Positions 1 through 64,000 of a DNA stretch of 64,000 bases are shown piece after piece (position 1 is the first letter of the stretch; every line of letters begins with the position of its first letter). Below the pieces are notes generated by a model, which was not told where the DNA came from, searched no databases, and saw only the letters and a program-made list of their open reading frames with translations. Source of the DNA: Neocallimastix lanati (nom. inval.) (taxonomy: Eukaryota; Neocallimastigomycota; Neocallimastigomycetes; Neocallimastigales; Neocallimastigaceae); contig JACVTC010000056.1 of assembly GCA_016946835.1 (NCBI GenBank), forward strand, positions 936,001-1,000,000, in the 5' to 3' direction. The translations under genes and the position numbers were made by a program.

Positions 1-3000
1 GTATAAATACCTTTTTCAAACATAAAAAACCAATAATATAAATGTTTAATTAAATTAATTTCAAATGGCATAATGAAAAATATTACATTAAAAATAAGAT
101 AAAAATAGAAACCAATCATAATTCTGAAATATATTATTTTATAACTTTTTTTTATTAAGTAATAAATATAACTTAACCAATTATCAAAAAATATATATTA
201 TTAAAGTTCATTATAAATTATCAAGGAAATATTAAACAATATATATTTCAATTTACATTTATTTAATGAAAATAGAATTAGGTTTTAATCAATATATTGA
301 ATATGTATAAATAAACAATCCAGACATACAACATATCCCTCATCAATTATTCTTTAAAATTTTAAATAAAAAAAATATTCGCATAATATAAAATATTAAT
401 AAATTATTAAAAAAAAAATAATAATAAATTAATTTGAAACTCTCCACAATTGCTAACACAAGAAGAAACAATAGAAATGAAGTAATTACCATTGAAGAAC
501 CCATTGACATCAGGCCAACAATTAAATTTAATTACTCTGAAAATTTTAACAGAGTAGTTGAATTAAATACTGAAAACTATAATAGATGGAGAACCAAAAT
601 CCTTCATCTATTATCAATTAACAACCTAGTTGGCTATATCACCAAAGAAAAGGTTAAGAAGTTAAGAAAAAAAGATATACAAGATGACCTATCTGAGTAC
701 ATCGAAGATGAATTTGATGACACATTGGTGTATGACAAAAACATCAATGTAGTTGATATCAATAACGATATCACAACAAAATGGATCTTCCTAAACAGTA
801 TTGGAGAAAAAACACAAGACATTGTGCAAGGATCAAATAAAACCGCCTTTGAATTGTGGAAGATTCTAAAAAGATCTTTTACCAAAAACATCAACACGCG
901 TAAATTAGAACTTAAAACCAAACTCGATAATTTGAAGTATAACACAGAAGTGGACATTAATATATTTATTGCTGAACTACAGAACACACTTGATGAACTC
1001 GAGAAAATAGATAATGACATTGAATCGAGTGTTAAAGTAGGCATCCTTAACAGAAGCCTCCCAGAAGAACTCCGTTGGATTAATGTGTTTCAATTTAAAA
1101 ATGATTGGAATAAATGCAGTGAATATGTTAAGGATGTATTGCCTGAAATAATCTCTTCAAACCTAAAAGAATCCTTAACAAATAATCAAAATAATAAAAA
1201 TATATTTTCAATAGAAAATAATACTAACATTAATACAAATAAGAAAAAACTTACTAAAATAAAAACATCTACTAAAAAGACCAAAAATGGTAGATGTAAT
1301 TATTGTGGTAAATGGGGCCATTTCTTTTATGACTGTAAAATTAGAAGAGATGATAAAAATAATAACAAAAGAAGAAAAATTTTCAAAAGAAGAAGAAATA
1401 ATTTTAAAAGAAAATCTAATAAACGTAGAAATTATGCAAATTTCATGGAAAAAGAAAGGTACGATACAAGCTATGCCGATTCTTTTACCAAGGATTACAA
1501 TTCTCAAGAAAACCTTGATATTAATTTTGCCGAAGTAAATAAACAAAACGAAGAAAATAAACAAAAAGAAATGATGTGTTGGATATTGGACTCCGGCGCA
1601 TCAATAAATATTACTGGTCATTTAAATAAATTACATAATATTCAAAAGTGCAATGACAAAGTTTATTTAGCTAATAATCAAGTTATATCAACACAATTTA
1701 AAGGAGATCTCATAGGATACATTAGTAATCACAAAATAATCATTAAGAATGTTTATTACTCACCAAAAATAAATAAAAATTTATTATCAATTGGAAATCT
1801 TACACAACAAGGATACAAAATAATTTTCAATAATACTAATAATAAATCATATGCACTAATTTATGACGAACACAATCAAAGAATATTATCAATTAAATCG
1901 AACCAATCTAATACATTTAAATTTTGGATTTCAACTCAACCATTAAATTTTCAAAACAACCAACATAATAATAATTTGGTTGAAATCAATTATACACATT
2001 TGAAATCAATTGATAAACTAAATTTATGGCATCGTCGTTTTGCCCATTTTAATATCAATAGTATCAAAAATAAAATTTTAAAAATCAACATAAACTCAAA
2101 GTGCCCTATTTGTAGTTATTCAAAACTAAAAAATAAGCCCTTCAAATCATCACATAATAGAGCCAAAAATATATTTCAACTCATACACATGGATCTTATA
2201 GGTCCAATACAAAACTCTATCTATGACAATAAATACATCTTAACCATTTTGGATGACCATTCAAGATTTGGGTGAACTCTCTTTATGAAGAGTAAATCAG
2301 AAACTTTTTATCACTTCCTTAATTGGTTTAATAAAATAAAAAATCAATTTAACAAAAGAATTCAATATATCCGTACAGATAATGGTACCGAATTTAACAA
2401 CAAAAATTTCAAACAATTTTGCATTGACTTTGGAATACAACATCAATTTACTGTTCCCTATCACCCACAACAAAATGGTAGGATTGAACGATTCAACGGC
2501 ACTATAATCAATTCTGCAAAGTCAATGTTAAATGACGCAAAACTTAGCTTACAATTTTGGGAAGATGCCGTCTCTACCTCCAACTACATTCATAATCGAA
2601 TCCCTCATAAAGGGATAAATAATAAAATTCCATATGAACTTCTAATCAATAACAAAGTTGATTATTCAAACATACGTGTCTTCGGATGTAAAGTTTTTTA
2701 TTACGTTCCAAAACTATTCCGCACCAAATTTCAAAATAACTCATCTCCTGGCATATTCTTGGGGTATGTTGATAATCCCACAGCATACAAAATTCTTGAT
2801 ATAACAAATAATAAAATTATAATTTCACGAAATGTTGAATTCTTTGAATTTACATCAGGAAATTCACATTTATCTCATTGCGATAATGGCATCTCAAATT
2901 TTATTCCCAATAATATAATAAGGAGGAATGATAATACCTACTTTTATGATAACACGTATGATATAAACCACGGCAAAGACTTCAATAATACTAACAATAA

Positions 3001-3766
3001 TAATCCGTATTATCAATATAATAACAATAAGTCAAATAATATTCAAATATTAGACAATAATACTCAAATAAATGAAAATAATATACCAATTAAAAACATT
3101 CAAATAAAAAATAAAAGAACATATAACAAAAGAAGAAACAACAATAATAACAACACCAAAAATATTAATAATAATCAAAACAAAGATTATAATAATAATA
3201 TAGAATCTCAAGATAATAACATTGACAACAACGACAATAATAATAACAATAACACAAGTAACAATAAAATTAATAACAACGATAACACAAACAGCAACAA
3301 CAACACTACCAACAGCAATAATAACAAAATAAATAATAATATTAATAAAAACGACAATATGATCACTGTCAGTAATAAAAACAATCACAATAATTCAAAT
3401 ATAGACAGATATAATTCAAACAATAATAAAGATAACAACAATGAACAACGAATCATTAATAACTTAACGAATAACAAATTATTTAACATAGAACCTTCCA
3501 TACATTTAGGAAAACGAAATAGAAATGAAAACTTCATATTAAATTCAAATAACAAAAAACAAAAATCATTAAAAGAATTACGAGAACCAAATAATTATGA
3601 TTATATCTTTAATTTAAATGATAAAAATGAATGGTTAAAATCAGTCGATAATGAACTCGACAATATGAGAAATCTAAAAGTATATGAAACAATTGATAAA
3701 ATACCTAAGAACGCAAACTTAATATCATCAAGATGGATTTTCAAATTCAAACGAAACTCAAATATG
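1..3766 (+). mobile_element. Ty1/copia element, family Copia-1, copy A (partial)
   Basis: The sequence from base 1 matches the leader of the nearly whole copy at 49757-56152, starting in the untranslated leader after the hairpin array, so the 5' LTR and primer-binding site lie outside the window. Parts seen in order: gag with a CCHC zinc knuckle (CNYCGKWGHFFYDC), an aspartic protease (ILDSGASINIT), integrase (LWHRRFAHF zinc-binding start, DLIGP, DNGTEF), a long Asn-rich linker, and the beginning of reverse transcriptase (SSRWIFKFKR). Gag-protease-integrase-RT is the Ty1/copia order. The element is broken: about one internal break, and its 3' part and 3' LTR are absent. It is very similar to copies C and D, so it is probably young. 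The Asn-rich linker is low-complexity and gives spurious antisense open frames. Confidence 0.93.
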
Positions 3767-4744
3767 TTTTAACTAAGAATAAAATTAAATTATTAATTAA
3801 TAATTATAATTTGGCATCTTGACCTAATCGTTAAGACCAAATTGTCACAAAACTTCGACAGCAACAGAAAAGAATTAATTAAATTATGGAAAGAATGTTT
3901 AATTGATTTAAACGATATAAATATTAATTTAAAATAAATAATCTTAATTTAAAAAAATGCTAGAAAAATACAAATTTATTTACCTATTGTGTTTATTTAA
4001 TAATCTTAATAGAAATTATCTTTTAGTTATTTTTATTAAGTAATTTATAACTAAAACCGATTTATTTGATACTAGTTAAAATTTTATTAATATCAATATC
4101 AATATTATATTATTATAAATTTAATTAATATCACAATACTTTTCAAAATTAATTTTGTTATTAAAAATATTAAATTCAATAAAAGATTTTTATTATTTTA
4201 TTAAAATTATAATTGTTATTATTATATTTTAATAATAATTGATTCATATTGATTAAACATTATAAATATTACTATGTAAATAATTAATTATTTTAATAGG
4301 ATCAATTATTCAACTTTTATTGTTTTAATTTTTAATTCTTATATCATTTAAATTAATATATATATATATCGTTTATGAAAATATGAATTATAAATAATTA
4401 AAATTATTTATTTTTCATTTAAATTTTTTTATTTACTATAATAAAATATTATTATTAAAAGATAAACGTTATTATAACTAAAATTTTTTTTTTTTTTAGA
4501 AAAATAAATGAAAAAAAAAATTAAAATATATGATTCCTATATATATAAAATAATTATTATATTTTATTTTATTTTATTTTATTTTATTTTATATTTATTT
4601 CACCTATATACTTTATTATTTAATATTTTTATATATGTTAAACTTATATATATTTATATGGTTTATATATTATCTTAATTTATAAAAAAATAATATTTAG
4701 TTTAATAATAAATTTAAAATTAATCTATAAAAAATCTATTTTTT
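3767..4744. other. A+T-rich spacer, no gene seen
   Basis: Nearly pure A/T sequence with homopolymer runs and short TTTTA-type repeats near 4560-4590. A short plus-strand open frame (3821-3937) directly after the truncated copia copy is not recognisable. No RNA gene or LTR terminus was seen. Confidence 0.6.
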
Positions 4745-5215
4745 ATTTATTTAACCACGCCAACACCAACCATATTCAGTAAGACAGTATTTACCAACTA
4801 TATCATAACACGAGCATCACGATTAACATAACCTCTCCATTAAAATCCACCTCTTGTGTTATTTGGTATGTAATAACATCCATTTATGGTACTTATATGT
4901 CTAGTAATCCATTTACATTTATCTGGATTTTTATATTGTGTATCTCTAAGATATGCTCCAACAGGGATTTCTCTATAATTAGCTACTGAATTACGGAGGA
5001 AACAGTCATAAAATCCACGATTACTATTTTTTATTATACAATAACTTTACATATATATGTATTTTTGCAATCTCTAGAATTAAGGAAATATAGATGAGAT
5101 ATATCTGAATATATAGCTAGTCCAACAAATTTTATACCACAAACATAAGTAATGCATGCAGTAGCAATTAATAAAGCAGTTAAATAATTTTTTAAACATT
5201 TTAATTTATAAAATT
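4745..5215 (-). pseudogene. Broken gene for a small secreted Cys-containing protein
   Basis: On the minus strand this block is distinctly less A+T-rich than its surroundings and reads as protein in pieces. A hydrophobic start resembling a signal peptide (LTALLIATACITYVCG) lies near 5130-5190. A longer open stretch, about 4845-5020, contains DCFLRNSVANYREIPVGAYL and CKWITRHISTINGCYYIPNN, and a final piece WRGYVNRDARV follows. At least one stop and two frame changes separate the pieces, and I found no splice sites that would remove them, so I call it a pseudogene rather than an intron-bearing gene. The fold is not recognised. Spaced Cys and Trp residues and an N-terminal signal suggest an extracellular protein. 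It lies between the Copia-1 fragment and Copia-2. Confidence 0.5.
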
Positions 5216-5468
5216 AATACTTTAATATAATATTATAAAAAATACTAATTATAAACCTATTTATATATTTATTTTTTTTTAAATTATTCAATTATATAAT
5301 TACGTATGTAATTCTGTTGATAATATAAACAAAGTATTAATGTATTAATAATAATTAATAATATTTAAAATAAAATAAAAAAAATATAATAATTATTTTA
5401 TATATGTAGTAATTATATATATATATATTTTTATTTAATTTTCTAAAAAAAAATTTTTTAGTCATAAT
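5216..5468. other. A+T-rich spacer left of Copia-2
   Basis: Short-repeat A/T sequence without coding signal. Its last five bases, ATAAT (5464-5468), are the left copy of the Copia-2 target-site duplication. Confidence 0.6.
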
Positions 5469-5757
5469 TGTTAAAAATATATATTAATATAAAATTTAAT
5501 CTATGATTATCCAATATTTTACAAATGCAAAATACTCGAAATACTATAAAACGTGCTTAAATAATAATCCTTATTTTTTTTTTTTTCTCTTTAACAATAA
5601 AAAACCTTAATTTATATATACGATCATACATACTTAATTATATATATTTATAATAATAAATATTAATATATAATAAAGAATATAAAACCTCTTTACTTAA
5701 ACATAATTATAATATTATCTTAATATTGTGTGTCTCTTAATTGTGTGTTTATTAACA
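5469..5757 (+). repeat. Copia-2 5' LTR
   Basis: It begins TGTTAAAAAT and ends TATTAACA, the usual TG...CA termini. It matches 11728-12016 over its full length with only a few differences. Confidence 0.93.
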
Positions 5758-5788
5758 GATTAAGAGTCTCAATCTCAACCGATTGAGA
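5758..5788 (+). promoter_or_regulatory. Copia-2 primer-binding site, half-tRNA-Lys(CUU) type
   Basis: The site directly abuts the LTR and begins GATTAAGAGTCTCA. Its reverse complement, TGAGACTCTTAATC, is the anticodon stem-loop of eukaryotic tRNA-Lys with anticodon CUU. The next bases (ATCTCAACCGATTGAGA) are the complement of a D-arm resembling CTCAATCGGTTGAG. A normal PBS would start TGG to pair with the CCA end; this one does not. Drosophila copia is known to prime from a 5' half of initiator tRNA-Met, so I infer equivalent priming here from a half tRNA-Lys. Confidence 0.8.
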
Positions 5789-6136
5789 TAGAATGAAAGT
5801 TAAGTATTAATAGCTACAGTAATATATATACATATTAAAGTCAAATAAATATAAATTCATAACAATTTATTTTTTTTTTTCCTTTATTTATTTTTAAATA
5901 ATAAAAATAAAATAAAATTAATAATAATATATAATAATAATTCAACAAAATATCCAATTCTAAACAAAAACATTAAAAAATATTTATTACGAGTTATTAA
6001 AATAATATGATAATATAAGGAGCCGAATAATCAAAAATAAAATTAAATTATAGTTTTAAAAAAAAAATAAAGTTTTAATAGAAATTGACAGTAAAAAAAA
6101 AAAAATTTATAAGCTGAATAAAAGATAAAAAAAGAG

Positions 6137-6484
6137 TCAGCTATCAAAAATATAAGCTGAATACTATAATAAATAGAGTCAGCTATTTAAGCTGTAAGCT
6201 GAATAAAAGGATAGGATGTCAGCTATCAAAAGAATAAGCTGAGTACTATAACGAAATAAAGTCAGCTATTTAATTTATAAGCTGAATAAAAATAAAAAGT
6301 CAGCCATCAAATACATAGGATGAGCACAATTATTAATTAAGTCAGCTATTTAATTCATAAGCTGAATAAAAAGGTCAGCCATCAAAGACATGAGCTGAAT
6401 ATCAATAAAATTATTTAAAAGGTCAGCCATGTAATTAATAATAAATTAAATAAAATAAAGTCAGCTATCAAGTATATAAGCTGA
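6137..6484 (+). repeat. Tandem hairpin array in the Copia-2 leader
   Basis: About nine units of the form TCAGCT - 10 to 14 nt - AGCTGA occur 35 to 50 nt apart. Clear ones are 6137-6160, 6179-6202, 6219-6242, 6262-6284, 6342-6364, 6375-6398 and 6461-6484, and those near 6300 and 6422 are decayed. Each can form a 5- to 6-bp stem. Loops differ between units while the stem arms are kept. The array lies between the PBS and gag. Confidence 0.8.
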
Positions 6485-7211
6485 ATACTAAAAAAAATAT
6501 AATAAAGTCAATTTCTTTTCTATAAACTAAATTTTAAAATTATAATTTAAAATATAAATAAACATAATTCAAATTAAATTTTACACAATAAATAAATAAT
6601 AATATGAAATTGGTCAAATCACAAAATAATTAAATCACTTTTAATATAAACAAATGTCATAATAAAAATTTAAAATATTTTTTATAAACAACTCACCAAT
6701 AGTTAGATTTTAATATAAACTAACAATAAACATAAAATATAAATATGACAATCAAATAACTATTTTGTATAATTAAAATCAACAAATGATCAATATTATA
6801 ACCAAGAAAATATTAATAAAATAATAACGACAATACAATTTTGTTAATATTAATTTATTTATAATATATTGATCATGTTTAATATAAGCAAAATATACAG
6901 ATGACATCTGATTAATCACTTCATATATAAATAAAAATTTTCTTAACGTTCCAATTATATATATTAATTTAATAAATCATCAACCAAACAAAATATTGAA
7001 ATAAATCATGTTTCTAAAAATAATAACCAATACTTTTTTTTTTTAAAGCAAAATTGATATTTTATGAATTCAAATAGTACTTTTTAGAAATATAAATAAA
7101 CTCAAATTATATTTTTTTACTCTTCAAAATTATTTAAAGAAAGTAATAAAATAATTAATAAGCAATTATAATTCATTATAACATTTTTTTTTTTTTCGGA
7201 ATTAAACTAAC

Positions 7212-10200
7212 ATGAGCAGAAATAACTTAAGAATTAATTCTAGAAATAGTATCAATTCTACCCAAGACCAAATAATAAACATCAGTGAATATGAACCCAC
7301 ACAAAAGGGGTTCACTTTTAACTACAGTGAAAACTTTAACCATATTACGGAATTGACAACAGATAACTTTGTTAACTGGAAAACAAATATCCTTTATCTC
7401 CTTTGTATTAATAACCTCGATGACTACATAAGTCATGAAAAAGTGAAAAAGATAAGAAGGAGAGATATAACAGAAAGCATTGAAAAATATACGATTGATA
7501 AATTCGATAATTTCCTTGTGTACGAAATCGGAACAAGCGAAAAAGATATTAAAAATGACATATTAGTAAAATGGATCATAACAAATAATCTTGGTGAGAA
7601 CACCAAGAAAATATTGGAAAGTCAAAGCAAAACGGCCTTCCAATTATGGGAACTACTTAACAAGTCTTTTACCATAGGACCTGAACAAAGAAAAATGGTC
7701 CTAAAAGACAAAATCAATAAATTGAAATATAATTTAGAAGATGATGTCCATATTTTCTTAGCTGTCTTACAAAATCTCCTGGATGAATTGGAAAGAATAG
7801 ACTCCGATATTAATGACAATGTTAAGGTCGGTATTTTAAATCGAGCTCTCCCTGAAAACATTAGATTCATTAATGTTTTCCAATACAATAATAATTGGAC
7901 AAAATGCTGCGACTATGTCAAAAGGATAATACCAGATATTGTTTTCTCCAATATCAGAGAAACAGCTTTAATCGAACAAAACCCGAAGAATATATTAAGT
8001 TTAGAAAATGGACGAAAAATCTCTAAACCTAAGAAAATAAAATACAAAAAAAGAAGAAATGGAAAATACTACCTTTGTGGAAAGTTCGGACACTACCGAA
8101 AAGACTGCTTAAAAAACAAATTTAATAAAAACAAAAGAAATAACAAACAATATAAAAGAAAAAGTAATACAAAAAAATTCAACAAAGAAAAACCAAGAGA
8201 AGGTCATGCATATCTATTAAACGATAAAAAGGATTATAATGAAAACTACCAAGAAGACTTCTCAAGAGACTATAAAAACTCACCAATCGCAATCATCTAT
8301 GACGACAAAGGTAATAGAATATATCAATCAGCAGCAGACAATAAAAATATATTTAAAATATATTTATCAAAAGCACCATCCATTTTTCATAAGAACAATA
8401 ATTTCGAAAATTTGAATGAAATTAATTCAACATATATCAACAATCAAAAAAATTTTGATCTTTGGCATAGACGCCTGGGCCATTTCGACATTACTAAAAT
8501 AAAAGATAATTTAAAAAATACCAATACAAATCACAAATGTCAAATATGTTCCAATTCAAAATTAAGGAACAAACCTTTCAAAAGATCAATTAATAAAACA
8601 AAACACATTTTCGAACTTATACATCTTGATTTAGTGGGCCCCGTATTGCCATCCTTAAATAAAAATATATACTTCCTCACAATCCTGGATGACTTTTCTA
8701 GATATGGCTGGGTCTTATTCCTACAACATAAAAATGAAACATTCAATAAATTCATTATTTGGTACAAAGAAGTTTTAAACACATTCAGCATTAAAATCAA
8801 AAATATTCGATCAGATAATGGAAGGGAATTTTTTAATAATAATTTCAAAATATTCTGTCAAAATAATGGTATAATACATCAATACACTATAGCATATAAT
8901 CCAGCTCAAAACGGGAAAGCTGAACGATTCAACGGCATACTTATATCTTCCGCAAAAGCTCTACTAAATGAATCAAAACTTTCTCATAATTTTTGGGAAT
9001 TTGCTGTCGATACAGTAAATTATATTCACAATCGTTTACCCCATCAGGGTATAAACAATAAAGTACCATTTGAGATTCTATATAATAAACCTGTTGATTA
9101 CAGCATATTTAGAGTTTTTGGATGCAGAGTATTTTTCTTTATACCAAAAGAACTACGATCCAAATTTGATAATAATTCACACCCTGGAATTTTCTTAGGA
9201 TATTGCAATAACCCATCATCTTATAAAATCCTTGATTTAACCAACAATAAAATCGTGCTATCTCGAACTGTCCAATTTTTTGAAAACGATCCTGGAAATT
9301 CAGTCTTACTAAACTATAATTCCAATAACGAATTCAGGGTGAATGATTACTCTGTCAAAAATTTTTCAAACAATAATTATAACAATTATAATTATCAAAA
9401 ATACAACAACAACAATCACAACTATCAAAACAACTATAATAATATTAACGATTCACAATATAATAGCAATATTTTAAGAAATAAAAATAAACATAAAACT
9501 TATAAAAAACAAAACAAAATAAAAATAATAATCCAGAAGATAATAATAATTCAGAAAATGACAACATTACTTCAAATAATATCAACATCAATAATGAAAA
9601 CAACATTAACAATACTAGTAATAATACTTTCAATAATAACAATAAAAATAACACTAATAATCAAAATAATATCTATATCAATGATTCATCAATCAATAAT
9701 AATAATAAATTAAACAACAATAATACTTGCAACACTAATACAAGAAACTATAGAAATAATGAATTTAATGACAATAATATTACCAATAATCTTAATAAAA
9801 ATAATGATAATATTCCTAATAAAAATACAACTGAAGAATCTAATATGGAAAGTACAATTAATTACGTATATAAATTAAACAATACTAATAACAATAAAAT
9901 TGAAATATCCCACTATCAACACAATATAACAAACAATAATACAAATAAAAGAAACATTAATTATGAAGCAAAAGCATCAAGCAAAAAAATAAAATATAGT
10001 GAAAAGAATATATCAAAATTAAATGAAGAAAACAATATATTCAGAGAACCATATAACTTTAAAGATATATTTAACCTTAAAGATAAAGAGCAATGGATGG
10101 AAGCCGTAAATGAAGAATTAAAAAATATGGAAAAGCTAAATGTTTTTCAGATTGTAAATTCAGTTCCAGAAGGATCTAACGTTATATCATCACGTTGGGT

Positions 10201-11565
10201 ATTTAAATATAAAAGAGACTCCAACGGTAATATAATAAAAAGAAAAGCAAGATTAGTTACGAAAGGTTATACGCAGCAGTATGGAATTGATTTCAAGGAA
10301 ACGTTTGCTCCAACTTTAAAACAAGATACAATAAGGATTATCACAGCAATAGCTGTTCAGCATAATTTTAATATCGAACAAATAGACATTAACTCTGCAT
10401 ACCTTAATGCAGATTTAAAAGAAGATATATATATGAAATCTCCCGAAGGTCATCATTCATTCAATAAATGTTTCTGGAAGCTTAAAAAGGCCCTTTATGG
10501 CTTAAAGCAAGCTGGGAAAGAATGGAATGAAAAATTGAATAATGAGCTTCTTAAATTAAATTTTAGAAGAGCTAAGAGTGAACCTTGCGTTTATATTAAG
10601 ACAGATAGGAATAATAAAATAATATGCATTTTGTCGATATACGTAGATGATATATTAATTGCGGGAACAGATCATGAAATCAAAATTGTAAAGATTCAAT
10701 AAAAAGAAAATTTAATATTAAAGATATAGGTAATGTAGAATTCGTTATAGGAATTAAATTTAATAAGATCAGAAATGGCTATATTTTACATCAAATAAGA
10801 TATATTAACGATATATTATTCAAATATGAAATTAATAAACTTACACCATCGAAAAATTTAATACCAGTTGAAAATAATAAATTGAAATGCATAAAATTTA
10901 ATGAAACGGAATACCGAAGTGGCATTGGGAACCTATTGTATCTTGCTATTTGTACCCGACCTGATATCCTATTTGCTGTGAGTAGAGCAGCAAGAAAATC
11001 CAATAACCCTAACTTAGAGGATTGGAATAATGTTCTTAAAATATTCAGATACTTAATGTACACAAAAAACTATGGTATAAAAATTGAAAAAGGCATTAAC
11101 CTTAAGGTTTATGTAGACGCAGATTTCGCTGGAGACTCAATCACAAGAAAATCTACTACAGGATTCCTGATGATGATGGGAAGAACGCCAACCAGTTGGT
11201 TCTCGAAATTGCAACATTGCGTTTCTACCTCAACGGCCGAAGCTGAGTATTATAGTTTGAGCGAATGCGCAAAGCATTCATTATGGTATAAGAATTTATT
11301 AAACGAACTTGGAATAAAAATTAATAATGTAAAAATTTTCGTCGACAATAAAGCAACAATATATAATAGTGAGAATCAGTCAATTAATCCCAAGTCGAAA
11401 CACATTGATATTCGGTATCATCATATTAGAGATCTTGTTAATAAAGGATTAATCAAATTGAATTACATAAACACTAAAGAAAATTTAGCCGACGGATTCA
11501 CGAAATACTTAAACAATACTTTAATGGATAAATTTAGAATTTCCCTTCTTACTAAAATTGAATAA
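7212..11565 (+). pseudogene. Copia-2 gag-pol coding region (broken)
   Basis: The region starts at ATG 7212 after an A/T-rich leader. Parts seen in order: a gag capsid-like N-terminus with a zinc-knuckle-like basic segment (CGKFGHYRKDC), integrase (LWHRRLGHF; LDLVGP; IRSDNGREF; FWEFAVDTVNYIHNRLP), an Asn-rich linker, reverse transcriptase (SSRWVFKYKRD; LKKALYGLKQAGKEWN; YVDDIL catalytic box) and RNase H (STAEAEYYSLSECAKHSLW; VDNKAT; the closing DGFTKYLNNTLMDKFR block). This is the Ty1/copia order. It is broken at roughly three places. Function would be self-propagation through reverse transcription in cytoplasmic particles. Confidence 0.9.
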
Positions 11566-11727
11566 TATAGTGTAAAATGTGCTATCTTTTTTTCTTATAT
11601 ATAATAAGTTTTTTTTTAAGAAAGCTCTTCAAATCAAATTAAAATTAGTATAATTTTTCAAAATCTACCTTCATTTTTTTTTCTTTGTATTAAGTTTTTT
11701 TTTTTTGAAGCTAGATTTTAGGGTGAA

Positions 11728-12016
11728 TTTTAAAAATATATATTAATATAAAATTTAATCTATGATTATCCAATATTTTACAAATGCAAAATACTCGAAA
11801 TACTATAAAACGTGCTTAAATAATAATCCTAATTTTTTTTTTTTTCTCTTTAACAATAAAAAACCTTAATATATATATACGATCATACATACTTAATTAT
11901 ATATATTTATAATAATAAATATTAATATATAATAAAGAATATAAAACCTCTTTACTTAAACATAATTATAATATTATCTTAATATTGTGTGTCTCTTAAT
12001 TGTGTGTTTATTAACA
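11728..12016 (+). repeat. Copia-2 3' LTR
   Basis: It is nearly identical to the 5' LTR and ends TTAACA. The purine-rich stretch GATTTTAGGGTGAA just upstream is the likely plus-strand primer tract. It is followed by the target duplication ATAAT. Confidence 0.92.
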
Positions 12017-12021
12017 ATAAT

Positions 12022-12275
12022 AAACGTTTGTCATAATTATTTTTATTATTATTTTAAAATTTATTTATTCATTTATTTATTTATTACATTATAATACGCC
12101 ATGTTTTCCGAAATGCACTACAACATAATACAAATTTATGTAATAAATATTTTCGAAATGACACACCCCCAATTGTTACATTAAAAATTTGTCTTGTGGC
12201 TTAAGGAAGATAATTCAAAAATTTAGTTCATATGATTTATTTATTTTATTTATTATATTATAAATCAAAAAATAA
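12022..12275. other. Spacer between Copia-2 and Copia-1 copy C
   Basis: A/T-rich with a slightly richer island around 12100-12200. No open frame, RNA gene or element end was recognised. Confidence 0.5.
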
Positions 12276-12513
12276 TGTTAGAATATAAAAAAATAAATAC
12301 TTAATAATGACTTTAATATAATTTACCCAATCAGAATATTATTATATTTAAATAAAATTATAAAAGAAATAAAATGTAACCTTGTTAAAAAACATACACT
12401 TTTGTAATCATAAAAAATTAAAGTTAAATAAAATTAAATATTAAGTATTATATATAAAATGCTACTCTAAAAATATATCTAATTTTCTCAATATTTATTT
12501 TTGGTGTTTAATA
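12276..12513 (+). repeat. Copia-1 copy C 5' LTR
   Basis: It begins TGTTAGAATATAA and ends GGTGTTTAATA immediately before the primer-binding site. It matches 18221-18459, 49757-49997 and 55911-56152. Confidence 0.92.
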
Positions 12514-12545
12514 GATTAAGAGTCTCAGTCTACAACTGAGCTTAA
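12514..12545 (+). promoter_or_regulatory. Copia-1 copy C primer-binding site, half-tRNA-Lys(CUU) type
   Basis: It starts GATTAAGAGTCTCA directly at the LTR edge. The continuation GTCTACAACTGAGC is the complement of a tRNA D-arm resembling GCTCAGTTGTAGAC. The logic is the same as at 5758 and 49998. Confidence 0.78.
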
Positions 12546-12859
12546 CCATAAGTTAAGTTATAATTTACATAATTATTATATAAATATATTCATCTTATAA
12601 ATAAATTGAACTAATACTTTCTTATTTTTAATATTAAAAATCATTTTTATATTTATCAATAATAACATCTAATTTTGAATTATCAAAGAAATAATTTTAT
12701 TAATTATGAATCTATATAATTAATTTTGTTATTTTCATAATAATTGAATCAAAATATATTATCAAAAATATTTTTTAAAAAAAAAAATATATTAATGAGA
12801 GATTAATACAATTTAATAATATCATTATTCATTCATTGTATATAAAAATATATATATAT

Positions 12860-13107
12860 TATAGTCATTCAAATTATAATTCGAATTGAAAAAATAATAT
12901 ATTCAGTCAATTATAATTTGAACTGAAAATTAGTATAATCAATAAAATTTTATATTGAAATAAAATAAAAAAAATAATAATAATAATAAAATAATAAAAT
13001 AGTCAGTCAATTATAATTTGAAATGAAAATCATATGGTCAGTCAAATAATTAATTTGAACTGTAAAAATAGTATAGTCAGTCATATAATTAATTTGAACT
13101 GAAAATA
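12860..13107 (+). repeat. Tandem hairpin array in the Copia-1 copy C leader
   Basis: About five units of the form GTCAGTCAA - A/T-rich loop - TTGAACTGA pair as TCAGT with ACTGA, extended by CAA/TTG around a one-base bulge. The first unit is decayed. They correspond to the seven units in copy D. Confidence 0.75.
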
Positions 13108-13594
13108 CTATTGTAATTATTAATAATAAAAATAAAAAAATATATATATTTTTAATTTCAATATTAATAAATGTAAATCAAGTATAAATACCTTTTTCAA
13201 ACATAAAAACCAATAATATAAATGTTTAATTAATTAACTTCAAATGACATAACAAATAATATTACATTAAAAATAAGATAAAAATAGAAACCAATCATAA
13301 TTCTGAAATATATTATTTTATAACACTTTTTTTTATTAAGTAATAAATATAACTTAACCAATTATCAAAAATATATATTATTAAAGTTTATTATAAATCA
13401 TCATCATAGAAATATTAAACAATATATATTTCAATTTACATTTATTTAATGAAAATAGAATAAGGTTTTAATTATTATACTGAATATGTATAAATAAACA
13501 TCCATACATACAACATATCCCTCATCAATTATTCTTTAAAAAATATTCGCATACTATAAAATATTAATAAATTATTAAAAAAAAATAAATTAAT

Positions 13595-16500
13595 TTGAAA
13601 CTCTCCACAATGGCTAACACAAGAAGAAACAATAGAAATGAAGTAATTACCATTGAAGAACCCATTGACATCAGGCCAACAATTAAATTTAACTACTCTG
13701 AAAATTTTAACAGAGTAGTTGAATTAAATACTGAAAACTATAATAGATGGAGAACCAAAATCCTTCATCTATTATCAATTAACAATCTAGTTAGCTATAT
13801 CACCAAAGAAAAGGTTAAGAAGTTAAGGAAAATAGATATACAAGATGACCTATCTGAGTACATAGAAGATGAATTTGATGACACATTGGTGTATGACAAA
13901 AACACCAATGTAGTTGATATCAATAACGATATCACAACAAAATGGATCGTCCTAAACAGTATTGGAGAAAAAACCCAAGACATTGTGCAAGGATCAAATA
14001 AAACCGCCTTTGAATTGTGGAGAATTCTAAAAAGATCTTTTACCAAAAACATCAACACGCGTAAATTAGAACTTAAAAACAAACTCGATAATTTGAAGTA
14101 TAACCCAGAAGTGGACATTAATATATTTATTGCTGAACTACAGAACACTATTGATGAACTCGAGAAAATAGATATTGACATTGAATCAAGTGTTTAAGTA
14201 GGCATCCTTAACAGAAGCCTCCCAGAAGAACTCCGTGGGATTAATGTTTTCCAATTTAAAAATGATTGGAATAAATGCAGTGAATATGTTAAGGATGTAT
14301 TGCCTGAAATAATCTCTTCAAACCTAAAAGAATCCTTAACAAATAATCAAAATAATAAAAATATATTTTCAATAGAAAATAATACTAACATTAATACAAA
14401 TAAGAAAAAACTTACTAAATTAAAAAACATCTACTAAAAAGACCAAAAATGGTAGATGTAATTACTGTAGTAAATGAGGCCATTTCTTTTATGACTGTAA
14501 AAATAGAAGAGATAATAAAAATAATAACAAAAGAAGAAAAATTTTCAAATGGAAAAGAAATAATTTTAAAAGAAAATATAATAAACGTAGAAATTATGCA
14601 AATTTCATGGAAAAAGAAAGGTACGATACAAGCTATGCCGATTCTTTTACCAAGGATTACAATTCTCAAGAAAATCTTGATATTAATTTTGCCGAAATAA
14701 ATAAACAAAACGAAGAAAATAAACAAAAAGAAATGATGTATTGGATATTGGACTCCGGCGCATCAATTAAAATTACTGGTCATTTAAATAAATTACATAA
14801 TATTCAAAAGTGCAATGACAAAGTTTATTTACCTAATAATCAAGTTATATCAACAAAATTTAAAGGAGACCTCATAGGATACATTAGTAATTACAAAATA
14901 ATCATTAAGAATATTTATTACTCACCAAAAATAGATAAAAATTTATTATCAATTGGAAATCTTACACAACAAGGATACAAAATAATTTTCAATAATACTA
15001 ATAATAAATCATATGCACTAATTTATGACGAACACAATCAAGGAATATTATCAATTAAATCGAACCAATCTAATACATTTAAATTTTGGATTTTAACTCA
15101 ACCATTAAATTTTCAAAACAACCAATATAATAATAATTTGGTTGAAGTCAATTATACACATTTGAAATCAATTGATAAACTAAATTTATGGCATTGTCGT
15201 TTTGCCCATTTTATATCAATAGTATCAAAAATAAAATTTTAAAAATCAACATAAACTCAAAGTGCCCTATTTGTAGTTAATCAAAACTAAAAAATAAGCC
15301 CTTCAAATCATCACATAATAGAACCAAAAATATATTTCAACCAATACACATGGATCTTATAGGTCCAATACAAAACTCTAATTATGACAATAAATATATC
15401 TTAACCATTTTGGATAACCATTCAAGATTTGGATGGACTCTCTTTATGAAGAGTAAATCAGAAACTTTTTATCACTTCCATAATTGGTTTAATAAAATAA
15501 AAAATCAATTTAACAAAAGAATTCAATATATCCGTAAAGATAATGGCAATGAATTTAACAACAAAAATTTCAAACAATTCTGCGTTGACTTTGGAATACA
15601 ACATCAATTTACTGTTCCCTACCACCCACAACAAAATGGTAGAATTGAACGATTCAACGGTACTATAATCAATTCTGTAAAGACAATGTTAAATGACGCA
15701 AAACTGAGCTTACAATTTTGGGAAGATGGCGTCTCTACTTTCAACTACATTCATAATCGAATCCCTCATAAAGGGATAAATAATAAAATTCCATATGAAC
15801 TTCTAACCAATAACAAAGTTGATTATTCAAACCTACGTGTCTTCGGATGTAAAGTTTTTTATTACGTTCCAAAACTATTCCGTACCAAATTTCAAAATAA
15901 TTCATCTCCTGGCATATTCTTGGGGTATGTTGATAATCCTACAGCATATAAAATTTTTGATATAACAAATAATAAAATTATAATTTCACGAAATGTTGAA
16001 TTCTTTGAATTTACACCAGGAAATTCACATTTATCTCATTGCAATAATGACATCTCAAATATTATTAACTTCAATAATACTAACAATAATAATCCGTATC
16101 ATCAATATAATAACAATTATAAGTCAAATAATATTTAAATATTAGACAATACTCAAATAAATGAAAATAATATACCAAGTAAAAACATTCAAATAAAAAA
16201 TAAAAGAACATATAACAAAAGAAGAAACAACAATAATAACAACACCAAAAATATTAATAATAATCAAAACAAAGATTATAATAATAATATAGAATCCAAG
16301 ATAATAACATTAACAACAACAACAATAACACAAACATCAACAATAACACAAACAGCAATAATAACAAAATAAATAATAATATTAATCAAAACGACAATAT
16401 TATCACTGTCAGTAATAAAAACAATCATAATAATTCAAATACAGACAGATATAACTCAAACAATAATAACGATAACAACAATGAACAACGAATCATTAAT

Positions 16501-18135
16501 AACTTAACGAATAACAAATTATTTTACATAGAATCTTCTACACATTTAGGAAAGAGAATTAAAAATGAAAACTTCATATTAAATTCAAATAACAAAAAAT
16601 AAAAATCATTAAAAGAATTACGCGAACCAAATAATTATGATGATATCTTTAATTTAAATGATAAAAATGAATGGTTAAAATCAGTCGATAATGAACTCGA
16701 CAATAAGAGAAATCTAAAAGTATATGAAACAATTAATAAAATACCTAAGAACGCAAACTTAATATCATCAAGATGGATTTTCAAATTCAAACGAAACTCA
16801 AATGGAGAAATAATCAAAAGAAAATCAAGATTAGTAGCAAAGGGATTTACGCAAGAATACGGCATAGATTATAAAGAAACCTTTGCATCTACCTTAAAAC
16901 AGGATTCAATAAGAATCTTTACAGCAATTGCTACTCAGAACAATTTTGAAATAAACCAAATAGATATAACTGCTGCCCCTATTTAAATGCTGAATTAAAT
17001 GAAGATTTGTATATGAAACCACCCAAAGGACATGAAGATTACAATAAGAAATTTTGGAAATTGAAGAAGACAATATACGGACTGAAACAAAGTGGTGCCA
17101 AGTGGAATGATAAATTAAACTGCTATCTAATAAAAATTGGATATAAAAAACTTATAAGTGAACCTTGTCTGTACGTTAAATTTAATAAAGGAAAACTTTT
17201 AAGTATGTTAGTTATATATGTGGATGATATTTTAATATCAGGATCAAAGAAAACAATAGAAAGTGTAAAATTATTAATTGAGAAAAAGTTCAAAATGAAA
17301 GATATAGGTAATGTTGATTATATTATTGGAATAAAATTTATAAAACATAAAAATGGTTACTTTTTACATCAACACAGATATATAGATGAATTACTTTCTA
17401 AGTTTAATATGAAAAATTGTACACCTCTTAGAATTATGACTCCAATTGAAAATGAAGATCTTAGGAAGGTAAAAGTAGATGAAACAAAATATAGAAGCAT
17501 AATAGGAAATTTATTATATCTCAGTATATGTACAAGACCCGACATTATCTTCTCAGTATCAAAAGCAGCTAGAAGAGCAAAGGACCCAAATATGGAAGAC
17601 TGGAATAACGTAATGAGAATATTAAGATATTTAAAAGGAACTAAAAAATATGGAATAAATTTCACAAATAATCCGAATGTTAAAGCATATGTCGATTCGG
17701 ATTACGGAGGTGACTTGGAAACTAGACGTTCAACAACAGGATTCTTAATAACATTTGGTGGTGCACCAACAAGCTGGTGTTCAAAGTTACAAAAATCAAT
17801 ATCGACTTCAACAGCCGAGTCCGAATATTACAGTCTTAGAGAATGCGGTAAACAATGTATATGGTACTTAAATTTATTCGAAGAATTGAACTTAAATATT
17901 AAAAATATTGAAGTAAATGTTGACAATAAAGCAGTTATTTATAATGCTAAAAATCAAAGTATCAACCCAAAAACTAAACATGTAGACATTAGGGTTTATT
18001 ACATAAGAGAAATAGTCAAAGAAAATAAAATCTATCTTAAATATATAAAATCTGAAAACAATCTCGCTGATGGGTTTACGAAGTATTTAAATGGGACATT
18101 AATGGATAAATTTAGAAATTTAGAAATTCCTTATT
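13595..18135 (+). pseudogene. Copia-1 copy C gag-pol coding region (broken)
   Basis: The order and sequence match copy D: gag, protease (ILDSGASI), integrase (DLIGP, the DNG...EF box, HPQQNGRIERFNG), Asn-rich linker, reverse transcriptase (YVDDIL; LKKTIYGLKQSGAKWN) and RNase H (STAESEYYSLRECGKQCIW). It is broken at roughly eight to ten places and is not expected to make a full polyprotein. Confidence 0.92.
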
Positions 18136-18183
18136 AACAAAAATTGATGATTTATATTATATTTGAAATAATATAAATAAAAA

Positions 18184-18220
18184 ATATGACATTTTAGGAA
18201 AGTCATATTTTAGGAGGAAT
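18184..18220 (+). promoter_or_regulatory. Copia-1 copy C pre-PPT hairpin and polypurine tract
   Basis: AATATGAC (18184-18191) and GTCATATT (18203-18210) form a perfect 8-bp stem with an 11-nt loop. The purine tract AGGAGGAA (18213-18220) touches the 3' LTR. Confidence 0.75.
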
Positions 18221-18459
18221 GTTAGAATATAAAAAAAAAAATAAATACTTAATAATGACCTTAATATAATTTTACCCAATCAGAATATTATTATATTTAA
18301 ATAAAATTATAAAAGAAATAAAATGTAACCTTGTTAAAAACATACACTTTTGTAATCATAAAAATAAAGATAAATAAAGTTAAATATTAAGTATTATATA
18401 TAAAATGCTACTCTAAAAATATATCTAATTTTCTCAATATTTGTTTTTGGTGTTTAATA
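18221..18459 (+). repeat. Copia-1 copy C 3' LTR
   Basis: It begins TGTTAGAATATAA and ends TGTTTAATA, and matches the 5' LTR at 12276. Confidence 0.92.
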
Positions 18460-19460
18460 AATCCAATATTATTAATAAAAGCTTGATAATACAATGAAAT
18501 AGAAATTATTATGAATTAAAGTTTGAAAATGTGATAAAATAATTGGGGGTCAAAACTATTTATTGTACAAATTTAGATAATTTATATAATTTTATTGTAA
18601 TGTTTTTGAATTATTGGATATATAATTTTATTAAATTTTTTTTTATTAATATTTATATATATATTTTTTTTTATAATATATTTTTTTTATTAAATAAATT
18701 TTGTTTATATTGTATGTATCCTTTAATTCGTGTATAAAATTAAGCAATATAGGACATTTAAATTTATTAGGTACTATTAATAGTAACAAATTTTGTTTTG
18801 TGCATGTATATTATCGCGTATATTAAGTGTACTTAGTTTATAGCTATGAATATACTTGATTACTTCTTTTATATATTAACTTAATTTAGTTATGATTTAT
18901 TTTTCATAAAAATGAAATTTATAATGCTTTTACTTAATTTAATATAAATTAAAATATGAATATTGAATTTTTATTACATATTTTATTATTGTTGGTGCTT
19001 TTAATTGTTTTGTAATTCGTGGATATATTATTATAGCTAAGATATATTGGTTGCTTTTGTTTATTTGTATTGTTTAGTAATATAAAATTGTTATCTTTAT
19101 TAAATATTTATATTAAATTTTAATATAGGTACAACATTATTTTTAAAAATATAAACGTAATATAAGTATCTAATTTTTGTTTATATTAATTTAATTTGAA
19201 TGTTAATTTTAGAAACAATATAATATTACTTAAAATGTAAAGATAATTTTAGTTTAATAATATATGTTTTGATATTATTTTCAGATTAACATTTTATTAA
19301 CTGACAATTATTATATTTTCAGTTTAATAATATTGTTTAGTTATCTTCCTATCAAATTTTTATTTAATAATTTCAATTGATTTATCTTATTATTTTAAGA
19401 TCAATTGATTTCTTTATTATTTGCAGATTAACATTTATGTTACCTGATTATTATTCTATT
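18460..19460. other. A+T-rich spacer, no gene seen
   Basis: Low-complexity A/T sequence. A 64-codon open frame at 18543-18737 is almost entirely Phe/Tyr/Ile/Leu/Asn, as expected from base composition, and is not supported as a gene. Imperfect repeats containing GCAGATTAACATTT occur near 19280-19440. Confidence 0.5.
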
Positions 19461-19669
19461 TGTGAAAAGTATAAATCTCTTTTTTTATTATATAAGAATA
19501 AAGAATAGTATGCTTACATAATTTTATACTTCTTTATGGTATTTATAGTAAAAATAATATGTGGCTTTTTGTTACTATTGGTCACATATCTTACACTAAT
19601 ATATTAATTTATATAACATTACTCCTTTAAATAATATAACTCTAAATCTTAATATTTTTGTTTCTAACA
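19461..19669 (-). repeat. LTR-3 3' LTR (truncated copy)
   Basis: Read on the minus strand it begins TGTTAGAAACAAAAATATTA and ends ACTTTTCACA. It matches the LTRs at 31328-31534 and 35293-35499. Confidence 0.88.
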
Positions 19670-19715
19670 TACCCCCTCAAGTCTAACTTTGGGTGAAAGT
19701 TAGAATTGAAGAGAA
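19670..19715 (-). promoter_or_regulatory. LTR-3 polypurine tract and pre-PPT hairpin
   Basis: On the minus strand, TCAATTCTAACTTT and AAAGTTAGACTTGA form a nearly perfect 14-bp stem around a CACCC loop. The stem runs directly into GGGGGTA and the LTR start. The same hairpin occurs at 31535 and, in related form, in LTR-4. Confidence 0.75.
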
Positions 19716-19979
19716 ATATTGCAAATGTATTACTATATAAAATAATATTTTTAATAATAATACAACTAACATATTATTAAGTGTATTAAAAGAATTATTT
19801 TTATTTTTATTTGTAAACTTAAGAATTTTTTTTATATATTTTAAATTCTAACGTTTCCCCTTACTTTCAAATTGGATTAGAGTTATTTTTTTTATTATTA
19901 CTATTATTTATTAATCTTTCTTTACTTAAATTATTATTATGTCTTTTTATCTTATTTTATTATTATTATTATTTTTTAT

Positions 19980-21160
19980 TTATATGAATCACTTTCTGGG
20001 AAATAATTTATTGTTTGATGATAGAAAATATTCATAGAATCATACATAGATTGAAGGTAAATTGGTATATCAGCCTTACCCTTAGCTTCTAATAATTCAA
20101 TATTTTTAATAACTTCTTCACATAATAATTCATATTTATCCTTCTTTATTTTATAAAATTGTTCTTGTTCCCTTAATATTGAGGTAGCACGTCTACATTC
20201 TTGAATGCCATTAATTTCGGTACTTAATCTTTATTTTGTTTGAGCAATCATTTGAGTAGTAATATCCATTTCAGTACGAACATTATTATAATGTAAACAG
20301 AATCTTCGGCATCACGAATAGCTTTATCTAAGAAAGTTTTTAGCCATTCATGGAAGTTTTCCATAACAGGTAAGTATAAATAATTAATATCTTTAGAACT
20401 TGAACTTAAAGAATAACTAACAAGATTTATCCATTTTTTTTTTATAAAACAACTTTATCTCCTTTTGATTTTGCATCTTTAGATACAAAGGCAAATCGCT
20501 TTTGTTCGTTCATAGTTGTTTTCATACAATTAATCATCTTTTTAATATTATCTTCGTTTGTTTGATATATTTCTTCAATCTATTAAGTATATCAATAGTC
20601 GTATCAACCTTTGGATCAACAGTTTTAACTGATTAGAAAAAGCCAAACTGAGCGTTAACTTGTTTTTTAAAAGCTTGATTAAAGCAAGCTGAAAATAAAT
20701 AAAAAAAAATTACAAAACTATAACAATATATAATTTATAATATTGGTTTATTGTTGATTATTACATTTATACTAATATATTTTTTTTTATTTTATATATA
20801 CATTGATTATATTAAGAGTATTGTATATAACTGTATTTAAATAAAGTGTGTTTTTTATTATTATTATTTTTTTTTTTTTTTTTTTTTTTTTACTAATTAT
20901 AAATAATAAAATTTAATTCATTTGATAAAATGCTGTATTTGTCATCATGTATTACTAGAATATCTCCATTAAATTAATTATAATTTTTATAAAATAAATA
21001 TAACACTGTTTCAAAATCTACAATGCATTTGTCATTTATTTGTTAATTCAAAGTAATATCTTTTAAATAATAATAAATTGCGAAGGATAAACGTAACTTC
21101 TTATTTTCAATAATATTAAAACACCATTGCGAAGATTCATCGGATAAATGAGTTAATTTC
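19980..21160 (-). pseudogene. Host-like gene fragment (BAR-domain-like) inside LTR-3
   Basis: The minus strand reads as ordinary soluble protein in several frames: MKLTHLSDESSQWCFNIIEN near 21160, KKMINCMKTTMNEQKRFAF near 20510, MENFHEWLKTFLDKAIRD near 20330 and YLQSMYDSMNIFYHQ near 20040. Long charged amphipathic helices, a conserved KYELL segment and the closing LQSMYDSMN-type helix resemble fungal BAR-domain (membrane-curving) proteins. That assignment is by pattern only. A pyrimidine tract ending TTTTCAG near 20692 looks like an unspliced intron 3' end between two coding blocks. The fragment has the same orientation as the LTRs. It is broken and not expected to be expressed as a full protein. 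Confidence 0.5.
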
Positions 21161-21420
21161 ATAAAAAATTAATTAATATCTTAAATTCTTATTGTAAAAT
21201 AAATCAATTCCAACAATAATTAAAAATATATAAAACTTAACATGTACAAATCAACAATTCTGTAATATAAATTTAAAATATTCATTAAACATAAATTTAA
21301 AATATTTATGATATATACAAATTTTAATTATTTTCGAAAATAAGTATCAATTTTTATATATTATTTAATGAATACATTAAATATTAGGAATAAAAATAAT
21401 AAAAAAAAATAATAAAATAC

Positions 21421-21530
21421 CAAGCTGAATTTAGTCAGCGGTATAATTAAAAAGCTGAGAAGTCAGCGTTATTATAAACAGCTGAATATTGTCAGCGTTA
21501 TAATAAAGAGCTGAAAAGTCAGCGATAATA
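21421..21530. repeat. Isolated hairpin array (GTCAGC...GCTGA units)
   Basis: Three full units and one partial unit of GTCAGCG(N) - A/T-rich loop - GCTGA are spaced about 28-35 nt apart. The stem matches the Copia-2 leader type but the loops do not. It lies about 260 bp beyond the end of the truncated LTR-3 copy, where a leader would be expected. The strand cannot be decided because each unit is self-complementary. Confidence 0.65.
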
Positions 21531-22768
21531 GTAATTATACTATTACTTAAAAAATATGTAAATAAATAATTAAATAAATATATAATATAAATATATTATT
21601 TATATATGAAAAAAAAAAAAAAATAATATAATTGGATTTTATATTTTAATAATTTGAATAATTAATAATAAAAAAAACATATTTATAATTAATATATATA
21701 TATATGAAAAAGACTTCATAACTTGTAAGTATGACATTTTCTCATTGTAATCTTTAAATTGTATTATTAATATATTTATTTTAAAAAATTTCAGTTTCTA
21801 CAATAAAGTTATATATTTTTATAAGAATATAGGCTGTATATTTTTTATAAAATGTAATTTATAATAATATCGAACCTAAAATAAAAACTTATAAAAAATT
21901 AGTAAATACAAAAGAATGTTTATAAATAACAGAAATTAATTTGAAAGATTTATACATATCTACATAGAATACATTTAATAAAAAATATCATTAAATAAAA
22001 ATAAATTTCTTAAATTTAAAATAAAGAAATAAAAATAAAATATAAATTTGTTTTAATAATAATAATAATAAATATAAAAAATATATATATATTTATAAAT
22101 AATAAAAAAAAAGCGAAAAGAGAAATATAGATTAAAAGTGGAAAAATAATTTAAAATAAATTAATTTATAAAGAATATATATAAAAAACAATTAATATTA
22201 AAGAAGTATTTATATAAAGCAATAAAAAGTGTTTATTTATTTTAATTCAAAAAAAAAAAAAAAAAAAAAAGGTTTTTATATATATATATAATATTTATTA
22301 TATTTATTATAATTTATTATATATTAATTATATATAAATATAAATTTTAAACAACATAGAGGTTTAAAATTTTAATAAATAAATTTGTTAAAAAGTATTT
22401 ATAGGAGAAATTAATAAAAAAATAAAAAATATATTTTAAATACAAAAAAAAAAAAAAAAAAAGGTTTTTATATATATATATTTTTTTTAAATTTTTAATT
22501 TTGAGTTTAAAAATCAGTACTTAATAATTAATTAATTAAAAGTCTAGTTTTTAAACTATCTCTTATTATTTTAGTTAATAATTATTTTATGTTATTTTGT
22601 TCTGAAAATAATTGTAATAATAGTAATATTGAAACAACTATAACGGATAAAATAACATAAATTAAATATGTACTAATTTAAATAATAATTATAATTTAAA
22701 TCAAAGTTTAACTTCAAAATTAGACAAACAAAACAACTTTAAATTTAATCAAAATGCAAACCACTTAC
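21531..22768. other. A+T-rich spacer with repeated poly-A/AGGTTTTTATATATATATA motif
   Basis: There are two copies of a long A run followed by GGTTTTTATATATATATA (near 22250-22290 and 22440-22480), as well as other homopolymers. No gene recognised. Confidence 0.5.
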
Positions 22769-22837
22769 AGAATCAATTATGGCTTCGCTCTCATTGTAGG
22801 ATGGATCTAAATAACGTCGATCATGTACAATTTCCAT
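22769..22837 (-). other. Possible first coding exon of an unrecognised gene
   Basis: On the minus strand an ATG (22837-22835) opens 23 codons reading MEIVHDRRYLDPSYNESEAI and then IDS, followed exactly by a consensus 5' splice site GTAAGT (22768-22763). Base composition is markedly less A+T-rich than the flanks. No partner exon was identified with confidence downstream. It may be a relic of the gene fragment carried by LTR-3 or LTR-4. No function is proposed. Confidence 0.35.
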
Positions 22838-22894
22838 TTTAAACTGAAAATGCGAAAAAAAAAAAAAATTAATACAACAAAAGATCTTAGATAA

Positions 22895-23071
22895 TGTGAT
22901 CATCGCTCAAAAGATCAAAGAACAAAATCAAGAATTAGCTCATTTTTAGCAAATATTGATGAAAAAGGAAAAATAAATGAAGAAATAGAAAATAAGAACA
23001 ATGTTTTGCTTTCTCCAATTGATTTAGATTTAATATCTAATAATTCAAGTAATTTATTATTAAAAAAATAG
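22895..23071 (+). other. Possible terminal coding exon, function unknown
   Basis: A plus-strand open stretch of 58 codons ends in a stop and is rich in charged residues (SSFLANIDEKGKINEEIENK, then LLSPIDLDLISNNSSNLLLK). It has no ATG start in frame and would need an upstream exon, which I could not define. It runs up to the end of the minus-strand frame at 23060. Confidence 0.3.
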
Positions 23072-24240
23072 TGTAAATATAAACAATAATTTATATATTA
23101 ATCCAAATGTAAACATTAACAACATCATAAGTAGTCCAATTAATCCAAAAATGACCAGTAAAGAAGCAACAGCACTATCAACAAATGGTATAAATAAATA
23201 CATTGAATTAATTCCATCTTTATCATAGAAAGCACCAGAACAACTAGCTTTAATATTATTATATTTTAATAACTCTTTAAGAGCTTTAGAATCAGAAATA
23301 GTAAGTTCATAATGACTAATTGAAGTAAGAATATCTTTATAATCAGTTGAGGAATCTGGAACATCAAAGACTATATCTTTATACTTCATTTGAATTTGTT
23401 CTGCTAATTATTACCTTCAGAATTTAATTGAGAACCTACAGTAGCTTTAACTTGAGTAATATCAGAAAAATCTTTGAAGTATCTGGTTCTGAATTTAAAT
23501 ATGCTACTCTGAAAATTTTTTTTTGATATTTTTCAATTTGTATTTTAAGTTCAACAAGAAAAATTTGATGAATAATAGAATTAAATAGAGCACCATTTTC
23601 ATTTTCTAAATAAATTGAATTAATAGGTAATGTAACGGAATAGGAGAGAATACCATAACTATCTAAATAATTTGAATAATAGAATTTTTTGTTCCATCAG
23701 TAATATATAATGTTTTCATTTTAATTGAAATGCCAGAATATTTGTTATAAAAATACCATTTTAAGTATCTATATCTATGATTCACAATTTATAAACAATC
23801 CTTGTTGTTATCTTAAATAATTATTTTCTTTTTGTTGTAAATCAGCCAAATCATTTTATTCGATATATATTATATAGTATTATACTAAAATTATAATGTA
23901 TTAATATTAAACACCGAATATAATTAAATTGCTTATAAGATTTAGTATCACTAGCTTTAGTATTGGAGTTATAACGAGCATACAAAATACAATGAACTCA
24001 ATTATAATCAAAAATCCTAGAATACCAAAAAAAAAAAAAAAAAAATTCAAGATTATGTTCAGTGTCAGTTTCCCTCTCTGGTTGTTTAGGTAAGATGCAT
24101 TCTCCATCACAATATCCTTTGCATATTCATCTTCAGTGGTTCAAGGATCTCCTACAAATCTACCACAATGTCCATCTATACAAAGTTTGATATCTCCGTT
24201 TTCATTAAATACACATCTAGTATCCACACATTTATTTGTA
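23060..24240 (-). pseudogene. Broken host-like gene for a Cys-containing membrane protein, inside LTR-4
   Basis: On the minus strand, pieces of one or two proteins are visible. A Cys-rich segment (LCIDGHCGRFVGDP) lies near 24170 and is followed by a 67-codon open frame (24110-23907) ending in a very hydrophobic stretch. Further on, a 109-codon frame (23389-23060) starts MKYKDIVFDVPDSSTDYKDI and ends in two hydrophobic segments that look like membrane spans. Stops and frame changes separate the pieces. The orientation is opposite to the adjacent LTR (24323-24562, plus), so the host sequence sits antisense in the element. The 24240-23755 part recurs nearly unchanged at 63090-63582. The protein family is not recognised. 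Confidence 0.5.
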
Positions 24241-24283
24241 AAGCATTAAATGAGGAATAATTATTTCCGCTGCAACTCTTAAT

Positions 24284-24322
24284 TCAAGTCTAACTTCATA
24301 GAAAGCTAGACTTGAGGGGGAG
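24284..24322 (+). promoter_or_regulatory. LTR-4 pre-PPT hairpin and polypurine tract
   Basis: TCAAGTCTA (24284-24292) and TAGACTTGA (24307-24315) form a perfect 9-bp stem that merges into GAGGGGGAG, which touches the LTR start at 24323. Confidence 0.75.
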
Positions 24323-24562
24323 TGTTAAAATATAAATATTGAAGTTTTGTATATATATAATCTTAAGGAGTTTTGTGATATATTTTAATATATATATTTT
24401 CAAGTATAAGACCAATAATATATTTGTGTAACCTAAATAAAATAACTATAAATATTTTATAATATAAAATTCTTTAATAATAACTCCTTTTAATAAAATA
24501 GATGAAATTAAATTTACATTTTCTATAAACATAAATAAAAACGAATCTTTTACTTTTTAAAA
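24323..24562 (+). repeat. LTR-4 3' LTR
   Basis: It begins TGTTAAAATATAAATATTG directly after the purine tract. It matches the minus-strand LTR at 62777-63015 (which ends TTTTTAACA) with about four differences. Confidence 0.8.
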
Positions 24563-24953
24563 ATTTTTATTAATAAAAACTGATTTTAATTTTATATTTG
24601 AATTAATTATACAATATATTAATTCGTTGTTAAAAATGTTATAATAGATAAATATTTTTCTATTTAATAATTTTTTTATTATGTTACATAAATTTATTAA
24701 TTTTTAATTTTTATTATATTTCTATGAATATATAAAGAAAATAAAAATTAAATAAAAGAAATATATAATTAAATAAAATTAATTATAAAATATTAAGTTA
24801 TAAATTAATTATTAAAATTATTATATTTAGGTAAATTCCTAAAGGATATTTTTTACCGTTATTTTAGAATAAAAATTTATGATAATTAAATTTACTTTTT
24901 TGTATTTAATTGATAATAATACTTAAGGAATAGGATTCGGATATTTAAAATTC
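24563..24953. other. A+T-rich 3' flank of Stealth gene 1
   Basis: No coding signal. It contains the 3' end of the minus-strand gene that starts at 27923. No clear polyadenylation element can be singled out in such A/T-rich DNA. Confidence 0.5.
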
Positions 24954-27923
24954 TTATAATTCATACAAGGATTGTTTACTATAAAAATTATGGAGTAATT
25001 TATCTGTTTGATAATCATTTAAATCCTTATTATCTTTAATACTAAAAAATAATTTTTTAAGTTGAATGAGTTTTTTAATTAATGTATCATTGGTAATAAA
25101 ATCATTTGTAAAAATAACATCTACTGTCATTGTTTTTTCTGATACTTCAGGTGTTGTAATATCATAGCCATAAATTGAGATAGTTCGATTTTCATTGAGA
25201 ATTGGTAAGGGGGCATTTTTAATTTTTGGATATCCTATGACATAATTAGGATAAAATAGATGTTCTGTACCATAAATATTATAATTGATTACCATATAGA
25301 GAGAAAGGAATTCATATCGTTTTTCTTCTTCTTTGTTCATATGATTTATGTTATCTTCAATATATTCTTGATAAAGTTGACGTGCTGGTTCAAAGAGATC
25401 ACGATATAATGGATATGGTGCATTTTTTAATATACGATACTTTCGATAACCCAATCGTCCAAAGTATTCTAAAATAATATCATAGGTATAGAAAAAGGAA
25501 AAATATTTAGAATTGGATTTCATTTCTTTTTTTTCTTCATTATCGAGAGGACCTTCGAAATTATATTTCGGATTAAATTGTTGATCGAAAAAGAATCTTG
25601 GATGAACTGGATTAATGAAGAAGTGATTTGGCCTGAGATAAATAAATCGTTCAGATAGATCAGGAATTTTATCTAAAAATGTTTCAATAATATTTCGATT
25701 TAGTGTTTGACCAACAGTCTCAGGTAGTAAATCATGAGGGTGAATCCAATGAACTTTTTTTTTTTGAAGATTTAACCATGGAAGTACCTCTTCTTGTTCC
25801 CCCTCGCCAATGATATAAATATCTCCTTCGAACCACGGTAAATAGAGATCAATAGATCTCAAGGAATATTTTAATTCTTCTATTTCTCTTAATCTTGATT
25901 TTTTCATTTCGGTAAAACTTTTAAAAGAAGTTTTATTTGAATCGTTTATATAATCTTTATTTAAGTAATTTTTCAATTTATTTAATAATAAAAAATCATT
26001 AGATGGATTTGAATTCTTAAGGAAATTTAATGTACTTTCTAACAAATACACAATAGAAACAGATTTTGCCCATTGCCATTCAGATGTCAGATTTTCACCA
26101 TGATAATTATGAAGAAGATCAATTTCTTCCATTTCTTTTTTACTTACTTTTTTCTTAGGACCAGAGAGTTCATTTCTTTGTTGAATATAATTAGGTATCA
26201 ATTCTTTCATTTTGTAGGTTTGAAGAACATAATTAAAAATTTTTATTTTCGATTTATTATAGATATCTTTTTTACTTTTAGAAATATCTAAGGAAATATC
26301 ATTAATAGTAGCTAATTTTGAATACAATTTATTTTCTAATGAAATATATTCACTTTTTTCAAAAGAGGAAGGCTCCGGATGTTGTGTTAACAAGAACTCT
26401 GTAAATTCATAAAGAGCTTGATTACTTGAATATTCGTCATTGAAATTATAAACAAGAATTTCAGGATGTGATTTAATATGTTCGAAAATTTTTTTATTTC
26501 CCCTAAAATCATTTTTAATTTTACCAAATTTTATATATTTATTAGTGATTTCTCCCTGAATAACACGAATGGAATAGCGTTGGATTGTTCGATTGGCCGG
26601 TAGTTCAATAGTTCCTTTGTAGTTTCTAGCAATTCCCATTCCTCCCATTCGTAAAGGAAATTTTTCATTGGAAGTGGCATATTCTACAAAAGCATAATAG
26701 AGATAAAGTGTTTGAATTGAATAATGATTTCTAAATCGATCAGAGAGATTGCTTTGTAATTCCTTCTCAAATAATAACCGAAAAGGTTCAAAGAGATCAC
26801 GATAGAGAACATAGATACTATGATGAATATAAAAATATTTGAATTTTGGATCAAAATATTTTTTGATGAGTTGATCCGTAAAATAACAATTCGTCAGAAA
26901 CATTTTCTTTCTTTCTGAAATGAAATTTAAAATGGAATTCTGAGAAACATTTAGGGTGTTGTTATTTTTGTAGATGATTGGAGAAAAGTTTCCATCATTA
27001 GAAAATAAGAAACTTGGATGAATATAATGATTTAAGAAATAATCATCATTTAAATATATAAATTTTTCTGTAACCCCTGGAATTCTATCAAGAAATAATT
27101 CAATTGTATTTGAATTGAAAGTTGGATAGATACCTTTTGAAAGTATGATTTTATGGTCAATAACTTTTATTCTTGAATTGTGAATATTTAACCATTCAGG
27201 AATTTGATGACAAGTAACAATGTAGATCATTCCCTGATGCCATGGCATATATTTTTCTACTGAACGAATTGAGTATTTTAATTCATCTGCTGAACGATCT
27301 CGACTACTGACATTGTAGACACCCCCATTGTATTTCGCTTTCAAATTTTGAAAATTAATGTCAGAGCCATCCACCCATGTATAAACTATTGATATATTTT
27401 TTACCCATTCCCATTCGGGTTCTATATCACCACCATTATACCGAAGTAAATTTTCAATATGATCATTGTCTGTTAATTCTTTATTTGTAAATATTGAAGA
27501 ATTATTTAGAATAGAATTCTTTAAATTAGTATCATATTTACTAAATATATTTTTATTCCAATAATGATCATCTTTACTTTGATATATATTTTTTTTTCCT
27601 GAATGATCATTATTATTTAAATTTTCATTTATAAAATTTTCATTTTCATTATTAAAATTAATATTAGCATTTTTATCATTATTATCGATATGACTGTCAA
27701 TATTTATATTTGTAGAATCTATTTTATTATTATTGTTAGGATCATCATTAATCTTATTATTGTATTTATATCCTTGATTTATAATAATATTATTATTGAC
27801 AGAAGTTTCAGTAAGAACTAATCCCTGAATAGATCTTATATTAAACCATAACAAATAAAATATGGTTACCATTTTGATTGAAATTGATTGCATTATATAT
27901 TGCTTAATAAATTTATTAAACAA
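24954..27923 (-). CDS. Stealth-family sugar-phosphate transferase-like protein with two Stealth-like halves
   Basis: This is an uninterrupted 989-residue frame. A hydrophobic N-terminus (about residues 11-34) looks like a signal peptide or anchor, followed by a low-complexity Asn/Asp-rich stretch to about 150. Half 1 has the Stealth blocks in order: CR1 SIVYTWVDGSD (178-188), CR2 ELKYSIRSVEKYMPWHQ to FIYLNDDYFLNHYIHPSF (about 214-305), CR3 with YRDLFEPFR and DRFRNHYSIQTLYLYY (about 365-412), and CR4-like FNDEYSSNQ to HPEPSSFE (about 493-521). Half 2 (about 600-890) repeats the layout but is degenerate: SIVYLLES replaces SIVYTWVDGS and FIYLRPNHFF replaces FIYLNDDYFL. Known Stealth proteins (bacterial capsule enzymes, animal GlcNAc-1-phosphotransferase) transfer sugar-phosphate groups to glycans, so a secretory-pathway glycan role is inferred. 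The paralogue lies at 59285-61834 on the other strand. No introns are needed. Confidence 0.88.
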   Translation of the reverse strand: MFNKFIKQYIMQSISIKMVTIFYLLWFNIRSIQGLVLTETSVNNNIIINQGYKYNNKINDDPNNNNKIDSTNINIDSHIDNNDKNANINFNNENENFINENLNNNDHSGKKNIYQSKDDHYWNKNIFSKYDTNLKNSILNNSSIFTNKELTDNDHIENLLRYNGGDIEPEWEWVKNISIVYTWVDGSDINFQNLKAKYNGGVYNVSSRDRSADELKYSIRSVEKYMPWHQGMIYIVTCHQIPEWLNIHNSRIKVIDHKIILSKGIYPTFNSNTIELFLDRIPGVTEKFIYLNDDYFLNHYIHPSFLFSNDGNFSPIIYKNNNTLNVSQNSILNFISERKKMFLTNCYFTDQLIKKYFDPKFKYFYIHHSIYVLYRDLFEPFRLLFEKELQSNLSDRFRNHYSIQTLYLYYAFVEYATSNEKFPLRMGGMGIARNYKGTIELPANRTIQRYSIRVIQGEITNKYIKFGKIKNDFRGNKKIFEHIKSHPEILVYNFNDEYSSNQALYEFTEFLLTQHPEPSSFEKSEYISLENKLYSKLATINDISLDISKSKKDIYNKSKIKIFNYVLQTYKMKELIPNYIQQRNELSGPKKKVSKKEMEEIDLLHNYHGENLTSEWQWAKSVSIVYLLESTLNFLKNSNPSNDFLLLNKLKNYLNKDYINDSNKTSFKSFTEMKKSRLREIEELKYSLRSIDLYLPWFEGDIYIIGEGEQEEVLPWLNLQKKKVHWIHPHDLLPETVGQTLNRNIIETFLDKIPDLSERFIYLRPNHFFINPVHPRFFFDQQFNPKYNFEGPLDNEEKKEMKSNSKYFSFFYTYDIILEYFGRLGYRKYRILKNAPYPLYRDLFEPARQLYQEYIEDNINHMNKEEEKRYEFLSLYMVINYNIYGTEHLFYPNYVIGYPKIKNAPLPILNENRTISIYGYDITTPEVSEKTMTVDVIFTNDFITNDTLIKKLIQLKKLFFSIKDNKDLNDYQTDKLLHNFYSKQSLYEL

Positions 27924-29569
27924 AATTTAATATAAAATAAAATATTATGTATTGAAAATAAAAATAATAAATATAATATATAAAATAAAGAGTTTTAATA
28001 GGATATATATAATTAGTAATAAAATTGTATATATAAAATTTGTTATAAGATATACTAATTTATAATATTTAAAATATTATTTTATTAAATAAATAAATCT
28101 ATAAAAAAAATAATAAAAATTTATTTAATTGATACAATACTTCAATATTTTTGAAACCATTATAATTAGGTAAGTAATTGAAAAAAATTTTTTAAGAACT
28201 CATTATAATTATAAAGTAAAAAATATTAATATTTTAATAAGAAAAAAAACATACTTTCCTTACAAAGGGAAAAATACTAAAAAAAAAAAATTATAAAAAA
28301 ATATATTTTTATTTTTATATAATTTATATTAATTTAGAAATTTTTATATAATAAATTATAATAATAAACGATTAGATTAAAATATAACAAAATTGTTTAA
28401 ATAAAAAACTATTAAATAATTTATATGAAAATTGTATAAACAGTTTTGATTTTTTTTATTTAAAAAAATTATAAATTTTGGAATTTTATTTTTAATTGAT
28501 GAACTCTAAATTCAAATAAAATTTTTTAAATCTTTATTTAGTTTTAACAAATTTTTTATATGATTATAAAATATTTAGTTTAAAAAGATTCTTTAAAAAT
28601 AATCGGAACCTTAAAAATGAATTTTTTATGATTAAATTTTAACTTATTTTATTTTTTAATTAAATTAAAAAAATTTTAATTATAAAATTAATTAAATTTA
28701 AAAAAAATATAATAGCAAAGAAAAGTAATATTCATGACTTATTATTTATATAAAAAAAAGTATATTAAAATTTATTCAATATCTTTAAGGATATTTAACG
28801 TTCAAAATATCTTACTTTAATAAATAATCTTTTCATAAAATATTTTATTAAAATGTACTATTTTATATTTCAATTAAACAAAAAAATATTTTAATTTATA
28901 AAGAAGAATTATTTTAATAATTTTATTACATATCTAATATTATTTTTATTTTGTTTAGTTTTAATAAATATATACAAAATAGAATTTAAATCATAATATA
29001 TTTATAAATATACTTAGAAATTCTATTGTAATAAATATAACATATTAAAATCGTTACTACTATAAATAAAATTATAATTTAAAATAAAATTTTACGAGTT
29101 TATTTTATTAATAAAACATGATCCAATATTTGATAATAAAATAATTTAATGTTAATTATTATATATTTATAAATTATATTCTACAGATGAAATTTTTATT
29201 TCTAATTTTTGTTGATTATAAAATAATAATAATTAAAATTACTTTCATAAAAATTCATAAAAAGTATAATTTCATTATTTCATGTTATTTTTATTTTAAA
29301 GGATAAAAAATCTTATATTTTCAGTTTATTTACATTTCAATTTTAAGTTAATATATTCATTAATATTATAACAGTACACCCAATTTAAAAATATAATATA
29401 TTAATTTTTAATTTTTATATTATTTAAATTAATAATAATAAATAACTGTTATAATAATAATCTATTTTATTATGTAAAAATTCAATGATAATATATAATT
29501 TAATAATAAACATTAATATGATATATACTTGTAATTTAAAATATGGTTAATTAATATTATGGTACTCTT
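27924..29569. other. Long A+T-rich intergenic region
   Basis: Upstream of Stealth gene 1, so it should contain its promoter, but no individual element stands out. No open frame beyond chance, no RNA gene, no LTR terminus. Confidence 0.5.
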
Positions 29570-29651
29570 TTACAATAATATTCGTTGTTTCTTAACTTGA
29601 TTGATTAGAATCCATTTGACTATAATACCATTAGTTATGTCAGAGATGTCT

Positions 29652-29689
<38 letters not shown>

Positions 29690-31290
29690 AATAAGTTAAC
29701 GAATCACCAAATTGATATTCAAATGAATTTTCTAGTTTTTTCCTAATATCTTTTTTTTCTTTAATTTTTTTATTATTGGTTTTCAGATATATATAGTTCT
29801 TTATTTATTATTAATGAAAATATAATTTTTCTTTTCCAAATAGGATAATTATTAATATTTAATTTAATAATATTGTTGAATTTTTCCATATAATTAAAGC
29901 CAATTTTCTTATGTTGTTTTCATCAGTAAAGTTAATAATTGGGTTTTTCGTTCTTTTTTCATTTTTAGTTATTTTTTTTTTAAAGTTGATAAAATTTTAT
30001 ATTATTTAAGATTTAGTTATAATAATTATATTTGATTAATTTAAAATATTAATAAAAAATCATTTTGAGAGATTTAAAAATTTTTATTATTTAATTCTAT
30101 AAAATTTTTGTTGAAATATTTAGATTCATTTTATATTAAATAATTTACTTTGATTATTTTTTATATACTTATTTATTTTTAATTAATTCTTAATGATTTT
30201 TGACTTTAGTTAATTTATTTTTAATATATTATAATTTTTTTAATTGTTTTCATTTAATAATATAAATATAATAGTAAAATGTAATTAATATACATTTTCA
30301 TTTGTGAATGAATAACTATTAATAAACCCTATAAAAATACCGAAATATTATTTGTTGTTTATAAAACAAATATTTTTATTTCAAGCTTTAATTCAGGTTA
30401 ATATGTCTAATTGGTTAGTAATATTGATATAAACTCCAGAATCGAGAATCTAACAAATTAACTCTCTCATATATATTTTTCAAGAATTGGATAGGTTTTT
30501 ATATAAATCAAACTCAAAGTATCTTCATTAATGTCATAATATATGAAGGATTACCTTTAAGTAATATTATAATTATTTTTTGAGGCAAATTAACAAAAGT
30601 CATATAATTTATGCTTTTGTTATAATATCTATTAAAATTATTTATTCTTTAGTTTTTTTATTATTAATATTTTTTGTTTTTTTCTATATTAAAATAGTTA
30701 TCTAATTTATTATAGCAGTTGTACATTTCATTATTTCTAATTCTTATATTTTTATCTAACTTCCTCGGTTTATTAAATGATTTTTTTAAATAATATTATT
30801 ACTATTGTTAATAGCGAATATCTTATTGATATTACTAATATTTATAGTATTATTTTAAATATTTTTTGAAGATGTAATTTCTGATATTATGTTCTTAATA
30901 TATGTTTAGCATTTTTCCAATTCATTTTTATATTGAAAGACTTTTAATATACTTTAAATATTCTTGAAGAGCTCCTTAAAGAATTCTATATTTAATAGCG
31001 ATACTTTAGTTATTGTCTATACTTTTTAATTCTTCTATAATATGTTGCAATTCAGTCATAAAAATACTTATATCTTTCTCTTTATCATATTTGATCTTTT
31101 CCTGCTTTGCTTTAATTCATTTTTTCTAGATTTGTTTGTTTTATTTAAGGGATGCCTTGAGTAACTGCCATACAGGTTCCATTGTTTAATTCAATTATTT
31201 TATTGAAATTCTCAGAATAAAGTCTTTTGTCTTGGTAGTTTGTACTTGGAATTGAAATTAGTATTGATTAATGAAACAATAATATTCATA
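29570..31290 (-). mobile_element. Decayed copia remnants (gag and protease), minus strand
   Basis: Minus-strand translation shows scattered gag-like matches to the families above: NYMEKFNNIIKLNINNYPIW (near 29900), a DIRKKLENSFEYQFGDSL-type segment (near 29740), DITNGIIVKWILIN (near 29630), a second gag piece EKDISIFMTELQHIIEEL (near 31060), and a protease-like SGVYINIT (near 30440). At least two old copies are mixed. The remnants are heavily broken, with too many breaks to count, and far older than the LTR elements on either side. A T run of more than 30 bases interrupts them at about 29653-29684. Confidence 0.65.
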
Positions 31291-31327
31291 AATAAAACCA
31301 AAAACTTAGTATATAGATATAAGTATA

Positions 31328-31534
31328 TGTGAAAAGTATAAATCTCTTTTTTATTATATAAGAATAAAGAATAGTATATATAAATAATTTTATACTTCTT
31401 CTGGTATTTATAGTAAACATAATATGTGGTTTTTTGTTACTATTGGTCACATATCTTACACTAATATATTAATTTATATAACATTACTCCTTTAAATAAT
31501 ATAACTATAAATCTTAATATTTTTGTTTCTAACA
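31328..31534 (-). repeat. LTR-3 3' LTR (complete element)
   Basis: On the minus strand it begins TGTTAGAAACAAAAATATTA and ends ACTTTTCACA. It appears identical to 35293-35499. Confidence 0.92.
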
Positions 31535-31581
31535 TTCCCCCTCAAATTTAACTTTGGGTGAAAGTTAGAGTTGAAGAGAAA
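31535..31581 (-). promoter_or_regulatory. LTR-3 polypurine tract and pre-PPT hairpin (complete element)
   Basis: On the minus strand AACTTT-CACCC-AAAGTT forms the core stem, with weaker outer pairing, running into TTGAGGGGGAA and the LTR. Confidence 0.72.
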
Positions 31582-31849
31582 TATTGCAAATGTATTACTA
31601 TATAAAATAATATTTTATTTTTAATAATAATAATACAAATAACATATTATAAAGTACATGAAAAATATTTATTTTATTTTTATTTGTAAATTAAAGAAAT
31701 TATTTTTATATATTTTAGATTCTAACGTTTCTCCTTACTTTCAAATTGGATTGGTGTTATTTTTTTATTATTACTATTATTTATTAATCTTTCTTTATTT
31801 AAATTATTATTATGTCTTTTTATCTTATTTTATTATAATTATTATTTTT

Positions 31850-32301
31850 TATTTATATGAATCACTTTCTGGGAAGAAATTTATTGTTTGATGATAGAAA
31901 ATATTCATAGAATCATACATAGATTGAAGGTAATTTAGTATATCAGCCTTACCCTTAGCTTCTCATAATTCAATATTTTTAATAATTTCTTCACATAATA
32001 ATTCATATTTATCCTTCTTTATTTTATAAGATTGTTCATGTTCCCTTAATATGAGGTAGCACGTCTACATTCTTGAATGCCATTAATTTCGGTACTTAAT
32101 CTTTATTTTATTTGAGCTATCATTTGAGTAGTAATATCCATTTCAGTACGAACATTATTATAATTGTAAACAGAATCTTCGGCATCACGAATAGCTTTAT
32201 CTAAGAAAGTTTTTAGCCATTCATGGAAGTTTTCCATAGCTGGTAAGTATTTATAATCAATAACTTTAGAACTTGAACTTAAAGAATAACTAAAAAGATT
32301 T

Positions 32302-32337
<36 letters not shown>

Positions 32338-33030
32338 AATATCTTTATCTCCTTTTAATTTTGCATCTTTAGATACAAAGGCAAATTGCTTTTGTTCGTT
32401 TATAGTAGTTTTCATACAATTAATCATTTTTTTATATTGTCTTCGGTTGTTTGATATATTTCTTCAATCTTTTAAGTATATCAATAGTTGTATCAACATT
32501 TGGATCAACAGTTTTAACTGGTTAGAAAAAGCCAAACTGAGCGTTAACTTGTTCTTTAAAAGCTTGATTAAAGCAAGGTGAAAATAAATAAAAAAAAATT
32601 ACAAAACTATAACAATATATAATTTATAATATTGGTTTATTGTTGATTATTACGTTTATACTAATATAATTTTTTTTTTATTATATATATATATTGATAT
32701 AGCTGTATTTAAATAATGTGTGTTTTTTTATTATTATTATTTTTTTTTTTTTTTTTTTACTAATTATATATATTAAAATTTAATTCTATTGATAAAATGC
32801 TGTATTTGTCATCATGTATTACTAGAATATCTTCATTAAATTAATTATTATTTTTATGAAATAAATATAACACTGTTTCAAAATCTACAACGCATTTGTC
32901 ATTTATTTGTTAATTTGAAGTAATATCTTTTAAATAATAATAAATTGCGAAGGATAAACGTAACTTCTTATTTTCAATAATATTAAAACACCATTGCGAA
33001 GATTCATCGGATGAATGAGTTAATTTCATA
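31850..33030 (-). pseudogene. Host-like gene fragment (BAR-domain-like) inside the complete LTR-3 element
   Basis: It is homologous over its whole length to 19980-21160, with the same peptide blocks (MENFHEWLKTFLDKAIRD; YLQSMYDSMNIFYHQ) and the same intron-like interruption between blocks. It is broken in several places, most of them shared with the other copy, so the fragment was already non-functional in their common ancestor. The assignment to BAR-like proteins rests on helix pattern and the conserved closing motif only. Confidence 0.5.
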
Positions 33031-33614
33031 AAAAATCTTTCTCAAAAAATCTTTTATTGGTAAATGTATTTATTGGTTATAAAATACCTCCAAATCTATT
33101 CATAGGTTTTCTGGTATTAGCGATCATATTTTTAATAGCATTTAAATCTCCTTCTTTATATATAAATATATATATGATTCCCATTTATATTTAGATGTTA
33201 AGCATTGATTTGAAGCACCAAAAAATTATATTATCAGGTATTGTTGTGTTTTTCTAAAAATATTTTTATTCTTCATTGTTTTCATATGTAATCACAAATC
33301 AATATTGGATTATTAGAATATTTTTTATATGGTTAGTATTATCTTTTAAAGATTACATATATTTCTTTCATGCCATAAGATTTCAATCAAATTTGGATAT
33401 TTATATATAATTTACATATTTTATTTTTATATATTAATTATTTAAAATGTCTATTTTAGTATTTAATAAAAAGATTCTTTTAGTGTTTCTATATCTTTTA
33501 AATTGTTTTAATTTATGAAAGTTTTTATTTGATTCACAAATAACTCAATATTCCTTTATTTTTAAGATGTTTAGGATAAATATTATTTACAGTAATACAT
33601 TGTCATTATTTTTA

Positions 33615-33645
<31 letters not shown>

Positions 33646-34719
33646 CGAATAATTTATGAATATTTGGAGAATAATAAATAATTCAAATAATATATTTTAA
33701 ATTATTTTATATAGATTATCTAAATGTAATCTTCCCTATTATTGTTATTGATATATATAAATGGGTTTTATATGAATAAATATGTCATTAAAAAAAATTA
33801 TATATATATTTTAAGTATCAGGTTTTGAGATTTAACAAAAATTAGATTAATAAATTAATAAATGGTAAATTAGATTTTTATAAATATTATATATTATTAA
33901 TAATATAATTTTTTAAAAAAAAATTTTAAATTGTTATTAAAATTGACGGATTGGATTAAATATTATTGATTAAAGTTTAGCAAAAATAATGAAATTTATA
34001 TTATTGATTGAATTTAATTTAATTTTAATTTAATAAAGCATTAATATTATTTTTAATGAATTGATATAATTGGACATTTTAAAATTATTATAAATTAAAA
34101 TTTGAAATATATTAAATAAAAATATTATAATAAATTAAAATTTTATTGATTATAAAAGTTTATTTAAATTAATTTCTCGGATACTCTAATTTTAATTTAT
34201 TTCTTGAGCATTATTTGTTAAAATTTTAGTGTAAAACTTTAATTATTAAAATTTCTATTATTGTATTTTCTGTGGATTGTTTCTAGTTTCGACGTTAATT
34301 ATTTGTTAATTTTTCTTGATGGTATTTTATTGTATATTAAAAATTAAGTTAATTCATAATATATGTATATTATATCTTTTATATTATTTTGAATTGTATA
34401 ATGTCAGATCGGATTTTGTGTGTGAGGATATATTATTTAATATTTAATAATTTTATTATTTTATTAATTATATATTTATTTATATTAAAAATAAATTATG
34501 TATATAATATATATTAATGCTAATATTAATTTTTATAAATCATTTTTATTTATCTCTTATTCAATTAGTTGTTAATTTTTTTATTTTATGTGTTTCATTA
34601 ATATTTAGTTAAAAATAGTTACTATTAATTAACTTGAATAAACAGATTATTTGTAATTGATAATTCATAGTCTTAATAACTTAAAATAACTATTATTTTA
34701 AATTTAATTATTTAAAATT

Positions 34720-34966
34720 TCACTAGTTAAACTATTATTTTTATTTTTATTTTCTATTATTTTCAATTTAGTTAATCTAGTTGACAATCATTTTATAATT
34801 AATTACTTTCAACTTAGATAAACTAATCAACAATTATTTTTATTTTATTGTTAATCAACCTAGCTAGTTGACAATTATTTATATTTTATAATCAATTATT
34901 CACAACTTAGCTAGTTGACATTTATTTTTTATTTTCAATAATTCTCAACTTAGATAGACTAGTTGA
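34720..34966 (-). repeat. Tandem hairpin array in the LTR-3 leader
   Basis: At least five units pair as CAACT with AGTTG: 34763-34784, 34809-34831 (weaker), 34855-34871, 34903-34917 (CAACTTAGCTAGTTG) and 34945-34966, spaced about 40-46 nt. The array lies a few hundred bases downstream of the primer-binding site, as in the copia families, but with a different stem sequence. Confidence 0.72.
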
Positions 34967-35261
34967 CTATTATTTTATTTTAATATTTTCTTTTTATCTA
35001 ATTATATGTATATGTATTTATATCATTTTTATTTTTAGAAAATTAATAATTACTATGACCTATTACAATAAGAATTTTAATTTAAATTTTATATCCTTAA
35101 CATTCTCACAATTGTTCTGTAATATTTTCTTATCGATATCGGTTATTACGTTTTGTTTCTATAATAAATTTTATAAAAATAATAAAAATATATTTTTATT
35201 AGTTTGATTATTAATTATAAAATGATTTTATATTTTATATATTTCAACTTAGCTTTATTGA

Positions 35262-35292
35262 TAGCTCAACTGAAGAGTTGAGACTCTTAATC
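35262..35292 (-). promoter_or_regulatory. LTR-3 primer-binding site, half-tRNA-Lys(CUU) type
   Basis: The plus strand here reads like the tRNA itself: TAGCTCAACTGAAGAG (D-arm-like) followed by TTGAGACTCTTAATC (anticodon stem-loop of tRNA-Lys CUU). It abuts the LTR end without a gap, so on the element's own (minus) strand it is the primer-binding site. Confidence 0.8.
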
Positions 35293-35499
35293 TGTGAAAA
35301 GTATAAATCTCTTTTTTATTATATAAGAATAAAGAATAGTATATATAAATAATTTTATACTTCTTCTGGTATTTATAGTAAACATAATATGTGGTTTTTT
35401 GTTACTATTGGTCACATATCTTACACTAATATATTAATTTATATAACATTACTCCTTTAAATAATATAACTATAAATCTTAATATTTTTGTTTCTAACA
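35293..35499 (-). repeat. LTR-3 5' LTR (complete element)
   Basis: It appears identical to 31328-31534. It is followed on the plus strand by the target duplication GTATA. Confidence 0.92.
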
Positions 35500-35504
35500 G
35501 TATA

Positions 35505-35650
35505 TTTCATTTAAGGGAACTATTAAAAAATAAAACAAAAAATTTAAATTTATAAATTCAGAATAAATTTTAACAGACTATTTTATGAAGTATTTAAAAT
35601 GTTAACGGATAAATTTAGAAATTTATTACTATCAAAAAAAACCAACTAAA
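35505..35650 (+). mobile_element. Decayed copia RNase H end, host site of LTR-3
   Basis: The sequence resembles the closing part of the Copia-1 pol region (the FTKYLNGTLMDKFRNSLL block) nucleotide by nucleotide, notably the GTTAACGGATAAATTTAGAAATTTA-like stretch near 35599. It is an old, broken remnant into which the LTR-3 element inserted. Confidence 0.6.
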
Positions 35651-35739
35651 ATATTATTCAATTCAAAAAAATAAAATTTCATGTATAAATTTAAGAAAGT
35701 TAAACTTGTTTATAAATATTATAATTAAATTTATATCTA

Positions 35740-36035
35740 AAATAAATTTATTATTATTTTTTATATTAATTTATTATTAATTAATAGTAATATATAAAAT
35801 AAATTATCATTGCTTATATGTTTTATAATATTATAATATAAAATAAAATTGTAATTTTTTTGTTTTTAACTTTTTCTTTTACTAAATGTCATAATTCTTA
35901 ACAAAATATATAATAAAACATATTTCAATATTTTATAATTTGATGTTTTGTTCTATTTCTAAAATTATATATATAATATTACTTCTTACATTAATATAAT
36001 TATAAATCTTTAATATTTATATTTCTAAAAATTTT
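35740..36035 (-). repeat. Dispersed repeat and decayed LTR-like sequence
   Basis: The segment 35740-35970 is clearly similar to 57680-57960 in the same orientation (shared ACTAAATGTCATAATT and TATTATAATTTGATAT-type stretches). Its right part, about 35980-36030, resembles a decayed LTR-3-type LTR terminus on the minus strand. Confidence 0.5.
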
Positions 36036-36565
36036 TATCAAAACAAAAAAAAAATAATGAAAATTATAGTTTAATTTCTATTTAATTAATTTTAAAATAA
36101 ATTAAAATCTAATCTTATTTGTATGATTTTCTTATATCATAATTTTTATTTTGCCTGAATTAAATTATTTTCAGAAAATATATAAATATTTAAGAAAAGA
36201 TTTTTATTTAGGTAAACTTTATCATGAAAAATTAAGAATAAAATTGCATTAGTTTATTTTTTTTAATTATAATTCTTATTTTTATTTAATAAAAATAAGA
36301 TATACCCTTTAATTTATTGTTTTTTTTATAAAAAAAAGAGAGAATAATATATTATTGTTAATAAATATTTTTTATTATATAAAGCCTCTTTTTTTTATAA
36401 TAGGAAAAAAATATATATATAAATATATATATATTTTAACTATATTGTTCTTAATTTTTTTTATATTGTATTAATATAATATATTAAAGGAAAGCCGATT
36501 TTATTATAATTTTTTTTTAAATTTTTTATTTTCTATTCAAAAATTTCCATCCAGTTCCTGATAAC
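36036..36565. other. A+T-rich upstream region of the scaffoldin-like gene
   Basis: No coding sequence seen. It should hold the promoter of the gene starting at 36566; several TATATA runs (36413-36435) are present but none can be singled out. Confidence 0.45.
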
Positions 36566-39500
36566 ATGTTGGGTTGGAAATATTTGAGGTAACAATCTCA
36601 TAAGCTATTTATATAATTTTATAACAAGAATAATTTTTTAAACTTGATATATATAATATATATATATAAATATTGTAATTTTAAAATTAATAGCCTTCTT
36701 GGACTACTCATAATCCTAAATATATTTACAATTGAGGTTAAGGCAGAGGAAGAAGATGTAGTAACAGGTAAATTAAATAAAATATAACTTTTTAATTTAT
36801 AATAATAGAAATAAAAAGTAAAAGTAATTTAGAAGTAAAACAATACTACAAATTATAAAATAGTGAAATGTATTTTTTATATATTTTATTTAGTATTATG
36901 ACATTTATATTTCTTTAGTAAAAGAAAGATAAATAAAAATTACAACTATAATTAAATCTTTTAAATCTTATATTTTAATTATATGTTTTTAAAATATAAA
37001 AATAAAATTAATTTATTTAATTTAATACTATTAATTTATATTTAGTTAATATAAAAAGTGATAATAATTTATTCTATATATAACAAAATCGATTTTATTT
37101 TATGTTAAAAATAATTTTTTTTAATAAATTATTCTTTATTATAAAGTTCTTCCAGATTGTGATGATTTAGAAGATATTTCCGGTACTAGTTCTACTCCTA
37201 GTTCTGATCCTGGTTCTGATGAAGGAACAGATGAAGATTTACTATGTCTTGATGGTTCAGTATTATACAATGTGACGAATAATGAACCAGTTAAAAATTT
37301 AAATGAAAATCAATATATTGTTATAAATTGTTTGGATGACGAAGTGTGTACTAGTCTTACGAATTACGATAATATCGATGAAATATTTGATTTATTAATT
37401 TATCAATATAGAGATGGAAAAGTGACCCAAAAAAAGAGCTTCACATACTTAGATACTAATAACAAAAAATTAATTACATGTAAAAGTAACGGAGCATGTA
37501 TATTAGAATCAGATGAAGGTTACTACGTTAATGATGTAAGCAAATCCTCTTTCACTGATAGTCCTTTAATTAATGTTGATGAAATTGGTGATGCTACTCC
37601 AGTGGCTAATGTAAAAGCTGGAAATACATATGCTGGAGCTGATTATAAAGTTATTGAATGTAAAACTGTATCATCAATGGTGAAATGTGCGGCCAGAGAA
37701 GGTAGATTGGGTGAGATTTTTGTTAATTCTGCAGGAACTGGTTTAGAGGATGCTTTAATTGAATGTAGTGAGGAACCACCAGTTGATGATGGTTCTGATT
37801 CTGGTAGTGGATCAGATGAAGAATTACCTGAAATGGATGTTTATTGTTATCCGAAGGAAGCAACACCAAAGGAGTATTATTTAAATTCTGGACTTAACAG
37901 AACTACCAAGCCATTAATTGAATGTAATGATTCAAAATGTGAAGAAAAAGTGGGAGAATCTGGTGCTAATTATTTGAATGCAGCAAGAAATAATTTAACA
38001 GATGCAATCATTTTCTGTTCCAATAACAAGTGTGAAAAGCAAACTCCGGCAGGTGTTAATAAGTATTATGTAGGTAAGGATGGAGATGATGTTGATGGTT
38101 TAATTGAATGTTTAGCTGGTGAAGGATCAGAAGAAGATCAATGCAATTTAAAGTCAGCCTTTACCTCAGAAGGTTATTATTTGAATAGTGGTTACAACAA
38201 GTCTGTCAATCAAACTATCATTTGTGATTCTACTGAAGGTTGTAATGCTTTGAAGGTAGATCTTGGTTACTATGTCAATGCTGGAAATACCGAAAAGCCG
38301 ATCATAAAATGTGAAAAGGAAGGTAATGAATGTGTTGAGGAGGCCTCCTCAGCCTGTCCAGAAATCTCTAAAGCAGTTCCAGGAAATTATTGTTATGAAA
38401 GTGGTCAATTGAAATTCTTTACTGTCAATAATTCTACAGCTATTACGGCTACTAGATCTGATAATATCTATGCTTATGCTATTATTCCAAGTTATGGATT
38501 CCCAGGTATTAAGACAGAAACAGGTTCCTTATTCAAGATATCTCGTTTCTTCATCACTCGTTACTATAAAAGTGGTATCATCATGCTTGATAAGAATGGT
38601 AAATTAGTAGATAGTTTAGATGGTGATACATCGGACATTACGCTCTTTGACTGTAATGAAACCACCAAGAAATGTAACGAACGTGAAGGATGTACTTCTA
38701 ATACATATATGTATGATTCAGAAAATTCAAAGGTTGTTTTCTGTAATGATGGCAAATTAGAATATGCTAAATTCACTGGTTATGTCGTTGATGCTAATCG
38801 TTTTGGTAGTGGTACTAAACATCCATATATCATTCAATGTAAAGGAGGCGAAAATTGTATTAGCATAAAACCTAAAGTTTCTACTTATTATGAAAACAAT
38901 GGATACGATTCCAATATAAATGGTTTAATTCAATGTAATAGTAATAATTGTATGACGGTCGCTGCCAAAGTTGGATACTACGTTGCCCATGGTGAAAATG
39001 AAAACGCAGGTATTATCAAGTGTACCTCTATTACTAGCTGTTCTTATATTCAAGTCAAGAATAAGATAAAATATGTCAATGCTGGATATGACAAGAAAAA
39101 TAATGCTATCATTGATTGTTATCGTGGTAAATGTAGTGTTGCTAAAGCCAAATCAGGATACTATCTCACTCATACCAGTACTCTTTTAATTCAATGTACA
39201 AGTCCAACTTCTTGTACTGAATTTACTCCAACTGTTAATTACTATGATAACGCTGATTCCTCAGAAAGTAGTAACACCATTATCAACTGTGTCCAAAACA
39301 GTAATGTGGTCACTTGTTCCTCTGAAGCTACGAACAATGGTTTCTATTTGTCTAGTATATCAAATGTTTTAATTCGTTGTAAGAATGGTCAAAAATGTAA
39401 AACTATTGTTGTAAAGAATGGTATCTTTAGAGGTGCTTTCAAGGGTCTCACTTCCAATAAACGTTCTGAAAATGTTAAAAACGTTCATGAACGTACTGAT

Positions 39501-41345
39501 GACGATTTAGAGGAAGATGGAAAGATGGTCAACTTGAGAGACAATAATGATGATGCTTATGGTATTATTCGATGTGTTGCTGGTAAATGTGCAGCTCTTT
39601 CTGCCAGTGAATTAGCAGCCATACCAATGTGTGAATTTAATAACAATAAATGTTACATCACTCTCGAGTATGCTATGACAAAGACTGCAACAACTTCTAT
39701 TGCTGCTGGTAACATTTGTACTAATAATGATCGTTCCGTCTTCTATTTCGCTACAGATACTGTTGTTGTTAAACCAAATGTCATTTCTGGTGTCACGTCA
39801 ACTTATGTCTACACAACTACAAATACAAATTGTCTTGAAGTCAATGATTCCTACAACGATATGTTCTTCACTGTCGGTTCCAATATTTATACTCTTGACC
39901 AAGGTAGTGTCTTCCAATACTACGAAACCGGTTATTACTTCATCAATGTAGCAAAGAATACTCTTGTAGGAGGTAATGAAATTGATGCCTACAATGATGA
40001 AAATGTTAAGCTTTATCGCTGTAATGGAAATAGTTGTAGTATTATTGATAAACCTGATGCAAACACTTATTATGCTGATGTAAATAAACGTATCTTGAAG
40101 TACAATGTCAATAATGATGTATTTACTTTTGCCTATGAAAAGGATATTCTCTGTATCTTCTCCAACAATAAATGTACACCAAATGCTGATATGAAGGACC
40201 AAGAATTCTGTATCACATACAAGGGTGAAATTGCTCTCACTACCGCTGATATAAAGAATCGTGAAACTGGAGAATGTTATCGTGCCAATAGTATTAGTAA
40301 TTACATTTATGGTTACTCTCAACACCTCTACCACATGAACCAATTTGCTGCTGAAATGGTTGATCAAACTGGTTTCTATATTATTAGTCTCTCCACGAAT
40401 ACTACCGTTGTCAGTAAGAATTACAAGAACAAGAATAATAGTATTGTGGTTTATGGTTGTACTCTCTCCTCTTGTAAGGTCTATGAACCTCGTGAAGATA
40501 CATACTACTATGATGCCCAAGCTAAAAACATATTAAGATATAGAAATGGTGTATGGAACTCTCCAAGCACTTCTGGTTTTGCCTATATTGCCTTAGATCC
40601 ATTGAACACATATATTTACAAATTCGAAAAGGAAGGTGATGAAATCACCATTCAAGGTAAAGCTAATTACGGTTACTACTACACAATTGATAATGAGATG
40701 TATAAATGTGACGAAGAAGATGGAGAATGTAAACTTATTGATAGAACTGGTTACTACTTTACTAATTCAGGTGAAGTTTACAGCTGTGTCTATGATTCTG
40801 AAGGATTGGAAGCCACTGAATGTATTAGAAAGAATTGTGTCAGTGGACAATACTACTACATTGATGAGGCCTACTACCGCTGTGAAGTCAGCTCACTTCT
40901 GGTCCCTGTTGTTTCTCGTTACTGCTCCTATGATGAAAATGTTGTTATGAACTTCCCACTTGCTTTAACTGAAGAATTGCCAGATAAAATTAAACAAGGT
41001 ATTGATGATATTCAGAAAAATAACAACTCCACAGCTGTCGTCAAACGTCGTGGTAAGAACTACCTTGAATCCATCAGTGGTATCTTCACCAATTGTACTT
41101 ACAATGTTGAAGAGACGAAATCCACTTTTGATCTTGTCTGCCTTAATAACTATGTTGCTGTCGATGAAAAAACAGATGAAGTAAAGATCTGTAATGTGGA
41201 TCAACTTGGTTATGTTGAATGTGTGGAAGATGAAGAAAATCCAGAGAAGTGTACTATTAGTGAAGCCTTCCATTCCTGGAAACCATCACTCTTCTTTACA
41301 ATTATCGTTCTTCTCTTCGGTGTTGCGATGAACGTATACCTTTAA
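36566..41345 (+). CDS. Scaffoldin-like repetitive secreted surface protein (three exons)
   Basis: Exon 3 alone is a long open frame, but it opens in mid-protein. Two short upstream exons complete it: exon 1 36566-36588, intron 36589-36693 (GTAACA...AATAG), exon 2 36694-36767, intron 36768-37155 (GTAAAT...TTCCAG), exon 3 37156-41345. The join stays in frame and gives 1428 residues. The start encodes a signal peptide (MLGWKYLSLLGLLIILNIFT, cleavage likely after VKA). Acidic Ser/Gly linkers follow (near residues 50-60 and 210-220), then many Cys repeats of the form GYY(x)N-G...LIxC....C, then larger Cys/Tyr-rich units, and a C-terminal hydrophobic tail (FFTIIVLLFGVAMNVYL) resembling a membrane or GPI anchor signal. 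Gut-fungal cellulosome scaffoldins have this layout of signal, repeats and anchor, and bind dockerin-bearing enzymes; the role here is inferred. AATAAA occurs at 41394. The 3' half is notably less A+T-rich than anything else in the window. Confidence 0.8.
36589..36693 (+). other. Intron 1 of the scaffoldin-like gene
   Basis: 105 nt, GT-AG, more A+T-rich than the exons. It splits a Ser codon (AG|C) inside the signal peptide. Confidence 0.72.
36768..37155 (+). other. Intron 2 of the scaffoldin-like gene
   Basis: 388 nt, GTAAAT...TTCCAG. It splits an Asp codon (G|AT) just after the signal peptide. Multiple stops in all frames confirm that it is non-coding. Confidence 0.75.
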
Positions 41346-43433
41346 TATTCCTGAACTGCTTAAAATTCCCATTTCTTGTTAATACAATAATTCAATAAAA
41401 AAAATTTAAACGCTATTTTCTTAATTATTTTTTTGAATTCATTTCATTTTTAATTTAAAATTAGAAAAAATAGAAAAATCTTTTAATATCAATTCCTGCA
41501 ATTTTCAAAAAAAAAAATCTATATGGATTTATAATTAATTTTTTTCACATATTTTATCTTTTTTTAAAACATTTTTTATTTGTCATTTATTATATGATAT
41601 AAAAGAATTAAAAAACAAAAAAAAAAAAAGAATTAAAAAATTTATACTATTAAATTTTTATATTCTTTTTTGAATATTATTTTATTTATACATTTAATAT
41701 AGAGATTATAACTAATTTATTAATAAAATACCAAATGATTACTTTATTTCTTTATCAGCAAAGAAATAATATTATTATTTATTCATATTTATTTAAAATA
41801 TCTTTAAAATTTATATATTAAAATTAAATAATGTTATACATTATAAGAAATGGAGTAAAAGAACTATTATTAATCATTAATCGTATTAATTATTATTAAA
41901 TTATATAATAATTATTAATACATGAAACTACAATGAACATTAAAAAAATAAATATCTTTTTTTAAAATGTAATCTTTGTAGTGTTTTATACATAAAGAAC
42001 TTATTATAAAATATTAATCAATAATAAAGAAGATTTATAATTTTCTTTTTTATGAGAAGCAAAAATATTCTAATATTATTTATCAATTCAATCGATGTTA
42101 AATAATAAAATATTGGAATCATAGAAAAAAATTTATATAAATTATTTTTTTCTTTTCTTCTTCTTTTTTTTAATAATAGAAAAAATTTACACTTTAATAA
42201 TAAGTAATTTAAAAATTTATTAACTTTTCAATTATAATTATTTTAATAATAATTAAAAACATTTATTCAATAATTACGAAGTTTTACAATTAAATTTTGT
42301 TAAAAACAAAAAAATATATTTTAAACTTTCAATTATTAATTTTATAAATTTTAAAATAATATCTATTAATTATTTATTTTTAGATAATTTCATTACTCTT
42401 TTTTTGGTTTGAAATAAAAGTGAAATTAGAACATCAATATAAATGAAACATTTACAATGAAATTAAAAATTATTAATCATACAAAATATTTTTTTTTCCT
42501 AAATTTATATATATAATTCATTAAAGAATTAAAATCTTAAATGGATTATATAATTTAGAACAATTCATTTTTTTTATATTTCATTTAAATATCAAAAATT
42601 TATAAATATTTTTATATTTTATTATTTAGAATAAATCTATTTAAAGAATAATTAAAATTATTATATGAAAATAAATGTCAATTATATTTTTATCAATAAT
42701 ATTTTTTTCATTATTATATACTATTGTATATATATAATTATACCAATTTAATGCAATTAGATTATATATAATAAATAATAAAAATTAAGATAAACCATGC
42801 AAAGAAAAATAAAAAATAAAAAAATGTTATAAAATTAATAAATAATTATAAATTTCCTTTTTATTTTTTAAAATAAATATAATAAAATATATCTTATTTG
42901 ATAATTTAATACAAATATATTGATATTTATTATTAGTTTTTAACATTTCATATATAATAATTTACTAATTATAAATAATTATTATAAAGTATATTTAATA
43001 TTTATTATATATTCAATAAATAAAAAATACTTATTGAGGACATATATCCACTGTGTGTTTCGCTGATAGAAAACTATTTTAATTTTTCTTGTATTGAGCG
43101 AAATAGTATAATATTCAAATATAGAATAATAAATGTTACAATTACTTATTATAGTTACTAGTATTATTTAACAATGTTAACAATTTTAAAAAAAATTTAG
43201 GAAATATTATAATTTTTCATTTATATATCTTTTCCTTTTTTTTATATTTTTCTATCCTTTTTATGTATTTACTATTTTTTCATATATGAACATTTGTAGA
43301 TACTATTATAATGAAATATTTGTAATGTACTTTTTTATTTTTTATTTTTTTTTTTTTAGTTTATTATGTATTATAAAAATCTTAAAAAAGTATAATTTAT
43401 AAGATATTTTTAATATTAAAAAAAAAAACTAAG
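41346..43433. other. Long A+T-rich intergenic region
   Basis: Contains AATAAA at 41394-41399, a plausible polyadenylation signal for the upstream gene. Otherwise no open frame, RNA gene or repeat end is recognised. Confidence 0.5.
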
Positions 43434-43516
43434 TATTATATTATATTGTATTATATTATATTATATTATATTATATTATATTATATTATATTATATTATA
43501 TTATATTATATTATAT
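43434..43516. repeat. Pentanucleotide microsatellite (TTATA)n
   Basis: About sixteen tandem copies of TTATA. It sits at the outer edge of one arm of the inverted repeat; the other arm ends in the complementary pentamer array at 49513-49650. Confidence 0.9.
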
Positions 43517-43529
43517 AATTTAATTTAAT

Positions 43530-44820
43530 ATTATACATTAATAATATATAAAAACTTATAATATACTTTAAATTTTCTAAAATTCTATATTTAAAAATTA
43601 AGTATATTATAAGTTTTTATTTAAAATTTTAATTAATATTTAATTTATATTTAATTAATATTTAATTAAATTTTAATTAAAATTTAATTATATTTATAAT
43701 AAATATTTACTTTATTTTCCGAAATATTGAAATTTTATTAAATAATATTCATAATTTATTAATGATAAAATTTTATTTAGAGACAAAATTGTTATATATA
43801 TTTATTTATATTATTAGCTTATATCAACCAATAATTAATCTCTAAGTAAATTAAATAATGTTAACTAAGATATAAAAATTTGAAATAATTATAAAGTACG
43901 AAGTTCAGGTTCAATTCTTTTAAGGTTTGTTCTTTTAAATAGATGATATAATTTTATATGTTTTATAAAAATTATTTTAATTAAATTTTATTTATTTAGA
44001 AGAATTACATATACATATCATTATTTAAAATGTAAACTAACATTTATTCCTGAAATTAATATTTATTTTCATATCTTGATCTCAAGAATTATTGTAATCT
44101 ACTACTTATAATTCTTGGACAGAGAACTAAACTATTTCTAAGTATTTTTCTCTTTTAAAATTATTTACTTCAATAAAGTTTTCCAATATTAAAGTATAAA
44201 TATTAATTTACTTTCATTAATTATTAAATTAAATAATAAAAATATCTTTGAAGTATATCTTAAAATAAAAAATAATTTTAATATACATTTTATAATATTA
44301 CTCATAACATAAAATACTTTGTTATATTATATTTCTAAATTTAGTGTTTTTTCTTAGTTTTGTAAATTTTATTTTTTCTCATTTTATTTTAAATTTATTA
44401 TTGAATTATTACCATTATAAAAACATAGTTAAAGTGATGTTTTTTATAATCCAAATTTAATATAATATTTTCTATAAATTTGGTATTCAGTATTATTGAA
44501 TATTAAATAATTAATTTTATATTTTCACAATATATTTAAATCTATATTTTACAATATCTAATATATAATAAGAATACTAAATGAATACTGATTTTTTTAT
44601 ATAATTATATTAATTTAAAAATTATTTATTGAGATTTCTTTAGTAATAATTTTATAATGTGAAATTAAATTATAACTATTTAGTAAATTTCATTAGAAGA
44701 ATAATAGTAATATAATTAATTTATTTGATTTTTATATTTATATAATTTAGAGTCATTTAGATATATTGATTTAAATAAATTTAGTTAAATACTTTATTTC
44801 AATTGTGATTTTTATAATTT
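43530..44820 (+). repeat. Left arm of an old inverted repeat
   Basis: Its reverse complement matches about 48890-49510 in patches, for example AAATATTTCGGAAAATAAA, the TTAATTAAATTTAATTAA-type block, the TCAATAAATAATTTTTAAAT stretch and TAGTTATAATTTAATTTCA. The arms are heavily diverged and differ in length. Hairpin-like CAGCTTATA motifs at 44837-44890 suggest that the arm was once the leader of a minus-strand LTR element. Confidence 0.6.
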
Positions 44821-45149
44821 TCTTAAATTGCAACTTTCAGCTTATATTCTATAACAGACTTTTTATAATCGTTTTCAGCTTATATTTTATAATAAATTTT
44901 ACTATCTATTCATATTTTATATCTTCCTCTTAAGTTTTAAATAACTAAATATTATATATGAATATATATATGTGTATTTTAATTTTAATAACGAAAATTT
45001 ATTTATCAATTAACTTAAAAAAAGTTGCTGTCTGTGTATATTCTCATATAAATATATAAATAATAATAATTATTTATATATTAATTTTATGTAATTTAAT
45101 TCTTTGTTTTATTTTTATATATATATCAAAAATATATTTAACTTTTATT

Positions 45150-45182
45150 AATTCATTCGGTTGAGATTAAGATTCTTAATTA
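45150..45182 (-). promoter_or_regulatory. Decayed half-tRNA-type primer-binding site
   Basis: The plus strand reads TTCGGTTGAGATTAAGATTCTTAAT, close to the D-arm plus anticodon arm of tRNA-Lys(CUU) (expected TCGGTTGAGATTGAGACTCTTAATC). It is therefore an old primer-binding site of a minus-strand element. No LTR is preserved next to it. Confidence 0.5.
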
Positions 45183-45184
45183 AA

Positions 45185-45485
45185 AAATTAAGAGATATTA
45201 GAAATAATGAAAATAATATCAATAATGATATAACAACAAAATGTGTAATTCTTAATAACCTTGTGGATAATACATAAAAAATAGTTCATTCCTATGAACA
45301 ACCTTTAACAAAATTTGAAAACTACTTAAAATTACTTTCATAAAATGTGAAAGAATTTGAAAAATGAAATGCAAAAAAAATTTAAACAAAAGTATGAAGA
45401 AAATAATTATATAAAGTTAAATTTACTAAATGGTATATAAATGCAGGAATTACTTCAAGTAATGATAAAATATTAGAATGTGTTG
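45185..45485 (+). mobile_element. Decayed copia gag remnant
   Basis: Plus-strand translation gives KKLRDIRNNENNINNDITTK and VILNN, matching the Copia-1 gag stretch KKLRKRDIQDDL...INNDITTKWIVLN. The remnant is heavily broken and old. It is orphaned, with no LTR, protease or pol sequence nearby. Confidence 0.65.
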
Positions 45486-46137
45486 ATACCATTAAAACTA
45501 ATACATTAAGATATTCTAGGCATAATCATTACTTCCATAAACAATAGTAAATAATATCTAAAAATTATTTTTAATAATTGTTTTTTTTTTTAATAAAAAT
45601 ATTTTTATATTTTAAATTATTATTAATGATTATGTATAATTAGTTGATTATTTTTTTATTTATTTATTTTACTTATTTTTGCTTAATTATATATGTATTT
45701 TAACTATTATATTTATTTTATTTTTTTTTTAAAAGTATATTTCATATATTAATTATTTATGAAAAATTGTTATCTTTTTTATTTACTATACATTTTTGTA
45801 TAAAAATAAATTTATATATATTTTAATAATAAACGAATAATTTATTTTTTATTTAAAAATTGCATAGTAGCATTAAAAAATATTATAATTAAATAATACT
45901 TTAATATTTTTTTATTTATATTTTTATTATGTTAAAAAATAAAAATATAAAATAAAAAAATAAAATTTTATTTATAATAAATTATTTTATTAATTTATTA
46001 ATAATTAATTGTATATTATATATATAATATTAAATAAATAAATTCATATTATGCAAATTAATAAATATTTTTTTTAAAAATATATATATATATTTGGTGT
46101 AATTTTTAAAAGAAAATATTAAATAATTATTTATATG
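45486..46137. other. A+T-rich spacer downstream of the GT71 gene
   Basis: Low-complexity sequence; no gene recognised. Confidence 0.5.
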
Positions 46138-47595
46138 TTAATTGTTTGTAATAAATTTATTTCTTTCTTCTCTTTTTAATATTTCATAAATTATTTTTTT
46201 TTCATATTCATTGAAATTATTTGGTTCTTGATTATCATTTAGTATAAGACAGCGATGATTACCCATATTAGACCAAAATGTTTTATTATTTTCAATAAAA
46301 TATGCTTCAAATATTCCTAATTTATTAATATTTTCCTTTTTATCATTAACAATATGCCCATTCCAAAATAATAACTCATTATTTCTTAATGTATGAGCGA
46401 TATTCCCTTTATTTCCACATATTTTTTTTATTAATTTTCCTTTTTTATTTTTTTCAGTTATAATATATCCAACAGCAGCACAATTATTTGGAATTACATT
46501 ATAACTTTGTCGTGACATTTCAAAACCTAACCAAAAAGTTTCTTTATCACCATGAACCTTCTTATATATAATCTTGTCTCGTAATATTTTTTCATTTAAT
46601 TTACAAATATTTAATAATCCAAGTAACGCTTTTGTTTTATGAATGACTACTGTGCTTGATTCAAGTTCATCAGTAGATTTTTTATTCCAAATTCTAGATT
46701 TTTTTGTTTCAGGTAATGGATTAATAATGAATGATTTTAACCATTTCGGTCTACTTTTTCTATGTTTTCTATATTTAAGAGTTCTATCTTTAAAAAATAA
46801 TGAGCCTAATTTTTTATATTTATAATCATCAAACAATTTTAAAGGATTATTTATATAGAATGCATCTGCATCCATTAGTATCACTTCTTCAAAACGTGAC
46901 GCTAATATGGCAAAAGGTTTAATAGCCCAGTGACTTATATCAACAATTTTGTTATCGAAATATTGAGATATATCTGATATATATACATTAGTATACTGTT
47001 TTAATAATTCACGATTTTCTTTAGTTAAATCACTTTCACCATTATAAAATATTTCTATGGGAGTTGTTATATTTAATACATATCTGAAAGTATCTATATT
47101 ACTTCTTACAAAATGAACATAACGATTTGGAGTACATATTACAATTCCTTTTCCACTTGATGAATTAATTATATCTTTTAAAGAGGTATATCTAAAACCG
47201 TAGAGCCATTTATATAAATTATTATGTACCACAGATAAAAGTTCTTGTAAATCATTTGAAAATTTATTTTCAGTCAAGAAATTTGAATGATTTGAAAGCA
47301 AATCGTTATATTTTAGTGGATCACTATTTTTTAATTGGGGGTCAAAAATTAATTCCCATAAAACAGTATGTAATTCTTCCTTCTCTCTTAATATATTCAT
47401 ATCAAGTGTATAATTTTCCCATTTTAAAAAATTTATTAAACTTTCTTTTTCCAAATTATTAATTTCTTCACTTTTAAGTAACTTTTTTCTAATTTCACTT
47501 AATATTTTTATTTCATCATATTCAGTACAATAACATTTTTGTAATATTTCAATTATGCAAATTAAAAAATATAGAAAAAATTTAATATACAACAT
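46138..47595 (-). CDS. MNN1-type alpha-1,3-mannosyltransferase-like glycosyltransferase (GT71)
   Basis: A single 485-residue frame without introns. Residues 1-23 are hydrophobic, a signal anchor typical of Golgi type II enzymes. The catalytic region starts with GKGIVICTPNRYVHFVRSNI (about 149-168), continues through PIEIFYNGESDL and ISHWAIKPFAILASRFEEVI, and contains the metal-binding DxD motif as MDADAFYINNP (DAD at 242-244). A later block, VHGDKETFWLGFEMSR and CAAVGYI, matches the family's conserved HGDKE/xxFW region. The MNN1 family transfers mannose from GDP-mannose to N- or O-linked glycans in the Golgi. Family membership is by motif recognition; the exact linkage is not predictable. It lies between inverted-repeat arms full of decayed retroelement sequence, yet the frame is intact. 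Confidence 0.82.
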   Translation of the reverse strand: MLYIKFFLYFLICIIEILQKCYCTEYDEIKILSEIRKKLLKSEEINNLEKESLINFLKWENYTLDMNILREKEELHTVLWELIFDPQLKNSDPLKYNDLLSNHSNFLTENKFSNDLQELLSVVHNNLYKWLYGFRYTSLKDIINSSSGKGIVICTPNRYVHFVRSNIDTFRYVLNITTPIEIFYNGESDLTKENRELLKQYTNVYISDISQYFDNKIVDISHWAIKPFAILASRFEEVILMDADAFYINNPLKLFDDYKYKKLGSLFFKDRTLKYRKHRKSRPKWLKSFIINPLPETKKSRIWNKKSTDELESSTVVIHKTKALLGLLNICKLNEKILRDKIIYKKVHGDKETFWLGFEMSRQSYNVIPNNCAAVGYIITEKNKKGKLIKKICGNKGNIAHTLRNNELLFWNGHIVNDKKENINKLGIFEAYFIENNKTFWSNMGNHRCLILNDNQEPNNFNEYEKKIIYEILKREERNKFITNN

Positions 47596-48072
47596 TGATT
47601 TAGTGTTTAATAATATATAAATTAAATTTTTTTGGCATTTTATATAAATTTTAATATAAATTTAACCTTTCTAAAATTTTTATTATTTTATTAAAAATAA
47701 GATAAAAAATAAATAAAAAACTAAATTTTCAACAATTTTATTTTAATAAATAAATTTTAATAAAAAAAAATATTTAAATCAAAATTTCTACATATTATAT
47801 GTCTAAAACTTTTTAATTGTAATATTATAATTACATTTAAAAAATAGTCAAATTTTTAATTTTTTTTTTATTCTTGCTGGAAAATAAATAAAACTAAAAT
47901 TTTGTAATTAATATATCTCTTAATTATTTATATTAAAATTATAATTGAATATAAATACTTATTTATATTTAACAATAAAAGACAACTTTCTTAGTTATAT
48001 TTTATATTATTTTTATAATTTATAATAAATATATATTATGAAACAGATATGAAATATATTCTTAATATTTGT
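47596..48072. other. A+T-rich upstream region of the GT71 gene
   Basis: No coding signal. The promoter must lie here, since transcription runs leftward from 47595. Confidence 0.45.

Positions 48073-48125
<53 letters not shown>
48073..48125. repeat. Poly-T tract of about 50 nt
   Basis: An uninterrupted T run of about 53 bases, the longest in the body of the window. It directly precedes a decayed primer-binding-site-like sequence. Its length is likely unstable in the genome and in sequencing. Confidence 0.9.
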
Positions 48126-48127
<2 letters not shown>

Positions 48128-48129
<2 letters not shown>

Positions 48130-48520
48130 AGATTAAAAGTATCAATTACCCCAGATTAATTGAAATTTCAATATGAAAAAGAATAAAATTCAGGGTTAGG
48201 GAATATTTTTTAATTTCTTAAAGATTTTTAATTAATTAGTAAAATAAACTTTATTAATGAATTTATGAATAATATTAATTTAAATATGCTAATTATCAGA
48301 TGAAAACAAATAAATATTCAAGTCATTAATAATGAAAATGAATAAGGAAATTTAGCAATAAATATATTAATTATAATTTATATTAGTAGATACAGTTTTG
48401 GTTAAATTAACCAAATTATACAATTAGAATTAAATGTAATGCAAATGAAGTATTCATGAAAAGAAGCTATTAATAATTATAGTAAAAGCATATTATATGA
48501 ATATATTGAATATTATAAAA
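48128..48520 (+). mobile_element. Decayed LTR-element remnant (primer site and RT-like trace)
   Basis: AGATTAAAAGTATCAATTACC at about 48129 resembles the GATTAAGAGTCTCAATCTC primer-binding site. Near 48450-48480 the plus strand reads NANEVFMKR, resembling the copia RT segment NADLKEDIYMKSP. Similarity is weak and broken many times; the identification is tentative. Confidence 0.4.
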
Positions 48521-48889
48521 ATGTAATTAGTTAAAATTAATATCTATTATATTCGATATTTAAAAAAAATTAATTAGAAAAAAGAGTTAATATATATGTA
48601 ATGAAATTATTCTAATATAAATTTCTATTTATAATATTATTTTAAAATGACTAATGGTAGTTAAAAGGATTTGGTTTTTTTTCAAATTTAAAAAAATTTT
48701 TAATAAATTATATTAAATATAAACTAAATAATGAAGATAACTCTAACAAATCATTTTCTAAATATTTTTTTTTATTTTTATTTATAAACTACTAAGATAT
48801 AACTTAATTTTAATTGATACGAATATATCTTCCTTATGTCTAACTTTGTTGATCATTTATTTTCCATTTACAATTTAACTTTTTATTTA

Positions 48890-49510
48890 TTAAATAAAAT
48901 TATTAGTGTATTTCATTTATATAATATAAATATAATAATTAAATAAACTAATTATATTACTACCATTCTTTAAATGGAATTTATTTAATAGTTATAATTT
49001 AATTTCATATTATAGAATTAAGAATATTTAATTTTTAAAAATCAAAGATTTTAAATATTTTTAAATAATACTCAAGAAATTTCAATAAATAATTTTTAAA
49101 TAAATATAAAAATTATATAAAAAAATCAGTCTTCGTTTAGTGTTCTTGTTATATATCGGATATTATAAAATATAGATTTAAATAGGATTGTGAAAATATA
49201 ATATTAATTATTTACTAATCAATAAATATTGAATACGAAATTTAAATAAATTTAAGATTAAATTTGAATTATAAAAAACATCATAGTAATAATAAAATAA
49301 AATAAAATTTTATCACTAATAAATATTTAATAAAATTTAAATATTTCGGAAAATAAAATAAATATTTATTATAAATATAATTAAATATTAATTAAATTTA
49401 ATTAAAAATTAATTAAATATAAATTAAATATGTATCAAATTTTTAAATTAAAATTTCTAATAAAGTTATATATTTAAAATTAAGTATATTATAAAATTAT
49501 ATATCTATAT
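48890..49510 (-). repeat. Right arm of the old inverted repeat
   Basis: Patchy reverse-complement match to 43530-44820. It is followed by a pentamer array, mirroring the left arm. Confidence 0.6.
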
Positions 49511-49512
49511 AC

Positions 49513-49650
49513 AATATAATATAATATAATATAATATAATATAATATAATATAATATAATATAATATAATATAATATAATATAATATAATATAATATAAT
49601 ATAATATAATATAATATAATATAATATAATATAATATAATATAATATAAT
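49513..49650. repeat. Pentanucleotide microsatellite (ATAAT)n
   Basis: About 27 tandem copies of ATAAT/TAATA, the reverse-complement type of the array at 43434-43516. Confidence 0.9.
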
Positions 49651-49756
49651 ATTATATTATAGTATATTATATTTTAATGTAATAATTTAAAAAATTTTAC
49701 CAAAATTTTAAAACCTATTATTTATATCTATTTTAATAAAATAAATAAATACATAT

Positions 49757-49997
49757 TGTTAGAATATAAAAAAAAATAAATACTTAATAATGACTTTAAT
49801 ATATTTTACCCAATCAGAATATTATTATATTTAAATAAAATTATAAAAGAAATAAAATGTAACCTTGTTAAAAAATATATACACTTTTGTAATTATAAAA
49901 AATAAAGATAAATAAAATTAAATATTAAGTATTATATATAAAATGCTATTCTAAAAATATATCTAATTTTCTCAATATTTGTTTTTGGTGTTTAATA
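49757..49997 (+). repeat. Copia-1 copy D 5' LTR
   Basis: Begins TGTTAGAATATAA, ends GGTGTTTAATA. Confidence 0.94.
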
Positions 49998-50029
49998 GAT
50001 TAAGAGTCTCAGTCTACAACTGAGCTTAA
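49998..50029 (+). promoter_or_regulatory. Copia-1 copy D primer-binding site, half-tRNA-Lys(CUU) type
   Basis: GATTAAGAGTCTCA directly at the LTR edge, then GTCTACAACTGAGC. It is complementary to the anticodon arm and then, imperfectly, to the D-arm of tRNA-Lys(CUU). Confidence 0.8.
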
Positions 50030-50262
50030 CCATAAGTTAAGTTATAATTTACATAATTAATATATAAATATATTCATCTTATAAATAAATTGAACTAACG
50101 CTTTCTTATTTTTAATATTAAAAATCATTTTTATATTTATCAATAATAACATCTAATTTTGAATTATCAAAGAAATAATTTAATTAATTATGAATCTAAA
50201 TAATTAACTTTGTTATTTTCATAATAATTAAATCAAAATATATTATCAAAAATATTTTAAAA

Positions 50263-50295
<33 letters not shown>

Positions 50296-50365
50296 TGAGG
50301 GATTAATACAATTTAATAATATCATTATTCATTCATTGTATATAAAAATATACATATATATTATA

Positions 50366-50681
50366 GTCAGTCAAATTATAATTCGAACTGAAAAAATAAT
50401 ATAGTCAGTCAATTATAATTTGAACTGAAAATTAGTATTATCAATAAAATTTTATATTGAAATAAAATAAAAAAAAAAAAAAAAAAAAAATTAATAATAA
50501 AATAGTCAGTCAATTATAATTTGAACTGAAAATCATATGGTCAGTCAAATAATTAATTTGAACTGTAAAAATAGTATAGTCAGTCAATTTATAATATGAA
50601 CTGAAAAATGACATAGTCAATCAAATAATTAATTTGAACTGAAAATCATATGGTCAGTCAAATAATTAATTTGAACTGAAA
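50366..50681 (+). repeat. Tandem hairpin array in the Copia-1 copy D leader
   Basis: Seven units pair TCAGT with ACTGA (inner CAA/TTG, often an AATTATAATT or AATAATTAATT core): about 50367-50391, 50405-50428, 50506-50529, 50541-50566, 50580-50604, 50616-50642 and 50653-50679. Unit number differs from copy C, so the array gains or loses units. Confidence 0.8.
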
Positions 50682-51208
50682 ATATTATTGTCAATTATTA
50701 ACAATAAAATTAAAAAAAAAAAAAAAAATATATATTTTTAATTTCAATATTAATAAATGTAAATCAAGTATAAATACCTTTTTCAAACATAAAAAACCAA
50801 TAATATAAATGTTTAATTAAATTAATTTCAAATAGCATAATGAAAAATATTGCATTAAAAAATAAGATAAAAATAGAAACCAATCATAATTCTGAAATAT
50901 ATTATTTTATAACCTTTTTTTTATTAAGTAATAAATATAACTTAATCAATTTTCAAAAAATATATATTATTAAAGTTCATTATAAATTATCAAGGAAATA
51001 TTAAACAATATATATTTCAATTTACATTTATTTAATGAAAATAGAATATGGTTTTAATCAATATATTGAATATGTATAAATAAACAATCCAGAAATACAA
51101 CATATCTCTCATCAATTATCTTTTAAAATTTTAAAAAAAAAAAAATATTCGCATAATATAAAATATTAATAAATTATTAAAAAATAAATTAATTTAAAAT
51201 TCTCCACA

Positions 51209-54200
51209 ATGGCTAACACAAGAAGAAACAATAGAAATGAAGTAATTACCATTGAAGAACCCATTGACATCAGGCCAACAATTAAATTTAACTACTCTGA
51301 AAATTTTAACAGAGTAGTTGAATTAAATACTGAAAACTATAATAGATGGAGAACCAAAATCCTTCATCTATTATCAATTAACAACCTAGTTGGCTATATC
51401 ACCAAAGAAAAAGTTAAGAAATTAAGGAAGAGAGATATACAAGATGACCTATCTGAGTATATCGAAGATGAATTTGATGACACATTGGTGTATGACAAAA
51501 ACACCAATGTAGTTAATATCAATAACGATATCACAACAAAATGGATCGTCCTAAACAGTATTGGAGAAAAAACACAAGACATTGTGCAAGGATCAAATAA
51601 AACCGCCTTTGAATTGTGGAAGATTCTAAAAAGATCTTTTACCAAAAACATCAACACGCGTAAATTAGAACTTAAAAACGAACTCGATAATTTGAAGTAT
51701 AACCCAGAAGTGGACATTAATATATTTATTGCTGAACTACAGAACACACTTGATGAACTCGAGAAAATAGATAATGACATTGAATCAAGTGTTAAAGTAG
51801 GTATCCATAACAGAAGCCTCCCAGAAGAACTCCGTTGGATTAATTTGTTTCAATTTAAAAATGATTGGAATAAATGCAGTGAATATGTTAAGGATGTATT
51901 GCCTGAAATAATTTCTTCAAACCTAAAAAAATCCTTAACAAATAATCAAAATAATAAAAATATATTTTCAATAGAAAATAATACTAACATTAATACAAAT
52001 AAGAAAAAACTTACTAAAATAAAAACATCTACTAAAAAGACCAAAAATGGTAGATGTAATTATTGTGGTAAATGGGGCCATTTCTTTTATGACTGTAAAA
52101 TTAGAAGAGATAATAAAAATAATAACAAAAGAAGAAAAATTTTCAAAAGAAGAAGAAATAATTTTAAAAGAATATTTAATAAAGGTAGAAATTATGCAAA
52201 TTTCATGGAAAAAGAAAGGTACGATACAAGCTATGCCGATTCTTTTACCAAGGATTACAATTCTCAAGAAAACCTTGATATTAATTTTGCCGAAGTAAAT
52301 AAACAAAACGAAGAAAATAAACAAAAAGAAATGATGTGTTGGATATTGGATTCCGGCGCATCAATAAATATTACTGGTCATTTAAATAAATTACATAATA
52401 TTCAAAAGTGCAATGACAAAGTTTATTTAGTTAATAATCAAGTTATATCAACACAATTTAAAGGAGATCTCATAGGATACATTAGTAATCACAAAATAAT
52501 CATTAAGAATGTTTATTACTCACCAAAAATAAATAAAAATTTATTATCAATTGGAAATCTTAAACAACAAGGATACAAAATAATTTTCAATAATACTAAT
52601 AATAAATCATATGCACTAATTTATGACGAACACAATCAAGGAATATTATCAAATAAGTCGAACCAATCTAATACATTTAAATTTTGGATTTCAACTCAAC
52701 CATTAAATTTTCAAAACAACCAACATAATAATAATTTGGTTGAAATCAATTATACACATTTAAAATCAATTGATAAACTAAATTTATGGCATCGTCGTTT
52801 TGCCCATTTTAATATCAATATTATCAAAAATAAAATTATAAAAATCAACATAAACTCAAAGTGCCCTATTTGTAGTTATTCAAAACTTAAAAATAAGCCC
52901 TTCAAATCATCACATAATATAGCCAAAAACATATATCAACTCATACACATGGATCTTATAGGTCCAATACAAAACTCTATCTATGACAATAAATATATCT
53001 TAACCATTTTGGATGACCATTCAAGATTTGGGTGGACTCTCTTTATGAAGAGTAAATCAGAAACTTTTTATCACTTCCTTAATTGGTTTAATAAAATAAA
53101 AAATCAATTTAACAAAAGAATTCAATATATCCGTACAGATAATGGTACCGAATTTAACAACAAAAATTTCAAACAATTTTGCATTGACTTTAGAATACAA
53201 CATCAATTTACTGTTCCCTACAATCCACAACAAAATGGTAGGATTGAACGATTCAACGGCACTATAATCAATTCTGCAAAGTCAATGTTAAATGACGCAA
53301 AACTTAGCTTACAATTTTGGGAAGACGCCGTCTCTACTTCGAACTACATTCATAATCGAATCCCTCATAAAGGGATAAATAATAAAATTCCATATGAACT
53401 TTTAACCAATAACAAAGTTGATTATTCAAACCTACGTGTCTTCGGATGTAAAGTTTTTTATTACGTTCCAAAACTATTCCGTACCAAATTTCAAAATAAT
53501 TCATCTCCTGGCATATTCTTGGGGTATGTTGATAATCCCACAGCATACAAAATTCTTGATATAACAAATAATAAAATTATAATTTCACGAAATGTTGAAT
53601 TCTTTGAATTTACACCAGGAAATTCACATTTATCTCATTGCGATAATGACATCTTAAATTTTATTCCCAATAATATAATAAGGAGGAATAATAATACCTA
53701 CTTTTATGATAACACGTATGATATAAACCATGGCAAAGACTTTAATAATACTAAAAATAATAATCCGTATTATCAATATAATAACAATAAGTCAAATAAT
53801 ATTCAAATATTAGACAATAATACTCAAATAAATGAAAATAATATACCAAGTAAAAACATTCAAATAAAAAATAAAAGAACATATAACAAAAGAAGAAACA
53901 ACAATAATAACAACACCAAAAATATTAATAATAATCAAAACAAAGATTATAATAATAATATAGAATCTCAAGATAATAACATTAACAACAACGACAATAA
54001 TAATAACAATAACACAAGCAACGATAACACAAACAGCAACAACAACACTACCAACAGCAATAATAACAAAATAAATAATAATATTAATGAAAACGACAAT
54101 ATGATCACTGTCAGTAATAAAAACAATCATAATAATTCAAATATAGACAGATATAATTCAAACAATAATAAAGATAACAACAATGAACAACGAATCATTA

Positions 54201-55850
54201 ATAACTTAACGAATAACAAATTATTTAACATAGAATCTTCCATACATTTAGGAAAAAGAAATAGAAATGAAAACTTCATATTAAATTCAAATAACAAAAA
54301 ACAAAAATCATTAAAAGAATTACGCGAACCAAATAATTATGATGATATCTTTAATTTAAATGATAAAAATGAATGGTTAAAATCAGTCGATAATGAACTC
54401 GACAATATGAGAAATCTAAAAGTATACGAAACAATTAATAAAATACCTAAGAACGCAAACTTAATATCATCAAGATGGATTTTTAAATTCAAACGAAACT
54501 CAAATGGAGAAATAATCAAAAGAAAATCAAGATTAGTAGCAAAGGGATTTACGCAAGAATACGGCATAGATTATAAAGAAACCTTTGCATCTACCTTAAA
54601 ACAGGATTCAATAAGAATCTTTACAGCAATTGCTACTCAGAACAATTTTGAAATAAACCAAATAGATATAACTGCCGCCTATTTAAATGCTGAATTAAAT
54701 GAAGATTTGTATATGAAATCACCCAAAAGACATGAAGATTACAATAAGAAATTTTGGAAATTGAAGAAGGCAATATATGGACTGAAACAAAGTGGTGCCA
54801 AGTGGAATGATAAATTAAACTGCTATCTAATAAAAATTGGATATAAAAGACTTATAAGTGAACCTTGTCTGTACGTTAAATTTAATAAAGGAAAACTTTT
54901 AAGTATGTTAGCTATATATGTGGATGATATTTTAATATCAGGATCAAAGAAAACAATAGAAAGTGTAAAATTATTAATTGAGAAAAAGTTCAAAATGAAA
55001 GATATAGGTAATGTTGATTATATTATTGGAATAAAATTTATAAAACATAAAAATGGTTACTTTTTACATCAACACAGATATATAGATGAATTACTTTCTA
55101 AGTTTAATATGAAAAATTGTACACCTCTTAGAATTATGACTCCAATTGAAAATGAAGATCATAGGAAGGTAAAAGTAGATGAAACAAAATATAGAAGCAT
55201 AATAGGAAATTTATTATATCTCAGTATATGTACAAGACCCGACATTATCTTCTCTGTATCAAAAGCAGCTAGAAGAGCAAAGAACCAAATATGGAAGACT
55301 GGAATAACGTAATGAGAATATTAAGATATTTAAAAGGAACTAAAAAATATGGAATAAATTTCACAAATAATCCGAATGTTAAAGCGTATGTCGATTCGGA
55401 TTACCGAGGTGACTTGGAAACTAGACGTTCAACAACAGGATTCTTAATAACATTTGGCGGTGCACCAACAAGCTGGTGTTCAAAGTTATAAAAATCAATA
55501 TCGACTTCAACAGCCGAGTCCGAATATTACAGTCTTAGTGAATGCGGTAAACAATGTATATGGTACATAAATTTATTCAAAGAATTGAACTTAAATATTA
55601 AAAATATTGAAGTAAATGTTGACAATAAAGCAGCTATTTATAATGCTACAAATCAAACTATCAACCCAAAAACTAAACATGTAGACATTAGGGTTCATTA
55701 CATAAGAGAAATAGTCAAAGAAAATAAAATCTATCTTAAATATATAAAATCTGAAAACAATCTCGCTGATGGGTTTACGAAGTATTTAAATGGGACATTA
55801 ATGGATAAATTTAGAAATTCCTTATTAACAAAAATTGATGATTTATATTT
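51209..55850 (+). pseudogene. Copia-1 copy D gag-pol coding region (broken)
   Basis: Starts at ATG 51209 (MANTRRNNRNEV). Order: gag with CCHC knuckle (CNYCGKWGHFFYDC), aspartic protease (WILDSGASINITG), integrase (LWHRRFAHF; CPICSYSK; DLIGP; RTDNGTEF; NPQQNGRIERFNG), an Asn-rich linker of about 200 residues, reverse transcriptase (SSRWIFKFKR; KLKKAIYGLKQSGAKWN; YVDDIL) and RNase H, ending with NNLADGFTKYLNGTLMDKFR. Gag and pol share one long frame, as in many plant and insect copia elements and unlike yeast Ty1 with its +1 frameshift. About two breaks. Confidence 0.94.
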
Positions 55851-55873
55851 TATTTGAAATAATATAAATAAAA

Positions 55874-55910
55874 AATATGACATTTTAGGAAAGTCATATT
55901 TTAGGAGGAA
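55874..55910 (+). promoter_or_regulatory. Copia-1 copy D pre-PPT hairpin and polypurine tract
   Basis: AATATGAC (55874-55881) pairs perfectly with GTCATATT (55893-55900). The purine tract AGGAGGAA (55903-55910) touches the 3' LTR. Identical in copy C. Confidence 0.78.
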
Positions 55911-56152
55911 TGTTTGAATATAAAAAAAAAATAAATACTTAATAATGACTTTAATATATTTTACCTAATCAGAATATTATTATATTTAAATAAAATTATA
56001 AAAGAAATAAAATGTAACCTTGTTAAAAAATATATATACTTTTGTAATTATAAAAAATAAAGATAAATAAAATTAAATATTAAGTATTATATATAAAATG
56101 CTATTCTAAAAATATATCTAATTTTCTCAATATTTGTTTTTGGTGTTTAATA
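55911..56152 (+). repeat. Copia-1 copy D 3' LTR
   Basis: Full-length match to the 5' LTR, ending GTGTTTAATA and followed by the target duplication CATAT. Confidence 0.94.
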
Positions 56153-56157
56153 CATAT

Positions 56158-57059
56158 CATTAATAATTAAATTTCTATAGTAATATTGAATTATTCAAAT
56201 ATATTTTTTTTTAATTGAAAAAACTAAAAGTAAAATGTTAGAAAACAAAAACAAAAATTGAAAAATAACATTAATTCAAATACATATTAAAATAAAGAGA
56301 ATCTTCAATTATCTTAAAGAGAAGTCATGAATATATTTAATTAAAATTACTATTAAGAATAAGATTTTACTAATTAAAAAAAAAAAAATTAAATATAACG
56401 AACTTTGTTTTAAAATATATTTTTTATTTTAAAAATATTTTATAAAAAACATCATTATATTATACTATTAATATATATATAATAATATAATAATTTTATT
56501 TGGATTTTTAATATTTTTCAAAAATTAATTTCTTACTATTATTGTTATAATAATTAAAACTTACATTAATAAATATTTGTATTAGCATAATATTAATATA
56601 AGAAATTTAAAAATACACAAATCTAAATTTTTTTCCTTAATTATTAATACTTATTATTAATAATTACACATTGATTTTTAGTTTTAAGATCTTTTAAATG
56701 CAGAGGTCAATTTTTACCATGTGAATGATTTTATTTTAAAATAATTTGTTAAATTAAAGAATTTAATAAATAAATATTTTTGTAAATTACAATATATAAT
56801 TTTACCTTTCCAGAGAAAGTAATATCTGTAAAATTAGTACCAAGAATGGAATGAGAATTCTTTTTTTTCATTTAAAAAAATAATATTATAATATCTATTA
56901 ATTTAATATTCATTTTAAATATTAATTATAAAAAATATAAAAATAAATATCAATATATCCAAAAAATGATTAAATATCAATTTCATTATAATGAAATATA
57001 TTTGAATTAGATAATAATAGTTCCAATTTCGTAAAAATCCAATTGATTATTTTGATAAA
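56158..57059. other. A+T-rich spacer
   Basis: Mostly low-complexity. A slightly richer patch near 56800-56860 may belong to the decayed copia remnant that follows. No gene. Confidence 0.45.
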
Positions 57060-57620
57060 ACCTTTATTTTTTTAATTATATTTTTAAAAAAATAGGAGAT
57101 TCTCTAAAATTATTGTCTTTCAGTTTGTTTGAATCCCAAGAGAATCTTTTGTAATAAACCAAATTTGGCAAATGAAGTTTTTATTACTGATTTTAATTTG
57201 AATATAAATACTCACATCTAGATTAGCATTCAAGTAGGTATTTCTTTAATTTGGTAAAACCTTGAACGATCAATCATGATTTATGTTTTTTAAGTAGGAT
57301 AGTACAATCCTGATTGTTCTATCATAATTTAATTTTTTTTATTGATATTCATATCTTAAATATTAATTGATATAAAATTACCTAATTTTTCAGAAACAAA
57401 GAATAAATTCATATCTAAATACTATTTATGAAAGTTTTCATTTGAGATTTTAAAATTTTGAATATGAAATTTATTAATGGTGTTTATATGATTGTTTGGA
57501 TGTTCTATCTCAATAGGAATACCATTCATAGTTGTGTTTGATGCATTTGTTGAAGTTTTTTAAAGACCTTCCTGTAGTTGTTGAATTTTATGACTTTGCC
57601 ATTTTAATGCTGCTATTAAT
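57060..57620 (-). mobile_element. Decayed copia reverse-transcriptase remnant
   Basis: Minus-strand translation gives TYLNANLDVSIYIQI (compare AYLNAELNEDLYMKS), VQGFTK (compare VAKGFTQ) and FGLLQKILLGFKQTE (compare FWKLKKAIYGLKQSG) in about 57110-57300. Old and heavily broken. The sequence to 57620 is richer than background and probably belongs to the same fossil, but is not recognised. Confidence 0.6.
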
Positions 57621-57679
57621 TTTTTTTTTCTTTTAACATTTAATGAATATTTAATATTTAATTATTAGTTCATTTATTT

Positions 57680-57960
57680 ATTTTATTAATAAAAATATTT
57701 TACACTTAATGAAATAGTATGATTTACAATGTATATAACTGCAATATTTACAAATTTAATATAAACCAATATAAAATAAATTAATATTGCTCATATGTTA
57801 TACAAAATTATTATTAAAATAAATTTTTTTCCCGTTTTTAACCTATTTTTACTAAATGTCATAATAATTAATAAAATATATAATAGAAAGTATTTTAATG
57901 TATTATAATTTGATATGTTGTTATTTTTTAAAAAAAATATGTATATAATTTGATATTTAA
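57680..57960 (-). repeat. Second copy of the dispersed repeat at 35740-35970
   Basis: Shares ACTAAATGTCATAAT, ATAAAATATATAATA and TATTATAATTTGATAT-type blocks in the same order and orientation as 35740-35970. It probably derives from the 3' end of a decayed copia element, since the first copy directly follows a copia RNase H remnant. Confidence 0.55.
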
Positions 57961-59284
57961 AAAAAAATAAATATATATTATTAAAAAATCCTATTATTTT
58001 TATTAAAAAGTAAACATGTAAATTTTTTTAATTAAAATGATAGATTTAAACTGAAAAAAAATATATTTACAATTTACAATTAAAGATTAAAAATTTAATA
58101 TTTAATATATTTTAATATTAATTTACTAATTTGTAAAAAATTAAAATATTAAATTTTAATATATATAACGAAAAGCATAAATTTTTTTATTACATTTCGA
58201 ACACATTATAACATTAAAAATATTTATGAAAATATAATATATAATATAAAAAAATTAAATTCTAAATCGAATAAGAAATAAAATATTTAATAATTGTAAT
58301 AATCGAAATTCATTCATTTTCAAATTATTAAAATTAATAAAAAGTTTTAAAATTTTTCGTAATTTTGAATAATTATATATTATATAAATAATCTTATTAA
58401 TATATTATATTAAAACTCAGATTATTTTATCTAAATTCAAATATTATATTTATCATATGGAAAAAAGGATTTTAAGTTTCATTTTTATTTAATTACAATT
58501 ATATATAATTTTAAAATTAGTATAATATCATTGTACATCCTATAATACATAATAAAAATATTTTATATATATTGTCATTAATTTTTCTTTAATAACGAAT
58601 TTAAAAATGTAAAAATTATATAAAATTGGAAATTAATATATAAATTTTTATGTTAAAAATTTATATAATATTATTAAAATAAATACAGGTTATTAATTTT
58701 TGATATATTTATTATTTATTTTTTAAATTAATAAAATTATATTAATATCAGTAATACTTCAATTCAATTTATAATAAAGTTTTTACTTGATTTTATATTA
58801 AATTTTATTTAATATTAATTAGTTATCTATATTTGTATTATAATAATTATTTTAATTTATTAAAAAAAAATATTAAAATATGAATTGATATAATTATTGA
58901 AATTTAGTGTCATAATAAATTTTATTATTATAATAAAGATAATGATATAAAATATTAAATTATTAATTAATAAATATATAAGATAATGAAAAAACTATTT
59001 TAATTTTAATAAAAACATGATTAATATAAAAGCATACAAGTGTCAATTTAATAATATAATAAATAATTTTGTTTAATTTTAAAAACAAATTTAAAATAAT
59101 AATTAGTTAATAATTAATATCTTTAATCATTATTTTACTAAATTATAACTGCAAAATAAAACAAATTAAATATATTTAAATCTATAAAAATAAATTTTGA
59201 ATTTAAATTACTTTTTTTTTTTAGTTAATATAAAATAAATAATTGTACTGAAAGTGAATATATATAGTATGAATATAAATAATA
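57961..59284. other. A+T-rich upstream region of Stealth gene 2
   Basis: No coding signal or repeat end recognised. It should hold the promoter of the gene starting at 59285. Confidence 0.45.
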
Positions 59285-61834
59285 ATGTATTGTAAAGTAA
59301 TAAAAAAAATATTTCTTTTCTATTATCACACAATATTCTTTTTAAATAATATAATTAATTGTTGCAAAATTAACTTTATTAATAATAATAATTTAATTTT
59401 TATTAATCAATCTAAATTATATAATAATAATAACTTAATTAAATCAAATAATTTTTCAGAAAATACATGTTCCAAAGAAAAAGATGATTTAAGTTATATT
59501 TTGAATTATAAAGGAGGAATTATTGAACCTGAATGGCAATGGGTAAAAAATATTTCTATTGTATATACATGGGTTGATGGTTCTGATATAAATTTTCAAG
59601 ATTTAAAATCAAAATATAATGGTGGAATTAAAAATGACAATAATAGAGATCGATCAGTTGATGAACTTCGTTATTCAATTCGTTCTTTAGAAAAATATAT
59701 GCCTTGGCATCAAGGAACAATTTATATAGTAACATGTCATCAAATACCAAAATGGTTAGATGTTAACAATCCCAGAATTAAAATAATTGATCATAAAACT
59801 ATTTTTCCAAAGTTCTTATTTCCAACTTTTGATTCAAATATTATTGAGTTATATCTTGATAAAATTCCAGGAATAACTGAACGGTTTATTTATTTTAATG
59901 ATGATCTGTTTTTAAATAATTATATTCATCCTAGTTTCTTTTTCACAAATAAAGGTTACATAAAAATATATAAAGAAAATAAATTGCTACAGGTTTCAAT
60001 GAAAATTTTTAGAAGTAATATATTGAAAAAACGAAATATGTTTAATAATATGAGTTACAATACTCGAAAAATGATACGTTCTTATTTTAATAAAGACTTT
60101 CAATATTATTATTTACAACATTACCCTAATGTTATATATCGTGATTTAATGGAACCATTTCGTCAATTTTTCAAAAAAGATTTAAAAGTATTTTGTATAG
60201 ATAAATTTAGAAATTGGGAAAAGATTCATTTATTATATCTTTATTTTATGTTTGTAAAATATTCAAGTAGCAATACTCATATCCTAAAACTATATAAAAA
60301 ATTCAATTCAATTAGCAATGGATCAATAATAAATTATTCTCTTGTTGAAGTTCCTATATCTATTAGCACTAAATTAGTTAAATTTGGATCGATAACAGAT
60401 AATTCTAAAAATAATAAAAAACAATTTAATTATATTAATACTCACCCCAATATTCGTGTTTTTAATTTCAATGACGACTATTCTAAACATTATCCCTCAC
60501 TTGAACTTCTCGAATTTATGATGACAAGATTTCCTGAACCATCATCTTTTGAAAAAAAGGAATATATTGAATTAGAAAATCAGACTTACAAAAAAATTAT
60601 GAATCTTCCTATTCCAAATGGATTTATTTATAATAAAACTCAAAACAGTTCCAACAATAAAAATACGAATTTGTGTACTGAAATATCTAAAACGGACATT
60701 TTAGAAGATTATATAATTAAAAAAGAAGAACTTCAAGGGCCAAAAAAGGAAATAAGTGATAGAGAAAAAGAAGAAATAGAATTTCTTTTAAATTATAAAG
60801 GAGAGAAACTTGATAATGAGTGGGAATGGGCAAAAACTCTATCTATAGTCTATATTTTCGAAAATAATGAAAACACAAAAAAAATAGAAATGAATAAACT
60901 GAAGTATTCATTACGTTCAATAGAAAAATATTTACCATGGTTTAAAGGAAATATATATATAATAATTAATAACGAAGATCAAAAAGAATTTAAATGGATA
61001 AATTCTAATAATAATATTAAATTAATAAATCAAAAATATTTAATACCAAATAACAATTTATTTAATAGACACATTATTGAAATGTTTTTAGATAAAATTC
61101 CAGGATTATCTGAACGGTTTATTTATATAAATAATAATAACTATTTTATAAACTATACCCATCCACGATTCTTTTTTAATAAAGAATTTTTCCCTAAATA
61201 TAATTTTGAAAAAATACTTTCAAACAGAGAAGTAAATGAAATAAAGAATTCCAATAATTCATTTTTCAGTACTTATAAAATTATTTTTAATTATTTTGGT
61301 AAACATTATGTAAATGGTTTGCAGTACTACAAAAATGCACCTTATCCACTTTATCGAGATCTTTTTGGCCCAGTTCGTCAACTCTATAAGAATTTTGTTA
61401 AGAATTTAGTAAATGGTAAATATTCATTAAATAACTCTATTCTGCCAATGTATATGATTACCACTTATAATATTTATGGAACAAATCATCCTTATTTTCC
61501 AAATATAATTGGTGGTTATGGAAAAGCAAAAAAATCAAAACCAATTATTCTTAATCCTTTAAGGAAAATAGAATTTTATGGATTTGATATCACATCTCCT
61601 GCAATATCAAATAAAACCATGTTTTTAGATATTTCCTTTAAAAAAGAGTTTAATTCATTAAATGTCTTAAATAATATTAATAATTGTAAATATGAAGCTC
61701 AAAAATATTTCAATAAAATAATCTCGGAACAAAAATTGTTTTTTAGTCTTAAAGAAGTAGAATATTCAAATTTTGATTGTTTCTTAAAAATTATGAATCA
61801 TTTATACAACAAAAAATCTCTTTTTGAATTATAG
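59285..61834 (+). CDS. Stealth-family sugar-phosphate transferase-like protein with two Stealth-like halves (paralogue)
   Basis: An uninterrupted 849-residue frame whose N-terminus (about 8-30) is hydrophobic, a signal peptide or anchor. Half 1: CR1 SIVYTWVDGSD (91-101), CR2 ELRYSIRSLEKYMPWHQ to FIYFNDDLFLNNYIHPSF (about 127-218), CR3 with YRDLMEPFRQFF and DKFRNWEKIHLLYLYF (about 280-321), and CR4-like FNDDYSKHYPSLELLEF to FPEPSSFE. Half 2 (about 495-790) keeps the fold pattern (LKYSLRSIEKYLPWFKGNIY, RFIYI...THPRFFF, YPLYRDLFGPVRQLY) but has SIVYIFENNE instead of SIVYTWVDGS and NNNN where half 1 has FNDD. It is closely similar to the product of 24954-27923 but lacks that protein's long Asn-rich N-terminal extension. 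Role inferred: sugar-phosphate transfer onto cell-surface glycans. An FkbM methyltransferase fragment follows 33 bp downstream. Confidence 0.88.
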   Translation: MYCKVIKKIFLFYYHTIFFLNNIINCCKINFINNNNLIFINQSKLYNNNNLIKSNNFSENTCSKEKDDLSYILNYKGGIIEPEWQWVKNISIVYTWVDGSDINFQDLKSKYNGGIKNDNNRDRSVDELRYSIRSLEKYMPWHQGTIYIVTCHQIPKWLDVNNPRIKIIDHKTIFPKFLFPTFDSNIIELYLDKIPGITERFIYFNDDLFLNNYIHPSFFFTNKGYIKIYKENKLLQVSMKIFRSNILKKRNMFNNMSYNTRKMIRSYFNKDFQYYYLQHYPNVIYRDLMEPFRQFFKKDLKVFCIDKFRNWEKIHLLYLYFMFVKYSSSNTHILKLYKKFNSISNGSIINYSLVEVPISISTKLVKFGSITDNSKNNKKQFNYINTHPNIRVFNFNDDYSKHYPSLELLEFMMTRFPEPSSFEKKEYIELENQTYKKIMNLPIPNGFIYNKTQNSSNNKNTNLCTEISKTDILEDYIIKKEELQGPKKEISDREKEEIEFLLNYKGEKLDNEWEWAKTLSIVYIFENNENTKKIEMNKLKYSLRSIEKYLPWFKGNIYIIINNEDQKEFKWINSNNNIKLINQKYLIPNNNLFNRHIIEMFLDKIPGLSERFIYINNNNYFINYTHPRFFFNKEFFPKYNFEKILSNREVNEIKNSNNSFFSTYKIIFNYFGKHYVNGLQYYKNAPYPLYRDLFGPVRQLYKNFVKNLVNGKYSLNNSILPMYMITTYNIYGTNHPYFPNIIGGYGKAKKSKPIILNPLRKIEFYGFDITSPAISNKTMFLDISFKKEFNSLNVLNNINNCKYEAQKYFNKIISEQKLFFSLKEVEYSNFDCFLKIMNHLYNKKSLFEL

Positions 61835-61867
61835 TATTTTTAATAGAATAGATTATTATTTCAATAA

Positions 61868-62041
61868 AATTTAATAGTTGAAGATAAAATAGATTATATA
61901 AAAAATGATATAGAAGGACATGAATTGGAGGTACCTCAGGGAGCAAAGGAAACATTACAAACATATAGACCAATTATACATATAGAAATTTTTGATAATC
62001 ATAAAATGAAAGTATCTAATAAATCTTTGATATCAATTTAG
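61868..62041 (+). pseudogene. FkbM-family methyltransferase fragment
   Basis: A plus-strand open stretch of 57 codons reading IDYIKNDIEGHELEVPQGAK and then RPIIHIEIFDN matches the conserved core of FkbM methyltransferases (lKxDiEGhElevLkGA...rPii.iEi). The N-terminal SAM-binding part is absent upstream, there is no start codon in a sensible place, and a stop ends it after SLISI, so it is a gene fragment. FkbM enzymes methylate sugars or other hydroxyl groups, and in gut fungi they can be expected in glycan-modifying loci. It lies just after Stealth gene 2; whether it was once a separate gene or the tail of a larger one cannot be told. Confidence 0.72.
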
Positions 62042-62459
62042 AAAAAGAATTTCTTTAAGTACTTATTTATATATTTTTGACAATAAAGAATAAAATACGA
62101 AAGTTTTTTTATACCTCATATATATCTCATTAAATTTAAATTATTTTTTAAGAAAAAAATTTTTTTTCATGAAAAAAAAAAATTAAAAATATTATGTACT
62201 TTAATAAATAATATAATATATCATAATATTGATAATATTTATTACAGAAAAATATATAATATTTTAAAATAAATATTCATATATAAAATATGATTTTTTT
62301 TATATTTTATATTTTTATCGAATTTTTATTTTAATTTCGAAAATTTTAATATTTAAAAAAAATTAATGCTTTAATAAATGTTAATATTTATGTAATTTAT
62401 TTTATTTATTTATAAAAAATTTTTTTGATTAAATAAAAGTAAAACTTATTGTTATTTAT
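62042..62459. other. A+T-rich spacer
   Basis: Low-complexity sequence; nothing recognised. Confidence 0.5.
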
Positions 62460-62590
62460 TGTTAATAATATGAATATTAAAGTTATGTGTTTATATGATA
62501 TTAAGAAGTTTTGTATTATATTTTAATATATATTATCAAGTATATAACCAATAATATATTTTGTGTAACCTTAATAAAATAACTGTAGTG
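62460..62590 (+). repeat. Decayed partial LTR of the LTR-4 family, plus orientation
   Basis: Starts TGTTAATAATATGAATATT and follows the first half of the LTR at 24323 (AAGTTTTGT..., ACCAATAATATAT, TGTGTAACC), with many differences. An old copy. Confidence 0.6.
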
Positions 62591-62674
62591 ATATCATTAC
62601 TATTAGTCAAAAATTTTAATAAATTCATAATTATGATCAATAAAAAAAAATAATAATTCTAATTAAAAAATAAA

Positions 62675-62770
62675 AATGGCAGTCAATTAATTCATTATTA
62701 AACTAAAAAAAAAAAAAATTGATAGAATAGTCAGTTAATATTGAATTAAATTGAAAATGATACTATTGTT
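62675..62770 (+). repeat. Decayed hairpin array (GTCAGTTAA...TTAAATTGA units)
   Basis: Two to three weak units of the leader-hairpin type (GGCAGTCAATTAATT; GTCAGTTAATATTGAATTAA) lie downstream of the partial LTR at 62460, the position expected for a leader array. Confidence 0.4.
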
Positions 62771-62776
62771 AGTTAA

Positions 62777-63015
62777 TGTTAAAAAGTAAAAGATTCGTTT
62801 TATTTATGTTTATAGAAAATGTAAATCTAATTTCATCTGTTTTATTAAAAGGAGTTATTATTGAAGAATTTTATATTATAAAATATTTATAGTTATTTTA
62901 TTTAGGTTACACAAATATATTATTGGTCTTATACTTGAAAATATATATATTAAAATATATCACAAAACTCCTTAAGATTATATATATACAAAACTTCAAT
63001 ATTTATATTTTAACA
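62777..63015 (-). repeat. LTR-4 3' LTR (inverted copy)
   Basis: 239 bp with TG...CA ends on the minus strand. About four differences from 24323-24562. Confidence 0.82.
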
Positions 63016-63582
63016 CTCCCCCTCAAGTCTAGCTTTCTATGAAGTTAGACTTGAATTAAGAGTTGCAGCGGAAATAATTATTCCTCATTTAATGCTTTAC
63101 AAATAAATGTGTGGATACTAGATGTGTATTTAATGAAAACGGAGATATCAAACTTTGTATAGATGGACATTGTGGTAGATTTGTAGGAGATCCTTGAACC
63201 ACTGAAGATGAATATGCAAAGGATATTGTGATGGAGAATGCATCTTACCTAAACAACCAGAGAGGGAAACTGACACTGAACATAATCTTGAATTTTTTTT
63301 TTTTTTTTTTTGGTATTCTAGGATTTTTGATTATAATTGAGTTCATTGTATTTTGTATGCTCGTTATAACTCCAATACTAAAGCTAGTGATACTAAATCT
63401 TATAAGCAATTTAATTATATTCGGTGTTTAATATTAATACATTATAATTTTAGTATAATACTATATAATATATATCGAATAAAATGATTTGGCTGATTTA
63501 CAACAAAAAGATAATAATTACTACAAGGATTGTTTATAAATTGTGAATAATAGATATAGATACTTAAAATGGTATTTTTTTC
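62777..63582 (-). mobile_element. LTR-4 element, 3' part, inverted copy of 23755-24562
   Basis: The LTR (62777-63015, TGTTAAAATATAA...TTTTTAACA read on the minus strand), purine tract and hairpin (63016-63054) and antisense host-like sequence up to about 63582 match the copy at 23755-24562 nearly base for base. Beyond 63582 the two copies diverge. No retrotransposon proteins. The 5' end lies outside the window or is missing. Confidence 0.72.
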
Positions 63583-63960
63583 AGATTGCTATAATAGAAA
63601 TGAGCATACTAGTATGAAATTTGTTCCAAACAATAGAGATAACCCTGATGACTTTGACATTAAAGGTTATGTTAATATTAAAAGTAATAAATATTATTTT
63701 ACAAGCAACAGAAGTGGTAATTGCATCTTACAATCAACTGATTGAGTTTAACCGAGTTCGTTATTATGATTGAGTTGTTTATCAAGATCCTACTAACAAG
63801 ACTAATGTTGAAATACCCTTGACTGAATATGGTTGTTGTACAATCGTAAGGGATAATAAAGATACCAAATGGATAGAAAATCTTCCTCATCATATACAAA
63901 TTAACCAAATTAATTTGATATCTAAGTCAAAATCAAAAATTTTAAGATTTAATTAATTTC
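63090..63960 (+). pseudogene. Broken host-like gene sequence inside LTR-4 (second copy)
   Basis: On the plus strand: LCIDGHCGRFVGDP near 63155, then the 67-codon frame 63228-63431 identical in protein to 24110-23907 (starts MMENASYLNNQRGKL, ends in a hydrophobic stretch), then, past the point where the copies diverge, KGYVNIKSNKYYFTSNRSGN (near 63665) and EYGCCTIVRDNKDTKWIE (near 63825). The pieces lie in different frames with stops between. They suggest a Cys-containing extracellular protein with a membrane segment; the family is not recognised. The orientation is antisense to the LTR. Confidence 0.5.
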
Positions 63961-63967
63961 TTTAGTC

Positions 63968-63968
<1 letters not shown>

Positions 63969-64000
<32 letters not shown>
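63969..64000. repeat. Poly-T run to the window edge
   Basis: At least 32 T residues; continues beyond the window or marks a contig end. Confidence 0.85.

Follow-up and report, generated by a model that had tools for sequence, protein, structure and literature searches.

A 14-nt sequence, GATTAAGAGTCTCA, directly adjoins the 5′ LTRs of four elements in a 64-kb stretch of the genome of the gut fungus Neocallimastix lanati (nom. inval.), and is complementary to positions 27-40 of tRNA-Lys(CUU). We consider it very probable that these and similar sites are PBSs of LTR retrotransposons, mainly of the Ty1/Copia superfamily, which would be primed by a 5′ fragment of tRNA-Lys(CUU), with a core rewritten from the tRNA as far as G26 and a downstream stretch that may switch between a hairpin and pairing with the tRNA D-arm. 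As far as sequence can tell, this is a real feature of a known kind, to which the predicted hairpin and D-arm pairing are two statistically supported additions.

Half-tRNA sites next to LTRs

The window (the whole stretch analyzed, 64,000 nucleotides of contig JACVTC010000056.1, whose own numbering is used below) has exact copies of GATTAAGAGTCTCA at 5758, 12514 and 49998 on the forward strand and at 35292 on the reverse strand. With up to two mismatches allowed there are six matches, including these four, while shuffled windows are expected to give 0.41. The elements and their parts are as follows.

5469..5757 (+): Copia-2 5′ LTR (TG...CA), TSD ATAAT at 5464-5468
5758..5771 (+): Copia-2 PBS, complement of tRNA-Lys(CUU) 27-40
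5768..5787 (+): Copia-2 predicted hairpin CTCAATC/TCAACC/GATTGAG (cluster represented by L089)
7206..11565 (+): Copia-2 gag-pol in overlapping frames, with Retrotran_gag_2, rve and RVT_2
about 11728-12016 (+): Copia-2 3′ LTR, TSD at 12017-12021; LTR pair 99% identical
12276..12513 (+): Copia-1a 5′ LTR; 3′ LTR end at about 18459
12514..12527 (+): Copia-1a PBS
12524..12540 (+): Copia-1a predicted hairpin CTCAGT/CTACA/ACTGAG, then CT
35293..35499 (-): LTR-3 5′ LTR (TGTTAG...CACA), TSD TATAC; 3′ LTR at 31328-31534
35279..35292 (-): LTR-3 PBS
35265..35282 (-): LTR-3 predicted hairpin CTCAACT/CTTC/AGTTGAG, then CTA (cluster represented by L087)
49757..49997 (+): Copia-1b 5′ LTR, ending TTTAATA, TSD CATAT; 3′ LTR at about 55911-56152
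49998..50011 (+): Copia-1b PBS
50008..50024 (+): Copia-1b predicted hairpin, identical in sequence to that of Copia-1a
51188..55312 (+): Copia-1b gag-pol open frame, with Retrotran_gag_2, rve and RVT_2

A preliminary description of this DNA had placed GATTAAGAGTCTCA against 5′ LTRs and had noted that none of the sites begins with TGG. Both observations were borne out: the four sites are exact, the LTRs are genuine with a spacer of 0 nt between LTR and PBS core in every case, and no TGG occurs within 100 nt past any of the four. The sites show what is seen in half-tRNA Copia elements, namely an anticodon-arm complement as PBS, an adjoining LTR and the lack of a TGG site, and Copia-1b and Copia-2 also have the marks of Ty1/Copia (RVT_2, an upstream integrase, LTRs and a 5-bp TSD). 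A matching TSD was not found at the LTR flanks of Copia-1a. LTR-3 is probably non-autonomous, because no ORF of at least 150 aa lies between its LTRs; coding domains were not found there either. Since the tRNA match is exact, the LTR spacing is zero, a TGG site is lacking and the LTRs contain no long complement suited to self-priming, we regard it as well supported that these elements would be primed by half of tRNA-Lys(CUU).

As a separate observation, the LTR pair of LTR-3 (31328-35499) is 99.5% identical, and a partial second copy of the element, at 92% identity, lies at 19457-21169.

One tRNA and many sites

The genomic tRNA-Lys(CUU) begins GCCCGGCTAGCTCAATCGGTAGAGCGTGAGACTCTTAATC and has G at position 26. 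Its positions 27-40 are matched exactly by the complement of GATTAAGAGTCTCA, which confirms the earlier assignment to the anticodon stem-loop of this tRNA. A motif search for the gene gave 75 matches, two of which have printed letters off the pattern, and ARAGORN called a tRNA-Lys(CUU) gene in nine of 10 loci scanned. The 29 copies in 30 loci (L001-L030) have one sequence across the gene, and a 33-nt search allowing up to three mismatches returned 73 copies genome-wide, all 73 exact, with no variant at one to three mismatches. It had been suggested that the element families track the tRNA or drift from it. Tracking of tRNA variants by the families is not supported, since the tRNA copies found are without variation over these 33 nt.

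We scanned 199 Mb in 762 contigs and found 1902 exact copies of GATTAAGAGTCTCA, compared with none of the reversed-pattern control. Removal of the 73 that are tRNA-Lys(CUU) genes leaves 1829 sites. At up to one mismatch there are 2573 matches versus 22 in the reversed control, and the one-base-variant pattern GTTTAAGAGTCTCA occurs at eight sites. For detailed comparison we read 64 distinct sites (the four of the window plus 60 from loci at 62 of the first 100 listed places), which fall into 46 clusters, two of them from adjacent sites of locus L032. Because sites were sampled with the exact 14-nt word, identity over these 14 nt within the sample is by construction. Of the 51 sampled sites whose upstream sequence was covered, 50 have an LTR ending in A and 30 one ending in CA.

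As an observation on the tRNA genes themselves, tRNA-Ile(AAU) adjoins tRNA-Lys(CUU) in all nine ARAGORN-called loci. The two form arrays, together with other tRNAs, in which the strand switches about every 5.5 kb (loci L001-L030, on contigs C94, C188, C251, C266 and others).

Element types behind the site

Twenty loci of 9.5 kb, two pairs of which overlap, were read at length. Copia-type domains or Copia RT matches lie behind the site in 13 of them (L032, L033, L034, L036, L037, L038, L039, L042, L044, L046, L047, L048 and L050), with an additional Gypsy frame about 3 kb downstream in L047. One locus, L035, looks to be of Gypsy type; in four (L031, L040, L041 and L043) Copia or Gypsy domains were not found in the part of the frames scanned, and two (L045 and L049) were covered in part only. 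Six of 16 loci examined have a 3′ copy of the LTR in which 58 or more of 60 nt match. Within the best 150 RVT_2 matches, on contigs with a complete site list, seven of eight have a same-strand site 2.7-5.3 kb upstream and one has none, and four of the seven site-bearing matches resemble one family by equal score. By eye, none of five Gypsy integrase matches (best 150, complete-list contigs) has a site within 6 kb upstream. Eight site-sharing elements have pairwise RT identities of 37-68%, the one exception being the two Copia-1 copies at 95%.

In L035, a PBS near 8501 (-) is followed by the degraded remains of a Gypsy-type element with RVT_1, RNase H and H2C2 integrase. The Gypsy RT lies about 1.1 kb past the site, and an LTR pair was not found. 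Because of this RT we do not claim that the site is exclusive to Copia, and use of the half-tRNA-Lys site by a Gypsy element is possible.

The match stops at position 27

If the tRNA complement continued past the core, base 15 of the site would be C. In the 46 clusters it is T in 19, A in 15, G in 10 and C in only two, and none of the 1829 non-tRNA sites continues directly with CGCTC, the exact complement of tRNA positions 22-26. Genome-wide, GATTAAGAGTCTCACGCTC is found solely in the 73 tRNA genes. Because the sample was selected by the 14-nt word, this boundary shows that the match stops at 27 and does not bear on the evenness of the core. We rejected a direct D-stem complement as a general feature: the 84 matches to CGCTC comprise the 73 tRNA genes and 11 others, all of one AGCGCTC/GCGCTC type.

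Predicted D-arm pairing downstream of the core

The preliminary description had each site continue with a D-arm complement, giving about 30 nt of pairing in several families, for which a match over tRNA positions of about 10-40 would be support. The match at 27-40 is exact. Beyond it, the D-arm complement is real in the window elements but imperfect, with no exact complement of 22-26: the Copia-2 site agrees with 29 of 33 positions of tRNA 8-40 by eye, and the Copia-1 and LTR-3 sites need gaps to be aligned with the same stretch. In Copia-2, ACCGATTGAG is exact to tRNA 11-20 and the predicted hairpin overlaps the D-arm complement; in Copia-1a the end of the stem plus CT (TGAGCT) is the complement of tRNA 9-14, and in LTR-3 the end of the stem plus CTA (GAGCTA) that of tRNA 8-13.

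We compared the predicted duplex energy of each site with tRNA 1-40 to that of dinucleotide-shuffled downstream sequence. Of the 46 clusters, 13 pair better than the shuffles at p<=0.05 (Fisher 2e-8), and all but two of these (11) belong to a hand-defined group A that includes Copia-1, Copia-2 and LTR-3. Pairing of about 30 nt is thus not general. Local alignment supports 12 of 46 clusters (Fisher 1e-5), while the combined test on the longest exact match is not significant over the 46 clusters (p=0.08). GAGCTA lies 6-18 nt past the core at 173 sites against 1.6 expected, or about 100 element sites after subtraction of the 73 tRNA genes. Among 11 tRNA D-arms, that of tRNA-Lys(CUU) scores highest in only five of 46 clusters because the D-arms are alike. 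Those of other tRNAs often score equally, and the D-arm part alone is therefore not specific to Lys(CUU). Clusters share common ancestry, so the Fisher values here and for the hairpin below overstate significance.

A predicted hairpin that includes the PBS

Over the 46 clusters, the PBS pairs better with the 26 nt that follow it than with shuffles (Fisher about 1e-13), with 12 clusters at p<=0.05 and seven at p<=0.01. Controls with the reversed PBS (p=0.78) and the complement PBS (p=0.29) are negative, and one with the reverse-complement PBS is weakly positive (p=0.02, nine of 46 clusters at p<=0.05). A GACTC arm stands 1-6 nt past the core, with varied spacers, at 555 sites where about 2.3 are expected, and is present in 12 of 46 clusters. 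In group A the predicted stem consists of CTCA/TGAG and the inner pairs ATC/GAT, ACT/AGT or GT/AC, whose arms change together. The outer stem is partly lost in four loci (L032, L039, L078 and L040), two inner pairs are missing in L080, and one is missing in Copia-1 and L075. Part of the variation between families preserves the predicted hairpin between PBS and downstream sequence, and the covariation in group A is suggestive only, since a permutation test on its six distinct arm combinations gives p=0.12.

Proposed mechanism and alternatives

The sequences, the end of the exact match at position 27 and the statistics are directly shown, and from them we infer fragment priming, cleavage after C40, a stop at G26 and a role for the hairpin. 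The primer would be a 5′ piece of tRNA-Lys(CUU) with C40 as its last base; its 3′ 14 nt (27-40, the anticodon arm) would pair with the PBS and its 3′-OH would be extended into the LTR, beginning minus-strand DNA synthesis. Plus-strand strong-stop DNA would then copy the attached tRNA piece and halt before G26, with nucleotide 27 the last to be copied, probably at a dimethylated G26. In eukaryotes, Trm1 usually dimethylates this base. Modifications in tRNA cause reverse transcriptase pausing (PMC4697793). Each cycle would thus rewrite the 14-nt core from the tRNA, which would explain why it is identical in distant families, while the sequence downstream would not be rewritten. The element RNA of many families could fold back onto the PBS, and the stretch that does so could, in one group, also pair partially with the tRNA D-arm. 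A closed hairpin could therefore give way at the site to an extended duplex with the tRNA. We offer the fullest form of this only tentatively, as a possible but rather doubtful two-state leader RNA, in which the D-arm of the tRNA-Lys(CUU) 5′ half would invade the PBS-closing hairpin to form up to about 33 paired nt, and rewriting bounded by G26 would keep the core unchanged across distant Copia lineages, possibly with one Gypsy family among its users.

The most serious competitor is that the downstream stretch serves solely to form an intramolecular PBS hairpin, its D-arm resemblance being a by-product of the complementarity between tRNA positions 11-14 (CTCA) and 27-30 (TGAG). Families without D-arm similarity also have hairpins, and the arms ATC/GAT, ACT/AGT and GT/AC vary by family yet pair, as this reading would have it; we find it quite plausible, if somewhat short of an even chance. 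It accounts less well for the exact TACCGATTGAG (L085), ACCGATTGAG (Copia-2 cluster) and GATTGAGCTA (L082), which reach beyond the stem, or for GAGCTA at the roughly 100 element sites noted above. At the opposite extreme, pairing of about 30 nt could be the functional PBS of all families, with their differences due to decay. The 13 clusters with additional pairing speak for this, but the other 33 of 46 fail at p<=0.05, Copia-2 and LTR-3 look recent (LTRs 99% and 99.5% identical) and yet depart from the tRNA complement, and 0 of 1829 sites keep an exact 22-26 complement beside the core, all of which makes the reading very improbable.

Self-priming as in Tf1, where the 5′ end of the element RNA would fold onto the PBS and be cleaved to give the primer, seems more improbable still, given that the site is an exact tRNA match. 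The Copia-2 LTR does contain an 8-nt PBS complement (p=0.06), and the LTR ends GACTCTTAACA in L031 and L063 are able to pair with the PBS. The longest complement in the other window LTRs is only 5-6 nt, measured across whole LTRs within which the transcript start is not fixed and, for Copia-1a, Copia-1b and LTR-3, including about 7-10 flanking nt. Upstream complementarity is weak overall, reaching p<=0.05 in four of 38 families (Fisher 0.016), and is located close to the 3′ end of the LTR rather than at the RNA 5′ end. An inverted repeat between LTR end and PBS was likewise too weak to be kept as a general feature.

Relation to known elements

To our knowledge, few elements, copia and Ty5 among them, have had their half-tRNA priming studied. 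The yeast element Ty5 uses half of initiator tRNA-Met as its primer. The same half primes Drosophila copia (PMC5371799). Both share with the present elements an internal anticodon-arm PBS and membership of the Ty1/Copia superfamily, and differ in using initiator tRNA-Met in place of tRNA-Lys(CUU). A gag fragment in L037 matches the Pfam Ty5 gag model (E=2.5e-5). Yeast Ty1 is primed by tRNAiMet via its 3′ end. In the absence of tRNA its PBS is masked by pairing with CYC5, and it has further tRNA-binding motifs, BOX0 and BOX1 (PMC9503155). Intramolecular PBS masking and additional tRNA contacts are common to Ty1 and the arrangement proposed here, in which the masking partner would be sequence a few nucleotides downstream rather than CYC5. 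In plants, Bianca uses half of tRNA-Ile, and Osser, Bryco and Gymco-II use half of tRNA-Met; these are half-tRNA PBSs in Copia elements as here, with different tRNAs, and every half-tRNA user of that survey is Copia (PMC6317226).

Closest are the FunCo1 Copia elements of Pezizomycotina, whose 11-nt PBS ATTAAGAGTCT matches half of tRNA-Lys and which their authors report from none of 245 Basidiomycota genomes tested (PMC5445492). Priming by half of tRNA-Lys(CUU), the best reading here, is therefore not new. The window sites contain ATTAAGAGTCT and so resemble FunCo1 in PBS sequence. FunCo1 differs in its ascomycete hosts, and the portion of PMC5445492 describing it mentions neither a D-arm extension nor a PBS hairpin nor a boundary at position 26. 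Fungal GalEa Copia elements have a hairpin-forming Conserved Hairpin Site in the place of the PBS beside the 5′ LTR; there the hairpin replaces the PBS, with no tRNA match reported (PMC5445492), whereas here a tRNA-matching PBS lies within the predicted stem. A search of the open-access literature for the sequence strings returned, by title, only PMC5445492 in a retrotransposon context. As far as such searches go, what is new is that the site occurs in a gut fungus, that the match stops at G26, that a half-tRNA PBS forms part of a predicted hairpin and that one group has a D-arm complement. With this host, tRNA-Lys half priming would extend beyond ascomycetes into an early-diverging fungal phylum. 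The roughly 1829 natural sites, spread over diverged lineages and set against one invariant tRNA, amount to a natural experiment in how PBS length is fixed (tRNA modification) and in whether PBS folding evolves jointly with additional tRNA contacts.

Other observations

A motif, AAGYTAAG, occurs at 5797 (+), 12550 (+) and 35255-35248 (-) in the window, about 22-26 nt past the PBS core in the window elements and their relatives, and its match to the tRNA half is limited to AGCTA. Genome-wide, 308 sites have it 22-40 nt downstream (control 0; 1.75 expected). Three contigs hold 51 of the first 100 such sites listed (C75 20, C90 20 and C102 11), and the four window sites, all with the motif, span less than 45 kb. 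Clusters of these sites are possibly centromere-like or heterochromatic nests.

The CBM_10 model of fungal dockerins was matched by all 150 scored candidates, of 1440 at first look; such an abundance of dockerins is a mark of anaerobic gut fungi. The window has a GC content of 14-28% in 4-kb bins and also encodes two Stealth-domain proteins (CR1/CR2) at 24954-27926 (-) and 59279-61834 (+) and a putative Mannosyl_trans3 protein at 46138-47661 (-). The segments 23818-24540 and 62798-63520 form a pair of inverted repeats with 99% complementarity.
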